A DNA stretch of 54,430 bases from Terriglobus albidus (GTDB lineage Bacteria; Acidobacteriota; Terriglobia; Terriglobales; Acidobacteriaceae): the NCBI RefSeq assembly GCF_025685425.1, contig NZ_JAGTAS010000030.1, forward strand, positions 1 through 54,430. The letters run 5' to 3'. The position numbers and the translations under genes are program-made. Under the pieces are notes generated by a model that worked only from the letters and a program-made list of their open reading frames with translations, was not told the origin of the DNA and ran no database searches. Below, in pieces: positions 1 through 54,430 of this stretch. Positions within the stretch are counted from its first letter, which is position 1, and each line of letters begins with the position of its first letter.

Positions 1-127
1 GTACGCTCTTCCAACACTCCGCTCGCTCTCCAAGGCATGCCTGACTTCTACACGCCTCCGCTCGACCTCGCGAAAGTGTTACCTATCTCCCCGGTCTAAT
101 CTGTTACCCATCTGCCCGGTCTGTACC
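1..127 (+). mobile_element. IS end (left copy), partial
   Basis: These 127 bases recur as an exact reverse complement at 54304-54430, and the match stops abruptly at base 127. Frame 1 is open from the contig edge to a TAA at 97-99, which fits the C-terminal tail of a transposase reading inward. The last ~50 bases hold a repeated GTTACCYATCTSCCCGGTCT motif, the kind of subterminal repeat seen at IS ends. The transposase body lies outside the window, so the IS family is not assigned. Two identical IS copies at the edges most simply mean that assembly broke at a repeated IS. Confidence 0.75.
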
Positions 128-214
128 GCTGTACCGGCACGGCTGAAGCCGTGCCCTTAAGCAAGACGGAGCGCCACAGGCGCTTTGAGCCAGCTTTGCT
201 GGCTGGGCAAGAGC
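128..214. repeat. REP-like palindromes beside the IS end
   Basis: A 20-bp perfect palindrome (136-155, GGCACGGCTGAAGCCGTGCC) is followed by CTTAAGCAAG and a smaller CAGCTTTGCTG hairpin. A near-identical palindrome followed by the same CTTAAGCAAG lies against the right-hand IS copy (54274-54302). The region also forms the 3' flank of the TIGR03435 gene and may help end its transcript. Confidence 0.6.
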
Positions 215-1123
215 CTAATTCTCCGTGGGCCGCGTCAACGTATCGATCACCGGCAATGAAACAACTGCCCGTGTCGGCTTTAACTTAATACCGAGTTGGT
301 CCCGTACGGCCTCCAGCATGGTCGGGCCATTCGCTGCCGGATCCTGGGCCTTCACCTTCGCCGGGTTCAACGCCTCCAGCGTGTAGTCCCACAGGCCTGT
401 CAGCCCGGTCTGATCCACAACCGGCCGTCCAATCTCGCCAGCCCCTTCCGCCAGGCTGCCTATGAAGTTCGCCAGCAGATTCATCGAGGTCGCCGGCGAG
501 CCTGCCAGCCACATCCCATCCTTACTTGGCCTTGCCATGTAGCCGTAACACTGCTGCGGAAAGGTCTCGGGCTTCGGCGTCTCATCACATGCCTGCCCCT
601 GCTCGTGCGGAGTAAGTCGCGGTCCCGGCGTCCCCGGCTTGACCAATACCATGGCGAGCACGGGCATCTCCTTCTGCTCGAAGTGCAGCTTCAGCCCAAA
701 CCGCTCGGCCAGCAGCGACTGCATCATCAGCCGATATTGGTCTTTGGTGGCATGCAGCGGAGCCGTCGCTTCGATCGAGAAGCGCGTCGATTGCACCCAT
801 TCAGGAAACTTTCCGAAGACCTCACGGCGTTCTTCCCCGGTCAGCCAGATCTTGTATGCGAACTGGATATAGGTCGGCAGCGCGAAGTCTGCGTGGAACC
901 GGCCATTCGGATCGTTGAACCACTCATCCGTGCTCAGTGCGAAGGAAGGCGGCTTGAACGCCTCCTTGTCCTCATGGATCGAGGCGACCTCAAAGCTCAT
1001 CGCTCCACCCGCCGCCTTCTGCCAATCGGGAACGTTCGCCACGCTGTTCTGGACACTGTTTTGGGCATGAAGAACACCACGACACGCGAGGAGGCACAGC
1101 AGCAGGCAAGAAAGAGTTTTCAT
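215..1123 (-). CDS. TIGR03435 family secreted protein
   Basis: A 302-residue protein with a clear signal peptide (residues 1-20, ending LHAQ), so it is probably exported. The family hallmarks are in order: SFEVASI near residue 43, the central block YRLMMQSLLAERFGLKLHFE with PVLAMVLVKPG, and the C-terminal VVDQTGLTGLWDYTLE. TIGR03435 proteins are highly expanded in Acidobacteriota and have no established function. The gene is monocistronic and divergent from the five-gene operon at 1318, with a MITE-like repeat between them. Family assignment is firm; function is unknown. Confidence 0.9.
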   Translation of the reverse strand: MKTLSCLLLCLLACRGVLHAQNSVQNSVANVPDWQKAAGGAMSFEVASIHEDKEAFKPPSFALSTDEWFNDPNGRFHADFALPTYIQFAYKIWLTGEERREVFGKFPEWVQSTRFSIEATAPLHATKDQYRLMMQSLLAERFGLKLHFEQKEMPVLAMVLVKPGTPGPRLTPHEQGQACDETPKPETFPQQCYGYMARPSKDGMWLAGSPATSMNLLANFIGSLAEGAGEIGRPVVDQTGLTGLWDYTLEALNPAKVKAQDPAANGPTMLEAVRDQLGIKLKPTRAVVSLPVIDTLTRPTEN

Positions 1124-1186
1124 GGGGCTCCGGTCGACTCTTCCGCATTGGACGACTCAATACGTGAATCGTCACTCATGATGGCC

Positions 1187-1300
1187 AGAGCATTTTCCCT
1201 GTTACCGGGTATCCCGGAAGAGCAGTGAAGCGGCATTTTCTTTGCGGAAAACGCCCATAGATGCGGAAGCCCGACGCTACACCTACAGGGAAAATGCTCT
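1187..1300. repeat. MITE-like palindromic element, copy A
   Basis: A 114-bp element bounded by perfect 16-bp inverted repeats (AGAGCATTTTCCCTGT). Its inner palindrome is built on GCATTTTC/GAAAACGC, with TATCCCGG and CCCATAGATGCGGAAG as internal landmarks. Full copies recur at 11047, 24521 and 36888, with decayed or partial ones at 16424 and 50136. It is non-coding. This copy ends 17 bp before the start codon of the SWIM gene, so it may supply or separate promoter sequence. Confidence 0.85.
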
Positions 1301-1317
1301 AGCAGTATGCTTTCACT

Positions 1318-2730
1318 ATGGCGTTGAGCCTCGAGAAGTTAGAAGCACTGGCGCCGGACCAGGCTTCACTGAATGCGGCACGCAAGCTGCTGAATCCGGT
1401 GCAGTGGCCGCTGCTGGCTACCGATGCACAAGGTCTCCTTTGGGGAGAGTGCCGGGGCTCCGGGGCGACTCCGTATCGAGTTGTCCTCTCCGAGTCGGAC
1501 GCCGGATACAAGTGCAGTTGCCCAAGCCGTAAGTTTCCCTGCAAGCATGCGCTTGCCCTGATCTGGATCCGCGCCGAAGGCAAGCTCACCTTCGCTCCGG
1601 CGGATGCACCGGATTGGGTCAAGGACTGGGTCTCGCGAAGGCGAGGCGGCGGCGCAAAGACATCGGCAGACGAGAACAAACCCAAGGCCTCCATCGCAGC
1701 CTCATCCGAGACAGCCGTAGCAGAGGTCGATCCCTTTGCTGAGGCGCGTGCCGCCGCGATCCGCGAGAAGAACCGCAGAGCACGCGAAGCCAGTATTCTC
1801 GCAGGCCTGGGCGAGCTCGACACCTGGCTCCTTGATCAGGTCGACCGTGGGATGGCCGCGTTCACAGGTCAATGCACCCAGGCCTGCAAGTTGATCGCGC
1901 AGCGCCTGGTTGACGCCAAGGCCCCCGCACTCGCAACCCGCATCGAAAACCTTCCCGCAACCCTGTTCGCTCTGCCTGAGACCATGCGTGAACTTGCCGC
2001 CGTGGAAGAGCTTGGCCAGCTTTACCTGATCGCCGAAGCGTACCGCCGTCAGAAGGCCCTGCCGCCGGAGTTGCGGATGGATATACGCCGTGCCGTCGGC
2101 TGGACAACCACACGCGAGGAGCTCCTCGCCGATACCACAGCCCCGCGTCTGCGTGCGCCGTGCCGCGTAATCGCGGTGATCACGGAAGTACAGCCCGATC
2201 GCCTGCGGAGGATCGAGACCTGGCTACGGTGCGAAGACAAAGACGCAGCTCCGAGCTTCGCCCTGTTGCTCGACTTTGTTCCTGTCGCCACAGGAGCCGC
2301 CGTCGGAGGCTTCAGCGTTGGCGACCGGTTCGAGGCTGAGCTTGTCTTCTATCCTTCAGCAACTCCGTTGCGGGCACTGATTGCAAACACATCGGGCGGG
2401 ACACAGATGAGCTCCAGCAAGCTCGACATCCCGGACACATCCATCGAAGCGGCCCTCGATGCCTACGAGATCATCCTTGGCGCACAGCCGTGGATCGGAT
2501 CGTGGCCAATCGCCTTTCGCAACGGCCGCGTCCGCCGTTCCGGCCATGCGTTATTCGTGACGCACCCGGATGGAGCTACGGCAACAGCGCTTCCACTGCG
2601 TTCCTCGCAGTGGGATGCGGCCACGCCTTTGACCGGGATTGAACAACTGGACGGCATTGGTCTGTGGGATGGACGCCGCTTCACCTTGTGTTGGGCGGAA
2701 ACGGAGCTGGGACGATGGATAAACGCCTGA
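1318..2730 (+). CDS. SWIM zinc finger protein (operon gene 1)
   Basis: A 470-residue protein. Near the N-terminus it has a SWIM-type zinc-binding motif, CxCx6CxH (C66, C68, C75, H77), preceded by the LWGECRGSG stretch typical of this subfamily. SWIM domains bind zinc and usually mediate DNA or protein contacts. The rest (residues ~110-470) is alpha/beta sequence I cannot assign to a domain. It is the first gene of a five-gene operon, and its end overlaps DUF5691 by 16 bp. No Shine-Dalgarno sequence is visible before the ATG. A TATGCT at 1305-1310 would start transcription almost at the ATG, so the message may be leaderless. The start agrees with where family homology should begin. Confidence 0.85.
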   Translation: MALSLEKLEALAPDQASLNAARKLLNPVQWPLLATDAQGLLWGECRGSGATPYRVVLSESDAGYKCSCPSRKFPCKHALALIWIRAEGKLTFAPADAPDWVKDWVSRRRGGGAKTSADENKPKASIAASSETAVAEVDPFAEARAAAIREKNRRAREASILAGLGELDTWLLDQVDRGMAAFTGQCTQACKLIAQRLVDAKAPALATRIENLPATLFALPETMRELAAVEELGQLYLIAEAYRRQKALPPELRMDIRRAVGWTTTREELLADTTAPRLRAPCRVIAVITEVQPDRLRRIETWLRCEDKDAAPSFALLLDFVPVATGAAVGGFSVGDRFEAELVFYPSATPLRALIANTSGGTQMSSSKLDIPDTSIEAALDAYEIILGAQPWIGSWPIAFRNGRVRRSGHALFVTHPDGATATALPLRSSQWDAATPLTGIEQLDGIGLWDGRRFTLCWAETELGRWINA

Positions 2731-4148
2731 CATCGGCTCTCTTGAAGTCCCGTGTTCTTCCGGCATTGCTCGCCGGTGCGAATCGGCGTTCCATGGAGCT
2801 CGATACGCTCTTCGGCGCTGATGCCGATCAGCCACACCTGCGGGCGCTGAGCCTTACCGGCCAGGCACTGCGATTCGAACGTCCCTCAGGACCGGAACAT
2901 TATCTTGTCGAGCCTGAGATCCGCGATGATCGCCGCATGATCCCTGACGAGATGCGCCGGCCTCTGATCCGCTTGCTGACATTCGCAAAGGCGACACCAC
3001 CGATCGCTGCAGCCATCGCCTGGGCCATGGACAAAGCTCAGCTCCGTCTGCACCCGTTCGACCAGCCGAAGCTCGATGCCTTTATCCGTGCAAACTCCGA
3101 GTATCTGGGACCGGCCGCGGAGCAGTGGGCGACACGACAGGCAGATACCTCAACCGCGCCCGCTTATTTCTTTGCAGAAGACGAGTTGGATGAGACTAAT
3201 TGGAGCACGGCACAGCTCCGTCGCAGAGTGCGTTTTGTCGAAGAGCGCCGAAGGCTCGATCCCGACGCGGCACGTGCTCTGCTGGAAGCAGCATGGCCAC
3301 AGCAGGATGCGGAAGCCCGCGTAAGACTGCTGATTGCGCTTCAGATCGGCCTCGGTCCTGCGGACGAAGCGTTTCTCGCATCGCTGACAAAGGACCGCTC
3401 ACCTCGCGTGCGCTCCATGGCGGCACAGCTTCTCGGCCGGTTGCCGAACTCCACCTATGAGAATCCGGCACTACGGCAGCTCATGGAGAGAATTCAACGT
3501 AGCGAGAGCGGCATCTTTCGCAAGAAGACCGTGCTCGCGCTGGAGCTTCCTGCAACCGTCAAGGAGCACATGGCTCCCGCGTGGATTCGAGAGGCCGTTG
3601 TATCCGTCAGCCTGCAGGAGTTTTCGCGCGCACTCAGCCTGACGAATGAAGAGCTGATTGCAGCAAGCGCCAAAGATCGCAACCTGCTGCTCGGCCTTGC
3701 CTGGATGGCAACACAGAGCCACCGTCTCGACCGATTGCCTGCCATCGCCGCCGAGCATCCAGAGTTATGGGAGCAGATGAGCTTGAGCGGCGCAGCTGAT
3801 CTTGAACATCTTTCGCCGGACGAACGCGTCGACTGGGCGACTGCGATCACCAGCCCGCAGTCATCGAAGCCGCCGAAGGAGATCATGCTGTGGAACTGGC
3901 TGCACAATGCGGTGAAGGGCGCTGTCCCGACAAAGCTAATGGAGGGTATGCTGCGCTCTCGCTGGACCGAGGATCTGACTGAGGCTGCAAAGGCCAGACC
4001 CGACCTGCCGGAGATGCTTGCCGCCTGCTGCCCTGCACCCTTGCGAACGAAACTACGCGAACAACTGGGAATGCTTGACCTGTCACTGACCGTCAATGCG
4101 TTCTCTTTGCTGGATATTCTGGACATGATGGAGAGGTTGGAACAATGA
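2715..4148 (+). CDS. DUF5691-like helical-repeat protein (operon gene 2)
   Basis: A protein of 477 residues if begun at 2715, where MDKRLTSALLKSRVLPALLAG resembles the start of DUF5691 proteins and a GGAG sits about 9 bases upstream. An in-frame ATG at 2664 lies deep inside the SWIM gene and is less likely. The middle (residues ~190-260) has HEAT-like helical repeats, for example VRLLIALQIGLGPADEAFL followed by SPRVRSMAAQLLGRLP. No catalytic motif is visible, so a scaffold or adaptor role is an inference. Its stop overlaps the start of the MoxR gene (ATGA), indicating translational coupling. The DUF assignment is from memory of the gene neighbourhood and sequence style. Confidence 0.75.
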   Translation: MDKRLTSALLKSRVLPALLAGANRRSMELDTLFGADADQPHLRALSLTGQALRFERPSGPEHYLVEPEIRDDRRMIPDEMRRPLIRLLTFAKATPPIAAAIAWAMDKAQLRLHPFDQPKLDAFIRANSEYLGPAAEQWATRQADTSTAPAYFFAEDELDETNWSTAQLRRRVRFVEERRRLDPDAARALLEAAWPQQDAEARVRLLIALQIGLGPADEAFLASLTKDRSPRVRSMAAQLLGRLPNSTYENPALRQLMERIQRSESGIFRKKTVLALELPATVKEHMAPAWIREAVVSVSLQEFSRALSLTNEELIAASAKDRNLLLGLAWMATQSHRLDRLPAIAAEHPELWEQMSLSGAADLEHLSPDERVDWATAITSPQSSKPPKEIMLWNWLHNAVKGAVPTKLMEGMLRSRWTEDLTEAAKARPDLPEMLAACCPAPLRTKLREQLGMLDLSLTVNAFSLLDILDMMERLEQ

Positions 4149-5227
4149 CTGACGAGAGACTGCGGCGCGGCGCCGAAGAGATCTATGCGGACGAACTCGA
4201 AGCATTGGCAGAAGCCGACACCCGCTCACGCCCGGAGAACTGGCGGCTCTCACCGCAGGCCGTGGTGACGTACCTGCTCGGTGGCAAGGCTGCTGACGGT
4301 ACCCCGATCTCTGCCAAGTATGTCGGCAACCGCCGTCTTATCGAAACAGCGGTGGCGACTCTGGCGACCGATCGGGCGCTGCTGTTGCTCGGACTTCCGG
4401 GAACGGCAAAGTCCTGGGTTTCGGAACATCTCGCCGCCGCCATCTCCGGCTCGTCGCAACGATTGATTCAATGCACTGCCGGCACCGATGAAAACCAGAT
4501 CCGCTATGGCTGGAATTACGCTCTCCTGCTTGCCAAGGGACCATCCATCGACGCTCTGGTCAAAACGCCGCTGACCCGTGCCATGGAAGAAGGCACCATC
4601 GTCCGCCTGGAAGAGCTGACGCGTATGGGCTCGGACGTGCAGGACACCCTCATCACCGTACTCTCCGAAAAGACACTGCCTATCCCCGAGTTGGATACAG
4701 CCATCGACGCACGTCGCGGCTTCAACGTCATTGCAACCGCCAACAACCGCGACAAGGGCGTCAACGATCTCTCCTCCGCGCTGAAGCGCCGCTTCAATGT
4801 TGTTGTGCTTCCCTCACCCGCAACGCTGGAAGAGGAGACCGGTATCGTGCTGAAGCGCGTGCAGGAGATCGGAACCTCCCTGAGCCTTCCGCCCATTAAA
4901 CCCGCGGATGAGGAGATCGTCCGCATCGTCACGCTCTTCCGCGAACTGCGTGAGGGCAAGACGTTGAATGGTAAGACCAAGCTGAAGACCTCCAGCGGAT
5001 CGCTCTCCACTGCTGAGGCCATCTCGGTTGGCGTGAGCGCCTGGGCATCAGCGGCACACTTCGGTGACGGTTCCATGGATGCGCAGAGCCTGGCGCCGAA
5101 CCTTGTCGGCGCCGTCATCAAAGATCCGGTACAGGACACCGTCGCGCTCGAGGAGTATCTCGAAAGCGTGGTGCGTACGCGTGACGGATGGAGCGACCTG
5201 TACAGCGCAATGCGGGAAGTGCTGTAG
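4145..5227 (+). CDS. MoxR-type AAA+ ATPase (operon gene 3)
   Basis: A 360-residue AAA+ ATPase. Walker A is GLPGTAKS (residues 83-90). The Walker B strand reads IVRLEELTR (152-160), with Glu-Glu where most AAA+ proteins have Asp-Glu. Sensor 1 is ATANNRD (198-203), and the Arg-finger region is LKRRFN (213-218). MoxR proteins are hexameric ATPases that work with VWA-domain partners as chaperones or maturases, as in RavA-ViaA and NorQ-NorD. The VWA partner here is operon gene 5. The start overlaps the DUF5691 stop, with GGAGAGG about 10 bases upstream. The substrate cannot be predicted. Confidence 0.9.
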   Translation: MTDERLRRGAEEIYADELEALAEADTRSRPENWRLSPQAVVTYLLGGKAADGTPISAKYVGNRRLIETAVATLATDRALLLLGLPGTAKSWVSEHLAAAISGSSQRLIQCTAGTDENQIRYGWNYALLLAKGPSIDALVKTPLTRAMEEGTIVRLEELTRMGSDVQDTLITVLSEKTLPIPELDTAIDARRGFNVIATANNRDKGVNDLSSALKRRFNVVVLPSPATLEEETGIVLKRVQEIGTSLSLPPIKPADEEIVRIVTLFRELREGKTLNGKTKLKTSSGSLSTAEAISVGVSAWASAAHFGDGSMDAQSLAPNLVGAVIKDPVQDTVALEEYLESVVRTRDGWSDLYSAMREVL

Positions 5228-5232
5228 CAGCT

Positions 5233-7467
5233 ATGGAAGATCGCGTTCATCTGCTGGGTATCCGGCATCACGGCCCTGGTTCCGCGGTTTTGCTGCGGCG
5301 GGCGCTCAATGCGATTGACCCGGCGTGTGTCCTGATCGAAGGCCCTCCCGAAGCAGACGACCTTGTCCGGTACGCCGCCGGTTCCGCAATGAAGCCTCCG
5401 GTCGCGTTGCTGCTGCATGCCAAGGATGATCCCAACCGCGCCATATTCATTCCGTTCGCGGAGTTCTCTCCCGAGTGGCAGGCCATGCGCTGGGCGCTCG
5501 ATCGCGAACGCCCGGTCCGCTTCATCGATTGGCCCGCGGGGGTGTCGCTGGCAGAGCCAAGGGAAGACGCCCGCAAAATCGAATACCGCGCCGATCCTCT
5601 CGATCAGCTCGCCGAGGCTGCCGGATACGACGATGGCGAAGCCTTCTGGGACTCGTTGATTGAACAAGCGGGCGGCTTGCAGGAGGCAGCCATCTCCACC
5701 TTCGCCGCCATTGCCAACGCGATGGCGATGATGCGTGAAGGGCAAGAGGGAGTACCGGAAGAAGAACGGCTGCGCGAAGTTCGGCGTGAAGCCTTCATGC
5801 GCCTGAACATTCGTGACGCGCTGAAGACCTGCGAAGGAAACATTGCGGTCGTATGCGGCGCCTGGCACGTAAGCGCCCTGCGCACTCCGGTCAAGCTCGC
5901 GGACGACAAGGCCGCCGTCAAGGACCTTCCCCGCGTCAAGGTGCAGGCCACGTGGGTTCCATGGACCGACAGCCGCTTGAGCACACGCTCGGGATACGGC
6001 GCAGGTGTCCTCTCTCCCGGCTGGTACCGGCATCTGTGGTCGCTGTATGCCGCGCCCCAACTCCCTCAGGTCGCGGAATTCGCCGCATCGTGGCAGGCAA
6101 AGACCGCGCTTGCTCTGCGCCAGGAGGGTTATCCCGCGCCCACGGCATCCGCCATCGAAGCTGCCCGGCTTGCCCTGAGCCTTGCCGCACTGCGTGGCCT
6201 TAGCCTGCCTGCCCTTGCTGAGATGCGCGATGCGTCTATCGCGACACTCTGCCACGGCGATACAACCGCCATGGCCTTGATCCATCAGAAGGTCTACGTC
6301 GGCGAACATGTCGGAGAGATTGGAGACGACGTTCCGCAGATGCCGCTGGCGCGCGATCTCGCACTCTGGCAAAAGCGGACCCGACTAAAACCGGAGGATA
6401 CCGAAACCGAAGCCCGGCTTGATCTTCGTTCCGAGGCAGGTCTGCTGAAGTCAACACTGTTACACCGGCTGGCGCTGATCAACGTACCCTGGGGCAAGTT
6501 GATTGAAGCAGGCGAGGGCCGCGGCACCTTTCGCGAGGTGTGGATGCTGCGCTGGGTGCCGGAGCTCTCCGTTGCGTTGGCGGAAGCACTGATCTATGGC
6601 GTCACCATTGAACAGGCAGCCGCTGCCTCCACGGTTGCCCGTGCGAAAGAGACAACCTCGGTAGCAGCCCTGACGGAACTGATTCGCGCAGCCCTGGTTG
6701 CCGATCTCTCCGATGCGGCCACCGAATGCATTGGCCTGCTGCAGGCAGCCGCGATTCAGACCAGCGACATCACCGATCTGTTGCGTGCGGTCGTGCCTCT
6801 GGTGCAGGTACTGCGATACGGTAGCGCCCGCAAGCTTCCCGAAGAGGCACTACGTTCCCTGATTCACTCCCTCTGCGTCGAGGTGAATGCAGGTTCGCGT
6901 ACCGGTTCACAAGCGCTGGATGAAGAGACCTCCAGGGCCCGCGTCCAGGCGATGCTTGCCTATGATCATGCGCTCACGCTCTTTGGCGACCGCAGCCTGA
7001 TCGACGCGTGGAGAATCGAACTGGGCCGCATGGTGAAGGACGAACAGGTCGCACCCGCGGTTGCGGGCGTGAGCCTGCGGCTGCTTCACGACACGCGGTC
7101 GTGGGATCTCGCTCCAGTCTCCGATGCCTTCTCGCAACAGATGAGCGGTGGCGATCCGAAACGCTCCGGCAACTTCCTCGAAGGCTTTCTCAGCAGCGGC
7201 CCCGAGGTGATGTTGCAGGATCAGCCGCTGCTGCACCTCATCGACGACTGGCTGTGTGCGCTGCACGAAGAGGACTTCGTTGAATCGCTTCCTTTGCTTC
7301 GCCGAAGCCTGTCTGCCTTTGACTCCGTGTCACGCCGTCGCCTGCTGGAGAAGGTCAAGGAAGGTAAGCGCGAGACCGTCGAAACCGAACAGCTTCCGGA
7401 CAATGACAATCCTGCCTTTCAGCAGGCACTGCCCTTGCTGCTGCAGATATTGGGGATGGAGTCATGA
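5233..7467 (+). CDS. DUF5682 protein, TIKI/EreA-like (operon gene 4)
   Basis: A protein of 744 residues from the ATG at 5233, 5 bases after the MoxR stop. An in-frame ATG at 5188 would overlap MoxR and adds an unconserved stretch. The N-terminal region reads HLLGIRHHGPGS (6-17), then LIEGPPEAD (34-42), and later VVCGAWHVSAL with H212. This spacing of GxRHHGxxS, an acidic EGPxE and a late GAxH recalls the EreA/ChaN/TraB/TIKI superfamily, whose members include metal-dependent hydrolases. That link is my inference. The C-terminal ~450 residues are mostly helical and unassigned. The stop overlaps the VWA start (ATGA). No signal peptide, so it is cytoplasmic. Confidence 0.8.
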   Translation: MEDRVHLLGIRHHGPGSAVLLRRALNAIDPACVLIEGPPEADDLVRYAAGSAMKPPVALLLHAKDDPNRAIFIPFAEFSPEWQAMRWALDRERPVRFIDWPAGVSLAEPREDARKIEYRADPLDQLAEAAGYDDGEAFWDSLIEQAGGLQEAAISTFAAIANAMAMMREGQEGVPEEERLREVRREAFMRLNIRDALKTCEGNIAVVCGAWHVSALRTPVKLADDKAAVKDLPRVKVQATWVPWTDSRLSTRSGYGAGVLSPGWYRHLWSLYAAPQLPQVAEFAASWQAKTALALRQEGYPAPTASAIEAARLALSLAALRGLSLPALAEMRDASIATLCHGDTTAMALIHQKVYVGEHVGEIGDDVPQMPLARDLALWQKRTRLKPEDTETEARLDLRSEAGLLKSTLLHRLALINVPWGKLIEAGEGRGTFREVWMLRWVPELSVALAEALIYGVTIEQAAAASTVARAKETTSVAALTELIRAALVADLSDAATECIGLLQAAAIQTSDITDLLRAVVPLVQVLRYGSARKLPEEALRSLIHSLCVEVNAGSRTGSQALDEETSRARVQAMLAYDHALTLFGDRSLIDAWRIELGRMVKDEQVAPAVAGVSLRLLHDTRSWDLAPVSDAFSQQMSGGDPKRSGNFLEGFLSSGPEVMLQDQPLLHLIDDWLCALHEEDFVESLPLLRRSLSAFDSVSRRRLLEKVKEGKRETVETEQLPDNDNPAFQQALPLLLQILGMES

Positions 7468-8621
7468 ACGAGCAACAGCGACTACGCCGCTGGCATCTTG
7501 CACTCGGAGACGATGAGAGCGATCTCGACGAACGCGATCGCCGGCTTAGTGCCGCCCTGTCGGCGTTGTACAACCCGACTCAATCAGGAAAACGAGCCGG
7601 CAGCCTGAGCGCATCATCGCCCCGCGTAGCGCGTTGGCTCGGAGACATCCGCGAGTTCTTCCCCACCAGCCTGGTACAGATCATCCAGAAAGACGCCTTT
7701 GAGCGGCTCAACCTTAAGGCATTGATGTTGGAGCCGGAGTTCCTTGCAACTCTCGAAGCCGACGTTCACCTGGTCGCCGATCTTATCTCACTCCGCTCCG
7801 CCATTCCGGAGAAGACACGTGAGACCGCACGCATGGTTGTGCAGAAGGTCGTCGACGATCTGCTACGCCGGCTGCAACATCGCACGCAGGAGACCTTACG
7901 CGGTGCGTTGAATCGTGCCCGGCGGACACGGCGGCCTCGCCATCGCGATATCGACTGGGGGAAGACCATCGGCGCCAATCTGCGTCACTATCAGCAGGAA
8001 CAACAGACGGTTGTTCCTGAGACGCTCATCGGCTACTCCCGCAGCACCAGGACGCAGGCCATGCTGGAGCATGTCGTCCTGTGTGTCGACCAGTCCGGAT
8101 CGATGGCCTCATCCGTGGTCTACTCATCGATCTTCGCCGCCGTCATGGCTTCGGTTCCCGGCATGTCGACAAAGCTCATCTGCTTTGACACTTCGGTGGT
8201 CGATTTGACGGAAGAGCTGCGCGACCCCGTGGAAGTTCTCTTCGGCGTGCAACTGGGGGGCGGCACTGACATCAATGCCGCGCTCGCATACTGCGAACAA
8301 AAGATCGAGCATCCCGCCAAAACCCATCTCGTGCTGATCACCGATCTCTTCGAAGGCGGGAACGCCAAGGCCATGATTGCTCGCGTCGCCGCACTGAAAC
8401 AAAGCGGCGTCAACGTCATCGTGCTGCTTGCACTCTCTGACGAAGGTCATCCTGGTTACGATGCCCGGCACGCGGAACAGATCGCTGCTATGGGCTGCCC
8501 CGTCTTTGCCTGTACTCCGGACAAGTTTCCCGACCTGATGGCGGCAGCACTGATGCGCCACGATATTCACCAATGGGCTGCAAGCCAGGAGATCGCCGTC
8601 GTGCGTGGGCAGGCCCAATAA
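7464..8621 (+). CDS. VWA-domain (CoxE-like) protein (operon gene 5)
   Basis: A 385-residue protein. The N-terminal half is helical and rich in Arg. The C-terminal half is a von Willebrand A domain with an intact MIDAS site: DxSxS at D209/S211/S213 (CVDQSGSMAS), the Thr of GGGTDINAAL, and the Asp of LITDLFEGG. Such proteins bind a divalent cation and partner with MoxR ATPases, the likely role here with gene 3. There is no signal peptide or membrane segment, so it should be cytoplasmic. It is the last gene of the operon, and a GC-rich stem-loop follows at 8634. Confidence 0.9.
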   Translation: MNEQQRLRRWHLALGDDESDLDERDRRLSAALSALYNPTQSGKRAGSLSASSPRVARWLGDIREFFPTSLVQIIQKDAFERLNLKALMLEPEFLATLEADVHLVADLISLRSAIPEKTRETARMVVQKVVDDLLRRLQHRTQETLRGALNRARRTRRPRHRDIDWGKTIGANLRHYQQEQQTVVPETLIGYSRSTRTQAMLEHVVLCVDQSGSMASSVVYSSIFAAVMASVPGMSTKLICFDTSVVDLTEELRDPVEVLFGVQLGGGTDINAALAYCEQKIEHPAKTHLVLITDLFEGGNAKAMIARVAALKQSGVNVIVLLALSDEGHPGYDARHAEQIAAMGCPVFACTPDKFPDLMAAALMRHDIHQWAASQEIAVVRGQAQ

Positions 8622-8633
8622 AACCCGGCGGAA

Positions 8634-8819
8634 GCGAGGCTCGCCCACCGCCGGGACCCTGGAGGCTAACCAAGGAACTTGTCTCTTCGCGGAGAAATTC
8701 TTCTGATCTCCACAATGAGACGAGGCCAGGAAAGAGAAAGACGCATTTTTTTGAGCTGCATCCTCCACTAATGGAGCAACCTGCATTGTTGCTCCATGCT
8801 TCGCGGTTTTATCGCGAAG
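8634..8819 (+). terminator. Stem-loops after the five-gene operon
   Basis: Three hairpins follow the VWA stop codon. CCCGGCGG pairs with CCGCCGGG (8634-8655) with a nested GCGAG/CTCGC. ATGGAGCAA pairs with TTGCTCCAT (8771-8797). CTTCGCG pairs with CGCGAAG (8799-8819). None has a downstream T-run on the plus strand, so rho-independent termination is not certain. The rest of 8622-8885 shows nothing coding. Confidence 0.4.
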
Positions 8820-8885
8820 AAAGACACCGGTTGTCGGGTTCTATCTCCCCCGGGTGCCCACACAGCTAGGGATAACTGTGCTGCA

Positions 8886-10325
8886 TTAGACCTCCAGCAC
8901 TCCCTTTAACCGCCGCACACCTTCCCGAATCTCTGCCTCGCGCAGCCGGGAGAATCCTAAGATCAGACCCGGTCTCAATGGCTTGCTGACATAATGCCCG
9001 GAGACTCCATAGATCCCAACACCTCGCGCGGCAGCTCGCGCAATTACCGCTGCTTCGTCAATACGGCGCATCGGCCAGAGGACGATATGAGCCCCCGCGC
9101 CCTGTCCTGTTACCGTGACCTCATCGCCGAAGATATCCTCCACTGAATCCAGCAAAGCATCACGGCGTGCCACATTGCTTCGCCGTAGACGCCGCAGATG
9201 GCGTTCATACATCCCGCTGGTGAGGAACTCGGCCAGTGTCTGCTGTTCCAGGGTTGAGGTGTGACGGTCACACAGCCATTTCGCCGCCATCAGCGCCGGC
9301 ATCAATGAACGCGGAGCGATCAGATAGCCGATACGCAGCGCCGGAAAGACAGTCCGCGAGAACGTCCCCAGGTAGAGCACACGCCCCTCGCGATCCAATC
9401 CCTGCAGCGACTCCAGCGCCTGGCCTCCATAGCGAAACTCGCCATCGTAATCGTCTTCCACAATTACAGCGCGGTTGCGCTTGGCCCAATCCAGAAGCTC
9501 CAATCGGCGCGAGAGCGGTAACACTGCTCCCGTAGGAAACTGGTGCGACGGTGTTACGAAGACCATCCGCGCCTCTGCCGGAATCTTCGAGGGCACAATG
9601 CCTTCGTGATCCACTGGAACCGACCGCACGCGCGCTCGTGCGGCGCGCAGCCCCTCGCGGATACCGCGATATCCGGGATCCTCGATCGCGACCGAATCCT
9701 CAGCTTCTACCAGCACACGGATGATCAGGTCCAGCGCCTGTGCCGATCCGTTCACGATCAGCACCTGCGAGGCATCGCACACCACACCACGCGAGCGTTT
9801 CAGATGTGCCGCGATCGCCTCCTGCAGCTCCGGCGATCCGGCCGCGGCGCCGTAGTCCAGTTCATGTACCGGAGCCTTGCGGGCACTGCGCAACAACATG
9901 CGCCTCCATGCTTCAAAGGGAAACAGGTCGATATTGCTGCGACCATAGATAAAGTCATACCGCAGAGGCCGCGGCCGACGATCGGTCGCACCCAGTTCCG
10001 CGGCTGTCTGCTCTACAAGCTTCCCGTACCGCGACATGCGGAACCTTGTGCTGTGTGTCCGTTCCTGCACGGCGCGCAGATTCAGCGCATCGGTCACGTA
10101 GGTTCCGGCGCCGCGGCGGCCAGCGATGTATCCCTCCGCCAGCAACTGGTCGTAGGCAAGCAGCACGACCGTGCGCGAGACTTGCAGCTGCTCCGCCAGC
10201 TCACGCGTTGACGGCAGCCGTTCGCCGGAACGCAGCTTGCCCGCCAGCACCGCATCGCGCAGGCCATGGTAGATCTGCCGGAAGAGCGGTTCGCCAGGCG
10301 GAGAAATTGGTATCACCAGATTCAT
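8886..10325 (-). CDS. MocR/PdxR-family GntR-aminotransferase regulator
   Basis: A 479-residue fusion regulator. Residues ~12-80 are a GntR winged helix (LRSGERLPSTRELAEQLQVS, then YIAGRRGAGTYV). Residues ~110-479 are a fold-type I aminotransferase-like domain with IVEDDYDGEFRYGG. Where family members usually carry the PLP-binding lysine (GTFSKT), this protein reads GTFSRT with Arg at residue 324. It may therefore bind PLP without a Schiff base, or sense another ligand. It is divergent from a PNPOx-like flavoprotein 48 bp away, a usual MocR target arrangement. The family call is firm; the effector is unknown. Confidence 0.88.
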   Translation of the reverse strand: MNLVIPISPPGEPLFRQIYHGLRDAVLAGKLRSGERLPSTRELAEQLQVSRTVVLLAYDQLLAEGYIAGRRGAGTYVTDALNLRAVQERTHSTRFRMSRYGKLVEQTAAELGATDRRPRPLRYDFIYGRSNIDLFPFEAWRRMLLRSARKAPVHELDYGAAAGSPELQEAIAAHLKRSRGVVCDASQVLIVNGSAQALDLIIRVLVEAEDSVAIEDPGYRGIREGLRAARARVRSVPVDHEGIVPSKIPAEARMVFVTPSHQFPTGAVLPLSRRLELLDWAKRNRAVIVEDDYDGEFRYGGQALESLQGLDREGRVLYLGTFSRTVFPALRIGYLIAPRSLMPALMAAKWLCDRHTSTLEQQTLAEFLTSGMYERHLRRLRRSNVARRDALLDSVEDIFGDEVTVTGQGAGAHIVLWPMRRIDEAAVIARAAARGVGIYGVSGHYVSKPLRPGLILGFSRLREAEIREGVRRLKGVLEV

Positions 10326-10373
10326 AGAAAGTGGACCTTTGACATTACCACACTCTCTGGCACGATGAGATTC
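10326..10373. promoter_or_regulatory. Divergent mocR/PNPOx-like promoter region
   Basis: Only 48 bases separate the two divergent start codons, so both promoters and any MocR operator must lie here or run into coding DNA. A TTGACA at 10339-10344 is a reasonable -35 for the rightward gene. A -10 placed at the normal distance would overlap the first rightward ATGs. GTGG (10331) and CCAC (10348) are weak inverted arms. No classical MocR direct-repeat operator could be assigned with certainty. Confidence 0.4.
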
Positions 10374-11036
10374 ATGACAGATCAGCTACAAAGGCCCACG
10401 ACCGAGCGTTCGCAGGTAAGACGTGTTCCGAAGCGCGCCGCCTACGATGCCGCCACCATTCACGCCATCCTGGATGCCGCATTCCTGGCGCACGTCGGCT
10501 TCGTCGTCGAGGGCCAGCCGTTTGTCATCCCTACGCTCTTCGGCCGCAAGGGCGACAAGCTATATCTCCACGGCTCCTCCGTCAGCCGCATGGTCCGCGA
10601 GTCAGGCAAAGGTATTCCGCTCTGTATCACGGTCACGCTCGTCGATGCCCTGGTGCTGGCGCGCTCTGCCTTTCATCACTCGATGAACTACCGCTCGGTG
10701 GTAGCCTTCGGTAACGCGCGCCTGATCGATGATGTGGAGGAGAAGAACGAAGCTCTCCGCCTGATCTCTGACCATCTGCTTGCCGGACGCTGGGATGAGG
10801 TGCGGCCGCCTACCGCGCAGGAGCTGAAAGCGACGGCGGTGCTGGAGTTCACCATCGAAGAGGCCTCCGCCAAGACGAGGAGCGGCTTTCCCGTGGATGA
10901 CGAAGAAGACTATGCACTGCCGGTATGGGCAGGCATTCTGCCTCTTCCGGTCATACCGCAGGCGCCCATCGCCGATCCGCAACTGCCTGCGGATATTGCT
11001 GTATCTGCAAGTATTACCAACCGATCTGGCCGCTGA
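10374..11036 (+). CDS. Pyridoxamine 5'-phosphate oxidase-like flavoprotein
   Basis: A protein of ~220 residues of the split-barrel FMN-binding (PNPOx-like) superfamily. Hallmarks are the N-terminal helix AAYDAATIHAILDAAFLAHVGFVVEGQPFVIPTL and the strand DKLYLHGSSVSRMVR, typical of the group with an N-terminal RVPKRAAYD-like entry. The start is ambiguous between 10365 and 10374; I chose 10374. It is divergent from a MocR regulator that probably controls it. The substrate is unknown, and membership does not prove PNP oxidase activity. A MITE-like palindrome starts 11 bases after its stop and could act as the transcript end. Confidence 0.8.
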   Translation: MTDQLQRPTTERSQVRRVPKRAAYDAATIHAILDAAFLAHVGFVVEGQPFVIPTLFGRKGDKLYLHGSSVSRMVRESGKGIPLCITVTLVDALVLARSAFHHSMNYRSVVAFGNARLIDDVEEKNEALRLISDHLLAGRWDEVRPPTAQELKATAVLEFTIEEASAKTRSGFPVDDEEDYALPVWAGILPLPVIPQAPIADPQLPADIAVSASITNRSGR

Positions 11037-11046
11037 CCGGGATACT

Positions 11047-11157
11047 AGAGCATTTTCACTGTTGCTGGTATCCCGGAAAGGCGTGCAGCGGCGTTTTCAT
11101 TGGGGAAAACGCCCATAGATATGGAAGGCCTACTCTACACCTACAGTGAAATGCTCT
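11047..11157. repeat. MITE-like palindromic element, copy B
   Basis: Same family as 1187-1300, with ends AGAGCATTTTCACTGT and ACAGTGAAATGCTCT and the landmarks TATCCCGG, GGAAAACGCCCATAGAT. Both terminal repeats share the same C-to-A/G-to-T change, so the stem is preserved by compensation. That suggests selection or gene conversion between the arms. It sits between the PNPOx-like gene and the secreted protein at 11220. Confidence 0.85.
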
Positions 11158-11219
11158 AACCTGGTCACCGGCCAGCCGGTCTAATATGGAGACGACATTT
11201 CTGGTCTGGGAGGAGTTCC

Positions 11220-11750
11220 ATGCGCCGCGATTACCTTCTCACATTTGCCGCACTGCTGCTGTCGACTACAGCCTACCCGCAACAGCCGTCACCGGTCGTC
11301 CAGTATCGGCTTCCCGAGCTCCAGGCTTCTCCTGCGGCCTGCCCCATTGGCTTTACCGCACGCGCCAGCGGAACACCGGTGATGGTGCAGACAAAGGATG
11401 GACGAGGCAAAGAGCCCGCCCACTCCGTTGCACTGCAATTCAAGAGCAGCGATACCCGCCGTGTTGAAAGTGCAACGGTGACGATCCACGGCATCCGCCA
11501 GACAAACCTCTATCTCAAGACCCGTGGTGCAACCGTAGCGAATACCTCCCGCACCTTCTATCTGCATCCCAGCGCGGGATCCGATGGACTAGCACAGGAT
11601 CAGGTCTCGGTCGCGGGGATCACCACACTGCGATCTGCCGAGATAACCGAGATGCGCTATAACGACGGAACCGTCTGGCATCCCTCCAAACTCTCAGCCT
11701 GCCAGGCAGCGATCAGTGGTTTTCGGCTTGTGGATACGCCGGTTAAGTAA
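11220..11750 (+). CDS. Secreted protein of unknown function
   Basis: A 176-residue protein with a signal peptide (residues ~1-20, MRRDYLLTFAALLLSTTAYP). The mature part is rich in beta-strand sequence (HSVALQFKS, RRVESATVTIHGI, LYLKTRG, VSVAGITTLRSAEITEMRYNDGTVW), suggesting a small beta-sandwich in the periplasm or outside the cell. GGAGG-like AGGAG lies just before the ATG. I do not recognise a named family. It stands alone between a MITE-like element and a REP block. Confidence 0.75.
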   Translation: MRRDYLLTFAALLLSTTAYPQQPSPVVQYRLPELQASPAACPIGFTARASGTPVMVQTKDGRGKEPAHSVALQFKSSDTRRVESATVTIHGIRQTNLYLKTRGATVANTSRTFYLHPSAGSDGLAQDQVSVAGITTLRSAEITEMRYNDGTVWHPSKLSACQAAISGFRLVDTPVK

Positions 11751-11753
11751 GGA

Positions 11754-11917
11754 GCCCATCCTTGGATGGGAGCCGTGGACTGAAGCCCACGGATTACCAG
11801 CTCTAAAAGGAACGGGCTTTTAGCCTTGGCTTTCTTTATGAGAAGCGAGGGCCCAGGGCTAAAGCCCGACATTTAAAGGGCCGCAAGTCAGCGGGCTGAA
11901 GCCCGCTGCTCCCACCC
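11754..11917. repeat. REP block left of the REP transposase
   Basis: A composite of hairpins: TGGGAGCCGTGG...CCCACGG, then GGGCTTTTAGCC and GGCCCAGGGCTAAAGCCCG, and finally GCGGGCTGAAGCCCGC with CTCCCACCC. Together with 12536-12690 it brackets the REP-associated transposase gene. Similar blocks recur through the window and are its commonest intergenic repeat. Confidence 0.85.
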
Positions 11918-11958
11918 AACACTTCTCCCGATTTGTGCCGCCCAGAAGATGGCAATTC

Positions 11959-12411
11959 CTAGTTCATGAAATGAGTCGGCATAGGATCGATTGGATAACT
12001 GCTATTTGCTGAAGACCAAAGAAAGCCAGCTGCATCCTCTACGAAACGGGCACGGACAGGATTGAGCTCAATGTAACGTTTCACCATTGCGAATTGCTCT
12101 GCATCGCGAATACGTGTTTCGTTATAACCCCGTTGCCATACCGCACCGCGATCTGGCAAGCGATGAGAAACGTTTCCTTTGATGTACTGAATGGCTTTCT
12201 CAAGTGCGATGTCTTTCGCGGGAGTGATGAGCAGATGAACATGGTTCGGCATGATGACAAACGCATGTAGGTTCAACCGACGAAGATCCCGTTGCTCCTG
12301 AAGCACGTCCAGGAAGAGATGGATATTCGATTCAGCCTGGAAGATGCGACGACGCTCTGCAGTTACAAATGTGACATGGAAAGTACGGACCTCTTGAGGC
12401 GCCACATGCAT
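11959..12411 (-). CDS. REP-associated tyrosine transposase (RAYT)
   Basis: A 150-residue protein of the Y1_Tnp/IS200-like HUH superfamily. The HUH site is HVH within VIMPNHVHLLI (H57, H59). Other RAYT hallmarks follow: YIKGN (76-80), VWQRGYNETRIRD (91-103), and YIELNPVRARFV (113-124). RAYTs are domesticated single-copy transposases that recognise and process REP hairpins. The gene is bracketed by REP blocks on both sides, the classical REP-transposase arrangement. Length and all motifs look intact, so it may be active on the surrounding repeats. Confidence 0.92.
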   Translation of the reverse strand: MHVAPQEVRTFHVTFVTAERRRIFQAESNIHLFLDVLQEQRDLRRLNLHAFVIMPNHVHLLITPAKDIALEKAIQYIKGNVSHRLPDRGAVWQRGYNETRIRDAEQFAMVKRYIELNPVRARFVEDAAGFLWSSANSSYPIDPMPTHFMN

Positions 12412-12535
12412 GGAGTGATTCTAGCGAAGAGAAAGCCAAGGTTTACTCGCAAAATATGGCCCCAGTCCTCCGGCAACGCGCATCCTCCCCTGCCTGCTCT
12501 CAAAAGTAAGGCGCGGTCTTTGCCATGGCAACAAT

Positions 12536-12710
12536 GGGTGGGAGCAGCGGGCTTCAGCCCGCTGATTTGTGTCACAAAAACGTCGGGCTTTAGCCCTGGG
12601 CCTTCTCTACGGGTAACGCGAAGGCCCAGGGCTAAAGCCCGACATTTAAAGGGCCAGTAAACCGTGGGCTGAAGCCCACGGCTCCCACCCAATTCGAGCT
12701 GCGCTCGAAT
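12536..12710. repeat. REP block right of the REP transposase
   Basis: A long imperfect palindrome. GGGTGGGAGCAGCGGGCTTCAG at the left pairs with CTGAAGCCCACGGCTCCCACCC at the right, and between them CGGGCTTTAGCCCTGGGCCTTC pairs with GAAGGCCCAGGGCTAAAGCCCG. A separate palindrome, TTCGAGCTGCGCTCGAA, is appended at 12693-12709. This is the best-preserved block in the window and serves as the uninterrupted reference for the insertion at 27192. Bases 12412-12535 hold nothing recognisable. Confidence 0.88.
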
Positions 12711-12765
12711 ATTCCAGACCACCTGATTTTCGTGAGAGGCCCAACATGAAACGTCATTATTAATT

Positions 12766-12815
12766 CAGGCACATCCCGATACCACCTGATCAGGCACATC
12801 CTGATACCACCTGAT
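12766..12815. repeat. 25-bp tandem duplication before the CAT-like gene
   Basis: Two adjacent 25-bp units (12766-12790 and 12791-12815) differ by one base (C/T). The ACCACCTGAT part of the unit also occurs alone at 12719. They lie 35-85 bp upstream of the acetyltransferase start and could be a duplicated regulator site. Confidence 0.7.
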
Positions 12816-12850
12816 GGATTCACCAATGCCGACCCATTAACATAAAAACC

Positions 12851-13516
12851 ATGCAGGAGTTCGTGATTGGCAACAAGCAGAAGGTAGACCTCGAAACCTG
12901 GGAGCGCCGCTCCATCTTCAACTTCTTCAAAAACTTCAGCGAGCCATATCACGGTGTATGCCTGCGCCTCGACTGCACCGAGACCTTCCGCTACGCCAAA
13001 GAACATCGCCTCTCGGTCTTCCTCTCCCTGGTGCATCGCTCACTCGTCGCCTCTCACCTGGTGGAGAACTTCAAGACCCGCATCGTTGACGGAGAGGTGT
13101 GGCGCTACGACCAGATCCATGGCGGCAGCGCGATCGGGAGACTGAACGGCACCATTGGCTTCGGTCACTATCAGTTCCACGAAGGTATCCAGCAGTTCGT
13201 ACGCGAGGCCTCTCTTAAGGTCGATGAAGTAAAACAGCGCGATGACATTGAGCGCTTCCCGGAAGACAACCTGATCCGTTTCTCGGTGCTTCCCTGGTTC
13301 GACTTCACCTCCATCTCCCATGCACGTGAGTTCGCACGGGTCGACTCTGCCCCCAGAATTACCTTCGGCAAGATCACCGACGCGGACGGCCGCTGCACCA
13401 TGCCCGTCTCCATCCACGCACATCACGCTCTCGCCGATGGGCTGCACGTTGCGCAGTTTGTTGAACAGTTTCAGGAGTTGCTGCACGCGCCCGAGGCACA
13501 GCCGGTGCTGGGGTGA
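12851..13516 (+). CDS. Chloramphenicol acetyltransferase-like protein (CatA type)
   Basis: A protein of 221 residues, the normal length for type A chloramphenicol acetyltransferases. It aligns by eye with CatA along the whole chain: a W-R-x-x-F-x-F-F start (residues 17-27), LPWFDFTSI near 155-163, ITFGK, and the active-site block HHALADGLHVAQF at 191-203. Second His H192 is the catalytic base and D196 the structural Asp (family pattern HHxxxDG). CatA enzymes move acetyl from acetyl-CoA to chloramphenicol in the cytoplasm as trimers; many distant homologues have other or unknown substrates. No strong Shine-Dalgarno sequence is visible. It is monocistronic. Confidence 0.82.
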   Translation: MQEFVIGNKQKVDLETWERRSIFNFFKNFSEPYHGVCLRLDCTETFRYAKEHRLSVFLSLVHRSLVASHLVENFKTRIVDGEVWRYDQIHGGSAIGRLNGTIGFGHYQFHEGIQQFVREASLKVDEVKQRDDIERFPEDNLIRFSVLPWFDFTSISHAREFARVDSAPRITFGKITDADGRCTMPVSIHAHHALADGLHVAQFVEQFQELLHAPEAQPVLG

Positions 13517-13577
13517 ACAGAAGGGAGCTCCCGTTCCCTTCATCATGAACCCCAAACAAAAGGATCAGGGTTGTGGT

Positions 13578-14174
13578 TCAATCCGGATCGGCGATGAGAT
13601 AACGTGCCATACGATCCGCGGCTTTGGTAAGACCGATGCGGCGCGTTGTGATGATCTCGCCAGCCTTGTAACCATCATCAAAGATGCGGAGCGCGGCATC
13701 GGGCTCTGTCATATCAATGCCGTCTTCCGTCTTTCGCGCGATGCCGAGGGCCTGGCACAGACGTCCAGGCCCTCCGGTGAGTTGCTTTGCAGATGCCTTC
13801 TGTGTCAGTTTGCGAAGCTTCGCCATCGTTTCCAAACCTTTCAACGGGTAGAGCGCGCGAAACAGTACGCCGCCTGCTTGTCCATCGGGCATACACGATA
13901 CGTTCAGACAGTAGTACATGCCATAGATGAAGTACACATACGCCACTCCTGGCGGACCGAAGAGCACAGCATTGCGCGACGTGCGTCCGACATAAGCGTG
14001 CGATGCCGGATCCTCGAGGCCGAAGTAAGCTTCCACCTCCGTGATCCTGCCGCTTAGCTCTTCATCGCCAAGACGGCGAACCAGCACCTTGCCCAGCAGC
14101 GCCTTGGCTACGACATCGGGAGTACGCTCATAAAAACTGCTTCCAAGCTGTATCGGACGTTTCGCTCTCATCAC
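13578..14174 (-). CDS. mpg: DNA-3-methyladenine glycosylase (AAG/MPG family)
   Basis: A 198-residue monofunctional glycosylase of the AAG/MPG fold, which removes 3-methyladenine and other alkylated purines. Visible motifs are the start FYERTPDVVAKALLGKVL, ITEVEAYFG (catalytic Glu), SHAYVGRTSRNAVLFGPPGVAYVYFIYGMYYCLNV (quoted here only as a landmark, residues ~55-90), and GGPGRLCQALGI. It is the last gene of a three-gene alkylation-repair operon, 13 bases after ogt. It acts on DNA in the cytoplasm. Confidence 0.92.
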   Translation of the reverse strand: MMRAKRPIQLGSSFYERTPDVVAKALLGKVLVRRLGDEELSGRITEVEAYFGLEDPASHAYVGRTSRNAVLFGPPGVAYVYFIYGMYYCLNVSCMPDGQAGGVLFRALYPLKGLETMAKLRKLTQKASAKQLTGGPGRLCQALGIARKTEDGIDMTEPDAALRIFDDGYKAGEIITTRRIGLTKAADRMARYLIADPD

Positions 14175-14187
14175 TCTTGTTTTATTC

Positions 14188-14670
14188 TCAGCCCTGCTTC
14201 TCCATTTCGAGAAGCCGGGCCTTTACATCGAGGCCTCCGGCAAAACCTGTCAACTTGCCGGAGGAGCCGATCACACGATGGCAGGGCACAACGATGGAGA
14301 TTGGATTACGCCCATTCGCTGCCCCAACGGCGCGGCTTGCGGAAGGCCGCCCGAGCTGCTTCGCCAGTTGTCCGTAGCTTCGTGTCTCTCCATAGGGGAT
14401 CGCGAGCAACGCCTCCCACACATCTTTCTGAAATGTGGTTCCTCGCATATCCAACGGCAGATCGAAGGCGCGGCGTGAGCCGGCGAAGTACTCGTCAAGC
14501 TGGCGCTCGGCCTTCAACAGAACGGGATGGCTGTCGTTCTCAACTAGTCCTGAGAGAGGAACACGTCGCGGGCTATCGTTCTCCCACAGAATCGCTGCCA
14601 GTCCCTTATCACTCGCAACCAGCTTCAGCGCCCCGACGGGGCTCGTAACAAATTTATAAGCGAGGTTCAT
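14188..14670 (-). CDS. ogt: Methylated-DNA-protein-cysteine methyltransferase
   Basis: A protein of 160 residues that takes methyl groups from O6-methylguanine onto its own cysteine. The active site is IVVPCHRVIG. The helix-turn-helix TTFQKDVWEALLAIPYGETRSYGQLA and the GRPSASRAVGAANGRNP segment are typical Ogt/MGMT. The start at 14670 is preferred because AAAGGA sits 6 bases upstream. An ATG at 14685 overlaps the ada-alkA stop (ATGA) and is possible. It is second in the ada-alkA/ogt/mpg operon. Confidence 0.93.
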   Translation of the reverse strand: MNLAYKFVTSPVGALKLVASDKGLAAILWENDSPRRVPLSGLVENDSHPVLLKAERQLDEYFAGSRRAFDLPLDMRGTTFQKDVWEALLAIPYGETRSYGQLAKQLGRPSASRAVGAANGRNPISIVVPCHRVIGSSGKLTGFAGGLDVKARLLEMEKQG

Positions 14671-14681
14671 TACCGTTCCTT

Positions 14682-16154
14682 TCATTTCGAATCTCCATCC
14701 GCTGCCCAGAGATGTTGTGCGGCATAGGCCCTCCAGGGTCTCCACGTCTCGGCCCTGGTATGGAGTTGTTTCGCCGTCAGCACATCGCCCGTCACCTCTT
14801 CCGCTCCACGCAGCAGACCGACGTCCGACGATGGAAAAGCATCTACTTCCCGCAGAGCCCGGAGAGCGATGTACTGGGCCGTCCACTCACCAATTCCCGG
14901 AATAGTCTTCAGCGATGCGATGGCCTGGTCTATCGAACGTGCGGATTGAAAGATCTCAGGCGATTTCGCAGCAGCGCGCGTGACCGATCGCAATGTCTCA
15001 AGCCGGGCTGCCGGCATGCCGAGACCAAGCGATGGCGCCTTAGCGAGGTGCTTTGCGGAAGGAAAGGCATGGGTAAGCGCCGGATGCATACCGGCGCCGG
15101 ATGGCAGAGCCCTGCCGTGCAGCTCGACCAGTTTCCCGGCGAGACGCCTTGCTGCGGCGACACTCACCTGCTGCCCAAGGACTGCCCTGATCGCAAGCTC
15201 AAATCCATCCCATCCTCCCGGCGCTCGAAGACCCGGCCGGCGGGCAACAAACGGCGCAAGCTGCACATCGCGAGAAAGATGCTCATTGATGGTGGCGATA
15301 TCGACATTCAGATCGAACTGCCTGCGCACCCGATGCACAATCGCGGGCAGTGCTTTTACGTTGGGAAATTGAATCGTGACGCACAGGCTCTCGCGCTTCG
15401 GCAGATGCCTTACCGCAATCGCACCCAACTCACCATCAAGTTCGATAACACGGTGATAGACGCGATTGGCGACCACTTCTACACCAGCGATCGCGCGTGC
15501 TTCGAGAAAATGCAGCATCGCTTCCCAATCGTAAGGAGGCCGGTAGCGCAGCCGAAGCATCGTACCGGCGTCTGTTGCGATGACACTCGATCTGCGGCGC
15601 AGCGCGCTGGGGGGACGGTGAAAGAGATTCTGGAAGACCTCGTTGAACCGCCGCAGACTGTTGAAGCCGGAAGCCAATGCCACCTCCGTCATCGGTAGGT
15701 CCGTATCGTGAATCAGCTGCTTCGCAAACAACACACGGCGGGTCTGCGCGACGGCAATGGGCGACGCTCCGAGATGTTGCAGAAACAGCCGGCGCAACTG
15801 CCGCTCTCCTACACCAAGCCTCTCGGCCAGAGTGGCAACCGTCTGGGTTTCACCATCCAACGCCCCCTCTTCAATCAGGGCTAAGGCGCGCGAAACGGTG
15901 CTGCTGGTTCCTTTCCAGGATGCAAGCTGAGGCGCTGTCTCAGGACGGCAACGCAGACAGGGACGGTAGCCTGCCTCCTGCGCCGCCGCGGCTGAGCCAT
16001 AGAACGTGCAGTTCTCGAATTTTGGAGTACGCGCCGGGCAGACGGGCCGGCAGTAAATTCCAGTGGATTTGACGCCCACAAAGATCTGACCGTCGAACCG
16101 CGCGTCATGACTCTGCAGTGCCCTGTAAGCGACCGCTTTATCGGGGACAATCAT
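14682..16154 (-). CDS. Ada-AlkA fusion: alkylation-response activator and glycosylase
   Basis: A 490-residue multi-domain protein. Residues 1-80 are the Ada metal-binding methyl-acceptor domain, with the Cys set C35, C39, C66, C69 (GIYCRPVC and GYRPCLRC). Residues ~85-190 are an AraC-type DNA-binding domain. Residues ~200-490 are an AlkA glycosylase with helix-hairpin-helix IPGIGEWTAQYIALR and the catalytic Asp in FPSSDVGLL. It should sense methyl phosphotriesters, activate its own operon and excise alkylated bases. It leads an operon with ogt and mpg. This fusion is known in several phyla. Confidence 0.92.
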   Translation of the reverse strand: MIVPDKAVAYRALQSHDARFDGQIFVGVKSTGIYCRPVCPARTPKFENCTFYGSAAAAQEAGYRPCLRCRPETAPQLASWKGTSSTVSRALALIEEGALDGETQTVATLAERLGVGERQLRRLFLQHLGASPIAVAQTRRVLFAKQLIHDTDLPMTEVALASGFNSLRRFNEVFQNLFHRPPSALRRRSSVIATDAGTMLRLRYRPPYDWEAMLHFLEARAIAGVEVVANRVYHRVIELDGELGAIAVRHLPKRESLCVTIQFPNVKALPAIVHRVRRQFDLNVDIATINEHLSRDVQLAPFVARRPGLRAPGGWDGFELAIRAVLGQQVSVAAARRLAGKLVELHGRALPSGAGMHPALTHAFPSAKHLAKAPSLGLGMPAARLETLRSVTRAAAKSPEIFQSARSIDQAIASLKTIPGIGEWTAQYIALRALREVDAFPSSDVGLLRGAEEVTGDVLTAKQLHTRAETWRPWRAYAAQHLWAADGDSK

Positions 16155-16219
16155 GCTTTGAGTGTCGCTTGTCGTTGGCCGAAATACTCGCGGAATTCGG
16201 ACATCAATGGGAAAGAACC

Positions 16220-16310
16220 GGTGGGATCAGCGGGCTTCAGCCGGCTGCTTTCTAGAGCTAATAACGGTGGGCTGAACCACCGCGCCCGCCGGTTCGAGCT
16301 TCGCTCGAAT
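16220..16310. repeat. Degenerate REP block
   Basis: GGTGGGATCAGCGGGCTTCAGCC opens a worn REP block. GGTGGGCTGAACCACC follows, and a TTCGAGCTTCGCTCGAA palindrome closes it. Outside this block and the decayed MITE at 16424, 16155-16827 contains no convincing gene; a minus-strand open frame across it looks like translated repeat. Confidence 0.65.
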
Positions 16311-16423
16311 AGTTCACTCCAGCGAACCAAGTTCCTCGGAGAATCTAGACATCCAATCCATTGCGACGCGAATATGGGCTCCCAAGTTTGCCGATACGGC
16401 CTCAGAACTACAGATTCACTGCT

Positions 16424-16470
16424 AGAGCATTTCATTGTTGCTGAGTATCCCGGAAAGGCGTTACAGACTG
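16424..16470. repeat. MITE-like element, decayed partial copy E
   Basis: AGAGCATTTCATTGTTGCTGAGTATCCCGGAAAGGCGT matches the left end of the element at 1187, and then the match is lost. No right terminal repeat is present, so this is a remnant. Confidence 0.6.
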
Positions 16471-16827
16471 AAGACCATCGGCCAGGCCATGAATGGGTGA
16501 TAGACCGTGAAAAACGCGGCGTTGCCGAGCACAGCCTTCCAGCCTCCCCTTCACAGTCCAGCGCCCGAAAACAGCAGGCGCCCGGTCTATTTGCGTAGGG
16601 GCATACGATACCGGGGCACGCTGTCATTCGTCTCATTGCGAACACAGTCACGTCTCCGAATCGACCGCATAGAAAGTGCCAACTTATTGATATGGAAGCA
16701 CAAACGAATCTTCTCAAGTTTCACCAGCCACCAAACAACACGAGCGGGTTTTATGTGTCTCTAAACATGAATCGGTGCCAGATCTTCCCCAGGTCTATGC
16801 GCAGGTAGATGGGAGTGTGTTTTAAGC

Positions 16828-18621
16828 GTGTTGCAGCCGCTACAGCTCGAAGAGGTGAAGACTCGTTATGCGAATGAGATCGCCGAGTTGCAAGACTTCC
16901 TCCAGAAAGCTGGTTGTCTCCCCGGAGCGCCCGAATCTTTGCATGCCATCGTGAAACGGTTGCAGCGAGACCGTGCGTTTCATCGTGATCTGACCTCGTA
17001 CATCTGGGTTGTCATTCGCAGCGGGAATCGAAACATCAGCTATGCTGACCTGCTTGGCGTACTGGCCGTTGCAGCCGCTGGAGGCCGGTATGCGGCCGAA
17101 GCAGAGGGAGACGATGCTCACGCTCTGCTTCGCTTCGTGATGGAAGCGCGCGAATCGCTCGATGGAACAGCCCGGCAAAAGAACCCACCCGCCAACCCTC
17201 CGGCTCCGCCCGTCGCCCCGCCACCTCAGGTTCAGACACAATCGGCCCATCCCCAACCTGCCGAGCCAGAACCGGCCCCGCAGCAGGCTGTCGAATCACG
17301 GCCGGTCAATGTACGACTGGTCCCAACGGAGGAACGACTCGTCCAGGAACGGTCAAGCCGGCAACGACCAAGCCGGCAACGACCGGTTCAGCCACAACCG
17401 GCACAGTCACAGCCGGCCGGGCCTCAGCCTCGCCCTGCCCGGTCACGGTCCGTACGATCGCAGCAGGTTGAGCCACGGCAGGTACAGTCACCGCCGGCCG
17501 AGCCGCAGGCTGTCGAGTCACAGACTGTCGAGCCGCAGGCTGTCGAGGAGTCGGGGCCCATTGAATCCCAGCCTGTTAAGCCACGGCCGGTCTACGACGA
17601 TGATGGGCCGCATTATCCGCACGCACGTCTTTTTCATGAAGAGTTCTCTCCCCTGAAAGACGAAGAAGAGGAAGGTTCGGGCACGCGGAAACGCCTGATC
17701 TGGCTCACCGTATTTTTTCTGGCCGCAGCTTTGGCCGCGAGGATTGCGTTCCACAATCTCAACTTCAAAGCTCTGAATGATACCGCCTCGCCGGATACAC
17801 CGGCGGTTACCGCTCCGGCAGAAAGCCCTACCCCGGTTACGAACCACGACACCCCGCCTCCGGCGCGCGTCGAACCAGCGCCCGAACCCGAGGTCACCAC
17901 ACCTGCTCCACCTGCAACGGCGGAACAAAACCCTCGCACTTCCCGCGGCACGTCCCAGATGCGAGGCGCCCGCAGGTCTCCGAGCTCCGGCAATCCTTCA
18001 GCGTCTCCGACGCCGGACCGTGTCACAGCACCTCCGTCAGGTCCGGCACCGAAAATTCCTCCTGCATCTGCCCCTCAGACCGCGCCAACTCCGGCTCCCG
18101 CGACGACCTCGGTTCCCAAGGCTCCCCCAACAGCGCGGGTTGCCTCACCTTCTGAGCCGGATCTCAGTAACACCGACCGAGGCCGGGCGGTTCCTCAGCT
18201 TTTGCGCCGCACACCGGAAGAGAAAGCAGAGCTGGCTGAAGCATCGCCTCCCGCAAACATGCCGGCGCCCAGCACGCCCACGACCACTGCGTCGAAGCCT
18301 GCTCCCGTCGCTGCTCCACCAGCACCTCACGGCAGCGTTCGGGCCATCTCGCTGGGGGTGAATGCGTCCAATGTTCTCTACAGCCCCACACCGGCTTACC
18401 CTCAGGCTGCTTCCGATGCGCATGTGCAGGGCGACGTGAAGGTAGAAACCAATGTCGACCGTAATGGCAATGTCGCTTCCGTACGTGTTGTCAGCGGACC
18501 ACCGCTCCTGCGGGATGCTGCACTCGGTGCGGCGCAGCGCTGGCGTTACCGTCCTCACTTCACCGGAGGCGAGCAAGCCGGCATGAGCACCATTACAGTT
18601 TTCGAGTTTCAGTTGCAGTAG
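16828..18621 (+). CDS. TonB-family protein with long cytoplasmic N-terminus
   Basis: A 597-residue protein beginning at GTG, with GGGAG about 12 bases upstream. Residues 1-115 form a compact, conserved-looking alpha-helical region. Residues ~116-270 are low-complexity Pro/Gln/Arg/Ser repeats. One membrane helix lies at ~289-311 (LIWLTVFFLAAALAARIAF). Residues ~320-510 are Pro/Ala/Thr-rich and should span the periplasm. Residues ~520-597 are a TonB C-terminal domain (GNVASVRVVSGPPLLRDAALGAAQRW). TonB links the inner-membrane proton motive force to outer-membrane receptors. Normal TonB anchors by its first ~30 residues, so the 288 residues before the anchor are unusual. ExbB/ExbD are not in the window. 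Confidence 0.85.
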   Translation: MLQPLQLEEVKTRYANEIAELQDFLQKAGCLPGAPESLHAIVKRLQRDRAFHRDLTSYIWVVIRSGNRNISYADLLGVLAVAAAGGRYAAEAEGDDAHALLRFVMEARESLDGTARQKNPPANPPAPPVAPPPQVQTQSAHPQPAEPEPAPQQAVESRPVNVRLVPTEERLVQERSSRQRPSRQRPVQPQPAQSQPAGPQPRPARSRSVRSQQVEPRQVQSPPAEPQAVESQTVEPQAVEESGPIESQPVKPRPVYDDDGPHYPHARLFHEEFSPLKDEEEEGSGTRKRLIWLTVFFLAAALAARIAFHNLNFKALNDTASPDTPAVTAPAESPTPVTNHDTPPPARVEPAPEPEVTTPAPPATAEQNPRTSRGTSQMRGARRSPSSGNPSASPTPDRVTAPPSGPAPKIPPASAPQTAPTPAPATTSVPKAPPTARVASPSEPDLSNTDRGRAVPQLLRRTPEEKAELAEASPPANMPAPSTPTTTASKPAPVAAPPAPHGSVRAISLGVNASNVLYSPTPAYPQAASDAHVQGDVKVETNVDRNGNVASVRVVSGPPLLRDAALGAAQRWRYRPHFTGGEQAGMSTITVFEFQLQ

Positions 18622-18640
18622 CCCATGCACCGGGGTGCAC

Positions 18641-18692
18641 CATGTCCCCAAAGGGACATGGGAGGTTCGAGCAAAGCTCGAATCGCTTTTTT
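18641..18692 (+). terminator. Intrinsic terminator after the TonB gene
   Basis: CATGTCCC-caaa-GGGACATG (18641-18660) is a perfect hairpin. It is followed by TTCGAGC-aaa-GCTCGAA (18666-18682) and then TCGC and six T (18687-18692). The second stem plus T-run has the form of a rho-independent terminator. The same TTCGAGC palindrome elsewhere in the window lacks the T-run. Confidence 0.65.
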
Positions 18693-18710
18693 GTCATTTC
18701 GCAGCGACCG

Positions 18711-18742
18711 GGTCCCCGACCAGCTTGCTCGATGGGGTGGAT
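18711..18742. repeat. GGTCCCC hairpin element with 6-bp direct repeats
   Basis: A 32-bp hairpin beginning GGTCCCCGACCAGC and ending GATGGGGTGGAT. It is flanked on both sides by CGACCG (18705-18710 and 18743-18748), as expected from an insertion that duplicated its target. Related hairpins lie at 20396 (inverted), 24285, 27192, 36725, 40480 and 52806. Confidence 0.7.
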
Positions 18743-18810
18743 CGACCGTAGGAAGCGGAGAAATCTGCTTCTCTCCCTATGACGTTCAGGGCAACAAACA
18801 CTGAAGAATT

Positions 18811-18913
18811 ATGGAGCGGGCCTTCAGCCCTTCCTCGTTCAATGGCCCGAAACCTGGGGCGTTGCCCCAGGCTGGTATAGAACGCGCCTTCAGCGCTCAG
18901 TCGCTCCCACCCA
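18811..18913. repeat. REP arm, GCGCTGAAGGCGCG type
   Basis: GAGCGGGCCTTCAGCCC, CTGGGGCGTTGCCCCAG and CGCGCCTTCAGCGCT hairpins follow in the same order as in the right arms of the composites at 24671-24760 and 37038-37125. It abuts the 3' end of the MFS gene. Confidence 0.8.
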
Positions 18914-18914
18914 A

Positions 18915-20171
18915 CTATTCCTCCGACCCCAGCGGCGCCAACACTTCCACTGTCGGCATCGTCTCTGCTTCCTCTCCCGCGTCCGGCTTATGGATATCCG
19001 GCAGAAATCCGGTAAGCAAGCCAAGGGCCGGCAACACTGAACAGACCTTGTACACGAACTCGATGCTGGTGTGGTCCGCAAGAGCTCCAAGAACAGCCGC
19101 CCCTAATCCACCCAGTCCGAACGCAAGCCCGAAGAACAAGCCCGACACCATCCCGACACGGCCGGGCAGAAGCTCCTGCGCATAGACAAGAATCGCTGAG
19201 AACGCTGAGGCGATCACCAGTCCAATCACGACACTCAGAGCAACCGTGATCGGTAGAGCGACATAGGGTAATAACAGCGTGAGCGGCAGCACTCCCAGGA
19301 TCGAGATCCAGATCACCTTTTTACGCCCGATGCGGTCACCTACCGGACCGCCGATCACCGTGCCCGCCGCCACCGCAGCGAGAAACAGGAACAGGTAGAG
19401 CTGAGCATCGCGTTCGCCGGTGTGGAAGTGCTGCATCAGGTAGAAGACGTAGTAACTGGTGATGCTGGCAAGATAAAAGTATTTCGACAGCGTCAGCAGA
19501 ATCAGCACCGCCAGCGCTCCGCCGATCCGCTTCCTGCTCAGATGCAACGTGTGTTTCACCGCCTGTTTCTTTTGAATCGCATGGCCATGCTGCTTGTACC
19601 AGTGTCCAAGCCCTGTCAGCAGCACAATGCCAAAGACGGCTGCCAGCGTAAACCACGCCAGGCTCTTCTGACCTCGAGGAAGGACGACGAAGGCAATCAG
19701 CAGCGGTCCAAGCGAGGAACCGAAGTTCCCTCCTACCTGAAAGACAGATTGCGCCATGCCATGCGCTCCGCCTGATGCAAGGCGCGCAAGACGAGACGAC
19801 TCCGGATGAAAGATCGACGAGCCAACGCCCAGCAGCGCGCCGCCAACCAGCAGCATTCCATAGTTCTGTGCGAAGGCAAGAACCAGCAGACCGCTCATGG
19901 AGATGGTCATGCCAACGGGCAGCGAATATGGCTGCGGCCTGCGATCCGTGTAAAGTCCCACTAGCGGCTGCAACAGCGACGCCGTGATCTGGAAGACCAG
20001 TGTCAGCGCGCCGATCTGCCCGAACGACAGATGGAAGTTCCCCTTGAAGATCGGATACGCCGCGACAAAGAGTGACTGCAACATGTCGTTGAGCAGGTGG
20101 CAAAGACTCGCCCCTCCCAGCACGCGATAGGTCGCAGAGTTTTCCTTCGGATTTCGTATCGCTTCGCTCAT
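18915..20171 (-). CDS. MFS exporter, fosmidomycin-resistance (Fsr)-like
   Basis: A protein of ~418 residues with about 12 membrane helices. The N-terminal sequence LGGASLCHLLNDMLQSLFVAAYPIF, with HLLND, and the stretch GVGSSIFHPESSRLARLASGG are hallmarks of the Fsr branch of the major facilitator superfamily. Fsr proteins export fosmidomycin and similar compounds from the cytoplasm; the real substrate here is unknown. Three ATGs lie in tandem. The third (20171) is best spaced from an AAGGGA Shine-Dalgarno sequence, while longer in-frame starts add unlikely sequence. It stands alone. Confidence 0.85.
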   Translation of the reverse strand: MSEAIRNPKENSATYRVLGGASLCHLLNDMLQSLFVAAYPIFKGNFHLSFGQIGALTLVFQITASLLQPLVGLYTDRRPQPYSLPVGMTISMSGLLVLAFAQNYGMLLVGGALLGVGSSIFHPESSRLARLASGGAHGMAQSVFQVGGNFGSSLGPLLIAFVVLPRGQKSLAWFTLAAVFGIVLLTGLGHWYKQHGHAIQKKQAVKHTLHLSRKRIGGALAVLILLTLSKYFYLASITSYYVFYLMQHFHTGERDAQLYLFLFLAAVAAGTVIGGPVGDRIGRKKVIWISILGVLPLTLLLPYVALPITVALSVVIGLVIASAFSAILVYAQELLPGRVGMVSGLFFGLAFGLGGLGAAVLGALADHTSIEFVYKVCSVLPALGLLTGFLPDIHKPDAGEEAETMPTVEVLAPLGSEE

Positions 20172-20308
20172 CATCATTTCCCTTTTTCTCTTCACCTCGA
20201 ACGATACAATCTCTTCAACGCGGCCCACCACCCCGTGTTGAAACAAATTGCTATGCGAATGGACCACCGGTTCGGCGCCGTAGTCACGGTTCAAGCGCTG
20301 AAGGCTGG

Positions 20309-20427
20309 GGTCTCCGGCGAACTTGTCGCTGGATTTGCCGCAGAGCGAGACCGTTTTTGCTTTTTGTGGCTTCCTTGCCCACCCTAGCGTTGCGAACGTT
20401 CACCCCAACGAAAGTTCGTTGGGGACC
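20309..20427. repeat. Two GGTCCCC hairpins in the MFS/ADOP intergenic region
   Basis: 20309-20340 is a diverged copy (GGTCTCCGGCGAACTTGTCGCTGG) just after a GCGCTGAAGG stretch. 20396-20427 is a better copy in inverse orientation (ACGTTCACCCCAACGAAAG...). No target duplication is visible for either. CCCACCCT...AGGGTGGGG arms enclose the second. Bases 20172-20308 and 20450-20580 hold no other gene. Confidence 0.6.
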
Positions 20428-20585
20428 CCGAGGGTGGGGCACCCGGGTAAAGAAAATGATGAAGAAGCAAGGAAGATTTCTCCGCTACTCTTCACCCTAG
20501 CCAGCACGCTGGCCGGGGACGTAACGACTAAACGACAAAAGGGTGCCGTCTATAGGAAGCCAGGCAACGCTCGAGGTTCCACTCT

Positions 20586-20637
20586 TCCCATAGAAGTTCG
20601 AGTGGTGTACTATTTTCTCCCATAGAAGTCCGAGTGG
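20586..20637 (+). promoter_or_regulatory. Direct-repeat operator before the ADOP permease
   Basis: TCCCATAGAAGTYCGAGTGG occurs at 20586-20605 and 20618-20637, 19 of 20 bases identical and exactly 32 bp apart, or three helical turns. TACTAT between them (20608-20613) could be a -10 box. The pair lies 35-86 bp before the permease start. The arrangement suggests a regulator bound at two sites on one DNA face across the promoter. The regulator is not identified. Confidence 0.55.
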
Positions 20638-20671
20638 AGACCACTGGTCCATAATTCATGGAGGTGTCCGG

Positions 20672-23305
20672 ATGAGCTGGCGTCGCTTTTTCCGTCGCAA
20701 ACGTTCCGACTCCGAGTTGCAGCAGGAGATTCGCGCCTATGTCGAAGCCGAAACGGAAGAGAACGTCGCCCAGGGAATGCCTCCGGACGAGGCACGGCGC
20801 CGGGCTCATATCAAATTCGGCAATTCCCAGCGCATTCGCGAAAAGCTTTGGCAGCAGAACACTGTGGCTGCAATCGACCATCTCTGGCGCGATCTGACAT
20901 ATGCAGCCAGAACGCTAAAACGGACTCCTGGATTTACAACGATTGCTGTCCTCGTCATGGCTCTGGGTATCGGGGCCAATGTGGCGCTGTTTACCGTGGT
21001 GCGCCACGTTCTGCTCAATCCTCTGCCGTTTTCCAATCCGAACCAACTGGTTGCCCTGGATGAGCGCTCTCACTCGGGCAAGACAGACAGTGTGGCCGCC
21101 GGAGATTTCTACGACTGGCAGAGCGCATCCCATGGCTTTCAGCAGATGGCGATCTGGCGATGGAGTGGCTACAACATTTCGGGGGATCGCAACGAGCTTC
21201 CGGAGTTCCTTCCCGCAATGACATGCTCCTGGAACCTGTTCACCACTCTTGGTGTGCAACCAGCGGTAGGACGGCTGTTCGTCGCCGCGGACGATACCGA
21301 CCAGGGAGGCCTTACTGTTGTCCTTTCGTGGAATCTCTTCAAACGCCGCTTCAATGCGGACCCCTCGATCCTTGGAAAGACCATCCGGCTTAATACGTTC
21401 TCCTATACCGTCATCGGTGTACTTCCGCAGAGCTTCAGCTTTCCCGATCCGAAGGTCCAGTTGTGGATTCCCTATCACAAGGGAACTCCAAGCGTCATCC
21501 AGCATAGCCACTACAGCCATAGCGCTCACGTTCTTGCACGGCTCAAGCCTGGCTATTCCTCATCGCAGGCGGTTCAGGAAGTGCAGGCAATCCAAAAGGG
21601 CATCTTCACACGTTTCTCGGGCACGGGTCCGGTCAGCTCCGAGGTCGTCTCACAGCCACTGATCGACGACGTTGTCGGGGACACCAAGGCTCCGCTCTAT
21701 CTCCTGATGGCCGCCGTAAGCTGTCTTCTGCTCATCGCCTGCTTGAATCTGTCGAACCTGCTGGTTGCGCGGGCAGTCGCGCGCCGTAGAGAGATGGCGG
21801 TGCGATCGGCACTGGGTGGAAGCCGCATCCGCCTGATCTGCCAGCAGATTACGGAGTGCATCCTGATCTGCACCGCAGGCGGCATCCTCGGCATCGTGCT
21901 CGCGCATGAAGCTGTCCGCTGGCTGACGACCTACTGGCTCAATCTGCCACGTGCGGAAGCGATTCATATCGATGCGATCGTCCTCGCCTTCGCCCTTGGA
22001 GTGACTGCTTTCGCAGGAGCGGTGTCAGGAATTCTGCCGGCCCTGCTGTTCACGGATGCCAATGTCTCCACCGCACTGCAGGACAGCGCCAGAACAGCCG
22101 GCAGCTCCGCATCCAAAGCTTCGTTGCGCAAAGGACTCATGACGGTTGAGTTCGGAATCACCGTCGTTCTGCTGATCTGCGCCGGACTGCTGTTCAAAAG
22201 CTTCCTTCAGCTTGGCGCCGTCGATCTCGGCTGCACCACCCGCAACGTCCTCACTATGCGTTACTTTCTACGAGGGCAAACTTATTCCAAGCCGGATCAG
22301 GTGGTTTCATTCCAGCAACAGCTTCTCGACCGTGTCCGCAACCTGCCCGGTGTGGCCGCGGCCGGAATGACGAATGCAGTCCCAGGTGAGGGGCCGTACG
22401 GCGAGATGACCTTCACCATTCCCGAGCATCCGCCGCAGCCCCCCGAGAAGCATGATTCTGCCCTCTTCCGCACAGCCGATCCGGGCTATTTTCAGGCGCT
22501 GCAGATTCCGCTGCTCGCAGGCCGCTTCTTCACTTCGGCCGAACGGCTCAACAACAGCAGTTTCGTCATCATCAACCAGAAACTCGCGCATGAGTTCTTC
22601 CCCAATGAAGACCCTCTGGGAAAACATCTGGCTGTAAGCTGGCGCAGCCCCTCGGCTGAAAAGCTGGAGATCGTCGGCATCGTCGGCGATACCCGCCATC
22701 GGCTGAATGAGTCCGTCCAGAGCATGATGTGGTTCCCCATCCTTTCCGGAGCACCCGGCATCACTGCGGAGACAGCGCTTGTCGTACGATCCACCACCGA
22801 TCCGGCGCCGCTTTCCATTCCCATCCAGAAGGCCATCGCCTCTGTTGATCCAGACCTTCCCGTATCGAATGTCCTGACCATGCAGGAGGTACTCGGCCGA
22901 TCCATCGCCAATTCCAGCTTTGAGACCAGCCTGCTGGGAGCATTCGCCGCGCTCTCACTTCTGCTTGCCTCGATTGGATTATTTGGAGTGCTCTCTTACC
23001 TCGTCGCCCAGCGGACAAGCGAGATCGGCATCCGCATTGCCTTGGGTGCGCGGCGGGAACAGGTGCTTCGGCTGATCCTGACCGACGGTTTGCGACCGGC
23101 ACTGGTCGGCCTGGCGCTTGGACTCTGCATCAGCGCCGCTGTGACACGCAAAATCCAGTCGCAGCTTTACGGAACCCATCCCCTCGATCCAGTTGTTTTT
23201 GGTCTGGTTGCGATCGTACTTTTACTGGTCGCGGTGGCCGCCTGCACTGTTCCCGCATGGAGGGCTTCACGGCTTGATCCGATCAGAGCATTGCGAATTG
23301 AATAG
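20672..23305 (+). CDS. ABC transporter permease, ADOP family
   Basis: An 877-residue orphan permease. Residues 1-80 are the soluble helical ADOP N-terminal region (SELQQEIRAYVEAETEENV). Then come a first membrane helix (FTTIAVLVMALGIGANVALF), a MacB-type periplasmic domain, three helices near residues 340-470 (FtsX-like), a second periplasmic domain, and a C-terminal FtsX core (ASIGLFGVLSYLVAQRTSEIGIRIALG). ADOPs are two fused MacB-like halves without an adjacent ATPase and are expanded in Acidobacteriota. Substrates are unknown. GGAGG lies ~10 bases before the ATG. Unlike the 33784 copy, there is no PadR gene next to it. Confidence 0.92.
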   Translation: MSWRRFFRRKRSDSELQQEIRAYVEAETEENVAQGMPPDEARRRAHIKFGNSQRIREKLWQQNTVAAIDHLWRDLTYAARTLKRTPGFTTIAVLVMALGIGANVALFTVVRHVLLNPLPFSNPNQLVALDERSHSGKTDSVAAGDFYDWQSASHGFQQMAIWRWSGYNISGDRNELPEFLPAMTCSWNLFTTLGVQPAVGRLFVAADDTDQGGLTVVLSWNLFKRRFNADPSILGKTIRLNTFSYTVIGVLPQSFSFPDPKVQLWIPYHKGTPSVIQHSHYSHSAHVLARLKPGYSSSQAVQEVQAIQKGIFTRFSGTGPVSSEVVSQPLIDDVVGDTKAPLYLLMAAVSCLLLIACLNLSNLLVARAVARRREMAVRSALGGSRIRLICQQITECILICTAGGILGIVLAHEAVRWLTTYWLNLPRAEAIHIDAIVLAFALGVTAFAGAVSGILPALLFTDANVSTALQDSARTAGSSASKASLRKGLMTVEFGITVVLLICAGLLFKSFLQLGAVDLGCTTRNVLTMRYFLRGQTYSKPDQVVSFQQQLLDRVRNLPGVAAAGMTNAVPGEGPYGEMTFTIPEHPPQPPEKHDSALFRTADPGYFQALQIPLLAGRFFTSAERLNNSSFVIINQKLAHEFFPNEDPLGKHLAVSWRSPSAEKLEIVGIVGDTRHRLNESVQSMMWFPILSGAPGITAETALVVRSTTDPAPLSIPIQKAIASVDPDLPVSNVLTMQEVLGRSIANSSFETSLLGAFAALSLLLASIGLFGVLSYLVAQRTSEIGIRIALGARREQVLRLILTDGLRPALVGLALGLCISAAVTRKIQSQLYGTHPLDPVVFGLVAIVLLLVAVAACTVPAWRASRLDPIRALRIE

Positions 23306-23331
23306 CGACCGCTCGTGTTTTCTCAAGCTCA

Positions 23332-24144
23332 TCACCGAGCCCCCGGACTCGAGGCAGTGGGCTGCCCTTGCAGCGGATCGACGATACCCGCTTTTGCGAT
23401 CAGACCACCCAGAAGGTCAAGTGGAAGCGGAAAGACGACGGTGGTGTTCTTTTCAACTCCGATCTCGACCAGCGTCCGCAAATAACGGAGCGTGATGGCG
23501 CTGGGCTCACGGCTCAAAATGGCGGCTGCTTCAGCCAGTTTGGTGGATGCTTGAAACTCACCTTCGGCCGCAATGATCTTTGCTCTTCTCTCACGCTCTG
23601 CCTCTGCCTGAGCGGCGATGGCTCGCTGCATCTCCTGCGGAAGATCTACCTGCTTTACATTGACGCGCGTTACCTTCACGCCCCACGGCTCGGTATGTTC
23701 GTCCAGGATGGTTTGGAGCTTTGTGTTAAGCGTCTCGCGTTGCGATAGCAGATCGTCCAACTCTACTTCGCCAAGCACCGACCGCAGGCCCGTCTGCGCG
23801 GCCTGCTCCACGGCAAACCGGAAGTTCTCGACTTCTATGATGGCCTGAACCGCTGCGACCACTCTGAAGTAGACGACTGCATTTACCTTCAAAGAGACAT
23901 TATCTTTTGTGATCACATCCTGGGGCGGAACCACCCATGTCACAACACGGAGCGATACCCTGACGATCCTGTCGATCGGCCAAAGAATAAGAACGATACC
24001 TGGACCCCTCGCATTTTTCCTCACACGGCCAAGCCGAAACACGACCCCACGTTCATACTCTGGCAGAATGTTGATCGATTTGACGATCCAGACCAGGAAC
24101 AGGAATCCGAAAACCACTATTGGAACGACAGTATTGTTATTCAT
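23332..24144 (-). CDS. Slipin (SPFH/stomatin-like membrane protein)
   Basis: A 270-residue protein with one N-terminal hydrophobic helix (residues 5-23) and a band-7/SPFH domain ([55 protein letters not shown]). The last stretch is a coiled coil. Slipins oligomerise in membranes as scaffolds, often with an NfeD partner or protease. No NfeD gene is adjacent. It converges on the ADOP gene, with 26 bases between stops. Confidence 0.92.
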
Positions 24145-24270
24145 GGCATTGTCCTTCTAACGAACTTCAAGCTCAGCCGTTCGTTTCACCACGCATTCAA
24201 ACCGGACAACATCATAAGCCAGTCCAGGTGGGATATTCGGGTCCCAGGCGAACTTGGTATGGCTGAACCG

Positions 24271-24370
24271 GGTGGGAGCAGCGGGGTCCCGGCCAGCTTT
24301 GCCGGATGGGTAAAGGTGTGGGCTTTCAGCCACGGTCTATCGGCTCAGCATAGAAATAGGCTTTCAGCAA
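24271..24370. repeat. REP block with GGTCCCC-type hairpin
   Basis: GGTGGGAGCAGCGG is followed by a GGTCCCGGCCAGC...GGATGGGT hairpin (24285-24316) and then TGTGGGCTTTCAGCCACGG. The hairpin sits at the same REP position as the insertion at 27192, although here the right-hand 6-bp repeat is not conserved. Bases 24145-24270 hold nothing recognisable. Confidence 0.65.
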
Positions 24371-24770
24371 GAAGATGTATTGAGCGCTGAAGGCGCGTTG
24401 TATACCAGCCTGGGGCAACGCCCCAGGTGCAGAGATAGGGAAACGGTAAGAGGGCTGAAGGCCCGATCTATAATCCCCAATCGTCACACACGAAACGGTT
24501 CGTGAAACCGTTGTTCGCCTAGAGCATTTCCCCTTTACTGGGTATCCCGGAAGAGGAGTGCAGCAGCACTTTCATTGCGGAAAACGCCCATAGATGCGGA
24601 AACCTACACGACACCTACATGGAAAATGTGCCTATCGAAACGATACGGTCGGCTTGAAGGCTCTTAATATAGAGCGGGCCTTCAGCCCTTTAACATGTTG
24701 TGGGCGCCTGAAACCTAGGGCGTTGCCCTAGGCTGGTATAGGTCGCGCCTTCAGCGCTCAACACATCTTC
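24371..24770. repeat. 400-bp composite palindrome with nested MITE (copy 1)
   Basis: The ends are inverted (GAAGATGTATTGAGCGCTGAAGG and its near complement). The left arm holds GCGCTGAAGGCGCG, CTGGGGCAACGCCCCAG and GGGCTGAAGGCCC hairpins; the right arm (24671-24770) has the same three in mirror order. A MITE-like copy C (24521-24633) is in the centre. The same architecture, with the same junctions (CACAAACG/CCTAGAG and ATCGAAACGATACGGTCGG), occurs at 36701-37125. It lies between slipin and the nitronate-monooxygenase-like gene. Confidence 0.8.
24521..24633. repeat. MITE-like palindromic element, copy C
   Basis: It begins AGAGCATTTCCCCTTTACTGG and contains TATCCCGG, AGGAGTGCAGCAGC and GAAAACGCCCATAGATGCGG. 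The right end is worn (GGAAAATGTGCCT). It is central in the composite palindrome. Confidence 0.8.
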
Positions 24771-24791
24771 GACTCTGTACGAAAACTTCGT

Positions 24792-25874
24792 TTACCGATT
24801 CAATCTCACCGCAGCCCCATCCACTAGCGCCTGTAACAGTTCGTGCACATCGGAACACCGTGCGAGATTCGCACTCTGGCCCGCCCATAGAGCCAGCAGC
24901 TCCGCGTTGCCGGCCTTCTGTGCAGGGATTGCGAGGTTGCGCATCAGGCTTCGTTGCAGCGGGTACGGCAGTATCTCCGTTCCGGGACGATTCATCTGCT
25001 GCATCAGGTCGTTCTGGATGCCGCGTGCGAGCCTTCCGGTAAATCCCCTGGTCAATCCCGTACGCGCGGCTCTTCCACTGCGGATCGCTTCGCGATGCAC
25101 CGGATGCGCACCGGACTCCTCACAGGTCAGAAACACTGTTCCCATCTGCACGCCCTCCGCACCAAGAGCGAAGGCGGCCGCAATGCCGCGTGCATCGGCG
25201 ATGCCTCCGGCGGCGACGACGGGGATGCTTATCGCATCGACCGTCTGCGGCACCAGCGAGATAGTGCCGGTTAGCGAATCCTCTGAGGAACGCAGGAACG
25301 AGCCACGATGTCCTCCTGCTTCAAAACCGGAGGCAATCACCACGTCCACGCCTGCCTGTTCCTGGGCGATGGCCTCATCCACCGTGGTCGCCGTGCCCAT
25401 GATCACGATCTTCTGGCGCCGTGCTTCGTCGAGCATCTCCCTGGGCGGAATGCCAAAGATAAACGAGAAGGCTGGAACCTTCGCATCCAGCACGGCGCGC
25501 ATCTGGTCTTCAAACCGTATCGGCTTGTACAGAGTAAAGACAGGCGCATCTCCGCCAAGCCGTTCGATATGAGGCACAATCGCCGAAGCCGCCCGCTGGA
25601 ACTCGGCTTCACCGGAGGTCCATGCGCCTTCGTCCTCCCGCGAAACCCAGAGGTTCATCGCAAAGGGCTTCGAGGTCAGAGAGCGGATCTCCGCAATGAC
25701 ATCGGTGATCGCCTCAGGCTCCATGGCATGCGCGCCGAAAGAACCAAGCCCGCCGAAGTTCGAGACACCGGCGGCGAGCCGTTGCGACGAGAAGCCGCCA
25801 AGTGGTCCCTGGATGATTGGATACTCAATTCCCAGCAAGCTGGAGACACGGGTCTGATTCCACAGTCCGGACAT
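24792..25874 (-). CDS. Nitronate monooxygenase-like flavoprotein
   Basis: A protein of 360 residues from the ATG at 25874 (MSGLWNQTRVSSLLGIEYPIIQGP); the longer open frame upstream is translated REP sequence. It is an FMN-dependent TIM barrel of the 2-nitropropane dioxygenase/nitronate monooxygenase family. Motifs are IIQGPLGGFSSQRLAAGVSNFGGLGS, VIASGFEAGGHRG, VPVVAAGGIADARGIAAAFALGA and GVQMGTVFLTCEES. Family members oxidise nitronates, or in some branches act as enoyl reductases. Cytoplasmic, single gene. Confidence 0.87.
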   Translation of the reverse strand: MSGLWNQTRVSSLLGIEYPIIQGPLGGFSSQRLAAGVSNFGGLGSFGAHAMEPEAITDVIAEIRSLTSKPFAMNLWVSREDEGAWTSGEAEFQRAASAIVPHIERLGGDAPVFTLYKPIRFEDQMRAVLDAKVPAFSFIFGIPPREMLDEARRQKIVIMGTATTVDEAIAQEQAGVDVVIASGFEAGGHRGSFLRSSEDSLTGTISLVPQTVDAISIPVVAAGGIADARGIAAAFALGAEGVQMGTVFLTCEESGAHPVHREAIRSGRAARTGLTRGFTGRLARGIQNDLMQQMNRPGTEILPYPLQRSLMRNLAIPAQKAGNAELLALWAGQSANLARCSDVHELLQALVDGAAVRLNR

Positions 25875-25963
25875 GATCAATCTAAAGATACGGCTATTTA
25901 TGATCGGCTGCCTGGCTGCCCCTGACGGAGTTAGGGATAAAGACTGGCGAGCCTTGCCTGTTT

Positions 25964-26148
25964 GGGTGAGAGCAGCGGGCTTCAGCCTGGCTTCAGCCCG
26001 CTGATAAAGCGTTAAAGAAAATGGGCTTTCGCCCTGGTCTGCTCTCTGAATCAGGAAAAGCCCAGGGCTTAAAGCCCGCTTCTTTTTCACGTTGATAAAC
26101 CGCGGGCTAAAAGCCCGGGGCTCCCACCCGGTTCGAGCTACGCTCGAA
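25964..26148. repeat. REP block
   Basis: GGGTGAGAGCAGCGGGCTTCAG opens the block. An extra CTGGCTTCAGCCCGC partial duplicate, GGGCTTTCGCCCTGG and CCCAGGGCTTAAAGCCCG follow, then GCGGGCTAAAAGCCCG with CTCCCACCC and a closing TTCGAGCTACGCTCGAA palindrome. It fills the space between the nitronate-monooxygenase-like gene and DUF899. Confidence 0.82.
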
Positions 26149-26173
26149 ACTATCTACTCACCCTGTTCCTGCT

Positions 26174-26971
26174 TCATCTCCGCGCTCGCCTACGGAAGGC
26201 TGCTTCGCCTGCTTCCGATACCTGAACCCACTTCTCGTTCGGCGCGGCTTCGGCAGCGTAGGTGTCATGCCAGTTCCACCACTTATACGGCGGAGTCTGC
26301 GGATAGCCTTCGGGTGAATCCTCCCACACCTCCTGCCGGCCAAGAGGTGTGATGTCGAGGTAGCTCCATACCGTTCCCATGGCCTCATCGCCACGATTGT
26401 TGATGTAGTAGGTGCGGAAGATCTTCTCGCCGTCGCGGATGAAGACGTTGTGGCCGTGCCATTCATCTACACCGAAGTCCTTATCGAAGCTGTCGGTGAT
26501 GGTGTACCAGGGCATCTCCCATTCCATGCGCTTCTTCAGGCGGGCAATATCTTCCTGCGGCGCCCGCGAAGCGTAGACGAGCGTCGTATCGCGTGCATTG
26601 AGATGTGCCAGATGACCAACCTGATCGGCGCCCAGCGAGCAGCCGCGGCAGGCATGCTCGGGCCAGCCGAAGACTCCTGCTTCGTAGAAGGCGCGATAGA
26701 CGATCAACTGTCTGCGGCCCTCGAAGAGATCGAGCAGGCTCACCTTACCTTGCGGGCCTTCAAAGGTGTATGTCTTCTCGACAGGCATCCACGGCATCCG
26801 CCGGCGCTCAGCGGCCAGCGCATCCCGCGAGCGGGTAAATTCTTTTTCCTTCACCAGAAGCTGCCGCCAGGCAGCCTCCCATTCCTGCTGCGACACGGTT
26901 GGAGGTGTCTTCATCCCGCGCAGCTCTGTTTCCCCGCTGCCGGTTGTCTGCGTTTTCCCTGCTGTGCTCAT
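26174..26971 (-). CDS. DUF899 thioredoxin-like protein
   Basis: A 265-residue protein with the DUF899 signature: YTFEGPQGKVSLLDLFEGRRQLIVYRAFY, HACRGCSLGADQVGHLAHLNARDTTLVYASRAP, WYTITDSFDKDFG and the C-terminal WNWHDTY. The fold is thioredoxin-like, and the CRGC pair (in EHACRGCS) occupies the position of a redox-active CxxC. The biochemical role is unknown. GGGAG lies ~9 bases before the ATG. It is divergent from the ArsR-SRPBCC-DinB operon; such genes are often neighbours in soil bacteria. Confidence 0.9.
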   Translation of the reverse strand: MSTAGKTQTTGSGETELRGMKTPPTVSQQEWEAAWRQLLVKEKEFTRSRDALAAERRRMPWMPVEKTYTFEGPQGKVSLLDLFEGRRQLIVYRAFYEAGVFGWPEHACRGCSLGADQVGHLAHLNARDTTLVYASRAPQEDIARLKKRMEWEMPWYTITDSFDKDFGVDEWHGHNVFIRDGEKIFRTYYINNRGDEAMGTVWSYLDITPLGRQEVWEDSPEGYPQTPPYKWWNWHDTYAAEAAPNEKWVQVSEAGEAAFRRRARR

Positions 26972-27177
26972 CTGTGTGTCTCCCTTTGTTACTTCCGTTG
27001 CGATCCTTGAAATGATCTTGATGGAAAGCTTGCCCAGGCTGAGAGTGACAAGTCTGACGTGATTCGTCGGAGATTGGTCGTATGCGTATTGCTTTCTTTA
27101 CCCGGGTGCCCCATTGCGACACCGGGGAGAATCGATAGATTTTGATTTCTGGGATAGTCCAGACTGCGGCTGAAACT

Positions 27178-27390
27178 GGTGGGAGCAGCGGGGTCCCCAA
27201 CCAGCTTTGCTGGATGGGGTGTTCAGCGGGCTTCAGCCCGCTGATAAAGACGTGAAAGTAAATGGGCTTTGGCCCTGGGCCTTCTTTGGCCATCAGGAAA
27301 AGGCCCAGGGCTAAAGCCCATTTCCATATTGAGCCATTAAACCGTGGGCTGAAAGCCCACGGCTCCCACCAGTTCGAGCTTCGCTCGAAT
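27178..27390. repeat. REP block carrying a GGTCCCC hairpin insertion
   Basis: A REP block with the usual outer arms and a TTCGAGCTTCGCTCGAA tail. It is interrupted at 27192-27223 by the 32-bp GGTCCCC hairpin, flanked by CAGCGG on both sides (27186-27191 and 27224-27229). The uninterrupted block at 12536 reads straight from GAGCAGCGG to GCTTCAGCCCGC. Bases 26972-27177 hold nothing recognisable. Confidence 0.85.
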
Positions 27391-27497
27391 TACCCACTCA
27401 CGCTTCGCGTGAATGGGGCACCTGGTGCATGGACTATCTCCGATATGTCGATTCACCCCGAGGGTGGGCTAGGCATACCCAAACATTCTCACCCCAT

Positions 27498-27525
27498 TTG
27501 ACATATTCCTATATGGGAATATACC
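27498..27525 (+). promoter_or_regulatory. arsR promoter and autoregulatory operator
   Basis: TTGACA (27498-27503) and TATACC (27520-27525), 16 bp apart, form a good promoter. The spacer holds a perfect dyad, ATATTCC-N6-GGAATAT (27503-27522), in the position expected for an ArsR-family repressor. Transcription would begin at about 27532, only ~3 bases before the ATG at 27535. No Shine-Dalgarno sequence is present, so the transcript is probably leaderless. Confidence 0.65.
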
Positions 27526-27534
27526 GTTCTCCTC

Positions 27535-27903
27535 ATGGCAAGAGCGAGCACCACTTCAGACGCATTCAACGCAGTCGCTGAACCTCGCCGGCGCGAGATT
27601 TTGAGTTATCTCGCTGGAATCGAACGGCCGGTGGGCGAGATTGCGGAGGCGCTCGGTCTGGAACAGCCGTCGGTCTCAAAGCATCTGCGCGTGCTGAAAG
27701 ATGTCGGACTGGTCCGGATGCGTTGCCAGGGCCGCCAAAAGCTGTACCGCACCAACGCCGAAGCAATACGGCCGCTGCACGCGTGGGCCGCAACCTTCGA
27801 GCGCTACTGGCAGCACCAGTTGACACGCGTGAAGGCACGCGCCGAAGCTATGGCTCGCCAGGGCTCACCGCAATTGGATTTGTCGAAATCTAAGGAGAAA
27901 TAG
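27535..27903 (+). CDS. ArsR-family transcriptional regulator
   Basis: A 122-residue winged-helix repressor: FNAVAEPRRREILSYLAGIERPVGEIAEALGLEQPSVSKHLRVLKDVGLVRMRCQGRQKLYR spans residues ~8-70 (helix-turn-helix EIAEALGLEQPSVSKHL). No metal-binding Cys pair is present. It belongs to the group that pairs with SRPBCC proteins rather than to metal sensors. It heads an operon with SRPBCC (5 bases later) and DinB, and has a dyad operator in its promoter. Confidence 0.92.
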   Translation: MARASTTSDAFNAVAEPRRREILSYLAGIERPVGEIAEALGLEQPSVSKHLRVLKDVGLVRMRCQGRQKLYRTNAEAIRPLHAWAATFERYWQHQLTRVKARAEAMARQGSPQLDLSKSKEK

Positions 27904-27908
27904 AGATT

Positions 27909-28367
27909 ATGATGCCCACTGAACAGTCTCTCGAAAGCCTGACCGTCACCATCAATCAGGAGATTCACGTCGAGGCTCCCATCGATGTCACTTTTGCAGC
28001 GCTGCTGGAGCAATTAGGCCCCGGCAACGAAACCCCCGACGGCAAGTCTCTCAACATGAAGATCGAACCGTGGCCGGGCGGACGCTGGTACCGTGATCTG
28101 GGCAACAACAACGGACACTTCTGGGCCAACGTGCAGGCGATCAAGCGGCCTTCCCTGCTTGAGTTTTCCGGCCCCTTGTTCGCATCGTTCCCCATGGTCT
28201 CAAACGTGCAGTATCGTTTGAGCGAGGTCAACGGAGGAACCCTGATCGCCTTTCGGCACAGCGCACTGGGCTTCATTCCCGATGAAGTGAAGGCAGGGAT
28301 GGATAAGGGCTGGGCCGGCATGCATGAAGGTATTCGCAAACTGGCCGAGGCTGCCGCACGCAAATAG
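27909..28367 (+). CDS. SRPBCC/AHSA1 domain protein
   Basis: A 152-residue protein of the START-like SRPBCC fold. It has the opening strand LTVTINQEIHVEAPIDVTFAALLEQLGP, then EPWPGGRWYRDLG, and the long C-terminal helix EVKAGMDKGWAGMHEGIRKLAEAA. The fold forms a hydrophobic ligand cavity; the ligand is unknown. It overlaps nothing but follows arsR by 5 bases, with AAGGAG near the arsR stop serving as ribosome site. It is routinely co-operonic with ArsR regulators. Confidence 0.88.
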   Translation: MMPTEQSLESLTVTINQEIHVEAPIDVTFAALLEQLGPGNETPDGKSLNMKIEPWPGGRWYRDLGNNNGHFWANVQAIKRPSLLEFSGPLFASFPMVSNVQYRLSEVNGGTLIAFRHSALGFIPDEVKAGMDKGWAGMHEGIRKLAEAAARK

Positions 28368-28426
28368 CAGCAGCGCTCATCTCGATCTCAATTACCGTAT
28401 CGATGCAGACCGGAAAGGAAAACACC

Positions 28427-28945
28427 ATGTTGATGGCAGAATCCCTACTCGCAGAGTTTGAATCGCAGGCTCCAGTCACGCGGAAGTTTCTCGAGCGCCT
28501 CCCAGAAGACAAGCTCACCTGGAAGCCCCACGACAAATCGATGACCGCGGGCCAACTGGCCTATCACCTTGCCTTCGTGCCCGGAGGAGTTGTCCAGGGC
28601 GCAGCAAAGGACCAGATCCCGCCGCCGGGCTTCCAGTTCCATCAACCCGCAAGCCGGCAGGAGATCCTCGACACCTTCGATCAGAGCATCGCTACTGTGC
28701 GCGAGGTCCTGCCGAGCTTCGATGATGCGACGATGAATGCGACCTGGCGCATCGTTGACGGCGACAAAGAGATCGCCGCCATGCCCCGCGTCGCCTTCCT
28801 GCGCAATATCATGCTCAACCACTGGTACCAGCACCGCGGCCAGTTCTGCGTCTACCTGCGCCTGCTCGACGTTCCCGTCCCTTCGAGCTGGGGCCCAAGC
28901 GCCGACGAGCGCTCCGCGCTCCAGCCAGAACTCCAAAACGCATAA
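28427..28945 (+). CDS. DinB-family protein
   Basis: A protein of 172 residues from the ATG at 28427 (AAAGGA ~8 bases upstream); an earlier in-frame ATG at 28403 is less well placed. It is a four-helix DinB/YfiT-like fold with the metal-binding His triad: H in QLAYHLAF, then the two His of NHWYQHRGQF. Members are metal-dependent enzymes, often thiol transferases. The function here is open. It is the third gene of the ArsR-SRPBCC-DinB operon. Confidence 0.85.
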   Translation: MLMAESLLAEFESQAPVTRKFLERLPEDKLTWKPHDKSMTAGQLAYHLAFVPGGVVQGAAKDQIPPPGFQFHQPASRQEILDTFDQSIATVREVLPSFDDATMNATWRIVDGDKEIAAMPRVAFLRNIMLNHWYQHRGQFCVYLRLLDVPVPSSWGPSADERSALQPELQNA

Positions 28946-28954
28946 ATTCCGCGC

Positions 28955-28993
28955 CACGGCAGTGATTCGGTACAAAGCCGGATCACTGTCGTG
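28955..28993 (+). terminator. Hairpin after the DinB gene
   Basis: CACGGCAGTGATTCGG pairs imperfectly with CCGGATCACTGTCGTG around a short loop, 10 bases after the stop codon. There is no T-run, so it may be a 3' stabiliser or a factor-dependent terminator. Confidence 0.45.
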
Positions 28994-29027
28994 AGTGAAG
29001 GTAATGACGTATCGCCGAGACAAAGGT

Positions 29028-29133
29028 ATTCGAGCGAAGCTTGAATCGGGTGGGAGCCGTGGCTTTAAGGCCACGGCTAAAAGCCCATTTACTTTTACAC
29101 TTTTATCAGCGGGCTGAAGCCCGCTTCTCCCAT
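29028..29133. repeat. REP block
   Basis: A TTCGAGCGAAGCTTGAA palindrome opens the block. GGGTGGGAGCCGTGGCTTTAAGGCCACGG and GCGGGCTGAAGCCCGC with CTCCCA follow. The inner GGCCCAGG hairpins are missing, so it is a shortened form. Together with 28994-29248 it makes up the space between DinB and the cupin; nothing else is visible. Confidence 0.78.
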
Positions 29134-29248
29134 CAGCTTCAGCCATGCTCTGTCAATGGAATTTGTCGATACACACTAACCGCCTGCAGACTTGCGGCTC
29201 ACCCAACAGTAAAAGTATTCTGAGTCCCCGCTCTGGAAGCGGTGACCT

Positions 29249-29710
29249 ATGGCGAAGATTATCTGTGGCGTAGCAGTACTGTTGTTTGGATGTGGGATCG
29301 TGAATGCGCAAATGGCAGCTTCTGCAGCATCACCTCCTGCGGCGGCACAGAACCCGCTGGCGAGCTCCGGTATCTTTCCGTACGACCAGATGACGGTAAG
29401 GAAGACTGCCAATGGCACTGAAAGCCGAGACGCCTTCACGGGAACCCTGGCTACAGGAGAAACGATCGCTGTGCATGAGTCCATGCAGCCGGTGGGGACA
29501 CCGCCAGTGGAGCTTCACAGAATCGGACATTCCGAGCTTATCGTCGTGCAGGAAGGCACCGTGGCATTCGAACATGATGGCAAAGAGGAGCGGGTAGGCC
29601 CAGGCGGTTTGGTGTACGTCGCCCTGGGGACCATTCACAGAATTAAGAATGTTGGCGATGTACCTGCCAAGTATGTAGTCATCGCGATTGGCGGCGACAC
29701 GAAGAAGTAA
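29249..29710 (+). CDS. Exported cupin-domain protein
   Basis: A 153-residue protein with a signal peptide (residues 1-21, GCGIVNAQ) and a single cupin barrel. Motif 1 includes HRIGHSELIVVQEGTVAFEHDGKEERVGPGG and motif 2 LVYVALGTIHRIKNVGDVPAKYVVIAIG. H-x-E-like residues (HSE and the His of TIHR) could bind a metal. It should act in the periplasm; the substrate is unknown. It converges on an ADOP gene, with 9 bases between their stops. Confidence 0.85.
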   Translation: MAKIICGVAVLLFGCGIVNAQMAASAASPPAAAQNPLASSGIFPYDQMTVRKTANGTESRDAFTGTLATGETIAVHESMQPVGTPPVELHRIGHSELIVVQEGTVAFEHDGKEERVGPGGLVYVALGTIHRIKNVGDVPAKYVVIAIGGDTKK

Positions 29711-29719
29711 CAGCTGGAA

Positions 29720-32269
29720 TCACTCTGTACGAAGCGCTCGTATCGGATCGACCTTCGATGCCATCCTTGCCGGAATCACACTGGCGACAAGCGCACTCAG
29801 GATCAGAGCCGCGGATGCGAGCAGGAAGATCGCCGGGTCGTACCCACTTACCTGATAGAGCTGGGATTGCAGATAATATCCACTCAGCAATGCAAGCGGA
29901 GCTCCCAGCAGGAGACCGGCTGCGGTTTGCAGCAGAGCTCCGCGCAGGATCATCCCCATCACCTGGCCCCGGTCCGCGCCGAGAGCGATGCGGAGACCGA
30001 TCTCCGGGACTCTGCGCGCGACGGCATAGGCGGTGACTCCGTAGAGACCAATAGACGCAAGCAGCAGCGCCAGTCCGCCGAAGATGGCCGTCAGCCGGAC
30101 GACCAGTTGCCTCTGCGTAAAGGAGTTGCTGAGCTGATCCTGATAGGTCGTAATGCGGGGGATCGGAATCCCGGGATCGACCTCTTCGATGGCATGACGC
30201 ATGGCCGCCGCGGCAGCCGCAGGATCGCCGTTGTAGCGGACGATGATGTTGCCTGCGAAATGTTTGAACTCTGCCGCTTTATTCGATTGGTCAATGATGA
30301 CGGCGGAGTACGGTTCGTTATTGAAGGTCGTAGTCTGCGACATCGGGATGAAATACATGGGGTCGGGGCTCTTCGACGGATCTCCATACTTGGCGTCGTC
30401 GACCACACCCACGATCTCGTATTCCTGGGTCATATCCACGCCGGGACCGAAGTGCATGCCGAGCGCCGGAGCATCCTGCAGCACCCGGTGAACGAACTCG
30501 CGGTTCACGATCGCCACATGTCGGCTGCCGGCGTTGTCATGTTCCGTGAATGCTCTGCCCTGCAACAGCGGGGTGCCTATCGCCGTGAAGAAACGAGGAC
30601 TCACCAGGGTATAGCGGGCGGTCACCTCTCGCTCAGGATGCGGCCCGGCGACATTTACCCCCGTCGCCCATCCCATGAATGTCATCGGACCATAGGTCGC
30701 ATAGGCCATATCATGCAGCGTTGGAACCGCCGCGAAGCTTTGTTCGAGGTGGCGATAGAGTCCTTCGAGCTGCGGATAGGTGTATCCGGCGGCCGGGAGA
30801 TCGATGAAAGCAATCAGGCGGCCTGTCGTCTCGAAACGAAGATCCTGATGTTCAAGGCGCTGCAGACTGCGGAGGAACAGGCCCGCGATACTGAGCAGCG
30901 CCACCGAAAGCGCCGTTTGCAGGATGACGAGCGCGCGCTGCAACCCGCCAGAGTTGCCAGTGGCACGATTGGCCGCGCGAAGTGCATCCGCAGGATCCGC
31001 GTTGGAGGCGATGAAGGCAGGAGCGACGCCAAACAGGATGCCGGTCATCGCCGAAGCAATGATGGAGAATGCGAGCACCGGCCACGAAGGCAGCGGAGAG
31101 AGCGGCACGATGGACACACCGCGCATTGCCAGCGCCAGCATTCCCTTCACGCCCAGATAGGCCACGCCGATTCCCATCACTCCGCCCATCAGCGCAAGCA
31201 GCATGGCCTCGATCAGCATCTCCCGCACCAGGCGCACCCGCGAGGCGCCCAGGGCGGCGCGGACGCTCAGCTCCTGCCTGCGGGCCACGCCGCGAACCAG
31301 TATCAGATTGGCAAGATTCGCACAGGCGATCAGCAGCACGAAGGCCGCGGTCAACTGCAGCATCAGCAGGCTGCTCTCATAGCTGTCGCGCAGTTCGTTG
31401 ATGCCGTCGGAGGCTGGAGCGAGTTCTGTCGTCTCTCGCGCAATCTCCGCGACCGTGTGACCCGACCGGACATCCGGATTGGACATCAGCCATGCGGTCA
31501 ACCCGGCGCGAACGGCGCTCTCGACGATGGCTACGTTCCTCTTCTCGGGAATGCGCAGCATGATATGCAGCCATTGGCCCTTCGGTGCTTTGTAGAGCTT
31601 CCGGGTGGGATTGAAGATGGGTTCCTGCGCCATCGGAATCCAGACTCCCGGCGGGTCGCTCATATTCCGCTCGCCGAGAAAGTCCTTCTGCGCAATGCCG
31701 ACGATGGTGACCGGATGTCCGGTCATGATCACCGTGTCTCCGACGATGCCCGGATCGCCATGGAACTTCGACTTCCAGATCGCATAGCTGATGACGGCGG
31801 CAATGGGAGCGTCCTCGCGGTCATCGTCCGCGGTCAGCAACCTTCCGGCATAGGGAGTTACTCCAAGCACCTCGAAGTAGTTGCCTGCCACATGCCGGAT
31901 GTCGAGCGGTTGGGCGTCCGTGTCGCGCTGGCGATGCGCACTCACTTTGGCGGACCCCGCCTGCATGGCTGTCATTTCGGCCATGCTGCCGACTCGCTCG
32001 CGCATCGTCCGATAGATGTCGTAGGAGAAGATGCTCCAGTGTTTTTGATCTCCCCCGCCGATGCAGCATTCGATCTCCTTCCCGACCTTATACAGCTGCT
32101 CCGGATGCTGCACGGGCATTGCTTTAAGAATGACCTGATAGGCCAGCGTGAAGATCGCCGTTGTGGCACCGATGCCCAGCGCCAGAGTCAGCAGGGCTGT
32201 CGTCGTAAATCCGGGCGAACTCCTGAGTCTCCGCATTCCATGACGGACATCCGCAACCAGGTTGATCAT
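29720..32269 (-). CDS. ABC transporter permease, ADOP family (no N-terminal extension)
   Basis: A protein of ~849 residues from the ATG at 32269 (MINLVADVRHGMRRLRSSPGF), with GGAG 6 bases upstream; longer starts at 32281 and 32335 are possible. It enters directly into the first membrane helix (TTTALLTLALGIGATTAIF) and so lacks the ~80-residue soluble region seen in the other two ADOPs. Two MacB/FtsX halves are present, ending in LLASIGLYGVTAYAVARRVPEIGLRIALGADRGQV. No ATPase gene is nearby. The substrate is unknown. Confidence 0.9.
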   Translation of the reverse strand: MINLVADVRHGMRRLRSSPGFTTTALLTLALGIGATTAIFTLAYQVILKAMPVQHPEQLYKVGKEIECCIGGGDQKHWSIFSYDIYRTMRERVGSMAEMTAMQAGSAKVSAHRQRDTDAQPLDIRHVAGNYFEVLGVTPYAGRLLTADDDREDAPIAAVISYAIWKSKFHGDPGIVGDTVIMTGHPVTIVGIAQKDFLGERNMSDPPGVWIPMAQEPIFNPTRKLYKAPKGQWLHIMLRIPEKRNVAIVESAVRAGLTAWLMSNPDVRSGHTVAEIARETTELAPASDGINELRDSYESSLLMLQLTAAFVLLIACANLANLILVRGVARRQELSVRAALGASRVRLVREMLIEAMLLALMGGVMGIGVAYLGVKGMLALAMRGVSIVPLSPLPSWPVLAFSIIASAMTGILFGVAPAFIASNADPADALRAANRATGNSGGLQRALVILQTALSVALLSIAGLFLRSLQRLEHQDLRFETTGRLIAFIDLPAAGYTYPQLEGLYRHLEQSFAAVPTLHDMAYATYGPMTFMGWATGVNVAGPHPEREVTARYTLVSPRFFTAIGTPLLQGRAFTEHDNAGSRHVAIVNREFVHRVLQDAPALGMHFGPGVDMTQEYEIVGVVDDAKYGDPSKSPDPMYFIPMSQTTTFNNEPYSAVIIDQSNKAAEFKHFAGNIIVRYNGDPAAAAAAMRHAIEEVDPGIPIPRITTYQDQLSNSFTQRQLVVRLTAIFGGLALLLASIGLYGVTAYAVARRVPEIGLRIALGADRGQVMGMILRGALLQTAAGLLLGAPLALLSGYYLQSQLYQVSGYDPAIFLLASAALILSALVASVIPARMASKVDPIRALRTE

Positions 32270-32391
32270 CACGCTCTCCATTTGAAACCGAATCAGACTT
32301 TCCAGAAAGCGACAAGCAAGGAAGAGGCCATCCATTCAATCCGGAAAGGAGCCTGTTTGCCGATACCTGTGAGTACGAATCAATTCCCGGC

Positions 32392-32428
32392 GTGTCCAGT
32401 ATCGAAATCAGTGTCCGATAGTGAACAC
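32392..32428 (-). promoter_or_regulatory. GTGTCC direct repeat/dyad upstream of ADOP
   Basis: GTGTCCAGTATCG (32392) and GTGTCCGATAGTG (32411) are direct repeats 19 bp apart. The second also forms an imperfect dyad, GTGTCC-N6-GAACAC (32411-32428). They lie 120-160 bp before the leftward permease start, a reasonable operator position. Bases 32429-32500 carry GGTGCCCCACC-type repeat only. Confidence 0.4.
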
Positions 32429-32500
32429 CTGCCTACATCCTCCCTGACCGGGTGCCCCACCCAGTGGGGGAGGATATGACAAAAACGGTCGCGCAGTTGT

Positions 32501-32842
32501 TTACGAGCCAGCAGCTTGTTCGCGGGGAGCAAGCGCGAGAAGCGCCACACCTATCAGGATAAGAACAGCGACGCCGATCAGTTCACCACGCGCCACCATG
32601 TGGCGCATGGCCTGCGTCCCCATCAGCGCGGCATGGGCCAGACTTGACCAGGCCGTGAACGCGATCAAACTGCGATGTGCGGAAGGATTACGAGCCGCGA
32701 TCAGAAGGAAGATCCCAAGAGTGACGTAGAGAGACAGCATCATGGAGAGCGCCGGTTCCTCCCGTACAAAGATCACCATGGGATAAACCAGCGCTACGAA
32801 AATTACTCCGACCACGACCAGCACAATCTTCAGAGCCTTCAT
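32501..32842 (-). CDS. Small four-helix membrane protein (DUF6632-like)
   Basis: A protein of 113 residues from the ATG at 32842 (MKALKIVLVVVGVIFVALVYPMVIF); an upstream extension lies inside the VOC gene in another frame. About four hydrophobic helices, with SLYVTLGIFLLIAARNPSAHRSLIAFTAWSSLAHAALMGTQA in the middle, resemble small DUF6632 membrane proteins. That assignment is tentative and no function is known. It starts 5 bases after the VOC stop and is probably co-transcribed. Confidence 0.7.
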   Translation of the reverse strand: MKALKIVLVVVGVIFVALVYPMVIFVREEPALSMMLSLYVTLGIFLLIAARNPSAHRSLIAFTAWSSLAHAALMGTQAMRHMVARGELIGVAVLILIGVALLALAPREQAAGS

Positions 32843-32847
32843 GCCAG

Positions 32848-33315
32848 TCAGTTGCCCCGTGCAGCGGCTTCCAACGCAGAGATATCCAGCTTGATCATCC
32901 CCATCATTGCCTCCATGCCCTTGGGATGGTTGATCAACTCGCCTATATGGCTCGGAACAATCTGCCAGCATAGACCGAAGCGGTCTGTCAGCCAGCCGCA
33001 GGCCATGGTCTTCCCTCCGCCTTCCAGCAACTTATCCCAGTAGGTGTCGATCTCCGCCTGGGTCTCACAGCGGACGAAGAACGAGATCGCCGGTGTGAGC
33101 TGCTGTGAGGGGCCGCCGTTCAGAAAGACCATCTCCTGCCCTTCGAGCTCGATCGTAATGGTGGCCGTCTTCCCCTCAGGCCAGGGGCCCGTCCCTTTCG
33201 AGCGCAGCTCATCGATTTTGCGTGCGTGGGGGAAGACACCCAGGTAAAACGCTGCTGCTTCTTCGGCGTTGTCATTGAACCACAGGAAAGGCGCTACTTT
33301 GTTCATGGCAGGCAT
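32848..33315 (-). CDS. VOC family protein (PhnB/3-demethylubiquinone methyltransferase-like)
   Basis: A protein of 155 residues from the ATG at 33315 (MPAMNKVAPFLWFNDNAEEAAAFYLGVFP). Its vicinal-oxygen-chelate fold has the pattern ITIELEGQEMVFLNGGP, AISFFVRCETQAEIDTYWDKLLEGG and CGWLTDRFGLCWQIVP, typical of the PhnB-like branch. These small proteins are often misnamed methyltransferases; enzymatic activity is unproven. It precedes the small membrane protein gene. Confidence 0.88.
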   Translation of the reverse strand: MPAMNKVAPFLWFNDNAEEAAAFYLGVFPHARKIDELRSKGTGPWPEGKTATITIELEGQEMVFLNGGPSQQLTPAISFFVRCETQAEIDTYWDKLLEGGGKTMACGWLTDRFGLCWQIVPSHIGELINHPKGMEAMMGMIKLDISALEAAARGN

Positions 33316-33373
33316 GTTAGCAGAACCCCTGGCAAAGCAGGTTTGATAACACGATAATCCGGAATTTCCGTTT

Positions 33374-33426
33374 CTCCTGTGGACATTGCACAGGAGTCGT
33401 GGTATTCCTTTGGCGTATCCAAAGGA
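33374..33426 (+). promoter_or_regulatory. Two dyads in the padR leader
   Basis: CTCCTGTG-N7-CACAGGAG (33374-33396) and TCCTTTGG-cgta-TCCAAAGGA (33406-33426) are two perfect inverted repeats directly before padR. The second includes the AAAGGA that would act as ribosome site. They are good candidates for PadR autoregulation or for an mRNA structure that gates translation. Confidence 0.55.
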
Positions 33427-33436
33427 GCACTGGAAG

Positions 33437-33787
33437 ATGGCCGCCGACAAATCAGAAGTTCTTCAGGGAACCCTGGATCTCATGATCCTCAAGACGCTGC
33501 ACGCCCTGGGTCCGCTGCATGGCTTCGGCATTGCGCGGCGTATCGAGCAACTCAGCGAAGACGTCCTCACGCTCAACGAAGGAACGGTCTACACCTCTTT
33601 GCTCCGTCTGCAGCAGAAGAGCTGGATCGCAAGCGAATGGGGCGTCTCGGAAAACAACCGGCGCGCCCGCTTCTATCGGATCACCAAGCGAGGACTCAAG
33701 CAACTCGCCATCGAGACGGAGAACTGGGAGAGGATCTCCGGCGTTATCGGCCGCGTGCTCGCGCTTGAGGCGAAGGTCGAGCCATGA
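33437..33787 (+). CDS. PadR-family transcriptional regulator
   Basis: A protein of 116 residues from the ATG at 33437. The PadR winged helix reads VLQGTLDLMILKTLHALGPLHGFGIARRIEQLS, then LNEGTVYTSLLRLQQKSWIASEWG, then RRARFYRITKRGLKQLAIE. It overlaps the start of the following ADOP permease (ATGA), so the two are translationally coupled. In Acidobacteriota, PadR genes commonly sit directly before ADOP genes and presumably repress them. The ligand is unknown. Confidence 0.93.
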   Translation: MAADKSEVLQGTLDLMILKTLHALGPLHGFGIARRIEQLSEDVLTLNEGTVYTSLLRLQQKSWIASEWGVSENNRRARFYRITKRGLKQLAIETENWERISGVIGRVLALEAKVEP

Positions 33788-36495
33788 TGGACCGCGTGCT
33801 CGTCTTCCTCGCAAAGCTCAAAGCGCTCTTCCTGCGCTCGTCCGATGATGCTGCCTTCAAGAACGAAGTTGAAGCACATCTTGAGATGTTATCTGAGCGC
33901 TATGAGAACCAGGGCATGAGTGCGGCTGAGGCAAAGCAGGCAGCGCGGAGGCAGTTCGGGAACGTGACCCTGTTGACACAGAAGAGAAAGGAAGCGAGAA
34001 CAACCATGTTCTTTTCCAACGTTGCGCGTGATCTTCGATATGGCGTGCGTCAGCTTATCAAGACGCCCGTGTTTACGCTCGTCTGCGTCTTGACTCTGGC
34101 GCTGGGTGTAGGAGCGAATACGGCCGTCTTCAGCGTGATGCATGCCGTCCTGATGAAGATGTTGCCGGTGCACGATGCCTCCCGGGTTGTTTACGTGCAC
34201 ACCACCAGCTTCCCGACAGGAGCGCATAACACCGGCGACGAGGCTACCTCCTTCTCTTATGCCACCTATCGCGAACTCCGCGAGCACAGCGGCCTGCAGG
34301 AGGTCATCGGCTATATCCCCATGTCCTCGAGCGGCAAGGCGCCGGTGCGCGTTGGGACCGTTCCCGAGGAAGCGGCCGGCGACATGGTGAGTGGGAACTA
34401 CTTCAGCGGCTTAGGTGTCGGTGTCGAACTGGGCCGCGGATTCCTCCAGAAGGATGAAGACGGCCATGCGCCGGTCACTGTCATCAGCGAGAAATTCTGG
34501 GCGTCACACTATGCGCACAGCCGGGACGTGCTTGGAAAAACGCTCTTCATCAAATCAAAACCCTTCACCATTGTGGGCGTTGCGGCGAAAGGCTTTGAAG
34601 GGACAGAAGGCCGTATTCCTCTGGACTTCTGGATTCCCCTGCAGAGCGATCCGGAGTTTAACGCATGGGGTAGTCCGGCGAATGAAGGCACCTATCTCAC
34701 AATCCCTATCTTCTGGTGCATGCGCCTGATGGCGCGAATCCCGGAGTCGGTCACGCAGGAGCAGGCGCTGGCGAAGGCGCAGGGTATCTTCCAACAGGCG
34801 GCTTACCTTGGCATCGCGGAGAAACGCGCTGGAGAAAGAATTCCGCAGCTCTCGTTCCTTCCGGCGAAGCAGTTCGATGGACAAGACGATTCCTTTGCGC
34901 GCTCTCTCAAGACATTGATGGCGATGGTCGGCCTTGTCCTGCTAATTGCCATGTGCAACATCGTGATGCTGTTGATGGCGCGCAATGCCAATCGCCAACG
35001 GGAGTTCAGTATTCGCCTGGCCATCGGTGCGGGCCGCAAAGAGATTGCGCGGCAACTGCTGACCGAAAGCTTCCTGCTCGTCGTGCTGGGCGGAATCGCA
35101 GCCTGGGTCTTCGCTCTGGGAGCAACACACGCGCTCGGCGCCTGGGCACGCATCGACTCCAACCTTCAACCGGACGCGGTCGTGCTCTGGTTTACGTTTG
35201 CTGTCCTGCTCGTCCTGGCGCTGGTCTTCGGCATTGCGCCTCTGCGCGCCGCCGTCTCCTCCGGACCGGAGACAGCACTGCGCAGCTCCGCGACAGCCTC
35301 GCAGATCACCACTCGCAACGTGCGCACGGGCAATATCGTGATCATCATGCAGGTCGCGATGTGTGTCGTGCTGCTGGTAGGAGCAGCGCTGTTGCTGGGA
35401 ACACTCCGCAACCTGATGAATATTCCCCTTGGTCAGAAGCCGGAAGGGGTGCTCGTCTTCGGGATTCATCCGCAGCACATTCAATCGAAAGAGGAGAGCA
35501 TCGCCTTCTTCGTCAACCTGCAGCAGAGACTGCGGACGATACCTGGAGTCGAAGCCATCTCCTTTGCTGGCAATCGTCCAGGGTCGGGTTGGTCCAACAA
35601 CGACGGCGGCGTCCGCGTTGACGGCCATACACCGAATGGGGTTGAGCCGGAAAAGGCGAACTACAGACATAACACCGTTGGGAGTGATTACTTCCGCGCC
35701 ATGGGAGTACCTGTACTGCAGGGCAGAGACTTCTCCGATGCCGATTCTGCCACTGCTCCCCAAGTCGTCATCGTGAACGAGACCTTTGCGAAGAAGTATC
35801 TCGGCACCGTGAATGCGGTCGGCCATGTCTTGTCGAACTCAAAGGGATTTCATCCAAGACTGATCGTCGGCGTGGTGAAAGACCACAAATATACCGGCAT
35901 CACCGAAGAGGCCAGGCCCATGAATTGGACCGTGTTCATGCAGGGCGACCGTGAGAACGAGCTCAATGTCGAGATGCGCGTACAGGGTGACCCGATGGCG
36001 ATGCTTCCCACGGTACGCAGGTTCGTACAGCAGATTGATCCGGATATGCCGCTGCTCGAACCCATGGTGGAGAGCGAAGTTTTCCGGCAATCCATCTCGC
36101 AACAGATCATGTTCGCCCGGCTCGCGGGATGCTTCGGTGTGCTTGCCGTCGTGTTGATTGCGACCGGTCTTTACGGGACACTCTCGTATCGCGTAAGCAG
36201 ACGCAATGCGGAGATCGGAGTGCGGATGGCCCTCGGCGCACAACGCAGACAGATCGTGTGGATGGTCCTGCGCGGAAGCCTGCTGCTTACGGTGGCCGGC
36301 GTTGCTCTGGGGATTCCGGCTGCGATTGCTGCCTCCAAGGGAATCGAGAGCTCGCTGTATGGAGTCAAAGCCCTGGACATCGCCAGCTATCTGCTCGCGA
36401 TCGCTGGGGTGACCATCGTTGCACTGGTGGCCAGTGGCCTGCCCGCGGGACGTGCGGGCAGCGTTGATCCTTCCACGGTTCTTCGTGCGGACTAA
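33784..36495 (+). CDS. ABC transporter permease, ADOP family (PadR-coupled)
   Basis: A 903-residue protein. The soluble N-terminal helical region (AFKNEVEAHLEMLSERYENQGMSAAEAKQAARRQFGN, residues ~22-58) is followed by the first helix (VFTLVCVLTLALGVGANTAVF), a large periplasmic domain, the central FtsX-like helices with NANRQREFSIRLAIGAGRKEIARQLLTES, a second periplasmic domain and a C-terminal FtsX core (SYRVSRRNAEIGVRMALGAQRRQIVWMVLRG). It is the most complete ADOP in the window. No ATPase is linked. It is coupled to padR. Confidence 0.93.
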   Translation: MMDRVLVFLAKLKALFLRSSDDAAFKNEVEAHLEMLSERYENQGMSAAEAKQAARRQFGNVTLLTQKRKEARTTMFFSNVARDLRYGVRQLIKTPVFTLVCVLTLALGVGANTAVFSVMHAVLMKMLPVHDASRVVYVHTTSFPTGAHNTGDEATSFSYATYRELREHSGLQEVIGYIPMSSSGKAPVRVGTVPEEAAGDMVSGNYFSGLGVGVELGRGFLQKDEDGHAPVTVISEKFWASHYAHSRDVLGKTLFIKSKPFTIVGVAAKGFEGTEGRIPLDFWIPLQSDPEFNAWGSPANEGTYLTIPIFWCMRLMARIPESVTQEQALAKAQGIFQQAAYLGIAEKRAGERIPQLSFLPAKQFDGQDDSFARSLKTLMAMVGLVLLIAMCNIVMLLMARNANRQREFSIRLAIGAGRKEIARQLLTESFLLVVLGGIAAWVFALGATHALGAWARIDSNLQPDAVVLWFTFAVLLVLALVFGIAPLRAAVSSGPETALRSSATASQITTRNVRTGNIVIIMQVAMCVVLLVGAALLLGTLRNLMNIPLGQKPEGVLVFGIHPQHIQSKEESIAFFVNLQQRLRTIPGVEAISFAGNRPGSGWSNNDGGVRVDGHTPNGVEPEKANYRHNTVGSDYFRAMGVPVLQGRDFSDADSATAPQVVIVNETFAKKYLGTVNAVGHVLSNSKGFHPRLIVGVVKDHKYTGITEEARPMNWTVFMQGDRENELNVEMRVQGDPMAMLPTVRRFVQQIDPDMPLLEPMVESEVFRQSISQQIMFARLAGCFGVLAVVLIATGLYGTLSYRVSRRNAEIGVRMALGAQRRQIVWMVLRGSLLLTVAGVALGIPAAIAASKGIESSLYGVKALDIASYLLAIAGVTIVALVASGLPAGRAGSVDPSTVLRAD

Positions 36496-36550
36496 TTACA
36501 GGGAATCTCATTTGAGCGAAGCGTAAGCGGGATATTCGGGTCTACGGCGA

Positions 36551-36700
36551 ACTATTCGAGCGTAGCTCGAATCTGGTGGGAGCCGTGGCCTTCAGGCCAC
36601 GGTCTATTGGCTCAATATAGAAATGGGCTTTAGCCCTGGGCCTTATCCTATCCATCGGGAAAAGGCCCGGGCTTAAACCCATTCCTTATTGAGCCAGAAA
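36551..36700. repeat. REP block
   Basis: TTCGAGCGTAGCTCGAA opens the block. GGTGGGAGCCGTGGCCTTCAGGCCACGG, GGGCTTTAGCCCTGGGCCTT and AAGGCCCGGGCTTAAACCC follow. It runs straight into the composite palindrome at 36701. The whole of 36496-37250 is repeat; no gene is seen in it. Confidence 0.8.
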
Positions 36701-37125
36701 GATGTGTTGAGCGCTGAAGGCCGGGGTCCCCAATGAACTTGTTCATTGGGGTGGAAAGGCGCGACCTATACCAGCCTGGGGCAACGCCCCAGGTACGGAG
36801 ATGGGGAAATGGTAAGAGGGCTGAAGGCCCGATCTATAATCCCCAATCGTCACAAACAAAAATGGTTCGCGAAAGCGTTGTATGCCTAGAGTATTTTCCC
36901 TGTTGCTGGGTATCCCGGAAGAGGAGTGCAGCGGCGTTTTCATTGCGGAAAACGCCCATAGATGCGGAATCCCGCGCTGCACCTACAGGGCAAATGCTCT
37001 ATCGAAACGATACGGTCGGATTGAAGACCTTTATATAGGGCGGGCCTTCAGCCCTTTAACTTCTTGTGGGGACCGATACCTGGGGCGTTGCCCCAGGCTG
37101 GTATAGAACGCGCCTTCAGCGCTTG
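36701..37125. repeat. Composite palindrome with nested MITE (copy 2)
   Basis: It has the same order as 24371-24770: left arm, MITE copy D (36888-37000), and right arm of GGGCCTTCAGCCC, CTGGGGCGTTGCCCCAG and CGCGCCTTCAGCGC. The left arm is interrupted by a GGTCCCC hairpin (36725-36756), absent in copy 1. On both sides of it the AGGC part of the arm is repeated, imperfectly, as after an insertion. Confidence 0.8.
36888..37000. repeat. MITE-like palindromic element, copy D
   Basis: It begins AGAGTATTTTCCCTGTTGCTGG and ends CTACAGGGCAAATGCTCT. The inner palindrome GGCGTTTTC-attgcg-GAAAACGCC is the clearest of all copies. Confidence 0.85.
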
Positions 37126-37327
37126 ATTCTCCCTACCAATTTCCACCGATCGCGGATATCCGATACAAGAGCTCTCCTGGAAAGCGGCTCGACTATCTCT
37201 CCCGAACCGGCTGGGTAATTCTATAAGTGGCTTCTGACCAAAACTACGCAAATTGTCCTATGAAGCCCTTTTCCCCGATGTTGCATACTTGCAGGGTTGC
37301 GATTTCGACCTGATGAGGTTGCCCCGT

Positions 37328-39364
37328 ATGCGAGCGAAGTGGATGTGTCTGTCGTTGCTTGGTGTTTTTTCTGCGATTGCGCAAGCGCAGGGAACGGTTC
37401 CGGTATTTCAGTACACCACAGGTAGCCAGACCTTTACCCTTGCCGGCAGCGATCCGGCGAAGGCAACAACCACACGCATTCCTGTCACACTGGTACCACT
37501 GAAGCTGAGCTTCCCCAACAGCCGGCCCGGTCTACCGCCGCGTATGCTGGACGCCACCGCGGATGTCCCCGCGATCACAGCATCACCCATCTTTCAGAGC
37601 TTTGCCTTTCCCGTGGGCGGTAACACCCAATACACCGATGCCCTGCTACGGAGCACCATCGGAAGCACGGCTGCCGGACATACGTTGCTGGAGAAGCCGG
37701 TTGTAAAGGCCATCTCGATCGAGATTCCCGCTGGGCATGGCTATCTACTTTCTTCCAAGAAAGATGGTGGGAAGGTCGCCGTCGTCGACATGCAATATGT
37801 ACAGCACGAGCTCTTCAAGCAGCTTCCAAAACAGGATGGCCTGGTGCTGGCCGTGACGCACAACGTGACCTTCTTTGCAGAGGCGGACGACACCATCTGC
37901 TGCGCGACCGGAACACATGGGATCGATAAGATAACCGGAACCTCCTTCGTGCTGGGATCGTATTTTGCCAGGACGCCTGCCATTGTGCGCGAGCGCGATA
38001 TCCAGCCGCTGACGCAGCAGCTTGCGGAGTTCTTCAACGACCCGCTGCATGATCCCCTGACACAGGGCAACAAACCGACCGGCAATGTTCTGCAGACCGG
38101 CTGGGCTATGGCGACCGGCTCCTGCGGAGGACGCGGTATCGGCTCAGCTTACTTCCTGCTGCAGCCTACGGATACCAACCACAAGAACAACTTTCCGTAT
38201 GCTGAACCCTTCGCCGCGAGGCAATACCATCTGAGCAATGTGGCGCTTTTTCCCTGGTACACGGGCGGGAGTGGAACTTACAGCTTCCCTGACAAGAATG
38301 CACTGTCGGCTCCGGCGAAGCCATGCGGTGCGCGGCGCCCGGATAACTCCACCAGCGGCAGCGTACCGACCACTGCCGCAATCTCCAACGATCATCCCGG
38401 CGCACACCGGCTGATCGGCTACTGGAATGGCTCGCGCGATTTCAAGCTGACTGATGTCGCACCACAGTGGGACATCATCATTGAGGCATTCGCCGTGCCG
38501 GACCACTCCGCCCCGGAGGGCACGCTGCGGTTCACGCCCCCGAACGGCTACACGCCGGAACAGTTACAGGCCGATATCGCCCAGATGAAGTCAAAGGGCA
38601 AGAAGGTGATGATCTCGCTGGGTGGCGGCGGCCAGTTCTTCTCGATGGACAAGCCCGAGAGCGTAACCACCTTTGTGGATTCGGTTTCGAAGGTCGTCTC
38701 CCAGTATGGCTTTGATGGTGTGGACATCGACTTCGAGACCCCATCGCTGGATATCGATGCCAACGACCGCGACTTCCGCCATCCCACTACGCCTTCCATC
38801 GTGCATCTGATTGAAGGTCTGCGGCAGCTGCACGATAAGTTTGGCTCGGGGTTCATGATCAGCCTGGTGCCTGAGGGCACACAGATTCCCGCCGCAGCCG
38901 TTGTCTATGGCGGACAGTTCGGCAGCTATCTGCCGCTGGCTTATGGGCTACGCGACATCCTGTCGTTCGTCGATGTGCAGGACTACAACACGCCTCCTCT
39001 GCAGGGCCTTGATGGTGAGATCTACCAGGCCGCAACGACGGACTATCACGCCATGATGACGGAGCTGGTGCTGCATGGCTTTGCGGTCGCCGGGAACCCG
39101 AATCTCATGTTTCCTCCGATTCCGGCAGACAAAGTAGCCGTGGGCTTCCTGACCGGATATGAAGAGCCCACCACGATGAGCGCAGGAGTCACGTATCTGC
39201 TCACTGGAAAGAAGCCGGCGGATGCGACCTACAAGCTCGTACATCCGGCAGGTTATCCGGATCTGCTGGGCGCGATGTATTGGACGATCGATGCGGACCG
39301 GCGCGAGAACTATAAGTACTCCAACGTGCTGGGACCGCTTCTGCACACGGCTCCTGAAAAATGA
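37328..39364 (+). CDS. Secreted GH18-family protein with extra N-terminal domain
   Basis: A protein of ~678 residues from the ATG at 37328, which gives a good signal peptide (MRAKWMCLSLLGVFSAIAQAQG). Residues ~25-340 are a beta-rich domain that I think is related to acidobacterial secreted proteins with an HExxEWxxDP-like motif; here the equivalent reads LTQQLAEFFNDP, so a metal site would be lost. Residues ~360-675 are a GH18 TIM barrel with the catalytic motif DGVDIDFE (D463, D466, D468, E470 = DxxDxDxE). Family members cleave chitin or related beta-1,4-GlcNAc polymers. It should act outside the cytoplasm. The start could also be 37313 or a TTG at 37253. Confidence 0.85.
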   Translation: MRAKWMCLSLLGVFSAIAQAQGTVPVFQYTTGSQTFTLAGSDPAKATTTRIPVTLVPLKLSFPNSRPGLPPRMLDATADVPAITASPIFQSFAFPVGGNTQYTDALLRSTIGSTAAGHTLLEKPVVKAISIEIPAGHGYLLSSKKDGGKVAVVDMQYVQHELFKQLPKQDGLVLAVTHNVTFFAEADDTICCATGTHGIDKITGTSFVLGSYFARTPAIVRERDIQPLTQQLAEFFNDPLHDPLTQGNKPTGNVLQTGWAMATGSCGGRGIGSAYFLLQPTDTNHKNNFPYAEPFAARQYHLSNVALFPWYTGGSGTYSFPDKNALSAPAKPCGARRPDNSTSGSVPTTAAISNDHPGAHRLIGYWNGSRDFKLTDVAPQWDIIIEAFAVPDHSAPEGTLRFTPPNGYTPEQLQADIAQMKSKGKKVMISLGGGGQFFSMDKPESVTTFVDSVSKVVSQYGFDGVDIDFETPSLDIDANDRDFRHPTTPSIVHLIEGLRQLHDKFGSGFMISLVPEGTQIPAAAVVYGGQFGSYLPLAYGLRDILSFVDVQDYNTPPLQGLDGEIYQAATTDYHAMMTELVLHGFAVAGNPNLMFPPIPADKVAVGFLTGYEEPTTMSAGVTYLLTGKKPADATYKLVHPAGYPDLLGAMYWTIDADRRENYKYSNVLGPLLHTAPEK

Positions 39365-39395
39365 TAAGGTGCACATTGACCGCCGTATGAGTTGA

Positions 39396-39770
39396 ATGGA
39401 AGCGCTGCAGTTCATCGCCGAAAATATTGACAGCGTGCCCCACCTGGAGGCTTTGATTCTCCTGTGGAACAGCCGACCCGTGTCCTGGAGTCTCGCGGAA
39501 CTAGCCTGCCGCCTTTATGTAACTCCTGAGCGGGCGCATGAGATCCTGAACAACCTGATGCGACTGCAGGTTATACGAGAGGTGGAAGGGCCTCAGCCCA
39601 GGTTCTGCTACTTCGCTCGCAACAGCGAGCAGGATGCCCTCATGCAGGATGTCGATTCGATCTATCGCAAGGATCTGGTGAGGGTCTCAAACATGATCCA
39701 TTCGAAAGAGTCGTCTCCTGTCCGCGAATTCGCGCGCGCATTCCGATTTAGAAAGGACCTCGAGACGTGA
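39396..39770 (+). CDS. Winged-helix protein of the DUF5985 operon
   Basis: A 124-residue small DNA-binding-like protein. WSLAELACRLYVTPERAHEILNNLMRLQVIREVEGPQPRFCYFA (residues ~31-74) is a MarR/IclR-like winged helix, and the C-terminal ~45 residues are charged and helical. No effector domain is visible. It overlaps the next gene (GTGA) and is probably the regulator of the two small membrane proteins that follow. Its specific family is not recognised. Confidence 0.8.
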   Translation: MEALQFIAENIDSVPHLEALILLWNSRPVSWSLAELACRLYVTPERAHEILNNLMRLQVIREVEGPQPRFCYFARNSEQDALMQDVDSIYRKDLVRVSNMIHSKESSPVREFARAFRFRKDLET

Positions 39771-40024
39771 ACGCGGCTCTGTATATCCTCACCTGCCTGA
39801 CCATGCTGCTATGCGCGGTGCTGTTGCTGCGCGCCTACTTCGCGGTACAGCGGCGCCTTTTGCTGTGGAGCGCACTCTGCTTCTTCGGCCTGACGCTGTC
39901 AAACCTGCTGGTCGCTCTGGATCTCATTGTCCTGAGGGAAGTGGATCTCTATACATGGCGGCTTGGATCATCGGCGCTATCAATGATGCTGCTTCTTTAC
40001 GGACTGATCTGGGAGAGCAAATGA
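39767..40024 (+). CDS. DUF5985-like small membrane protein 1
   Basis: An 85-residue protein of three hydrophobic helices (ALYILTCLTMLLCAVLLLRAYF, LLWSALCFFGLTLSNLLVALDLI, LGSSALSMMLLLYGLIWE). It starts with GTG overlapping the previous stop, with AAAGGA ~9 bases upstream, and its own stop overlaps the next start (ATGA). It resembles DUF5985; function unknown. Confidence 0.8.
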   Translation: MNAALYILTCLTMLLCAVLLLRAYFAVQRRLLLWSALCFFGLTLSNLLVALDLIVLREVDLYTWRLGSSALSMMLLLYGLIWESK

Positions 40025-40311
40025 CACCTTTAAGTCCGCTGCTACATCCCACGCTCGATACCTTCCTGCTCGGCTTCGTTGTCGCCGCCTCGCTAGTGGC
40101 GGCGCTCTTCTTTCTTCGTTTCTGGAAGAACACGCGGGACCTGCTCTTCCTGGCATTCACGGTATTTTTCTTGATCCAGGCGCTTACACAGTCTCTTGTT
40201 CTCGGCTATGCGCACCCCAACGAAGGAAGTGCGGGCCTCTTTCTGCTTCGTCTGCTTTCGGTGCTGGTAATTCTGGCGGCGATTCTATGGAAGAACTTTG
40301 GGAAGGGCTAG
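40021..40311 (+). CDS. DUF5985-like small membrane protein 2
   Basis: A 96-residue protein with three membrane helices (FLLGFVVAASLVAALFFLRFW, LLFLAFTVFFLIQALTQSLVL, LFLLRLLSVLVILAAILW). It is clearly related in layout to its upstream neighbour, so the pair may form a heteromeric membrane complex. The start at 40021 follows from the ATGA overlap; a longer open frame upstream lies over gene 1. Confidence 0.8.
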   Translation: MTPLSPLLHPTLDTFLLGFVVAASLVAALFFLRFWKNTRDLLFLAFTVFFLIQALTQSLVLGYAHPNEGSAGLFLLRLLSVLVILAAILWKNFGKG

Positions 40312-40399
40312 GGCGATTGAGCTTAGTAGCCACACGGAATGTGAATAGTGACGCCTGAGCGCCGAGATCCACAGTGCTGGAGAAAATCGAAGCTAGCTT

Positions 40400-40533
40400 G
40401 GTTCGAGCATAGCTCGAATGGTTCACCTCAACGAACGAAGGTCGCCGGGACGCCGAATCTCCCACTCCTCGCGTATTGTGGTCCCCGACGAACTTCGTTT
40501 GTTGGGGTGATTGGCGATGAATGGGGCACCCAG
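40400..40533. repeat. TTCGAGC palindrome and GGTCCCC hairpin
   Basis: TTCGAGCATAGCTCGAA (40402-40418) is followed by a CCTCAACGAACGAAGGT stretch. Then comes a GGTCCCCGACGAACTTCG...TTGGGGTGAT hairpin (40480-40511) without visible target duplication, and GGGGCACCC. It fills most of the space before the HNH gene. Confidence 0.65.
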
Positions 40534-40670
40534 TTCTGTGGCCTCGTCGTGATGATCTGCAGTCAAGGCATTGTTGGAGCAGACAGATTCTGACACCGAT
40601 GTCATTCATAATTCCGCCGTGTTTCTCTCGTATGAGGTTCCAGCCCTGTTGCGCGAGAATGAAATTGGAG

Positions 40671-41189
40671 ATGAGTACCGCACGCATCATGACTGGAGGT
40701 TGGGTAGACCGAAAATCGGTGCCCAAGGGAGCGAACGGTCGCGGGCTATGCCGCTGGTGCAGCTTAGAGGTTCCTCGCGGCCGCTTCACGTTCTGTTCTG
40801 AATTCTGTGTACACGAGTGGAAGTTGCGATCGCAGCCTGGTTATCTGCGGGAGCAGGTCTTCCTGAGAGACGAAGGGATCTGTGCCGAGTGCTCTGTCGA
40901 TACTGTTGCTGCCGCCCGGACTCTTCGGTATTCGCGCGGAGGCCGCCGCCAGGAACTCTTGCAGCACTGGGGGTTGCGTACCCGCTCTCGTAAGAGCCTT
41001 TGGGATGCCGACCATATCCTGCCGGTCAGTGAGGGTGGTGGCGAATGCGACCTGGACAATATCCGCACACTTTGTCTGCGCTGTCATCGGATCGCAACAG
41101 GAGAACTCCGCGAGCGCCGGCGACTGGCGAAGGTGGCTCTCGATAACCAGCGCGCGGGTGTTTCACGCAGCGCGTTCTTAACATCATGA
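40671..41189 (+). CDS. HNH endonuclease with zinc ribbon
   Basis: A protein of ~172 residues from 40671; starts at 40689 or upstream are equally possible because no Shine-Dalgarno sequence decides. An N-terminal Cys-rich ribbon (LCRWCSLEVPRGRFTFCSEFC) comes first, then CAEC, then an HNH nuclease core, WDADHILPVSEGGGECDLDNIRTLCLRCH, whose DH, N and H are the ββα-metal ligands. The HNH and CxxC pairs are complete. Such stand-alone nucleases occur in repair, restriction and mobile elements; no linked methylase or phage gene helps decide. Cytoplasmic. Confidence 0.82.
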   Translation: MSTARIMTGGWVDRKSVPKGANGRGLCRWCSLEVPRGRFTFCSEFCVHEWKLRSQPGYLREQVFLRDEGICAECSVDTVAAARTLRYSRGGRRQELLQHWGLRTRSRKSLWDADHILPVSEGGGECDLDNIRTLCLRCHRIATGELRERRRLAKVALDNQRAGVSRSAFLTS

Positions 41190-41409
41190 TCATACTGCGT
41201 AGCCTGTGCCAATGGCTATTTGACGAACAATTTGGAAAGAGGAAATTTTTCCGGAGGCTAGGGATTCTCCCAGTTGCTTGCACCGGAGAGGGGAACCTAC
41301 CATTCGACTTTCGGAAGCTTTGAACGTCCTTGCTGTCTTTACTGTCAATGGTTCTCTCGCCGGTTACCCGCATTGGATAGGAGAGTATTTTCGCTTCGAT
41401 GGTGTAACC

Positions 41410-41787
41410 ATGCAGCCCGGATTACCTGTAACCATTCTGTCCCTTGGATATGATGAACTTCTTTTGAGCAGCAGGACTGCTGTGCTTCGACGAGCAGGGT
41501 ATCGCGCGGTGACCGGTTGCGGGATTGAGCCTTTCAATGATCAGTTCATTCTGTCATTGGAACTCATCATCTTTTGTCACACAGTCAGCCAGTACGAGAT
41601 TGATCGGGTGATCGAGCAGTGTGGTCGTCTGAATCGCAAACTAAAATTTCTGCTCATTTACTCGCACCTGCAGCCGCCGAGGGCATCGGGATCGAATCAG
41701 TTTGATTCTTTACCCGAACCAGAGTGCCTGCTCGAAGCTGTGAAGCAAATCCTGCCTGTCAGGCGGTACGAGAAGGCCATTGCCTAG
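41410..41787 (+). CDS. Receiver-like (CheY-fold) orphan protein
   Basis: A protein of ~125 residues from the ATG at 41410; a longer frame to 41278 is possible. VTILSLGYDELLLSSRTAVLRRAGY matches the first strand and helix of a response-regulator receiver, and LSLELIIFCHTVSQYEIDRVI its third strand. The residue in the phospho-acceptor position appears to be Glu within LELIIF rather than Asp. No output domain is present. Short receiver-like proteins of this style are common in Acidobacteriota. The role is unknown. Confidence 0.6.
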   Translation: MQPGLPVTILSLGYDELLLSSRTAVLRRAGYRAVTGCGIEPFNDQFILSLELIIFCHTVSQYEIDRVIEQCGRLNRKLKFLLIYSHLQPPRASGSNQFDSLPEPECLLEAVKQILPVRRYEKAIA

Positions 41788-41808
41788 ATTCCTCTGCTAG
41801 GAAATAAA

Positions 41809-42924
41809 TCACGCCCGCCAGCGTGTCCGCAGATAACGGTTCCAGTACATTAACAGGCCAGTCACGCTCAGTACCGGCAAGCACAGCCCAAGCAGGCACC
41901 ACAGAATCTTTACCGGCAGACCCCACAGCGTGCCGAAGTGCAGTGGATACATCAGCCACAGGAACCAGTCGCCAAGGGATTTGTTCTCGCCATAATGCCA
42001 CACGGTAAGGACCTGGCCAGTATGGCCGTCGAACGTATCGACGTCGCGCAGACTGAAGTCGCCGGGGCTGCGGCGATCGATATAGAGCGTGATGTTGCCG
42101 CCGGGTTTCTCCGGCAGGCTGATGCCGGTCAGGTATCCAGGAGAGACCTCCCGTTGGTGGGCGATGATCTCTTCTATCTCCGCAATCGATGTGCCCGTTG
42201 AAGGTTCGGGAGCCTGCGGCTGCTTCATTCCGATCAGCGGAGAGACTGCGTTGACCACAGCGGCGACCTGCAGAGGGAAAAGAAAATAGACGGCGGTAAT
42301 GCCCCACCAGCTCACAATCAATAGAGTCCAGATACCGATGGCATTGTGGGTGTCGTAGTTAATGCGTTTCCATCCGCGGCGCAGCGAGACGAAGAGACCG
42401 CGTGTCCACAACTTGATGCCAGGCCACCACAGAACGGCTCCGGTGATGGCAAGGATCAACAGGCCAATGCCGGCCGAGCAGTTCACGATGAATCCGGTCT
42501 CGCCCATCAACAGGTTGACGTGCAGGTCCAGTACATAGTCGATGAAGAGCTTGCGCTGATTTTGATAGGGTGCTCCCGTGGCTGCATCCGCGAAGATGGT
42601 GTGGTCTTTCTTTTGGGCGTCTTCAAAGTAGAGCGTCCAGCGCGGATTCTGCGGCTGCGGTGGTGAGATAAAGGTCAGCCGCCATGCGGGGAAAGATCGC
42701 TGCGCGGCCCTGATGACAGTGCTGACAGGCGCGATGTGGTCCTTATCGAAGGAGACGCGACGCATACTGGCCTGGCGAATCTCATCCTGAAAAACCAGCG
42801 TGGCTCCGCTTAGACCGATGACGATGACGTAAAGCGAGAGCAGGACTCCCAGCCAGAGATGGACCTGAAAGAGTGCCCGGCGCAGCCAGAGCTTTCGTGG
42901 ATGGTGAAGAAGCGTAGCGATCAT
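41809..42924 (-). CDS. PepSY-associated TM protein (siderophore reductase-like)
   Basis: A 371-residue inner-membrane protein with four membrane helices: near 18-45 (FQVHLWLGVLLSLYVIVIGLSGA), 145-170, 200-225 and 340-360. It has PepSY-like periplasmic regions and conserved His near the helices (VHLWLG, LDLHVNLLMG, THNAIG, PLHFGTLWG). These proteins are genetically linked to TonB-dependent siderophore receptors and are thought to reduce or release siderophore iron. Here it lies downstream of such a receptor on the same strand, separated by a hairpin and REP block. Confidence 0.88.
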   Translation of the reverse strand: MIATLLHHPRKLWLRRALFQVHLWLGVLLSLYVIVIGLSGATLVFQDEIRQASMRRVSFDKDHIAPVSTVIRAAQRSFPAWRLTFISPPQPQNPRWTLYFEDAQKKDHTIFADAATGAPYQNQRKLFIDYVLDLHVNLLMGETGFIVNCSAGIGLLILAITGAVLWWPGIKLWTRGLFVSLRRGWKRINYDTHNAIGIWTLLIVSWWGITAVYFLFPLQVAAVVNAVSPLIGMKQPQAPEPSTGTSIAEIEEIIAHQREVSPGYLTGISLPEKPGGNITLYIDRRSPGDFSLRDVDTFDGHTGQVLTVWHYGENKSLGDWFLWLMYPLHFGTLWGLPVKILWCLLGLCLPVLSVTGLLMYWNRYLRTRWRA

Positions 42925-42970
42925 TGCTGAGGAGTTTTTGTGAGACGGTTCGTACTTCGCTCAGGTGTTC

Positions 42971-43001
42971 ATATCGTTAGCCCTGTGAGGGCTAACGATA
43001 T
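42971..43001. terminator. Perfect 13-bp hairpin between receptor and PepSY genes
   Basis: ATATCGTTAGCCC-tgtga-GGGCTAACGATAT has a 13-bp perfect stem and 5-base loop. It lies between the stop of the siderophore receptor (43179) and the start of the PepSY gene (42924). No T-run follows on the minus strand. It could attenuate read-through or stabilise the receptor mRNA. Confidence 0.5.
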
Positions 43002-43124
43002 GGGTGGGAGCAGCGGGCTTCAGCCCGCTGATTAGTGCGACATAAGACCTCGGGCTTTAGAGCCGATAGACCATGGGCTGAAGCCCACGGCTCCCACCAC
43101 CCAGATCGAGCTCCGCTCGAATGT
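43002..43124. repeat. REP block
   Basis: GGGTGGGAGCAGCGGGCTTCAGCCCGC opens the block. A shortened middle (CGGGCTTTAGAGCC) and TGGGCTGAAGCCCACGG with CTCCCACC follow, closed by TCGAGCTCCGCTCGA. It is an uninterrupted reference for the REP target site. Confidence 0.82.
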
Positions 43125-43178
43125 CCCACCCATCGCTGGTCCCCCCGATACGCGATGGATGGGAGACACCGGCCTTTC

Positions 43179-45593
43179 TTAGAAGTTCCATGACACCGTT
43201 CCGCGAATTACGCGGGGTTCGCCCGGTTTCACATAGAGATCGTTGTACGAACCGCTGTAGTAATGTTTGTTGCCGATATTGTTGGCGTTGATCTGCCACA
43301 TCGCGGGGCCGCGGCGATAGCTCACGGAAGCGTCGACCAGACCATAGCCGGGTAGTTGGAAGGTGTTGGCCAGATCACCAGACTGGTTGGTGAAGTGGCG
43401 GCCGCCTGCGCCGAAGGTCAATCCGCGAATCTTGCCACGTGAAATCTCGTAGGTCGTCCAGATGTTGAACAGGTGCTTCGGAGCGTTCAGCGTTGGAGTG
43501 CCTGCAGGCAAGGTCGTGTCATGCGTGACCTCGGCGTTGATATAGGAGTAGGCAGAGGTGACATTCCATCCGGCAAGCGGATGCACGGTTGCCTCCAGCT
43601 CGACACCGCGGCTGCGCTGCTGGCCGGTGACGAGATAGAAATTCGCGTGCGCGGGATCACTCGTAGCAACGTTATTGCGGTTGAGCTGGAAGATGGCCAG
43701 CGTGGTGAGCAGACGGCCACCGAAAAAGGTAGACTTCGCTCCGCCCTCCCATTGTTGTCCTCGCTCCGGAGCGATGAAGCGGCCACTGGTGCTGCCGTCA
43801 TAGACCATACCCGACTGCGGCATGAAGCTCTTGCTGAAGCTGCCGTAGATGGAGGTCGACGGAATGAATTGCCACGTAACGCCGAGTCGTGGCGTCAGGC
43901 CGGTGGAGTTCTGGTTCGGCGATCCCTTGGACTCGTTCTTCGCGAAGTCCACGCGTCCGCCGCCGGTGATAGTGACATGCCGCGGCAGACGGATGTGGTC
44001 TTGCAGATAGATACCGGTGTACTGCGTGACCGTGTTGCTGCTGGTGTAAAGCTGCAGTGCACGATAGGGATTCGCACCATACCTGGGAGCGTAGAGATCC
44101 AGCGGTTCGTACTGTGACAGGTCGCTGAAGTTGATCGACCAGCCACGTGAGTTCGCCGGGTTGCGGTAGAAGTCCACACCGAGCAGAGCGCTGTGCTCCA
44201 TGCCCCAGAAGCTGCCTTTGACTTCCATGTTGGTATCGACATCGTGTGTCTGCCAGGGACCGTCCCAGTCCAGCGGATAGCGATAGAGCGTCCGCTGATC
44301 GGCGCCGAGGAACGATGGATAGTAAATACGGTTCCAGTGCTGCTGATACCAGGCGAAGCGGGAGTTCTGCCGCAGCAGCAGGTGATCGCTGAAGGTGTGG
44401 CGGAACTGATAGCCGATCTGCTGATTGGCCTGTGCCAACTGGTTGGCGTGTGCATCCAGCTCACCGTTATAGACGTTGATGGGAAGCAGACCGTTGGGAT
44501 TGGGAAGCACGGTTCCGACCGCCGGCAGCGGCATGCCCTGGCGGCCGTTATCACGCTGTACGCGGCCAATCAGCGTGAGCGAGGTCGCTGCCGTAGGACG
44601 CCACGTTAGCGATGGAGCAAGGTAGTAGCGATGGCGATAGGTGTAGTCGACGAAGGTATTGGCAGAGTGATACAGCGCCGCCAGCCGTCCATAGACGGTG
44701 CGTGATGAGTTCAGCGATCCACCTACATCGATGGCAGGATCGAGGAAGTTGAAGGAGCCGGCGGTGAGCTGCACGTGCGCAAAGCGATCGGGGATTGGCT
44801 TGCGCGTAACGATGTTGACCAGACCGCCGAGCACGCTCTGCCCATAGAGTGCGGAGGAAGGTCCCTTCAGTACTTCGACGGACTCCAGCCCCCAGGTCTC
44901 TTCCGACATGCCGTTCCCGCCGCGCAGCCCATCGATGTAGGTGTTGAATGAGGCATCGAAGCCGCGGATACGGTAGTAGTCCCAGCCGTCGTAGTAGCCG
45001 CCGGCCATGACACCAGCGACGTTCCTGAGCGCGTCATCCAGCTTGACGACATTCTGCGCATTCATCAGATCGCGATTGATGACAGTGATGGCCTGTGGCA
45101 CTTCGCTGAGCGGAAGCTCGGATTTGGTGCCGCCGCTGGCGACGGAGACCGAATACTCGTTGTCTCCCGTGACCGTGACGACACTATTCACCTGGCTGAG
45201 GTGCAGCACAGGATTCAGGACCATGGCTGCATCGGTCAGGGTGACGTCCTGCATGGCAGCACCGAAGGTGGCGGCCTCAATCAGCAACCGATAGCTGCCG
45301 GCAGGTGCGGTGAGGGAGTAGGCGCCGGTGGAGTCCGTCGTGGCAGTGACCCGGAAACCATCGCAGGTCAGGATGAGTTGTGCACGGGCAACGCCGGCTC
45401 CGGAGGGATCGGTAACGATACCCGAAAGAATGCGGACCGGGCTATCAGGCGTCTGCGTGCAGGCGACCGGTGGATACTCATCCCCCACAATGTCGGCCAC
45501 TGTACGGTTTGTCTTGTCTTCCGCGATCGCGGCGGAGCAAAGAAGCAACAGGACGCAGGGGTACGCCCTGGTCAGAAACCGGTGTAGATGCAT
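43179..45593 (-). CDS. TonB-dependent siderophore receptor
   Basis: An 804-residue outer-membrane protein. After a signal peptide (residues 1-24) there is a carboxypeptidase-regulatory-like domain (~50-135, VRILSGIVTDPSGAGVARAQL). A plug domain follows (LSEVPQAITVINRDLMNAQNVVKLDDALRNVAGV, IRGFDASFNTYIDGLRG, LESVEVLKGPSSALYGQ, GGLVNIVTRKP). The 22-strand barrel ends with Phe (RGTVSWNF). Receptors of this class import ferric siderophores using TonB. AAAGG sits ~8 bases before the ATG, and two 20-bp repeats lie in its promoter. Confidence 0.94.
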   Translation of the reverse strand: MHLHRFLTRAYPCVLLLLCSAAIAEDKTNRTVADIVGDEYPPVACTQTPDSPVRILSGIVTDPSGAGVARAQLILTCDGFRVTATTDSTGAYSLTAPAGSYRLLIEAATFGAAMQDVTLTDAAMVLNPVLHLSQVNSVVTVTGDNEYSVSVASGGTKSELPLSEVPQAITVINRDLMNAQNVVKLDDALRNVAGVMAGGYYDGWDYYRIRGFDASFNTYIDGLRGGNGMSEETWGLESVEVLKGPSSALYGQSVLGGLVNIVTRKPIPDRFAHVQLTAGSFNFLDPAIDVGGSLNSSRTVYGRLAALYHSANTFVDYTYRHRYYLAPSLTWRPTAATSLTLIGRVQRDNGRQGMPLPAVGTVLPNPNGLLPINVYNGELDAHANQLAQANQQIGYQFRHTFSDHLLLRQNSRFAWYQQHWNRIYYPSFLGADQRTLYRYPLDWDGPWQTHDVDTNMEVKGSFWGMEHSALLGVDFYRNPANSRGWSINFSDLSQYEPLDLYAPRYGANPYRALQLYTSSNTVTQYTGIYLQDHIRLPRHVTITGGGRVDFAKNESKGSPNQNSTGLTPRLGVTWQFIPSTSIYGSFSKSFMPQSGMVYDGSTSGRFIAPERGQQWEGGAKSTFFGGRLLTTLAIFQLNRNNVATSDPAHANFYLVTGQQRSRGVELEATVHPLAGWNVTSAYSYINAEVTHDTTLPAGTPTLNAPKHLFNIWTTYEISRGKIRGLTFGAGGRHFTNQSGDLANTFQLPGYGLVDASVSYRRGPAMWQINANNIGNKHYYSGSYNDLYVKPGEPRVIRGTVSWNF

Positions 45594-45647
45594 GGACTTA
45601 CCTTTCTAGTTCTATTCAGATCCAGACCGGCCCACACACGAAAACCG

Positions 45648-45692
45648 ATATAGGACTAATGCAGTCTAATTAATATAGGACCGATTTAGTCT
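45648..45692. promoter_or_regulatory. Two 20-bp operator repeats, receptor/diguanylate cyclase intergenic
   Basis: ATATAGGACTAATGCAGTCT (45648-45667) and ATATAGGACCGATTTAGTCT (45673-45692) match at 16 of 20 bases and start 25 bp apart. Each contains a GAC...GTC dyad. They sit in the 146-bp space between the divergent siderophore receptor and diguanylate cyclase genes. They do not look like a classical Fur box. Iron control is an inference from the receptor. Confidence 0.55.
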
Positions 45693-45739
45693 TAGTCAAC
45701 TTCTACGCCTCATTTCAATCTTTCCCGGTTGCTGCCGAT

Positions 45740-48691
45740 ATGCCGTTTAAGAGCTCCGGGATGACGCGAAAACCTATCCTCGCTGTGCTGTGCGTATGCC
45801 TCTTTGGTGTGTTGGCCACGCTGGCGGCGGCGCAGCATTTTGCGTTTCGCACCTACGGACTCTCTGAGGGGCTGAAGAGTTTAAGCGTTCGCTATATCGT
45901 GCAGGATGCCGAGGGGACTCTCATCGTCTGCACTGAGGGCGGCGTCTACCGGTATGACGGCGCCGATTTCAAACGCATTGCATTCAACGCATCGGACGAG
46001 CAGTACGTTACCGGTGCAGCTCGTGATCATGAGGGCCGCGTCTGGTTCTCGACACTGCGTGGGCTCTACGTGATGGACCATACCGGCGTGCATGCGATTC
46101 CCGAACCGCCGGGCGGCTTTGACTTCGATCTGCACGCGACGTTGGCTGCGCTGGCGAGCGAGCATGGACGGCTTTACTTCGTCAGCCGGCAAAGGCTTTA
46201 TGTTGCGGAGCAAGGCTCGACCGGGTGGATCATTGCGCCGGGATTTTCCCATGAGCTCGTCCGCGAACACCCACAGTTGAAGGACATTACATTTGTTGCC
46301 GGCCAGGACGATCACCTCTGGGTGGGGTGCGGGCTGGAGATCTGTTCTTACACTCCTGCGGCGGGACTACACATCTATGGACCCGAGGAGAACCTGCCAT
46401 CCGAACGGTGGCGTGTGGCATTTGCCGACAGCAAGCACCGGCTATGGGTAAGAAGCGAGACATCGCTTTACCGGCTCGATCGCGATGCGAAAGCATTTGT
46501 GCCTGCCGGCCTGAGTCTGCCGAGCGGAGCGCTTGCCGCGCGTGGAACCGCGATCGTCGAGGATAAGCAGGGACGCATTCTCATCAACCTTGGCGAAGGC
46601 CTGGCGCGTCTGGAAGGCGGCAACTGGAATGTGTTTCAGGGCGGTGCGGATCTTCCCGTGCGCATGATCGATACGCTGTTCGTTGATCGGCAGGGTTCCG
46701 TGTGGGTGGGCTGGAACGGCAAAGGCCTGGGGCGGTGGCTTGGCTATGACAACACCGTGAACTGGACAACGATGAACGGCCTGCGATCGGACATCGTGTG
46801 GAACTTTGCGCGCGATCGCAGCGACCGCATGTGGGTTGCGACCGAGAGCGGTCTGGAGATGATCGAGGCGGGCAGCCGTTCGATCAGACAGCGAGCGGCC
46901 TCCAGCAGAATTCCGCTTCACCGTGTGCAATCGATCGCGATGGCCGCCGACGGACACTTCTGGACAGGAAGCGATGATGGCAGTGTCTTTGACTACGATC
47001 CGGCGACTGGCGAGGGCCACAAGGTGGCTCAGTTAACCGGCGTCTTTCAGATTCTTAGCGACACTTCGGGACGTATGTGGATCTCCACGCTGAACGGGCT
47101 TTACGTTGTGGAGCCCGATGATCCTTCGCGTAGTGTCCAGATGATCACCGGCAAAGACGCTCCGTCAGGTCAGGTCTATGTCGGTGTGGAAGACAAGCGC
47201 AATGCCCTCTGGTTCATTGCCGGCAGCGGTTTGTTTCGTTTTACCGGCGAGACGTGGAAAAAGATCGAGCTTCCGGCCGCATACCATCCCACGCTCTCCG
47301 CACAGCTCAGCATCGGCCAGGACGGCACCTTCTGGATCTCCGGTAACGAGCCGAACCTGGTGCATCTTCGCGTGCGGGGCAATAAGGCAGAGTTGTTGGA
47401 GGCGATACCGTGGGCCAGCGGCGACGCCAAAGTCTTCCTGGTAAAGACAGACAGCCGCGGCTGGGTCTGGGCGGGGACGGGAGAAGGCCTCTACCTCTTC
47501 AATGGCAGCCGATGGAGCCACTGCGGTGTAGAAGACGGGCTGGTTTGGAACGACATCAACAGCAATAGCTTTTATGAAGATAAGGACGGCACCATCTGGA
47601 TCGGCACCAGTGGAGGCATGACGCACTTTGTGCATCCGGAACGTCTGTTCACGCAGGAGCAGCTTACGGCGCAAATCACTGAGGTGAAGATTGGTGAGAA
47701 GCTGCTGACTCTGTTCGCTGATGGAGAAGTTCCGTGGCGCCGCGATTCCTTGACCGCGCATCTTGTCTCCACCGACTTTCAGCGCGAGAGCTCCATCACT
47801 TTCCGCTATCGCATGGTGGGGCTGGAAGAGGAGTGGCAGGATACGCCGCTGCATGACCTGCGTTATCCGGCACTGCCTGCGGGTGAGTATCGCCTTGAGG
47901 TGGTTGCGGTCGACGAAGGAACCGGACGCAAGTCTGACACGGCATCGGTTGAGTTCCGCATTCTTCCGCCATGGTGGCAGACGCGGACGATGTGGGCGGT
48001 CTATATCCTGTCGCCGTTGTTGCTATGCCTGCTGGTCTGGCGTTGGAGTGTGCGTTTCTTCGTCCGCCGGCAGCGCCATCTGGAAGCGATTGTGCAGGAA
48101 CGTACGCGCGAGCTGGAGCAGGAGAAACGCGAGTTGCTCAAGGCACGGCAGGAGCTGCAGATTCAGGCGACACACGATTCGCTGACCGGTCTCCTCAATC
48201 GCGGAGCAATTATGGAGCACCTGGAGCAGGAGGTCGAACGGGCACGGCGCGAAGGCACTACTTTTGCTCTGGTCCTGTTGGATATCGATCACTTCAAGCG
48301 AGTGAACGATACCTGGGGGCACTCGGCAGGCGACTGTGTGCTACGCGAATACGCGCGGCGCCTGAGTGCGCTTGCACGGCTGTATGACGTTGTGGGCCGC
48401 TATGGCGGCGAAGAGATGATGATGCTGCTTCCCGGGCTGACACGCTCGACCGCAAGCACACGCCTGCCCGAACTGCACGCGGCCCTTTGTGCTGAGCCGA
48501 TCGGCTGCGACGGACACTACCTCAATATCACCTGCTCCATCGGAGTGAGCTGGTATGAGCTGGGACGCAGCACCGCGCAGCGGCTGATCGATCGTGCCGA
48601 CGACGCGCTTTATCGTGCGAAAGATGAAGGGAGGAACAGAATCGTTTTTGCGGATGAAGATGTGCCCAACATGGCGGAGCTGAGGAACTAA
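45740..48691 (+). CDS. Beta-propeller sensor diguanylate cyclase
   Basis: A 983-residue protein. An N-terminal signal/anchor helix (ILAVLCVCLFGVLATLAAA) precedes a periplasmic two-component-type propeller of ~13 Reg_prop repeats (RDHEGRVWFSTLRGLYV, RSDRMWVATESGLEMI, DSRGWVWAGTGEGLYLF and others). A Y_Y_Y domain (~660-740), one membrane helix (~745-772), a coiled coil (~780-815) and a GGDEF domain follow. The active site is GGEEM at 889-893 and an RxxD inhibitory site is at 880-883, so it is probably an active, product-inhibited c-di-GMP synthase. An ATG at 45761 is an alternative start. It is divergent from the siderophore receptor. Confidence 0.93.
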   Translation: MPFKSSGMTRKPILAVLCVCLFGVLATLAAAQHFAFRTYGLSEGLKSLSVRYIVQDAEGTLIVCTEGGVYRYDGADFKRIAFNASDEQYVTGAARDHEGRVWFSTLRGLYVMDHTGVHAIPEPPGGFDFDLHATLAALASEHGRLYFVSRQRLYVAEQGSTGWIIAPGFSHELVREHPQLKDITFVAGQDDHLWVGCGLEICSYTPAAGLHIYGPEENLPSERWRVAFADSKHRLWVRSETSLYRLDRDAKAFVPAGLSLPSGALAARGTAIVEDKQGRILINLGEGLARLEGGNWNVFQGGADLPVRMIDTLFVDRQGSVWVGWNGKGLGRWLGYDNTVNWTTMNGLRSDIVWNFARDRSDRMWVATESGLEMIEAGSRSIRQRAASSRIPLHRVQSIAMAADGHFWTGSDDGSVFDYDPATGEGHKVAQLTGVFQILSDTSGRMWISTLNGLYVVEPDDPSRSVQMITGKDAPSGQVYVGVEDKRNALWFIAGSGLFRFTGETWKKIELPAAYHPTLSAQLSIGQDGTFWISGNEPNLVHLRVRGNKAELLEAIPWASGDAKVFLVKTDSRGWVWAGTGEGLYLFNGSRWSHCGVEDGLVWNDINSNSFYEDKDGTIWIGTSGGMTHFVHPERLFTQEQLTAQITEVKIGEKLLTLFADGEVPWRRDSLTAHLVSTDFQRESSITFRYRMVGLEEEWQDTPLHDLRYPALPAGEYRLEVVAVDEGTGRKSDTASVEFRILPPWWQTRTMWAVYILSPLLLCLLVWRWSVRFFVRRQRHLEAIVQERTRELEQEKRELLKARQELQIQATHDSLTGLLNRGAIMEHLEQEVERARREGTTFALVLLDIDHFKRVNDTWGHSAGDCVLREYARRLSALARLYDVVGRYGGEEMMMLLPGLTRSTASTRLPELHAALCAEPIGCDGHYLNITCSIGVSWYELGRSTAQRLIDRADDALYRAKDEGRNRIVFADEDVPNMAELRN

Positions 48692-48692
48692 G

Positions 48693-48807
48693 CGGGTGCC
48701 CCATATCTGACGATGTTATCGCCAGATATGGGAGTGGGTACCACGACACTACAGGTCATTCAGCATCCTGCAAACCCACATCTCGGCTACGCCGAGATAT
48801 GGGGCAC
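48693..48807. repeat. GTGCCCC-type hairpins
   Basis: GGGTGCCCCATATCTG...CAGATATGGGAGTGGG and CATCTCGGCTACGCCGAGATATGGGGCAC are two hairpins of the family seen again at 50005 and 50878. They lie just after the diguanylate cyclase stop. Bases 49012-49262, beyond the small gene at 48856, hold nothing recognisable. Confidence 0.75.
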
Positions 48808-48855
48808 TCAGATCATTGCACCCAGATTCTTGCTTGTTGCGAATATCGCTAGCGA

Positions 48856-49011
48856 CTACTTTTTCCACGCGTAAAAACGTCTTTGGCAGCTTTCGCAACG
48901 ATAGGGACGCAGCAGCAGAAAACGCGGAAGCAGGTCAAAGAGTCGCGGGTGTGATTCACGCACTGCGTGGGATGACAAGCATTGGGGACAGCGATACGGA
49001 AAGAGCGACAT
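48856..49011 (-). CDS. 51-residue double-CxxC zinc ribbon protein
   Basis: A short gene with two knuckles: CPQC at residues 8-11 (MSLFPYRCPQC) and CESC near residues 39-42 (LLLRPYRCESCQRRFY). These frame a hydrophobic linker, FDLLPRFLLLRPY. The pattern CxxC-N27-CxxC with RPYRCxxCxxRF is what I know from small conserved zinc-ribbon proteins in Acidobacteriota. No clear Shine-Dalgarno sequence is seen. It probably binds one zinc; partner and role are unknown. Confidence 0.65.
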   Translation of the reverse strand: MSLFPYRCPQCLSSHAVRESHPRLFDLLPRFLLLRPYRCESCQRRFYAWKK

Positions 49012-49262
49012 GTCAGCTATGCAGAACCCCCCAGCCCTTGCTGGAAAAGTGAAGACAATTTTTTAGCTTTTGTAGTGCACTGTAGCACGGCTTTATTCCC
49101 ACCCAGTAAAAATCCCATTCTTTGCCTGAACGTACGGCATCTTTATCTGTTTGCTGGGAGCCTGATGTTCTGTGACTACATAAGATGGCAGATGTTTCCC
49201 CGGCCACCCGACCGTCGAGCACTTGCATAGGGATCGTAGCGTGCGTGTACCATTGATTTCCT

Positions 49263-49994
49263 ATGAAACTGTCATTTGCCGCCCGTGTCCTGTTGCTTCT
49301 TCTCGTACCTGCCGTCTACGCGCAGAACAACACCTTGTCTCCCAAGGAAAAGGCCGCCGGCTGGCGCCTGTTGTGGGACGGTACCTCGATGCATGGATGG
49401 CACAGCGCTAAGGGCGCAAATGTGCCGGTAGAGGGTGCAGAGATCAAGGACGGTGTGCTGCAACTGCGCTCCTCGGAGTCTCACCAGGGCGATGTTGTCT
49501 CGGACGATATCTTCGGCGACTTCGAGCTGACCGTCGACTTCAAGCTGACGCGTGGCGCCAACAGCGGCGTGAAGTACTTCGTCAACGACAAGGTGAATGA
49601 AGCGGCACACTCCGTCATCGGCTTCGAGTATCAGCTTCTGGATGACGATGTACATCCCGATGCCAAGCTGGGCCGCAACGGCGACCGCAAGACGGCATCG
49701 CTCTATGACATTCTTCCCGCGGCAGAGAACAAGCCGACACGCCCCATCGGTGAGTGGAATACGGCTCGCATCGTAGTGCGCGGCAATCACGGCGAACACT
49801 GGCTCAACGGTGTGAAGGTGTTGGAGTATGACCGTACCTCAGCGACGTTCCGCGAAGCGCTGGCGCAGAGCAAGTTCAAAGACTTCAAAGGATTCGGCGA
49901 TGCTTCCGACGGACACATCCTGCTGCAGGATCATGGCGACGTCGTTTACTTCCGTAACATCAAGATTCGTCCGTTGACCGCACACGTTAAGTAG
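49263..49994 (+). CDS. DUF1080 (3-keto-disaccharide hydrolase-like) exported protein
   Basis: A 243-residue protein with a signal peptide (residues 1-20, LLVPAVYAQ) and one DUF1080 concanavalin-like domain: LLWDGTSMHGWHS, GDFELTVDFKLTRGANSGVKYFV, GFEYQLLDD, PIGEWNTARIVVRGNHGEHWLNGVKVLEYD and DGHILLQDHGDVVYFRNIKIRPL. Characterised relatives hydrolyse 3-keto-glycosides. It should act in the periplasm. It is a single gene, followed by a perfect hairpin at 50005. Confidence 0.92.
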   Translation: MKLSFAARVLLLLLVPAVYAQNNTLSPKEKAAGWRLLWDGTSMHGWHSAKGANVPVEGAEIKDGVLQLRSSESHQGDVVSDDIFGDFELTVDFKLTRGANSGVKYFVNDKVNEAAHSVIGFEYQLLDDDVHPDAKLGRNGDRKTASLYDILPAAENKPTRPIGEWNTARIVVRGNHGEHWLNGVKVLEYDRTSATFREALAQSKFKDFKGFGDASDGHILLQDHGDVVYFRNIKIRPLTAHVK

Positions 49995-50004
49995 GTTGAC
50001 GAAT

Positions 50005-50049
50005 GGGTGCCCCATATCTGGCGGTATCATCGCCAGATGTGGGGCACCC
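50005..50049 (+). repeat. Perfect GGGTGCCCC hairpin after DUF1080
   Basis: GGGTGCCCCATATCTGGCG and CGCCAGATGTGGGGCACCC form an 18-19-bp stem with one G/T mismatch. It starts 10 bases after the stop codon. It belongs to the local GTGCCCC repeat family and could also act as a 3' end structure. Confidence 0.75.
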
Positions 50050-50135
50050 GATTCTACCTGGATTGTTAGTACTGAGAGATGAAAAGCGGATTTTCCCGAT
50101 GCTGGTGACGCGCTGGAACATCTAATCCTTTCGAT

Positions 50136-50183
50136 AGAGCATTTTTTCTATAGGTGTGGGGTAGGGCTTCTGCATCTATGGGC
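50136..50183. repeat. MITE-like element, partial inverted copy F
   Basis: AGAGCATTTTTTCTATAGGTGT and GGGCTTCTGCATCTATGGGC match the reverse complement of the right half of the element at 1187. The other half is missing. It lies just before the MOSC start. Confidence 0.65.
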
Positions 50184-50205
50184 TAGATCGAAAGGATGTG
50201 TTCAG

Positions 50206-50865
50206 GTGCCAGGTGTGGGCAAGGTGTACTCGGTCAATGTCGGCAAGGTACGTGACGTTGAATTCTTCGGGAAAGTTGTGACTACCGGCATCTTTAAGGA
50301 GCCGGTATCCGGAGTTGTGACTGCCCGCCGCCTGGGACTGGATGGCGATAAGCAGGCGGACCTGACGGTTCATGGTGGTCCTCAGAAAGCTGTCTACTTC
50401 TATCCCCGAGAGCACTATGCCGATTGGGAAGAACTGCTGAGGACAGGGCCGCTTACTCCTGGAGCTTTTGGAGAGAACATTACTTCCGAAGGCTTTTCAG
50501 AAGCCGAGCTTTGTGTCGGTGACGTGATTCAAATTGGAAGTGCATTGCTGCAGGTGCTACAGCCGAGAAGTCCCTGTTACAAGCTGCAGATCAAGTTTCA
50601 GCGGCCGGATATGGTCGCGTTGTTTGTTCATCAGAATCGCCCCGGATGGTATGCCTCGGTTGTGCAGGAAGGAACGCTGACGGCAGGGGATGAGATCACG
50701 GTTGTGAGCAGGGCGCCGGAACGGATCAGTGTTGCCGATATCTGGCGATACAGTCTGGTTGAAGAGGCGGACCTGGAGACGCAGCAGCGCGTTCGTGCGC
50801 TGGAACTCTTGCCTCGCTTCTGGAAGAGGCAGATCCTGCGGGATGAGTTATCTCCGGTTGTCTAG
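50206..50865 (+). CDS. MOSC-domain protein (YiiM-like)
   Basis: A 219-residue protein. It begins at GTG with AAAGGA 10 bases upstream. The MOSC signature is present: GLDGDKQADLTVHGGPQKAVYFYPREHY, GAFGENITSEGFSEAELCVGDVIQIG and the conserved cysteine in LQPRSPCYKLQIKF. MOSC proteins bind or carry molybdenum cofactor or sulfur and detoxify N-hydroxylated compounds in some cases; YiiM confers such resistance. Cytoplasmic, single gene. Confidence 0.92.
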   Translation: MPGVGKVYSVNVGKVRDVEFFGKVVTTGIFKEPVSGVVTARRLGLDGDKQADLTVHGGPQKAVYFYPREHYADWEELLRTGPLTPGAFGENITSEGFSEAELCVGDVIQIGSALLQVLQPRSPCYKLQIKFQRPDMVALFVHQNRPGWYASVVQEGTLTAGDEITVVSRAPERISVADIWRYSLVEEADLETQQRVRALELLPRFWKRQILRDELSPVV

Positions 50866-50877
50866 AGGGGTGGAAGA

Positions 50878-50978
50878 GGGTGCCCCATATCTCGGCGTAG
50901 CCGAGATGTGGGTTTGCAGGAAGTATGCGACGCCCCCATCCCACATCTTGCGGTAAAGCCGCCAGATATGGGGCACCC
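50878..50978. repeat. GTGCCCC-type hairpins
   Basis: GGGTGCCCCATATCTCGGCGTAGCCGAGATGTGGG is followed by CCCACATCTTGCGGTAAAGCCGCCAGATATGGGGCACCC. The outer arms pair with each other, and each half forms its own hairpin. Third site of the family within 2.3 kb. Confidence 0.75.
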
Positions 50979-51025
50979 AGTCCGTGGCACCCGGTCCATG
51001 GGTATCTCAAATGTGATGAAACATC

Positions 51026-52048
51026 CTACCGCCAACCGAGTGCCGGTGCGACGGTCTTCAAAATCGTTTCCAATACATGTGCGTTATAGGCAACGCCCAG
51101 TTGGTTGGGGACGGTGAGTAGCAATGTATCGGCCTCTGCGATTGCCTCATCCTTCCTGAGTTGTTCGACCAGGACATCGGGCTCGGCGGCGTAGCTGCGG
51201 CCGAAGATGGCTCGTGTACTTGCATCAATAAAGCCGACCGTGTCTTCTTCCTCGCGACCGTACCCGAAGAAGGCGCGGTCACGGTCACTGACCAGCGCGA
51301 AGATGCTGCGGCTGACAGAGACGCGCGGTATACGGGTGTGGCCTGCTTCTTTCCATGCCTCGCGGAAGGCGCGAATCTGCGCGGCCTGTTGGATGTGGAG
51401 CGGCTCACCGGTCTCATCGAACTTGAGGGTGGAGGTCTGCAAATTCATGCCAAGCTTCGCGGCCCAGACGGCCGTTGTGTTCGAGGCGGATCCCCACCAG
51501 ATGCGGTCGCGCAGGCCCTTGGAAAATGGCTCAAGGCGCAGCAGTCCCGGTGGATTGGAAAACATGGGACGCGGGTTAGGCTGCGCGAAGCCCTTGCCGC
51601 TGAGCACCTCGAGAAAGGCTTTGGTGTGCCGCCGACCCATATCTTTGTCGCTCTCGCCCTCGGCTGGTTGATAACCAAAGTAGCGCCAGCCGTCGATGGC
51701 CTGTTCGGGCGATCCACGGCTAAGGCCCAACTGCAGGCGTCCGCCGGAGATCAGATCGGCAGCACAGGCATCTTCTGCCATGTAGTGAGGGTTCTCATAC
51801 CGCATGTCGATCACGGCCGTGCCGATCTCAATCTTGCTCGTCTTCGCGCCGATCGCCGCAAGCAGCGGGAACGGCGATGCCAGCTGCCGCGCGAAGTGAT
51901 GCACGCGGAAGTAGGCTCCGTCTATTCCCAGGCGCTCGGCCTCGATGGCCAAGTCAATGGATTGCAGCAGCGCATCGGCAGCTGACTGCGTTCCTGACTG
52001 CGGGGATGGTGTCCAGTGGCCGAAAGAGAGGAAGCCGAGCTTTTTCAT
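51026..52048 (-). CDS. LLM-class flavin-dependent oxidoreductase
   Basis: A protein of 340 residues from the ATG at 52048 (MKKLGFLSFGHW); the in-frame ATG at 52069 is an alternative. It is a luciferase-like TIM barrel: AIEAERLGIDGAYFRVHHFARQLASPFPLLAAIGAKTSKIEIGTAVIDMRYENPHYMAEDACAADLISGGRLQLGLSRGS spans residues ~35-115 (landmark only). F420- or FMNH2-dependent; the substrate is unknown. The C-terminus has VPNQLGVAYNAHVLETIL. Cytoplasmic, single gene. Confidence 0.9.
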   Translation of the reverse strand: MKKLGFLSFGHWTPSPQSGTQSAADALLQSIDLAIEAERLGIDGAYFRVHHFARQLASPFPLLAAIGAKTSKIEIGTAVIDMRYENPHYMAEDACAADLISGGRLQLGLSRGSPEQAIDGWRYFGYQPAEGESDKDMGRRHTKAFLEVLSGKGFAQPNPRPMFSNPPGLLRLEPFSKGLRDRIWWGSASNTTAVWAAKLGMNLQTSTLKFDETGEPLHIQQAAQIRAFREAWKEAGHTRIPRVSVSRSIFALVSDRDRAFFGYGREEEDTVGFIDASTRAIFGRSYAAEPDVLVEQLRKDEAIAEADTLLLTVPNQLGVAYNAHVLETILKTVAPALGWR

Positions 52049-52164
52049 GCAGAGTAGTTGATCTCCCATGAAATCTGATGCTTGCCGCCGGCGTTCGATG
52101 CTTTTGGCCTGAGGCATAGCCGGGTTCACACGACTCTGCATCCAATGCCGGGAGGAGGTTTGCT

Positions 52165-52602
52165 ATGAGAATCCCTGTCATATTCCTGTCTGTGGCGCCG
52201 CTGGTTTTCGGGCTTGCTGTCATGGCGCAGAACTCTTCTTCGTCGCAGACTCCGCAGGCTCCGCCATCACAGTCACAGACTCCTCAGCCCCATCCACGAA
52301 GCGCCGGTGGTGATGTTGGCAGTGGCAGCGGCAATATCGGCAAAGGTGCAGGCAAAGGCGCGGGCCATGCCGCCGAGGGCGTTGGCAAAGGCGCCGGAGA
52401 TCTGGTGACGCTGCATCCGATCGGTGCAGCCGAGAATGTAGGCAAGGGGGCCGGCGAAGCTGGTAAGGATGTTGGCGTAGGCACGGTGAAGGGAACAGGC
52501 AAGATCACGAAAGGTACAGGAAGAGCCGTAGCGAAGCCGTTCCATCATTCGAAGAAGCATGAGAATAAAGATGCGGCTCCGCAAACAGAGCCGCAGCGGT
52601 AG
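52165..52602 (+). CDS. Secreted Gly/Lys-repeat protein
   Basis: A 145-residue protein with a very good ribosome site (GGAGGAGG ~8 bases upstream) and a signal peptide (residues 1-21, ending VMAQ). The mature protein has a Ser/Gln/Pro-rich linker, then five or more GKGAG-type repeats (IGKGAGKGAGHAAEGVGKGAG, VGKGAGEAGKDVG, KGTGKITKGTGR), and a His/Lys-rich tail. No enzyme domain is visible. A low-complexity cationic, glycine-zipper-like chain suggests surface, membrane or nucleic-acid contact, but no function can be assigned. Confidence 0.75.
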   Translation: MRIPVIFLSVAPLVFGLAVMAQNSSSSQTPQAPPSQSQTPQPHPRSAGGDVGSGSGNIGKGAGKGAGHAAEGVGKGAGDLVTLHPIGAAENVGKGAGEAGKDVGVGTVKGTGKITKGTGRAVAKPFHHSKKHENKDAAPQTEPQR

Positions 52603-52651
52603 GTAGATTGAAGAGACACGTTTTGGGGCGAAGTGGACAGCCTGGCGGAAT

Positions 52652-52960
52652 AAGCGCTGAAGGCGCGTTCCATACCAGCCTGGGGCAAGGCCAGGTTTCG
52701 GGAAACATTGAGGCACTAAGGGCTGAAGGCCGCTCCATATTCCTAACGTTTAGTGAGAGTGGAATTGTCGGACCACCCAAAGACCTTGTCGTCCTGAACG
52801 TTCGGGGTCCCCGGCGAACTTGTTCGCTGGGGTGATTAGTGAAGGACCTGCGAATGCTCTTCATCGCAGGACTATAGAACGGGCCTTCAGCCCTCTCCTC
52901 TTCTTGGTGCCGTCTACCTGGGGCTACGCCCAGGCTGGTATGGAACGCGCCTTCAGCGCT
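52652..52960. repeat. REP arms around a GGTCCCC hairpin
   Basis: Left arm 52652-52743 (AGCGCTGAAGGCGCG, CTGGGGCAAGGCCAG, GGGCTGAAGGCC) and right arm 52874-52960 (CGGGCCTTCAGCCC, CTGGGGCTACGCCCAG, CGCGCCTTCAGCGCT) are mirror images. They enclose a GGTCCCCGGCGAAC...GCTGGGGTGATT hairpin (52806-52837) instead of a MITE-like element. This is a third version of the composite seen at 24371 and 36701. It fills the space between the two neighbouring genes. Confidence 0.78.
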
Positions 52961-52979
52961 TTTATTGCTTGACCAAACC

Positions 52980-53915
52980 TTAATCGTGTCCCGCCGCCGC
53001 GAGGAGCTTCTGGAACTCCTCCTGTGACATCTTCAACTTTTCGGGATGATCCTTCACCCAGGTGCGGAAGGCCTGGTACTTCGCTGCAGTCCAGCCACCT
53101 TCAAACTGGCCGCCGTTGGAGCCTTTCGCATTCTGCTCGAAGTTGAACTCGTCTTTGAGCTTGGTGAACTCGGCGCTACTGATGGCCTCCTCTGCAAGCT
53201 GCGCGGGAACAAAGACAACGCCGTCGGCGCGCGCCAGCACCAGGTCTCCGGGAAGCACCACGGCTCTGCCGATGCGCACGGGCGCATTGATCGCGGTAAG
53301 CGTCATCTGCGCCCAGGCGGAGGGATCGTAGCCTCGGTAGACGCCATTGAGTCCAGCAATCTCGCGATTCTCCTCCTGGTCACGGATGCCCGCATCGAAG
53401 ACGAATCCACCGTGGGTGTGGGCAGCGATGCCGCTGCCGAGGTTGGAGCCGATCAGCGTGCCTTCCACGATCTTGCCAAAGCCATCGGCGACATACACAT
53501 CGCCCTGTTCGAGTTGTTTGATGGGCCAGCTATTGGTATCGCCGACTCGCCCCTCAGCTTTGCCTTCAGCCTTGATGGCAGCAACCATGTCGGGCCGCGA
53601 TGGCATGTACTGCGCGGTGAGCGCACGTCCGGCAAAGGGCTTGTCGGCGTGAAGCGACTGCCAGCCGCCTTCGAACTGGTTCTTGTAGCCGTGCTCCCGC
53701 AGGAAGTCCCACACATCTTCGATGGTCACGTCGAGCGCACGGGAGAGCAGTGCATCAGGCAGCTTCGGCCGGCCATCGGAGAAGCGCTCGCCATGCCAGT
53801 CATGGGTGTAGAAGAGAATGCGCTCCCGCGAGGTGGTGACCTGTGCGGACGCGGTCTGTACCGATGTAGCACAGGTAAGTACGAATAGTATGGCAACAAA
53901 TAAGGAACGATTCAT
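52980..53915 (-). CDS. Exported RraA-like protein
   Basis: A 311-residue protein with a signal peptide (residues 1-25, ending TASAQ). Residues ~70-250 carry the RraA/dimethylmenaquinone-methyltransferase-like fold: PFAGRALTAQ, LEQGDVYVADGFGKIVEGTLIGSNLGSGIAAHTHGGFVFDAGIRDQEE and VVLPGDLVLARADGVVFVPAQLAEEAI. The GDxxxxD/RD pattern resembles class II pyruvate aldolases of the HMG/CHA type rather than methyltransferases. FEGGW occurs twice (NQFEGGW and GQFEGGW), before and after the core. Cytoplasmic RraA binds RNase E; an exported form must do something else. Confidence 0.82.
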   Translation of the reverse strand: MNRSLFVAILFVLTCATSVQTASAQVTTSRERILFYTHDWHGERFSDGRPKLPDALLSRALDVTIEDVWDFLREHGYKNQFEGGWQSLHADKPFAGRALTAQYMPSRPDMVAAIKAEGKAEGRVGDTNSWPIKQLEQGDVYVADGFGKIVEGTLIGSNLGSGIAAHTHGGFVFDAGIRDQEENREIAGLNGVYRGYDPSAWAQMTLTAINAPVRIGRAVVLPGDLVLARADGVVFVPAQLAEEAISSAEFTKLKDEFNFEQNAKGSNGGQFEGGWTAAKYQAFRTWVKDHPEKLKMSQEEFQKLLAAAGHD

Positions 53916-54021
53916 AAGAGCGCTAGTATTGCACGGTCGCTAATCAAGAGTCTGGTGTAGGGAATTTCGGCATCCGCTGAAGGAACTGAGTATTTCCGCA
54001 GCCTGTGAAGCCAGGCAGACG

Positions 54022-54302
54022 CTCCCCGTTCGCGCATAGCGCGAATGTATTGCTTAAGGGGACGGCTTCAGCCGTCCCGTATCGGCATCCGAAAGCAGGC
54101 CGGCTTTAGCCGCTGAGGGCAAGATTCGCGTGTGTTGACAGATCTGCCTTTGCTGCTGAGCTATCGTGCGAGCCTTCAGCCATTCGTCGTTCAACGTACC
54201 AAGAGACTTATGGTTGATATGCTCTAATCTTGACCTCAGCGGCTAAAGCCGCGCCTCTTTTAGGCTTTAGTACGGCATGGCTGAAGCCATGCCCTTAAGC
54301 AA
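54022..54302. repeat. Cluster of REP-like palindromes at the right end
   Basis: CGCGCATAGCGCG, GGGACGGCTTCAGCCGTCCC, GGCCGGCTTTAGCCG, CAGCGGCTAAAGCCGCG and GGCATGGCTGAAGCCATGCC (54274-54293, followed by CTTAAGCAAG) lie in a row up to the IS boundary. No gene is seen between 53916 and the window end. Confidence 0.7.
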
Positions 54303-54303
54303 G

Positions 54304-54430
54304 GGTACAGACCGGGCAGATGGGTAACAGATTAGACCGGGGAGATAGGTAACACTTTCGCGAGGTCGAGCGGAGGCGTGTAGAAGTCAGGCATGCCTTG
54401 GAGAGCGAGCGGAGTGTTGGAAGAGCGTAC
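54304..54430 (-). mobile_element. IS end (right copy), partial
   Basis: Exact reverse complement of bases 1-127. The minus-strand frame is open from the contig edge to a stop at 54332-54334. The IS boundary abuts a REP-like palindrome tail (CTTAAGCAAG). See the left copy. Confidence 0.75.

What the first reader, a model, noticed from the sequence alone, without database searches (positions are those of the whole stretch)
1318..8621. Five-gene SWIM / DUF5691 / MoxR / DUF5682 / VWA operon: an uncharacterised ATPase-driven system
Five same-strand genes lie within 7.3 kb; three junctions overlap (16 bp, ATGA, ATGA) and one has a 5-base gap, so the products are made together. The sequence shows an AAA+ ATPase with Walker A and sensor 1, a VWA protein with an intact MIDAS, a zinc finger, a HEAT-like scaffold and a TIKI/EreA-like putative hydrolase. 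MoxR-VWA pairs are known chaperone or maturase modules. I know of no assigned function for this five-part version. My model: the ATPase and VWA protein remodel or gate the DUF5682 enzyme on a target chosen by the SWIM and helical-repeat proteins, perhaps in stress or conflict response.
Basis: partly seen in the sequence, partly recalled or inferred. Interest (0 to 1): 0.72.

Follow-up and report, generated by a model that had tools for sequence, protein, structure and literature searches.

The report
Widespread five-gene ATP-driven hydrolase machine
These five neighbouring genes form a set that recurs together in many bacterial phyla and has a counterpart in E. coli; the parts look like an ATP-driven motor, a hydrolase and a sensor, but what the machine acts on is not known.

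Summary
In detail: five same-strand genes (SWIM, DUF5691, MoxR, DUF5682, VWA) fill 1318-8621 with the stated overlaps. Of 80 DUF5682 loci examined, 71 carry all five families, with correlated divergence (r 0.76-0.91). New here: (1) MoxR, DUF5682 and VWA are homologues of E. coli YehL, YehM, YehP; E. coli and two plasmids show a second layout with a DUF4132 protein where DUF5691 would be expected. (2) DUF5682 has an N-terminal TIKI/TraB-like domain: profile match to TraB (probability 79%, 0 of 60 shuffles), fold matches, invariant His/Glu/Arg. (3) The SWIM protein models as a ZSWIM8-like SWIM domain plus two OB-like domains. (4) Fusions and split operons suggest a SWIM+DUF5691 arm and a MoxR+DUF5682+VWA arm. 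Best model: a YehL-type MoxR-VWA motor switches a TIKI-type hydrolase on a target chosen by the SWIM/HEAT arm. Catalysis, substrate and trigger are inferred. Defence is not favoured: no defence family in more than 3 of 122 neighbouring ORFs; yehM is in 5284 of 5426 E. coli genomes. My paper searches found no assigned function.

The parts
1318..2730 (+). SWIM zinc-finger protein (470 aa): SWIM domain, helical middle, two OB-like domains at the C-terminus
1474..1563 (+). SWIM zinc-binding motif; C66, C68, C75, H77 in 70 of 70 rows, window included
2116..2709 (+). predicted tandem OB-fold region (residues 267-464)
2715..4148 (+). DUF5691 protein (477 aa), HEAT-like helical scaffold; most diverged of the five
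   Evidence: Pfam DUF5691 4.6e-27, HEAT_2 below cut-off; mean identity 24% over 70 loci
4145..5227 (+). MoxR AAA+ ATPase of the YehL kind (360 aa)
   Evidence: AAA_5 1.7e-36; 41% identical to E. coli YehL over 360 columns, 222 bits, against 26.6 bits for RavA
4391..4414 (+). Walker A, GLPGTAKS
5233..7467 (+). DUF5682 protein (744 aa): N-terminal TIKI/TraB-like domain (about 1-225), C-terminal helical repeats (about 405-713)
   Evidence: Pfam 1.2e-204; model pLDDT 90.1, pTM 0.86; fold matches; profile match to TraB with controls
5257..5271 (+). GIRHH motif (G9-H13), TIKI-type GxxH
   Evidence: H12 84 of 84, G9 82 of 84 rows (whose numbering is one lower)
5338..5340 (+). E36 of VLIEGP, the strand-2 glutamate
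   Evidence: 84 of 84 rows
5785..5799 (+). REAFM motif (R185-M189)
   Evidence: R, E and M 84 of 84 rows
5857..5868 (+). GAWH motif (G209-H212), second GxxH
   Evidence: G and H 84 of 84 rows
7464..8621 (+). VWA protein of the CoxE type (385 aa)
   Evidence: VWA_CoxE 1.3e-55; 34% identical to E. coli YehP
8088..8102 (+). MIDAS motif DQSGS (D209-S213); T268 and D294 also conserved
   Evidence: D209, S211, S213, D294 in 76 of 76 rows; T268 in 74 of 76
8624..8655 (+). GC-rich hairpin just after the last gene; no T run, so a weak terminator candidate
   Evidence: 61-base stretch: z -2.06; 8 of 200 shuffles fold as well

Best explanation
One machine in two arms. Motor/enzyme arm: a YehL-type MoxR ring works with the VWA protein, which docks the DUF5682 enzyme through its MIDAS; ATP turnover switches DUF5682 between an inactive and an active or substrate-loaded state. 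DUF5682 is a hydrolase (peptidase or esterase) of the TIKI/TraB kind, its active site made by GxxH, Glu, RExxM and GxxH, carried on a helical-repeat platform. Sensor arm: the SWIM protein, with two OB-like domains, and the HEAT-like DUF5691 scaffold pick the target or trigger, possibly a nucleic acid or nucleoprotein. Shown: five-part conservation, correlated divergence, motif conservation, gene fusions and splits, an E. coli counterpart. Supported by prediction: TIKI/TraB-like N-domain, OB-like folds, ZSWIM8-like SWIM domain. Inferred only: catalysis, docking, switching, trigger and substrate.
Confidence: 0.42

Rival explanations
1. Cofactor or metal maturase: as with CoxD-CoxE or MoxR-MoxC/L, the ATPase and VWA protein help insert a metal or cofactor, with DUF5682 as insertase or as a ChaN-like haem/metal binder rather than a hydrolase.
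For: VWA is of the CoxE family. MoxR-VWA pairs are known maturases (passages of PMC3893208 and PMC7159879). ChaN, solved with haem, is among the fold matches. A DUF4132 protein lies upstream of yehL in E. coli; DUF4132/MolR is tentatively linked to molybdate in the discussion of PMC8533742 (passage), which cites the original molR paper (not held).
Against: In 80 loci no neighbour family is shared by more than 11, and the ten representatives scanned include no metalloenzyme partner. Catalytic-type motifs are strictly kept. The same paper reports no change of molybdate genes on DdrO depletion.
Confidence: 0.2
2. Anti-invader (defence or conflict) system with a thresholding MoxR-VWA switch and DUF5682 as effector.
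For: MoxR-VWA ternary conflict systems exist (PMC7159879 passages) and the window's MoxR matches Pfam bpMoxR (7.6e-8). Patchy in the window's phylum (over cut-off in 6 of 297 genomes). Hits in 31 records of the plasmid collection, several of them megabase-sized and probably chromosomes. One plasmid copy adjoins a type I restriction system.
Against: No PADLOC model fits any of the five proteins well (best E 0.0023). Among 122 neighbouring ORFs the commonest PADLOC family occurs in 3 (no control region scanned). E. coli DUF5682 is in 5284 of 5426 genomes. DUF5682 branches largely by phylum (16 label changes, shuffled mean 47.1). One viral-contig scan found no relative.
Confidence: 0.14
3. Genotoxic or RNA-stress response machine: the OB-containing SWIM protein recognises damaged or single-stranded nucleic acid and the machine removes or cleaves proteins bound there.
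For: OB matches are to SSB, PriB, RPA70 and HIN domains. In Deinococcus radiodurans a DUF4132 gene and a WGR gene are strongly upregulated on DdrO depletion (PMC8533742 passage), and DUF4132 is the partner protein of layout 2.
Against: The Deinococcus DUF4132 gene was not shown here to lie beside this module, and the same passage says those genes did not rise in irradiated delta-irrE cells. OB matches are weak. No DNA-repair family is among the 25 shown for 122 neighbours.
Confidence: 0.18

Closest known systems
E. coli K-12 yehI-yehK-yehL-yehM-yehP-yehQ
   Same: MoxR (YehL 41%), DUF5682 (YehM 27%) and VWA (YehP 34%) are homologous and in order M-D-V, with a SWIM protein beside them
   Different: SWIM gene last; DUF4132 protein (YehI) instead of DUF5691, which the Pfam control did not find in E. 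coli; YehQ shares only the SWIM motif with the window's protein
MoxR YehL subfamily (named in PMC3893208, passages read)
   Same: the window's ATPase is a full-length YehL relative
   Different: the passages read name the subfamily but give no five-part system or function
MoxR-VWA ternary conflict systems (PMC7159879, passages read)
   Same: MoxR + VWA core; bpMoxR match; P-loop with TAKS, as that paper describes for two of its systems
   Different: no VMAP, iSTAND, FtsH or beta-propeller partner found; the words SWIM, YehL, TIKI and DUF5682 do not occur in that text
TIKI superfamily (TraB, ChaN, Ere, HopBA1, RRSP)
   Same: N-domain of DUF5682: TraB profile match, ChaN and HopBA1 fold matches, GxxH / Glu / RExxM / GxxH motifs
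   Different: fused to a helical-repeat domain and tied to a MoxR-VWA motor; first Glu of the 2His/2Glu set absent; Ere comparison fails
RavA-ViaA
   Same: MoxR + VWA chaperone pair
   Different: ATPase similarity to RavA only 26.6 bits; no SWIM, DUF5691 or DUF5682 beside ravA in the 6 kb shown

Membership tests
MoxR AAA+ ATPase, YehL subfamily | Full-length similarity to YehL, clearly above the other MoxR protein of E. coli | tested here: met
   222 bits over 360 columns against 26.6 bits for RavA; the other subfamilies were not compared
MoxR AAA+ ATPase, YehL subfamily | Walker A, Walker B glutamate, sensor 1 Asn, arginine finger | tested here: met
   G83/P85/G86/T87/K89, E156/E157, N200, R215/R216 in 78 of 78 rows; roles assigned from recall
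CoxE-type VWA protein | VWA_CoxE domain with MIDAS | tested here: met
   1.3e-55; MIDAS D209/S211/S213/D294 76 of 76 rows
TIKI superfamily | Parallel beta-sheet core with helices, superposable on members | tested here: inconclusive
TIKI superfamily | Profile similarity to known members | tested here: met
   TraB probability 79%, score 46.1, 0 of 60 shuffles; ChaN 22.4, 0 of 60 but close to the shuffle maximum 20.4; Ere 18.4, 7 of 60
TIKI superfamily | 2His/2Glu active site | tested here: inconclusive
   both His and the strand-2 Glu in 84 of 84 rows; first Glu absent, as in the TraB row shown, GTxH
TIKI superfamily | Hydrolase activity | not testable with these tools
   needs an assay
MoxR-VWA ternary conflict system | Third component VMAP, iSTAND, FtsH or beta-propeller | tested here: not met
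   the other three proteins match SWIM, DUF5691 and DUF5682
MoxR-VWA ternary conflict system | Variable effector domains | tested here: inconclusive
   same five families in 71 of 80 loci and no recurrent extra gene, but the VWA proteins of the loci were not scanned for added domains
Anti-phage defence system (PADLOC) | Match to a described component | tested here: not met
   best E 0.0023 over five proteins
SWIM zinc finger protein | CxC...CxH motif | tested here: met
   70 of 70 rows; Pfam above cut-off
OB-fold nucleic-acid-binding protein | OB fold and nucleic-acid binding | tested here: inconclusive

The most novel reading that the evidence does not exclude
A previously unrecognised class of ATP-driven protein- or ester-hydrolysing machine: a MoxR-VWA motor coupled to a TIKI/TraB-type hydrolase instead of a protease chamber, and aimed by a nucleic-acid-sensing SWIM-OB protein on a HEAT scaffold, conserved across bacterial phyla and present in E. 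coli as YehL-YehM-YehP-YehQ.
Probability: 0.2. Interest if true: 0.85.

Novelty: new variant of a known kind. Interest (0 to 1): 0.6.

Why it matters
MoxR-VWA pairs are widespread but few have a known client. This one has a fixed set of partners, one of them a probable hydrolase with a readable active site, and a counterpart in E. coli K-12. So the role of an unassigned MoxR subfamily (YehL) and of two Pfam unknowns (DUF5682, DUF5691) can be tested with deletions and single-residue changes in a laboratory strain.

Tried and rejected
Defence-island reading: PADLOC on the five proteins and on 122 neighbouring ORFs, Pfam on the same 122. The most shared neighbour clusters are generic (ABC ATPase, 11 of 80 loci; short-chain dehydrogenase, 8 of 80). 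The 122 are a random draw, at most 900 aa each, from 502 ORFs of at least 150 aa within 5 kb; many ORFs in GC-rich genomes are spurious, only the top 25 of 63 (PADLOC) and 98 (Pfam) families were shown, and no control region was scanned, so this is weak evidence of absence.

Sequence route to TIKI: Pfam on 64 DUF5682 members gave no TIKI family; PDB sequence search gave no useful hit for the SWIM or DUF5682 profile. The first profile comparison used wrong ORFs for two of five TraB, one of seven ChaN and two of six distant ChaN loci; it was redone with the right ORFs: TraB rose from 33.1 to 46.1, ChaN fell from 24.9 to 22.4, Ere stayed at 18.4 and failed, the distant ChaN set gave 20.0. In the same test known members compare with each other at 19.3 (TraB-Ere) to 147.8.

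YehQ and the Agrobacterium SWIM protein against the S profile: only the SWIM motif region aligns. The top Foldseek row for DUF5682 is ZSWIM8 (E 6e-3, TM 0.19): read as generic helical repeats and not used.

Counter-examples: G063 has MoxR and DUF5682 on one strand, a VWA on the other, and no S or DUF5691 in 20 kb (L018), nor DUF5691 in the genome at E <= 0.001. Three divergent DUF5682 copies (L020-L022) lie outside the layout. Incomplete among the 80: L034, L039, L045, L051, L072, L074, L091, L098, L100. Contig ends can explain L091 and L098 fully and the upstream side of L034 and L045; these two cyanobacterial loci lack VWA although about 10 kb of downstream DNA was held, and L039, L051, L072, L074, L100 lack genes within held DNA, so the module is not always kept together.

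Rows dropped: structure alignment A2 holds the window and 63 of 80 loci; A3 the window and 69. In the one phage paper opened, 'Yehl' is an author name.
Full report
WHAT IS THERE. Five genes on the + strand fill 1318-8621: SWIM protein (S), DUF5691 (H), MoxR ATPase (M), DUF5682 (D), VWA (V). Pfam confirms each. A divergent TIGR03435 gene lies before them and a convergent MocR-type regulator after. A GC-rich hairpin follows the last stop but lacks a T run. The genome gave one match to DUF5682 and one to DUF5691. The nearest named relative with the same layout is Granulicella rosea (L025); its contig length (534176) equals that of G202's contig, and G202 is listed in the window's own family, so I infer Acidobacteriaceae.

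IT IS A MODULE. A scan of the genome collection with a DUF5682 alignment gave 594 pattern matches (limit reached), 585 confirmed, best 80 kept. With profiles built from the window's proteins, 71 of 80 loci hold all five families. By ORF starts 64 read S-H-M-D-V; of the other seven, four have S and H turned away from M-D-V, two have S and H as one ORF, and one (L078) has overlapping over-extended ORFs; 67 of 71 are on one strand. Loci with all five come from Acidobacteriota, Pseudomonadota, Bacteroidota, Cyanobacteriota, Actinomycetota, Chloroflexota, Planctomycetota, Verrucomicrobiota, Armatimonadota and others. Over 70 loci the pairwise distances of the five families correlate at r 0.76-0.91 against at most 0.155 in 500 shuffles per pair; shared species history alone can give much of this. 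Mean identities are M 67%, V 59%, D 44%, S 35%, H 24%. The D tree (quick method) groups largely by phylum (16 changes, shuffled mean 47.1), but the window's clade sits with Rhizobium, Methylosinus and Asaia, and Rhizobium plasmids carry D at about 57% identity, so transfer occurs. In 297 genomes of the window's phylum D is over the cut-off in 6 and H in 7; of the 5 with full-length D, 4 also have a strong H match. Nine of the 80 loci are incomplete, and seven of these cannot be put down wholly to contig ends (and see Tried and rejected).

TWO ARMS. S and H are a single ORF in Phytohabitans (949 aa) and in a planctomycete (994 aa). In four Streptomycetaceae loci S and H sit together on the strand opposite to M-D-V. 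An acidobacterial ORF of 1224 aa joins a divergent D (envelope 35-811) to a VWA domain (857-1224). This suggests an S+H arm and an M+D+V arm.

E. COLI HAS A COUNTERPART. E. coli K-12 yehL, yehM, yehP encode homologues of M (41%), D (27%) and V (34%) in the same order, followed by the SWIM protein YehQ and preceded, after yehK, by the DUF4132 protein YehI. The ATPase is far closer to YehL than to RavA (222 against 26.6 bits). The Pfam control did not find DUF5691 in E. coli. Plasmid copies in Agrobacterium vitis (M-D-DUF4132-V-SWIM) and Iodobacter (DUF4132-DUF4132-M-D-V-SWIM) show the same second layout, while Deinococcus taeanensis has the first, with a small extra gene between M and D. A DUF4132 gene with HEAT repeats also follows V in Niastella (L050), and two relatives of it occur in L065 and L085. 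Inference: DUF4132 takes the place of DUF5691 as scaffold. YehQ aligns with the S family only at the SWIM motif. yehM matches in 5284 of 5426 E. coli genomes, 5166 with at least 80% coverage.

MECHANISM AND RIVALS. Best model and three rivals are in their sections. The motor motifs (P-loop, E156/E157, N200, R215/R216) are invariant in 78 of 78 rows and the MIDAS D209/S211/S213/D294 in 76 of 76. Against defence: no recurrent defence neighbour in the sample, near-core in E. coli, no relative in one viral-contig scan, and one hit in the phage collection, an unverified faecal contig without annotation.

LITERATURE. No held paper contains DUF5682 or DUF5691; none holds both 'SWIM zinc finger' and MoxR; six papers hold at least two of the yeh names, seen as a listing only, two of them about E. 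coli or Shigella genomes; YehL with MoxR occurs in 4 papers, of which I read passages of PMC3893208, which names YehL as a subfamily. The conflict-systems paper PMC7159879 does not contain SWIM, YehL, TIKI or DUF5682. The original subfamily review and the molR paper were not seen. Most subscription journals are not held, so a published function cannot be excluded.

Noticed in passing
L022:7896-19088: An acidobacterial MoxR-DUF5682 pair (YehM-like) is followed by two large TPR-CHAT proteins (1107 and 1256 aa), unlike the five-gene layout.
   Followed up: no
L020:8786-12457: DUF5682 and VWA domain in one 1224-aa ORF, downstream of a MoxR gene; both active-site His and the Glu are kept.
   Followed up: partly
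L050:13453-16404 and relatives in L065, L085: DUF4132 + HEAT protein directly downstream of the five genes in Niastella, linking the two layouts; the relatives in L065 and L085 were found by BLAST clustering only.
   Followed up: partly
L015:7411-10270: E. coli K-12 yehH, a relative of yehI by sequence, is annotated as a pseudogene beside intact yehI.
   Followed up: no
L134:1336-19340: On a mobilizable Iodobacter plasmid the second layout lies among transposases and beside a type I restriction system.
   Followed up: no
PMC6881287 and PMC9334617 (passages): A deuterium-adapted E. coli K-12 strain has a base change between yehK and yehL, and a transposon sits in the metG/DUF4132/yeh region in an E. 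coli ST131 branch, so the region can be altered without loss of viability.
   Followed up: no
L034, L045, L051 (cyanobacteria): DUF5682 without a VWA gene found beside it although downstream DNA is held, suggesting scattered parts in some cyanobacteria.
   Followed up: no
window 20672-23305, 29720-32335, 33784-36495: Three separate MacB/FtsX-type permeases in one window, on both strands.
   Followed up: no
window 11959-12411 (-): Small ORF that reads like a REP-associated (Y1-type) transposase; identification recalled from its sequence, not scanned.
   Followed up: no
window 14682-16154 (-): Ada-type metal-binding domain joined to HTH and AlkA N-domain, an alkylation-repair fusion.
   Followed up: no
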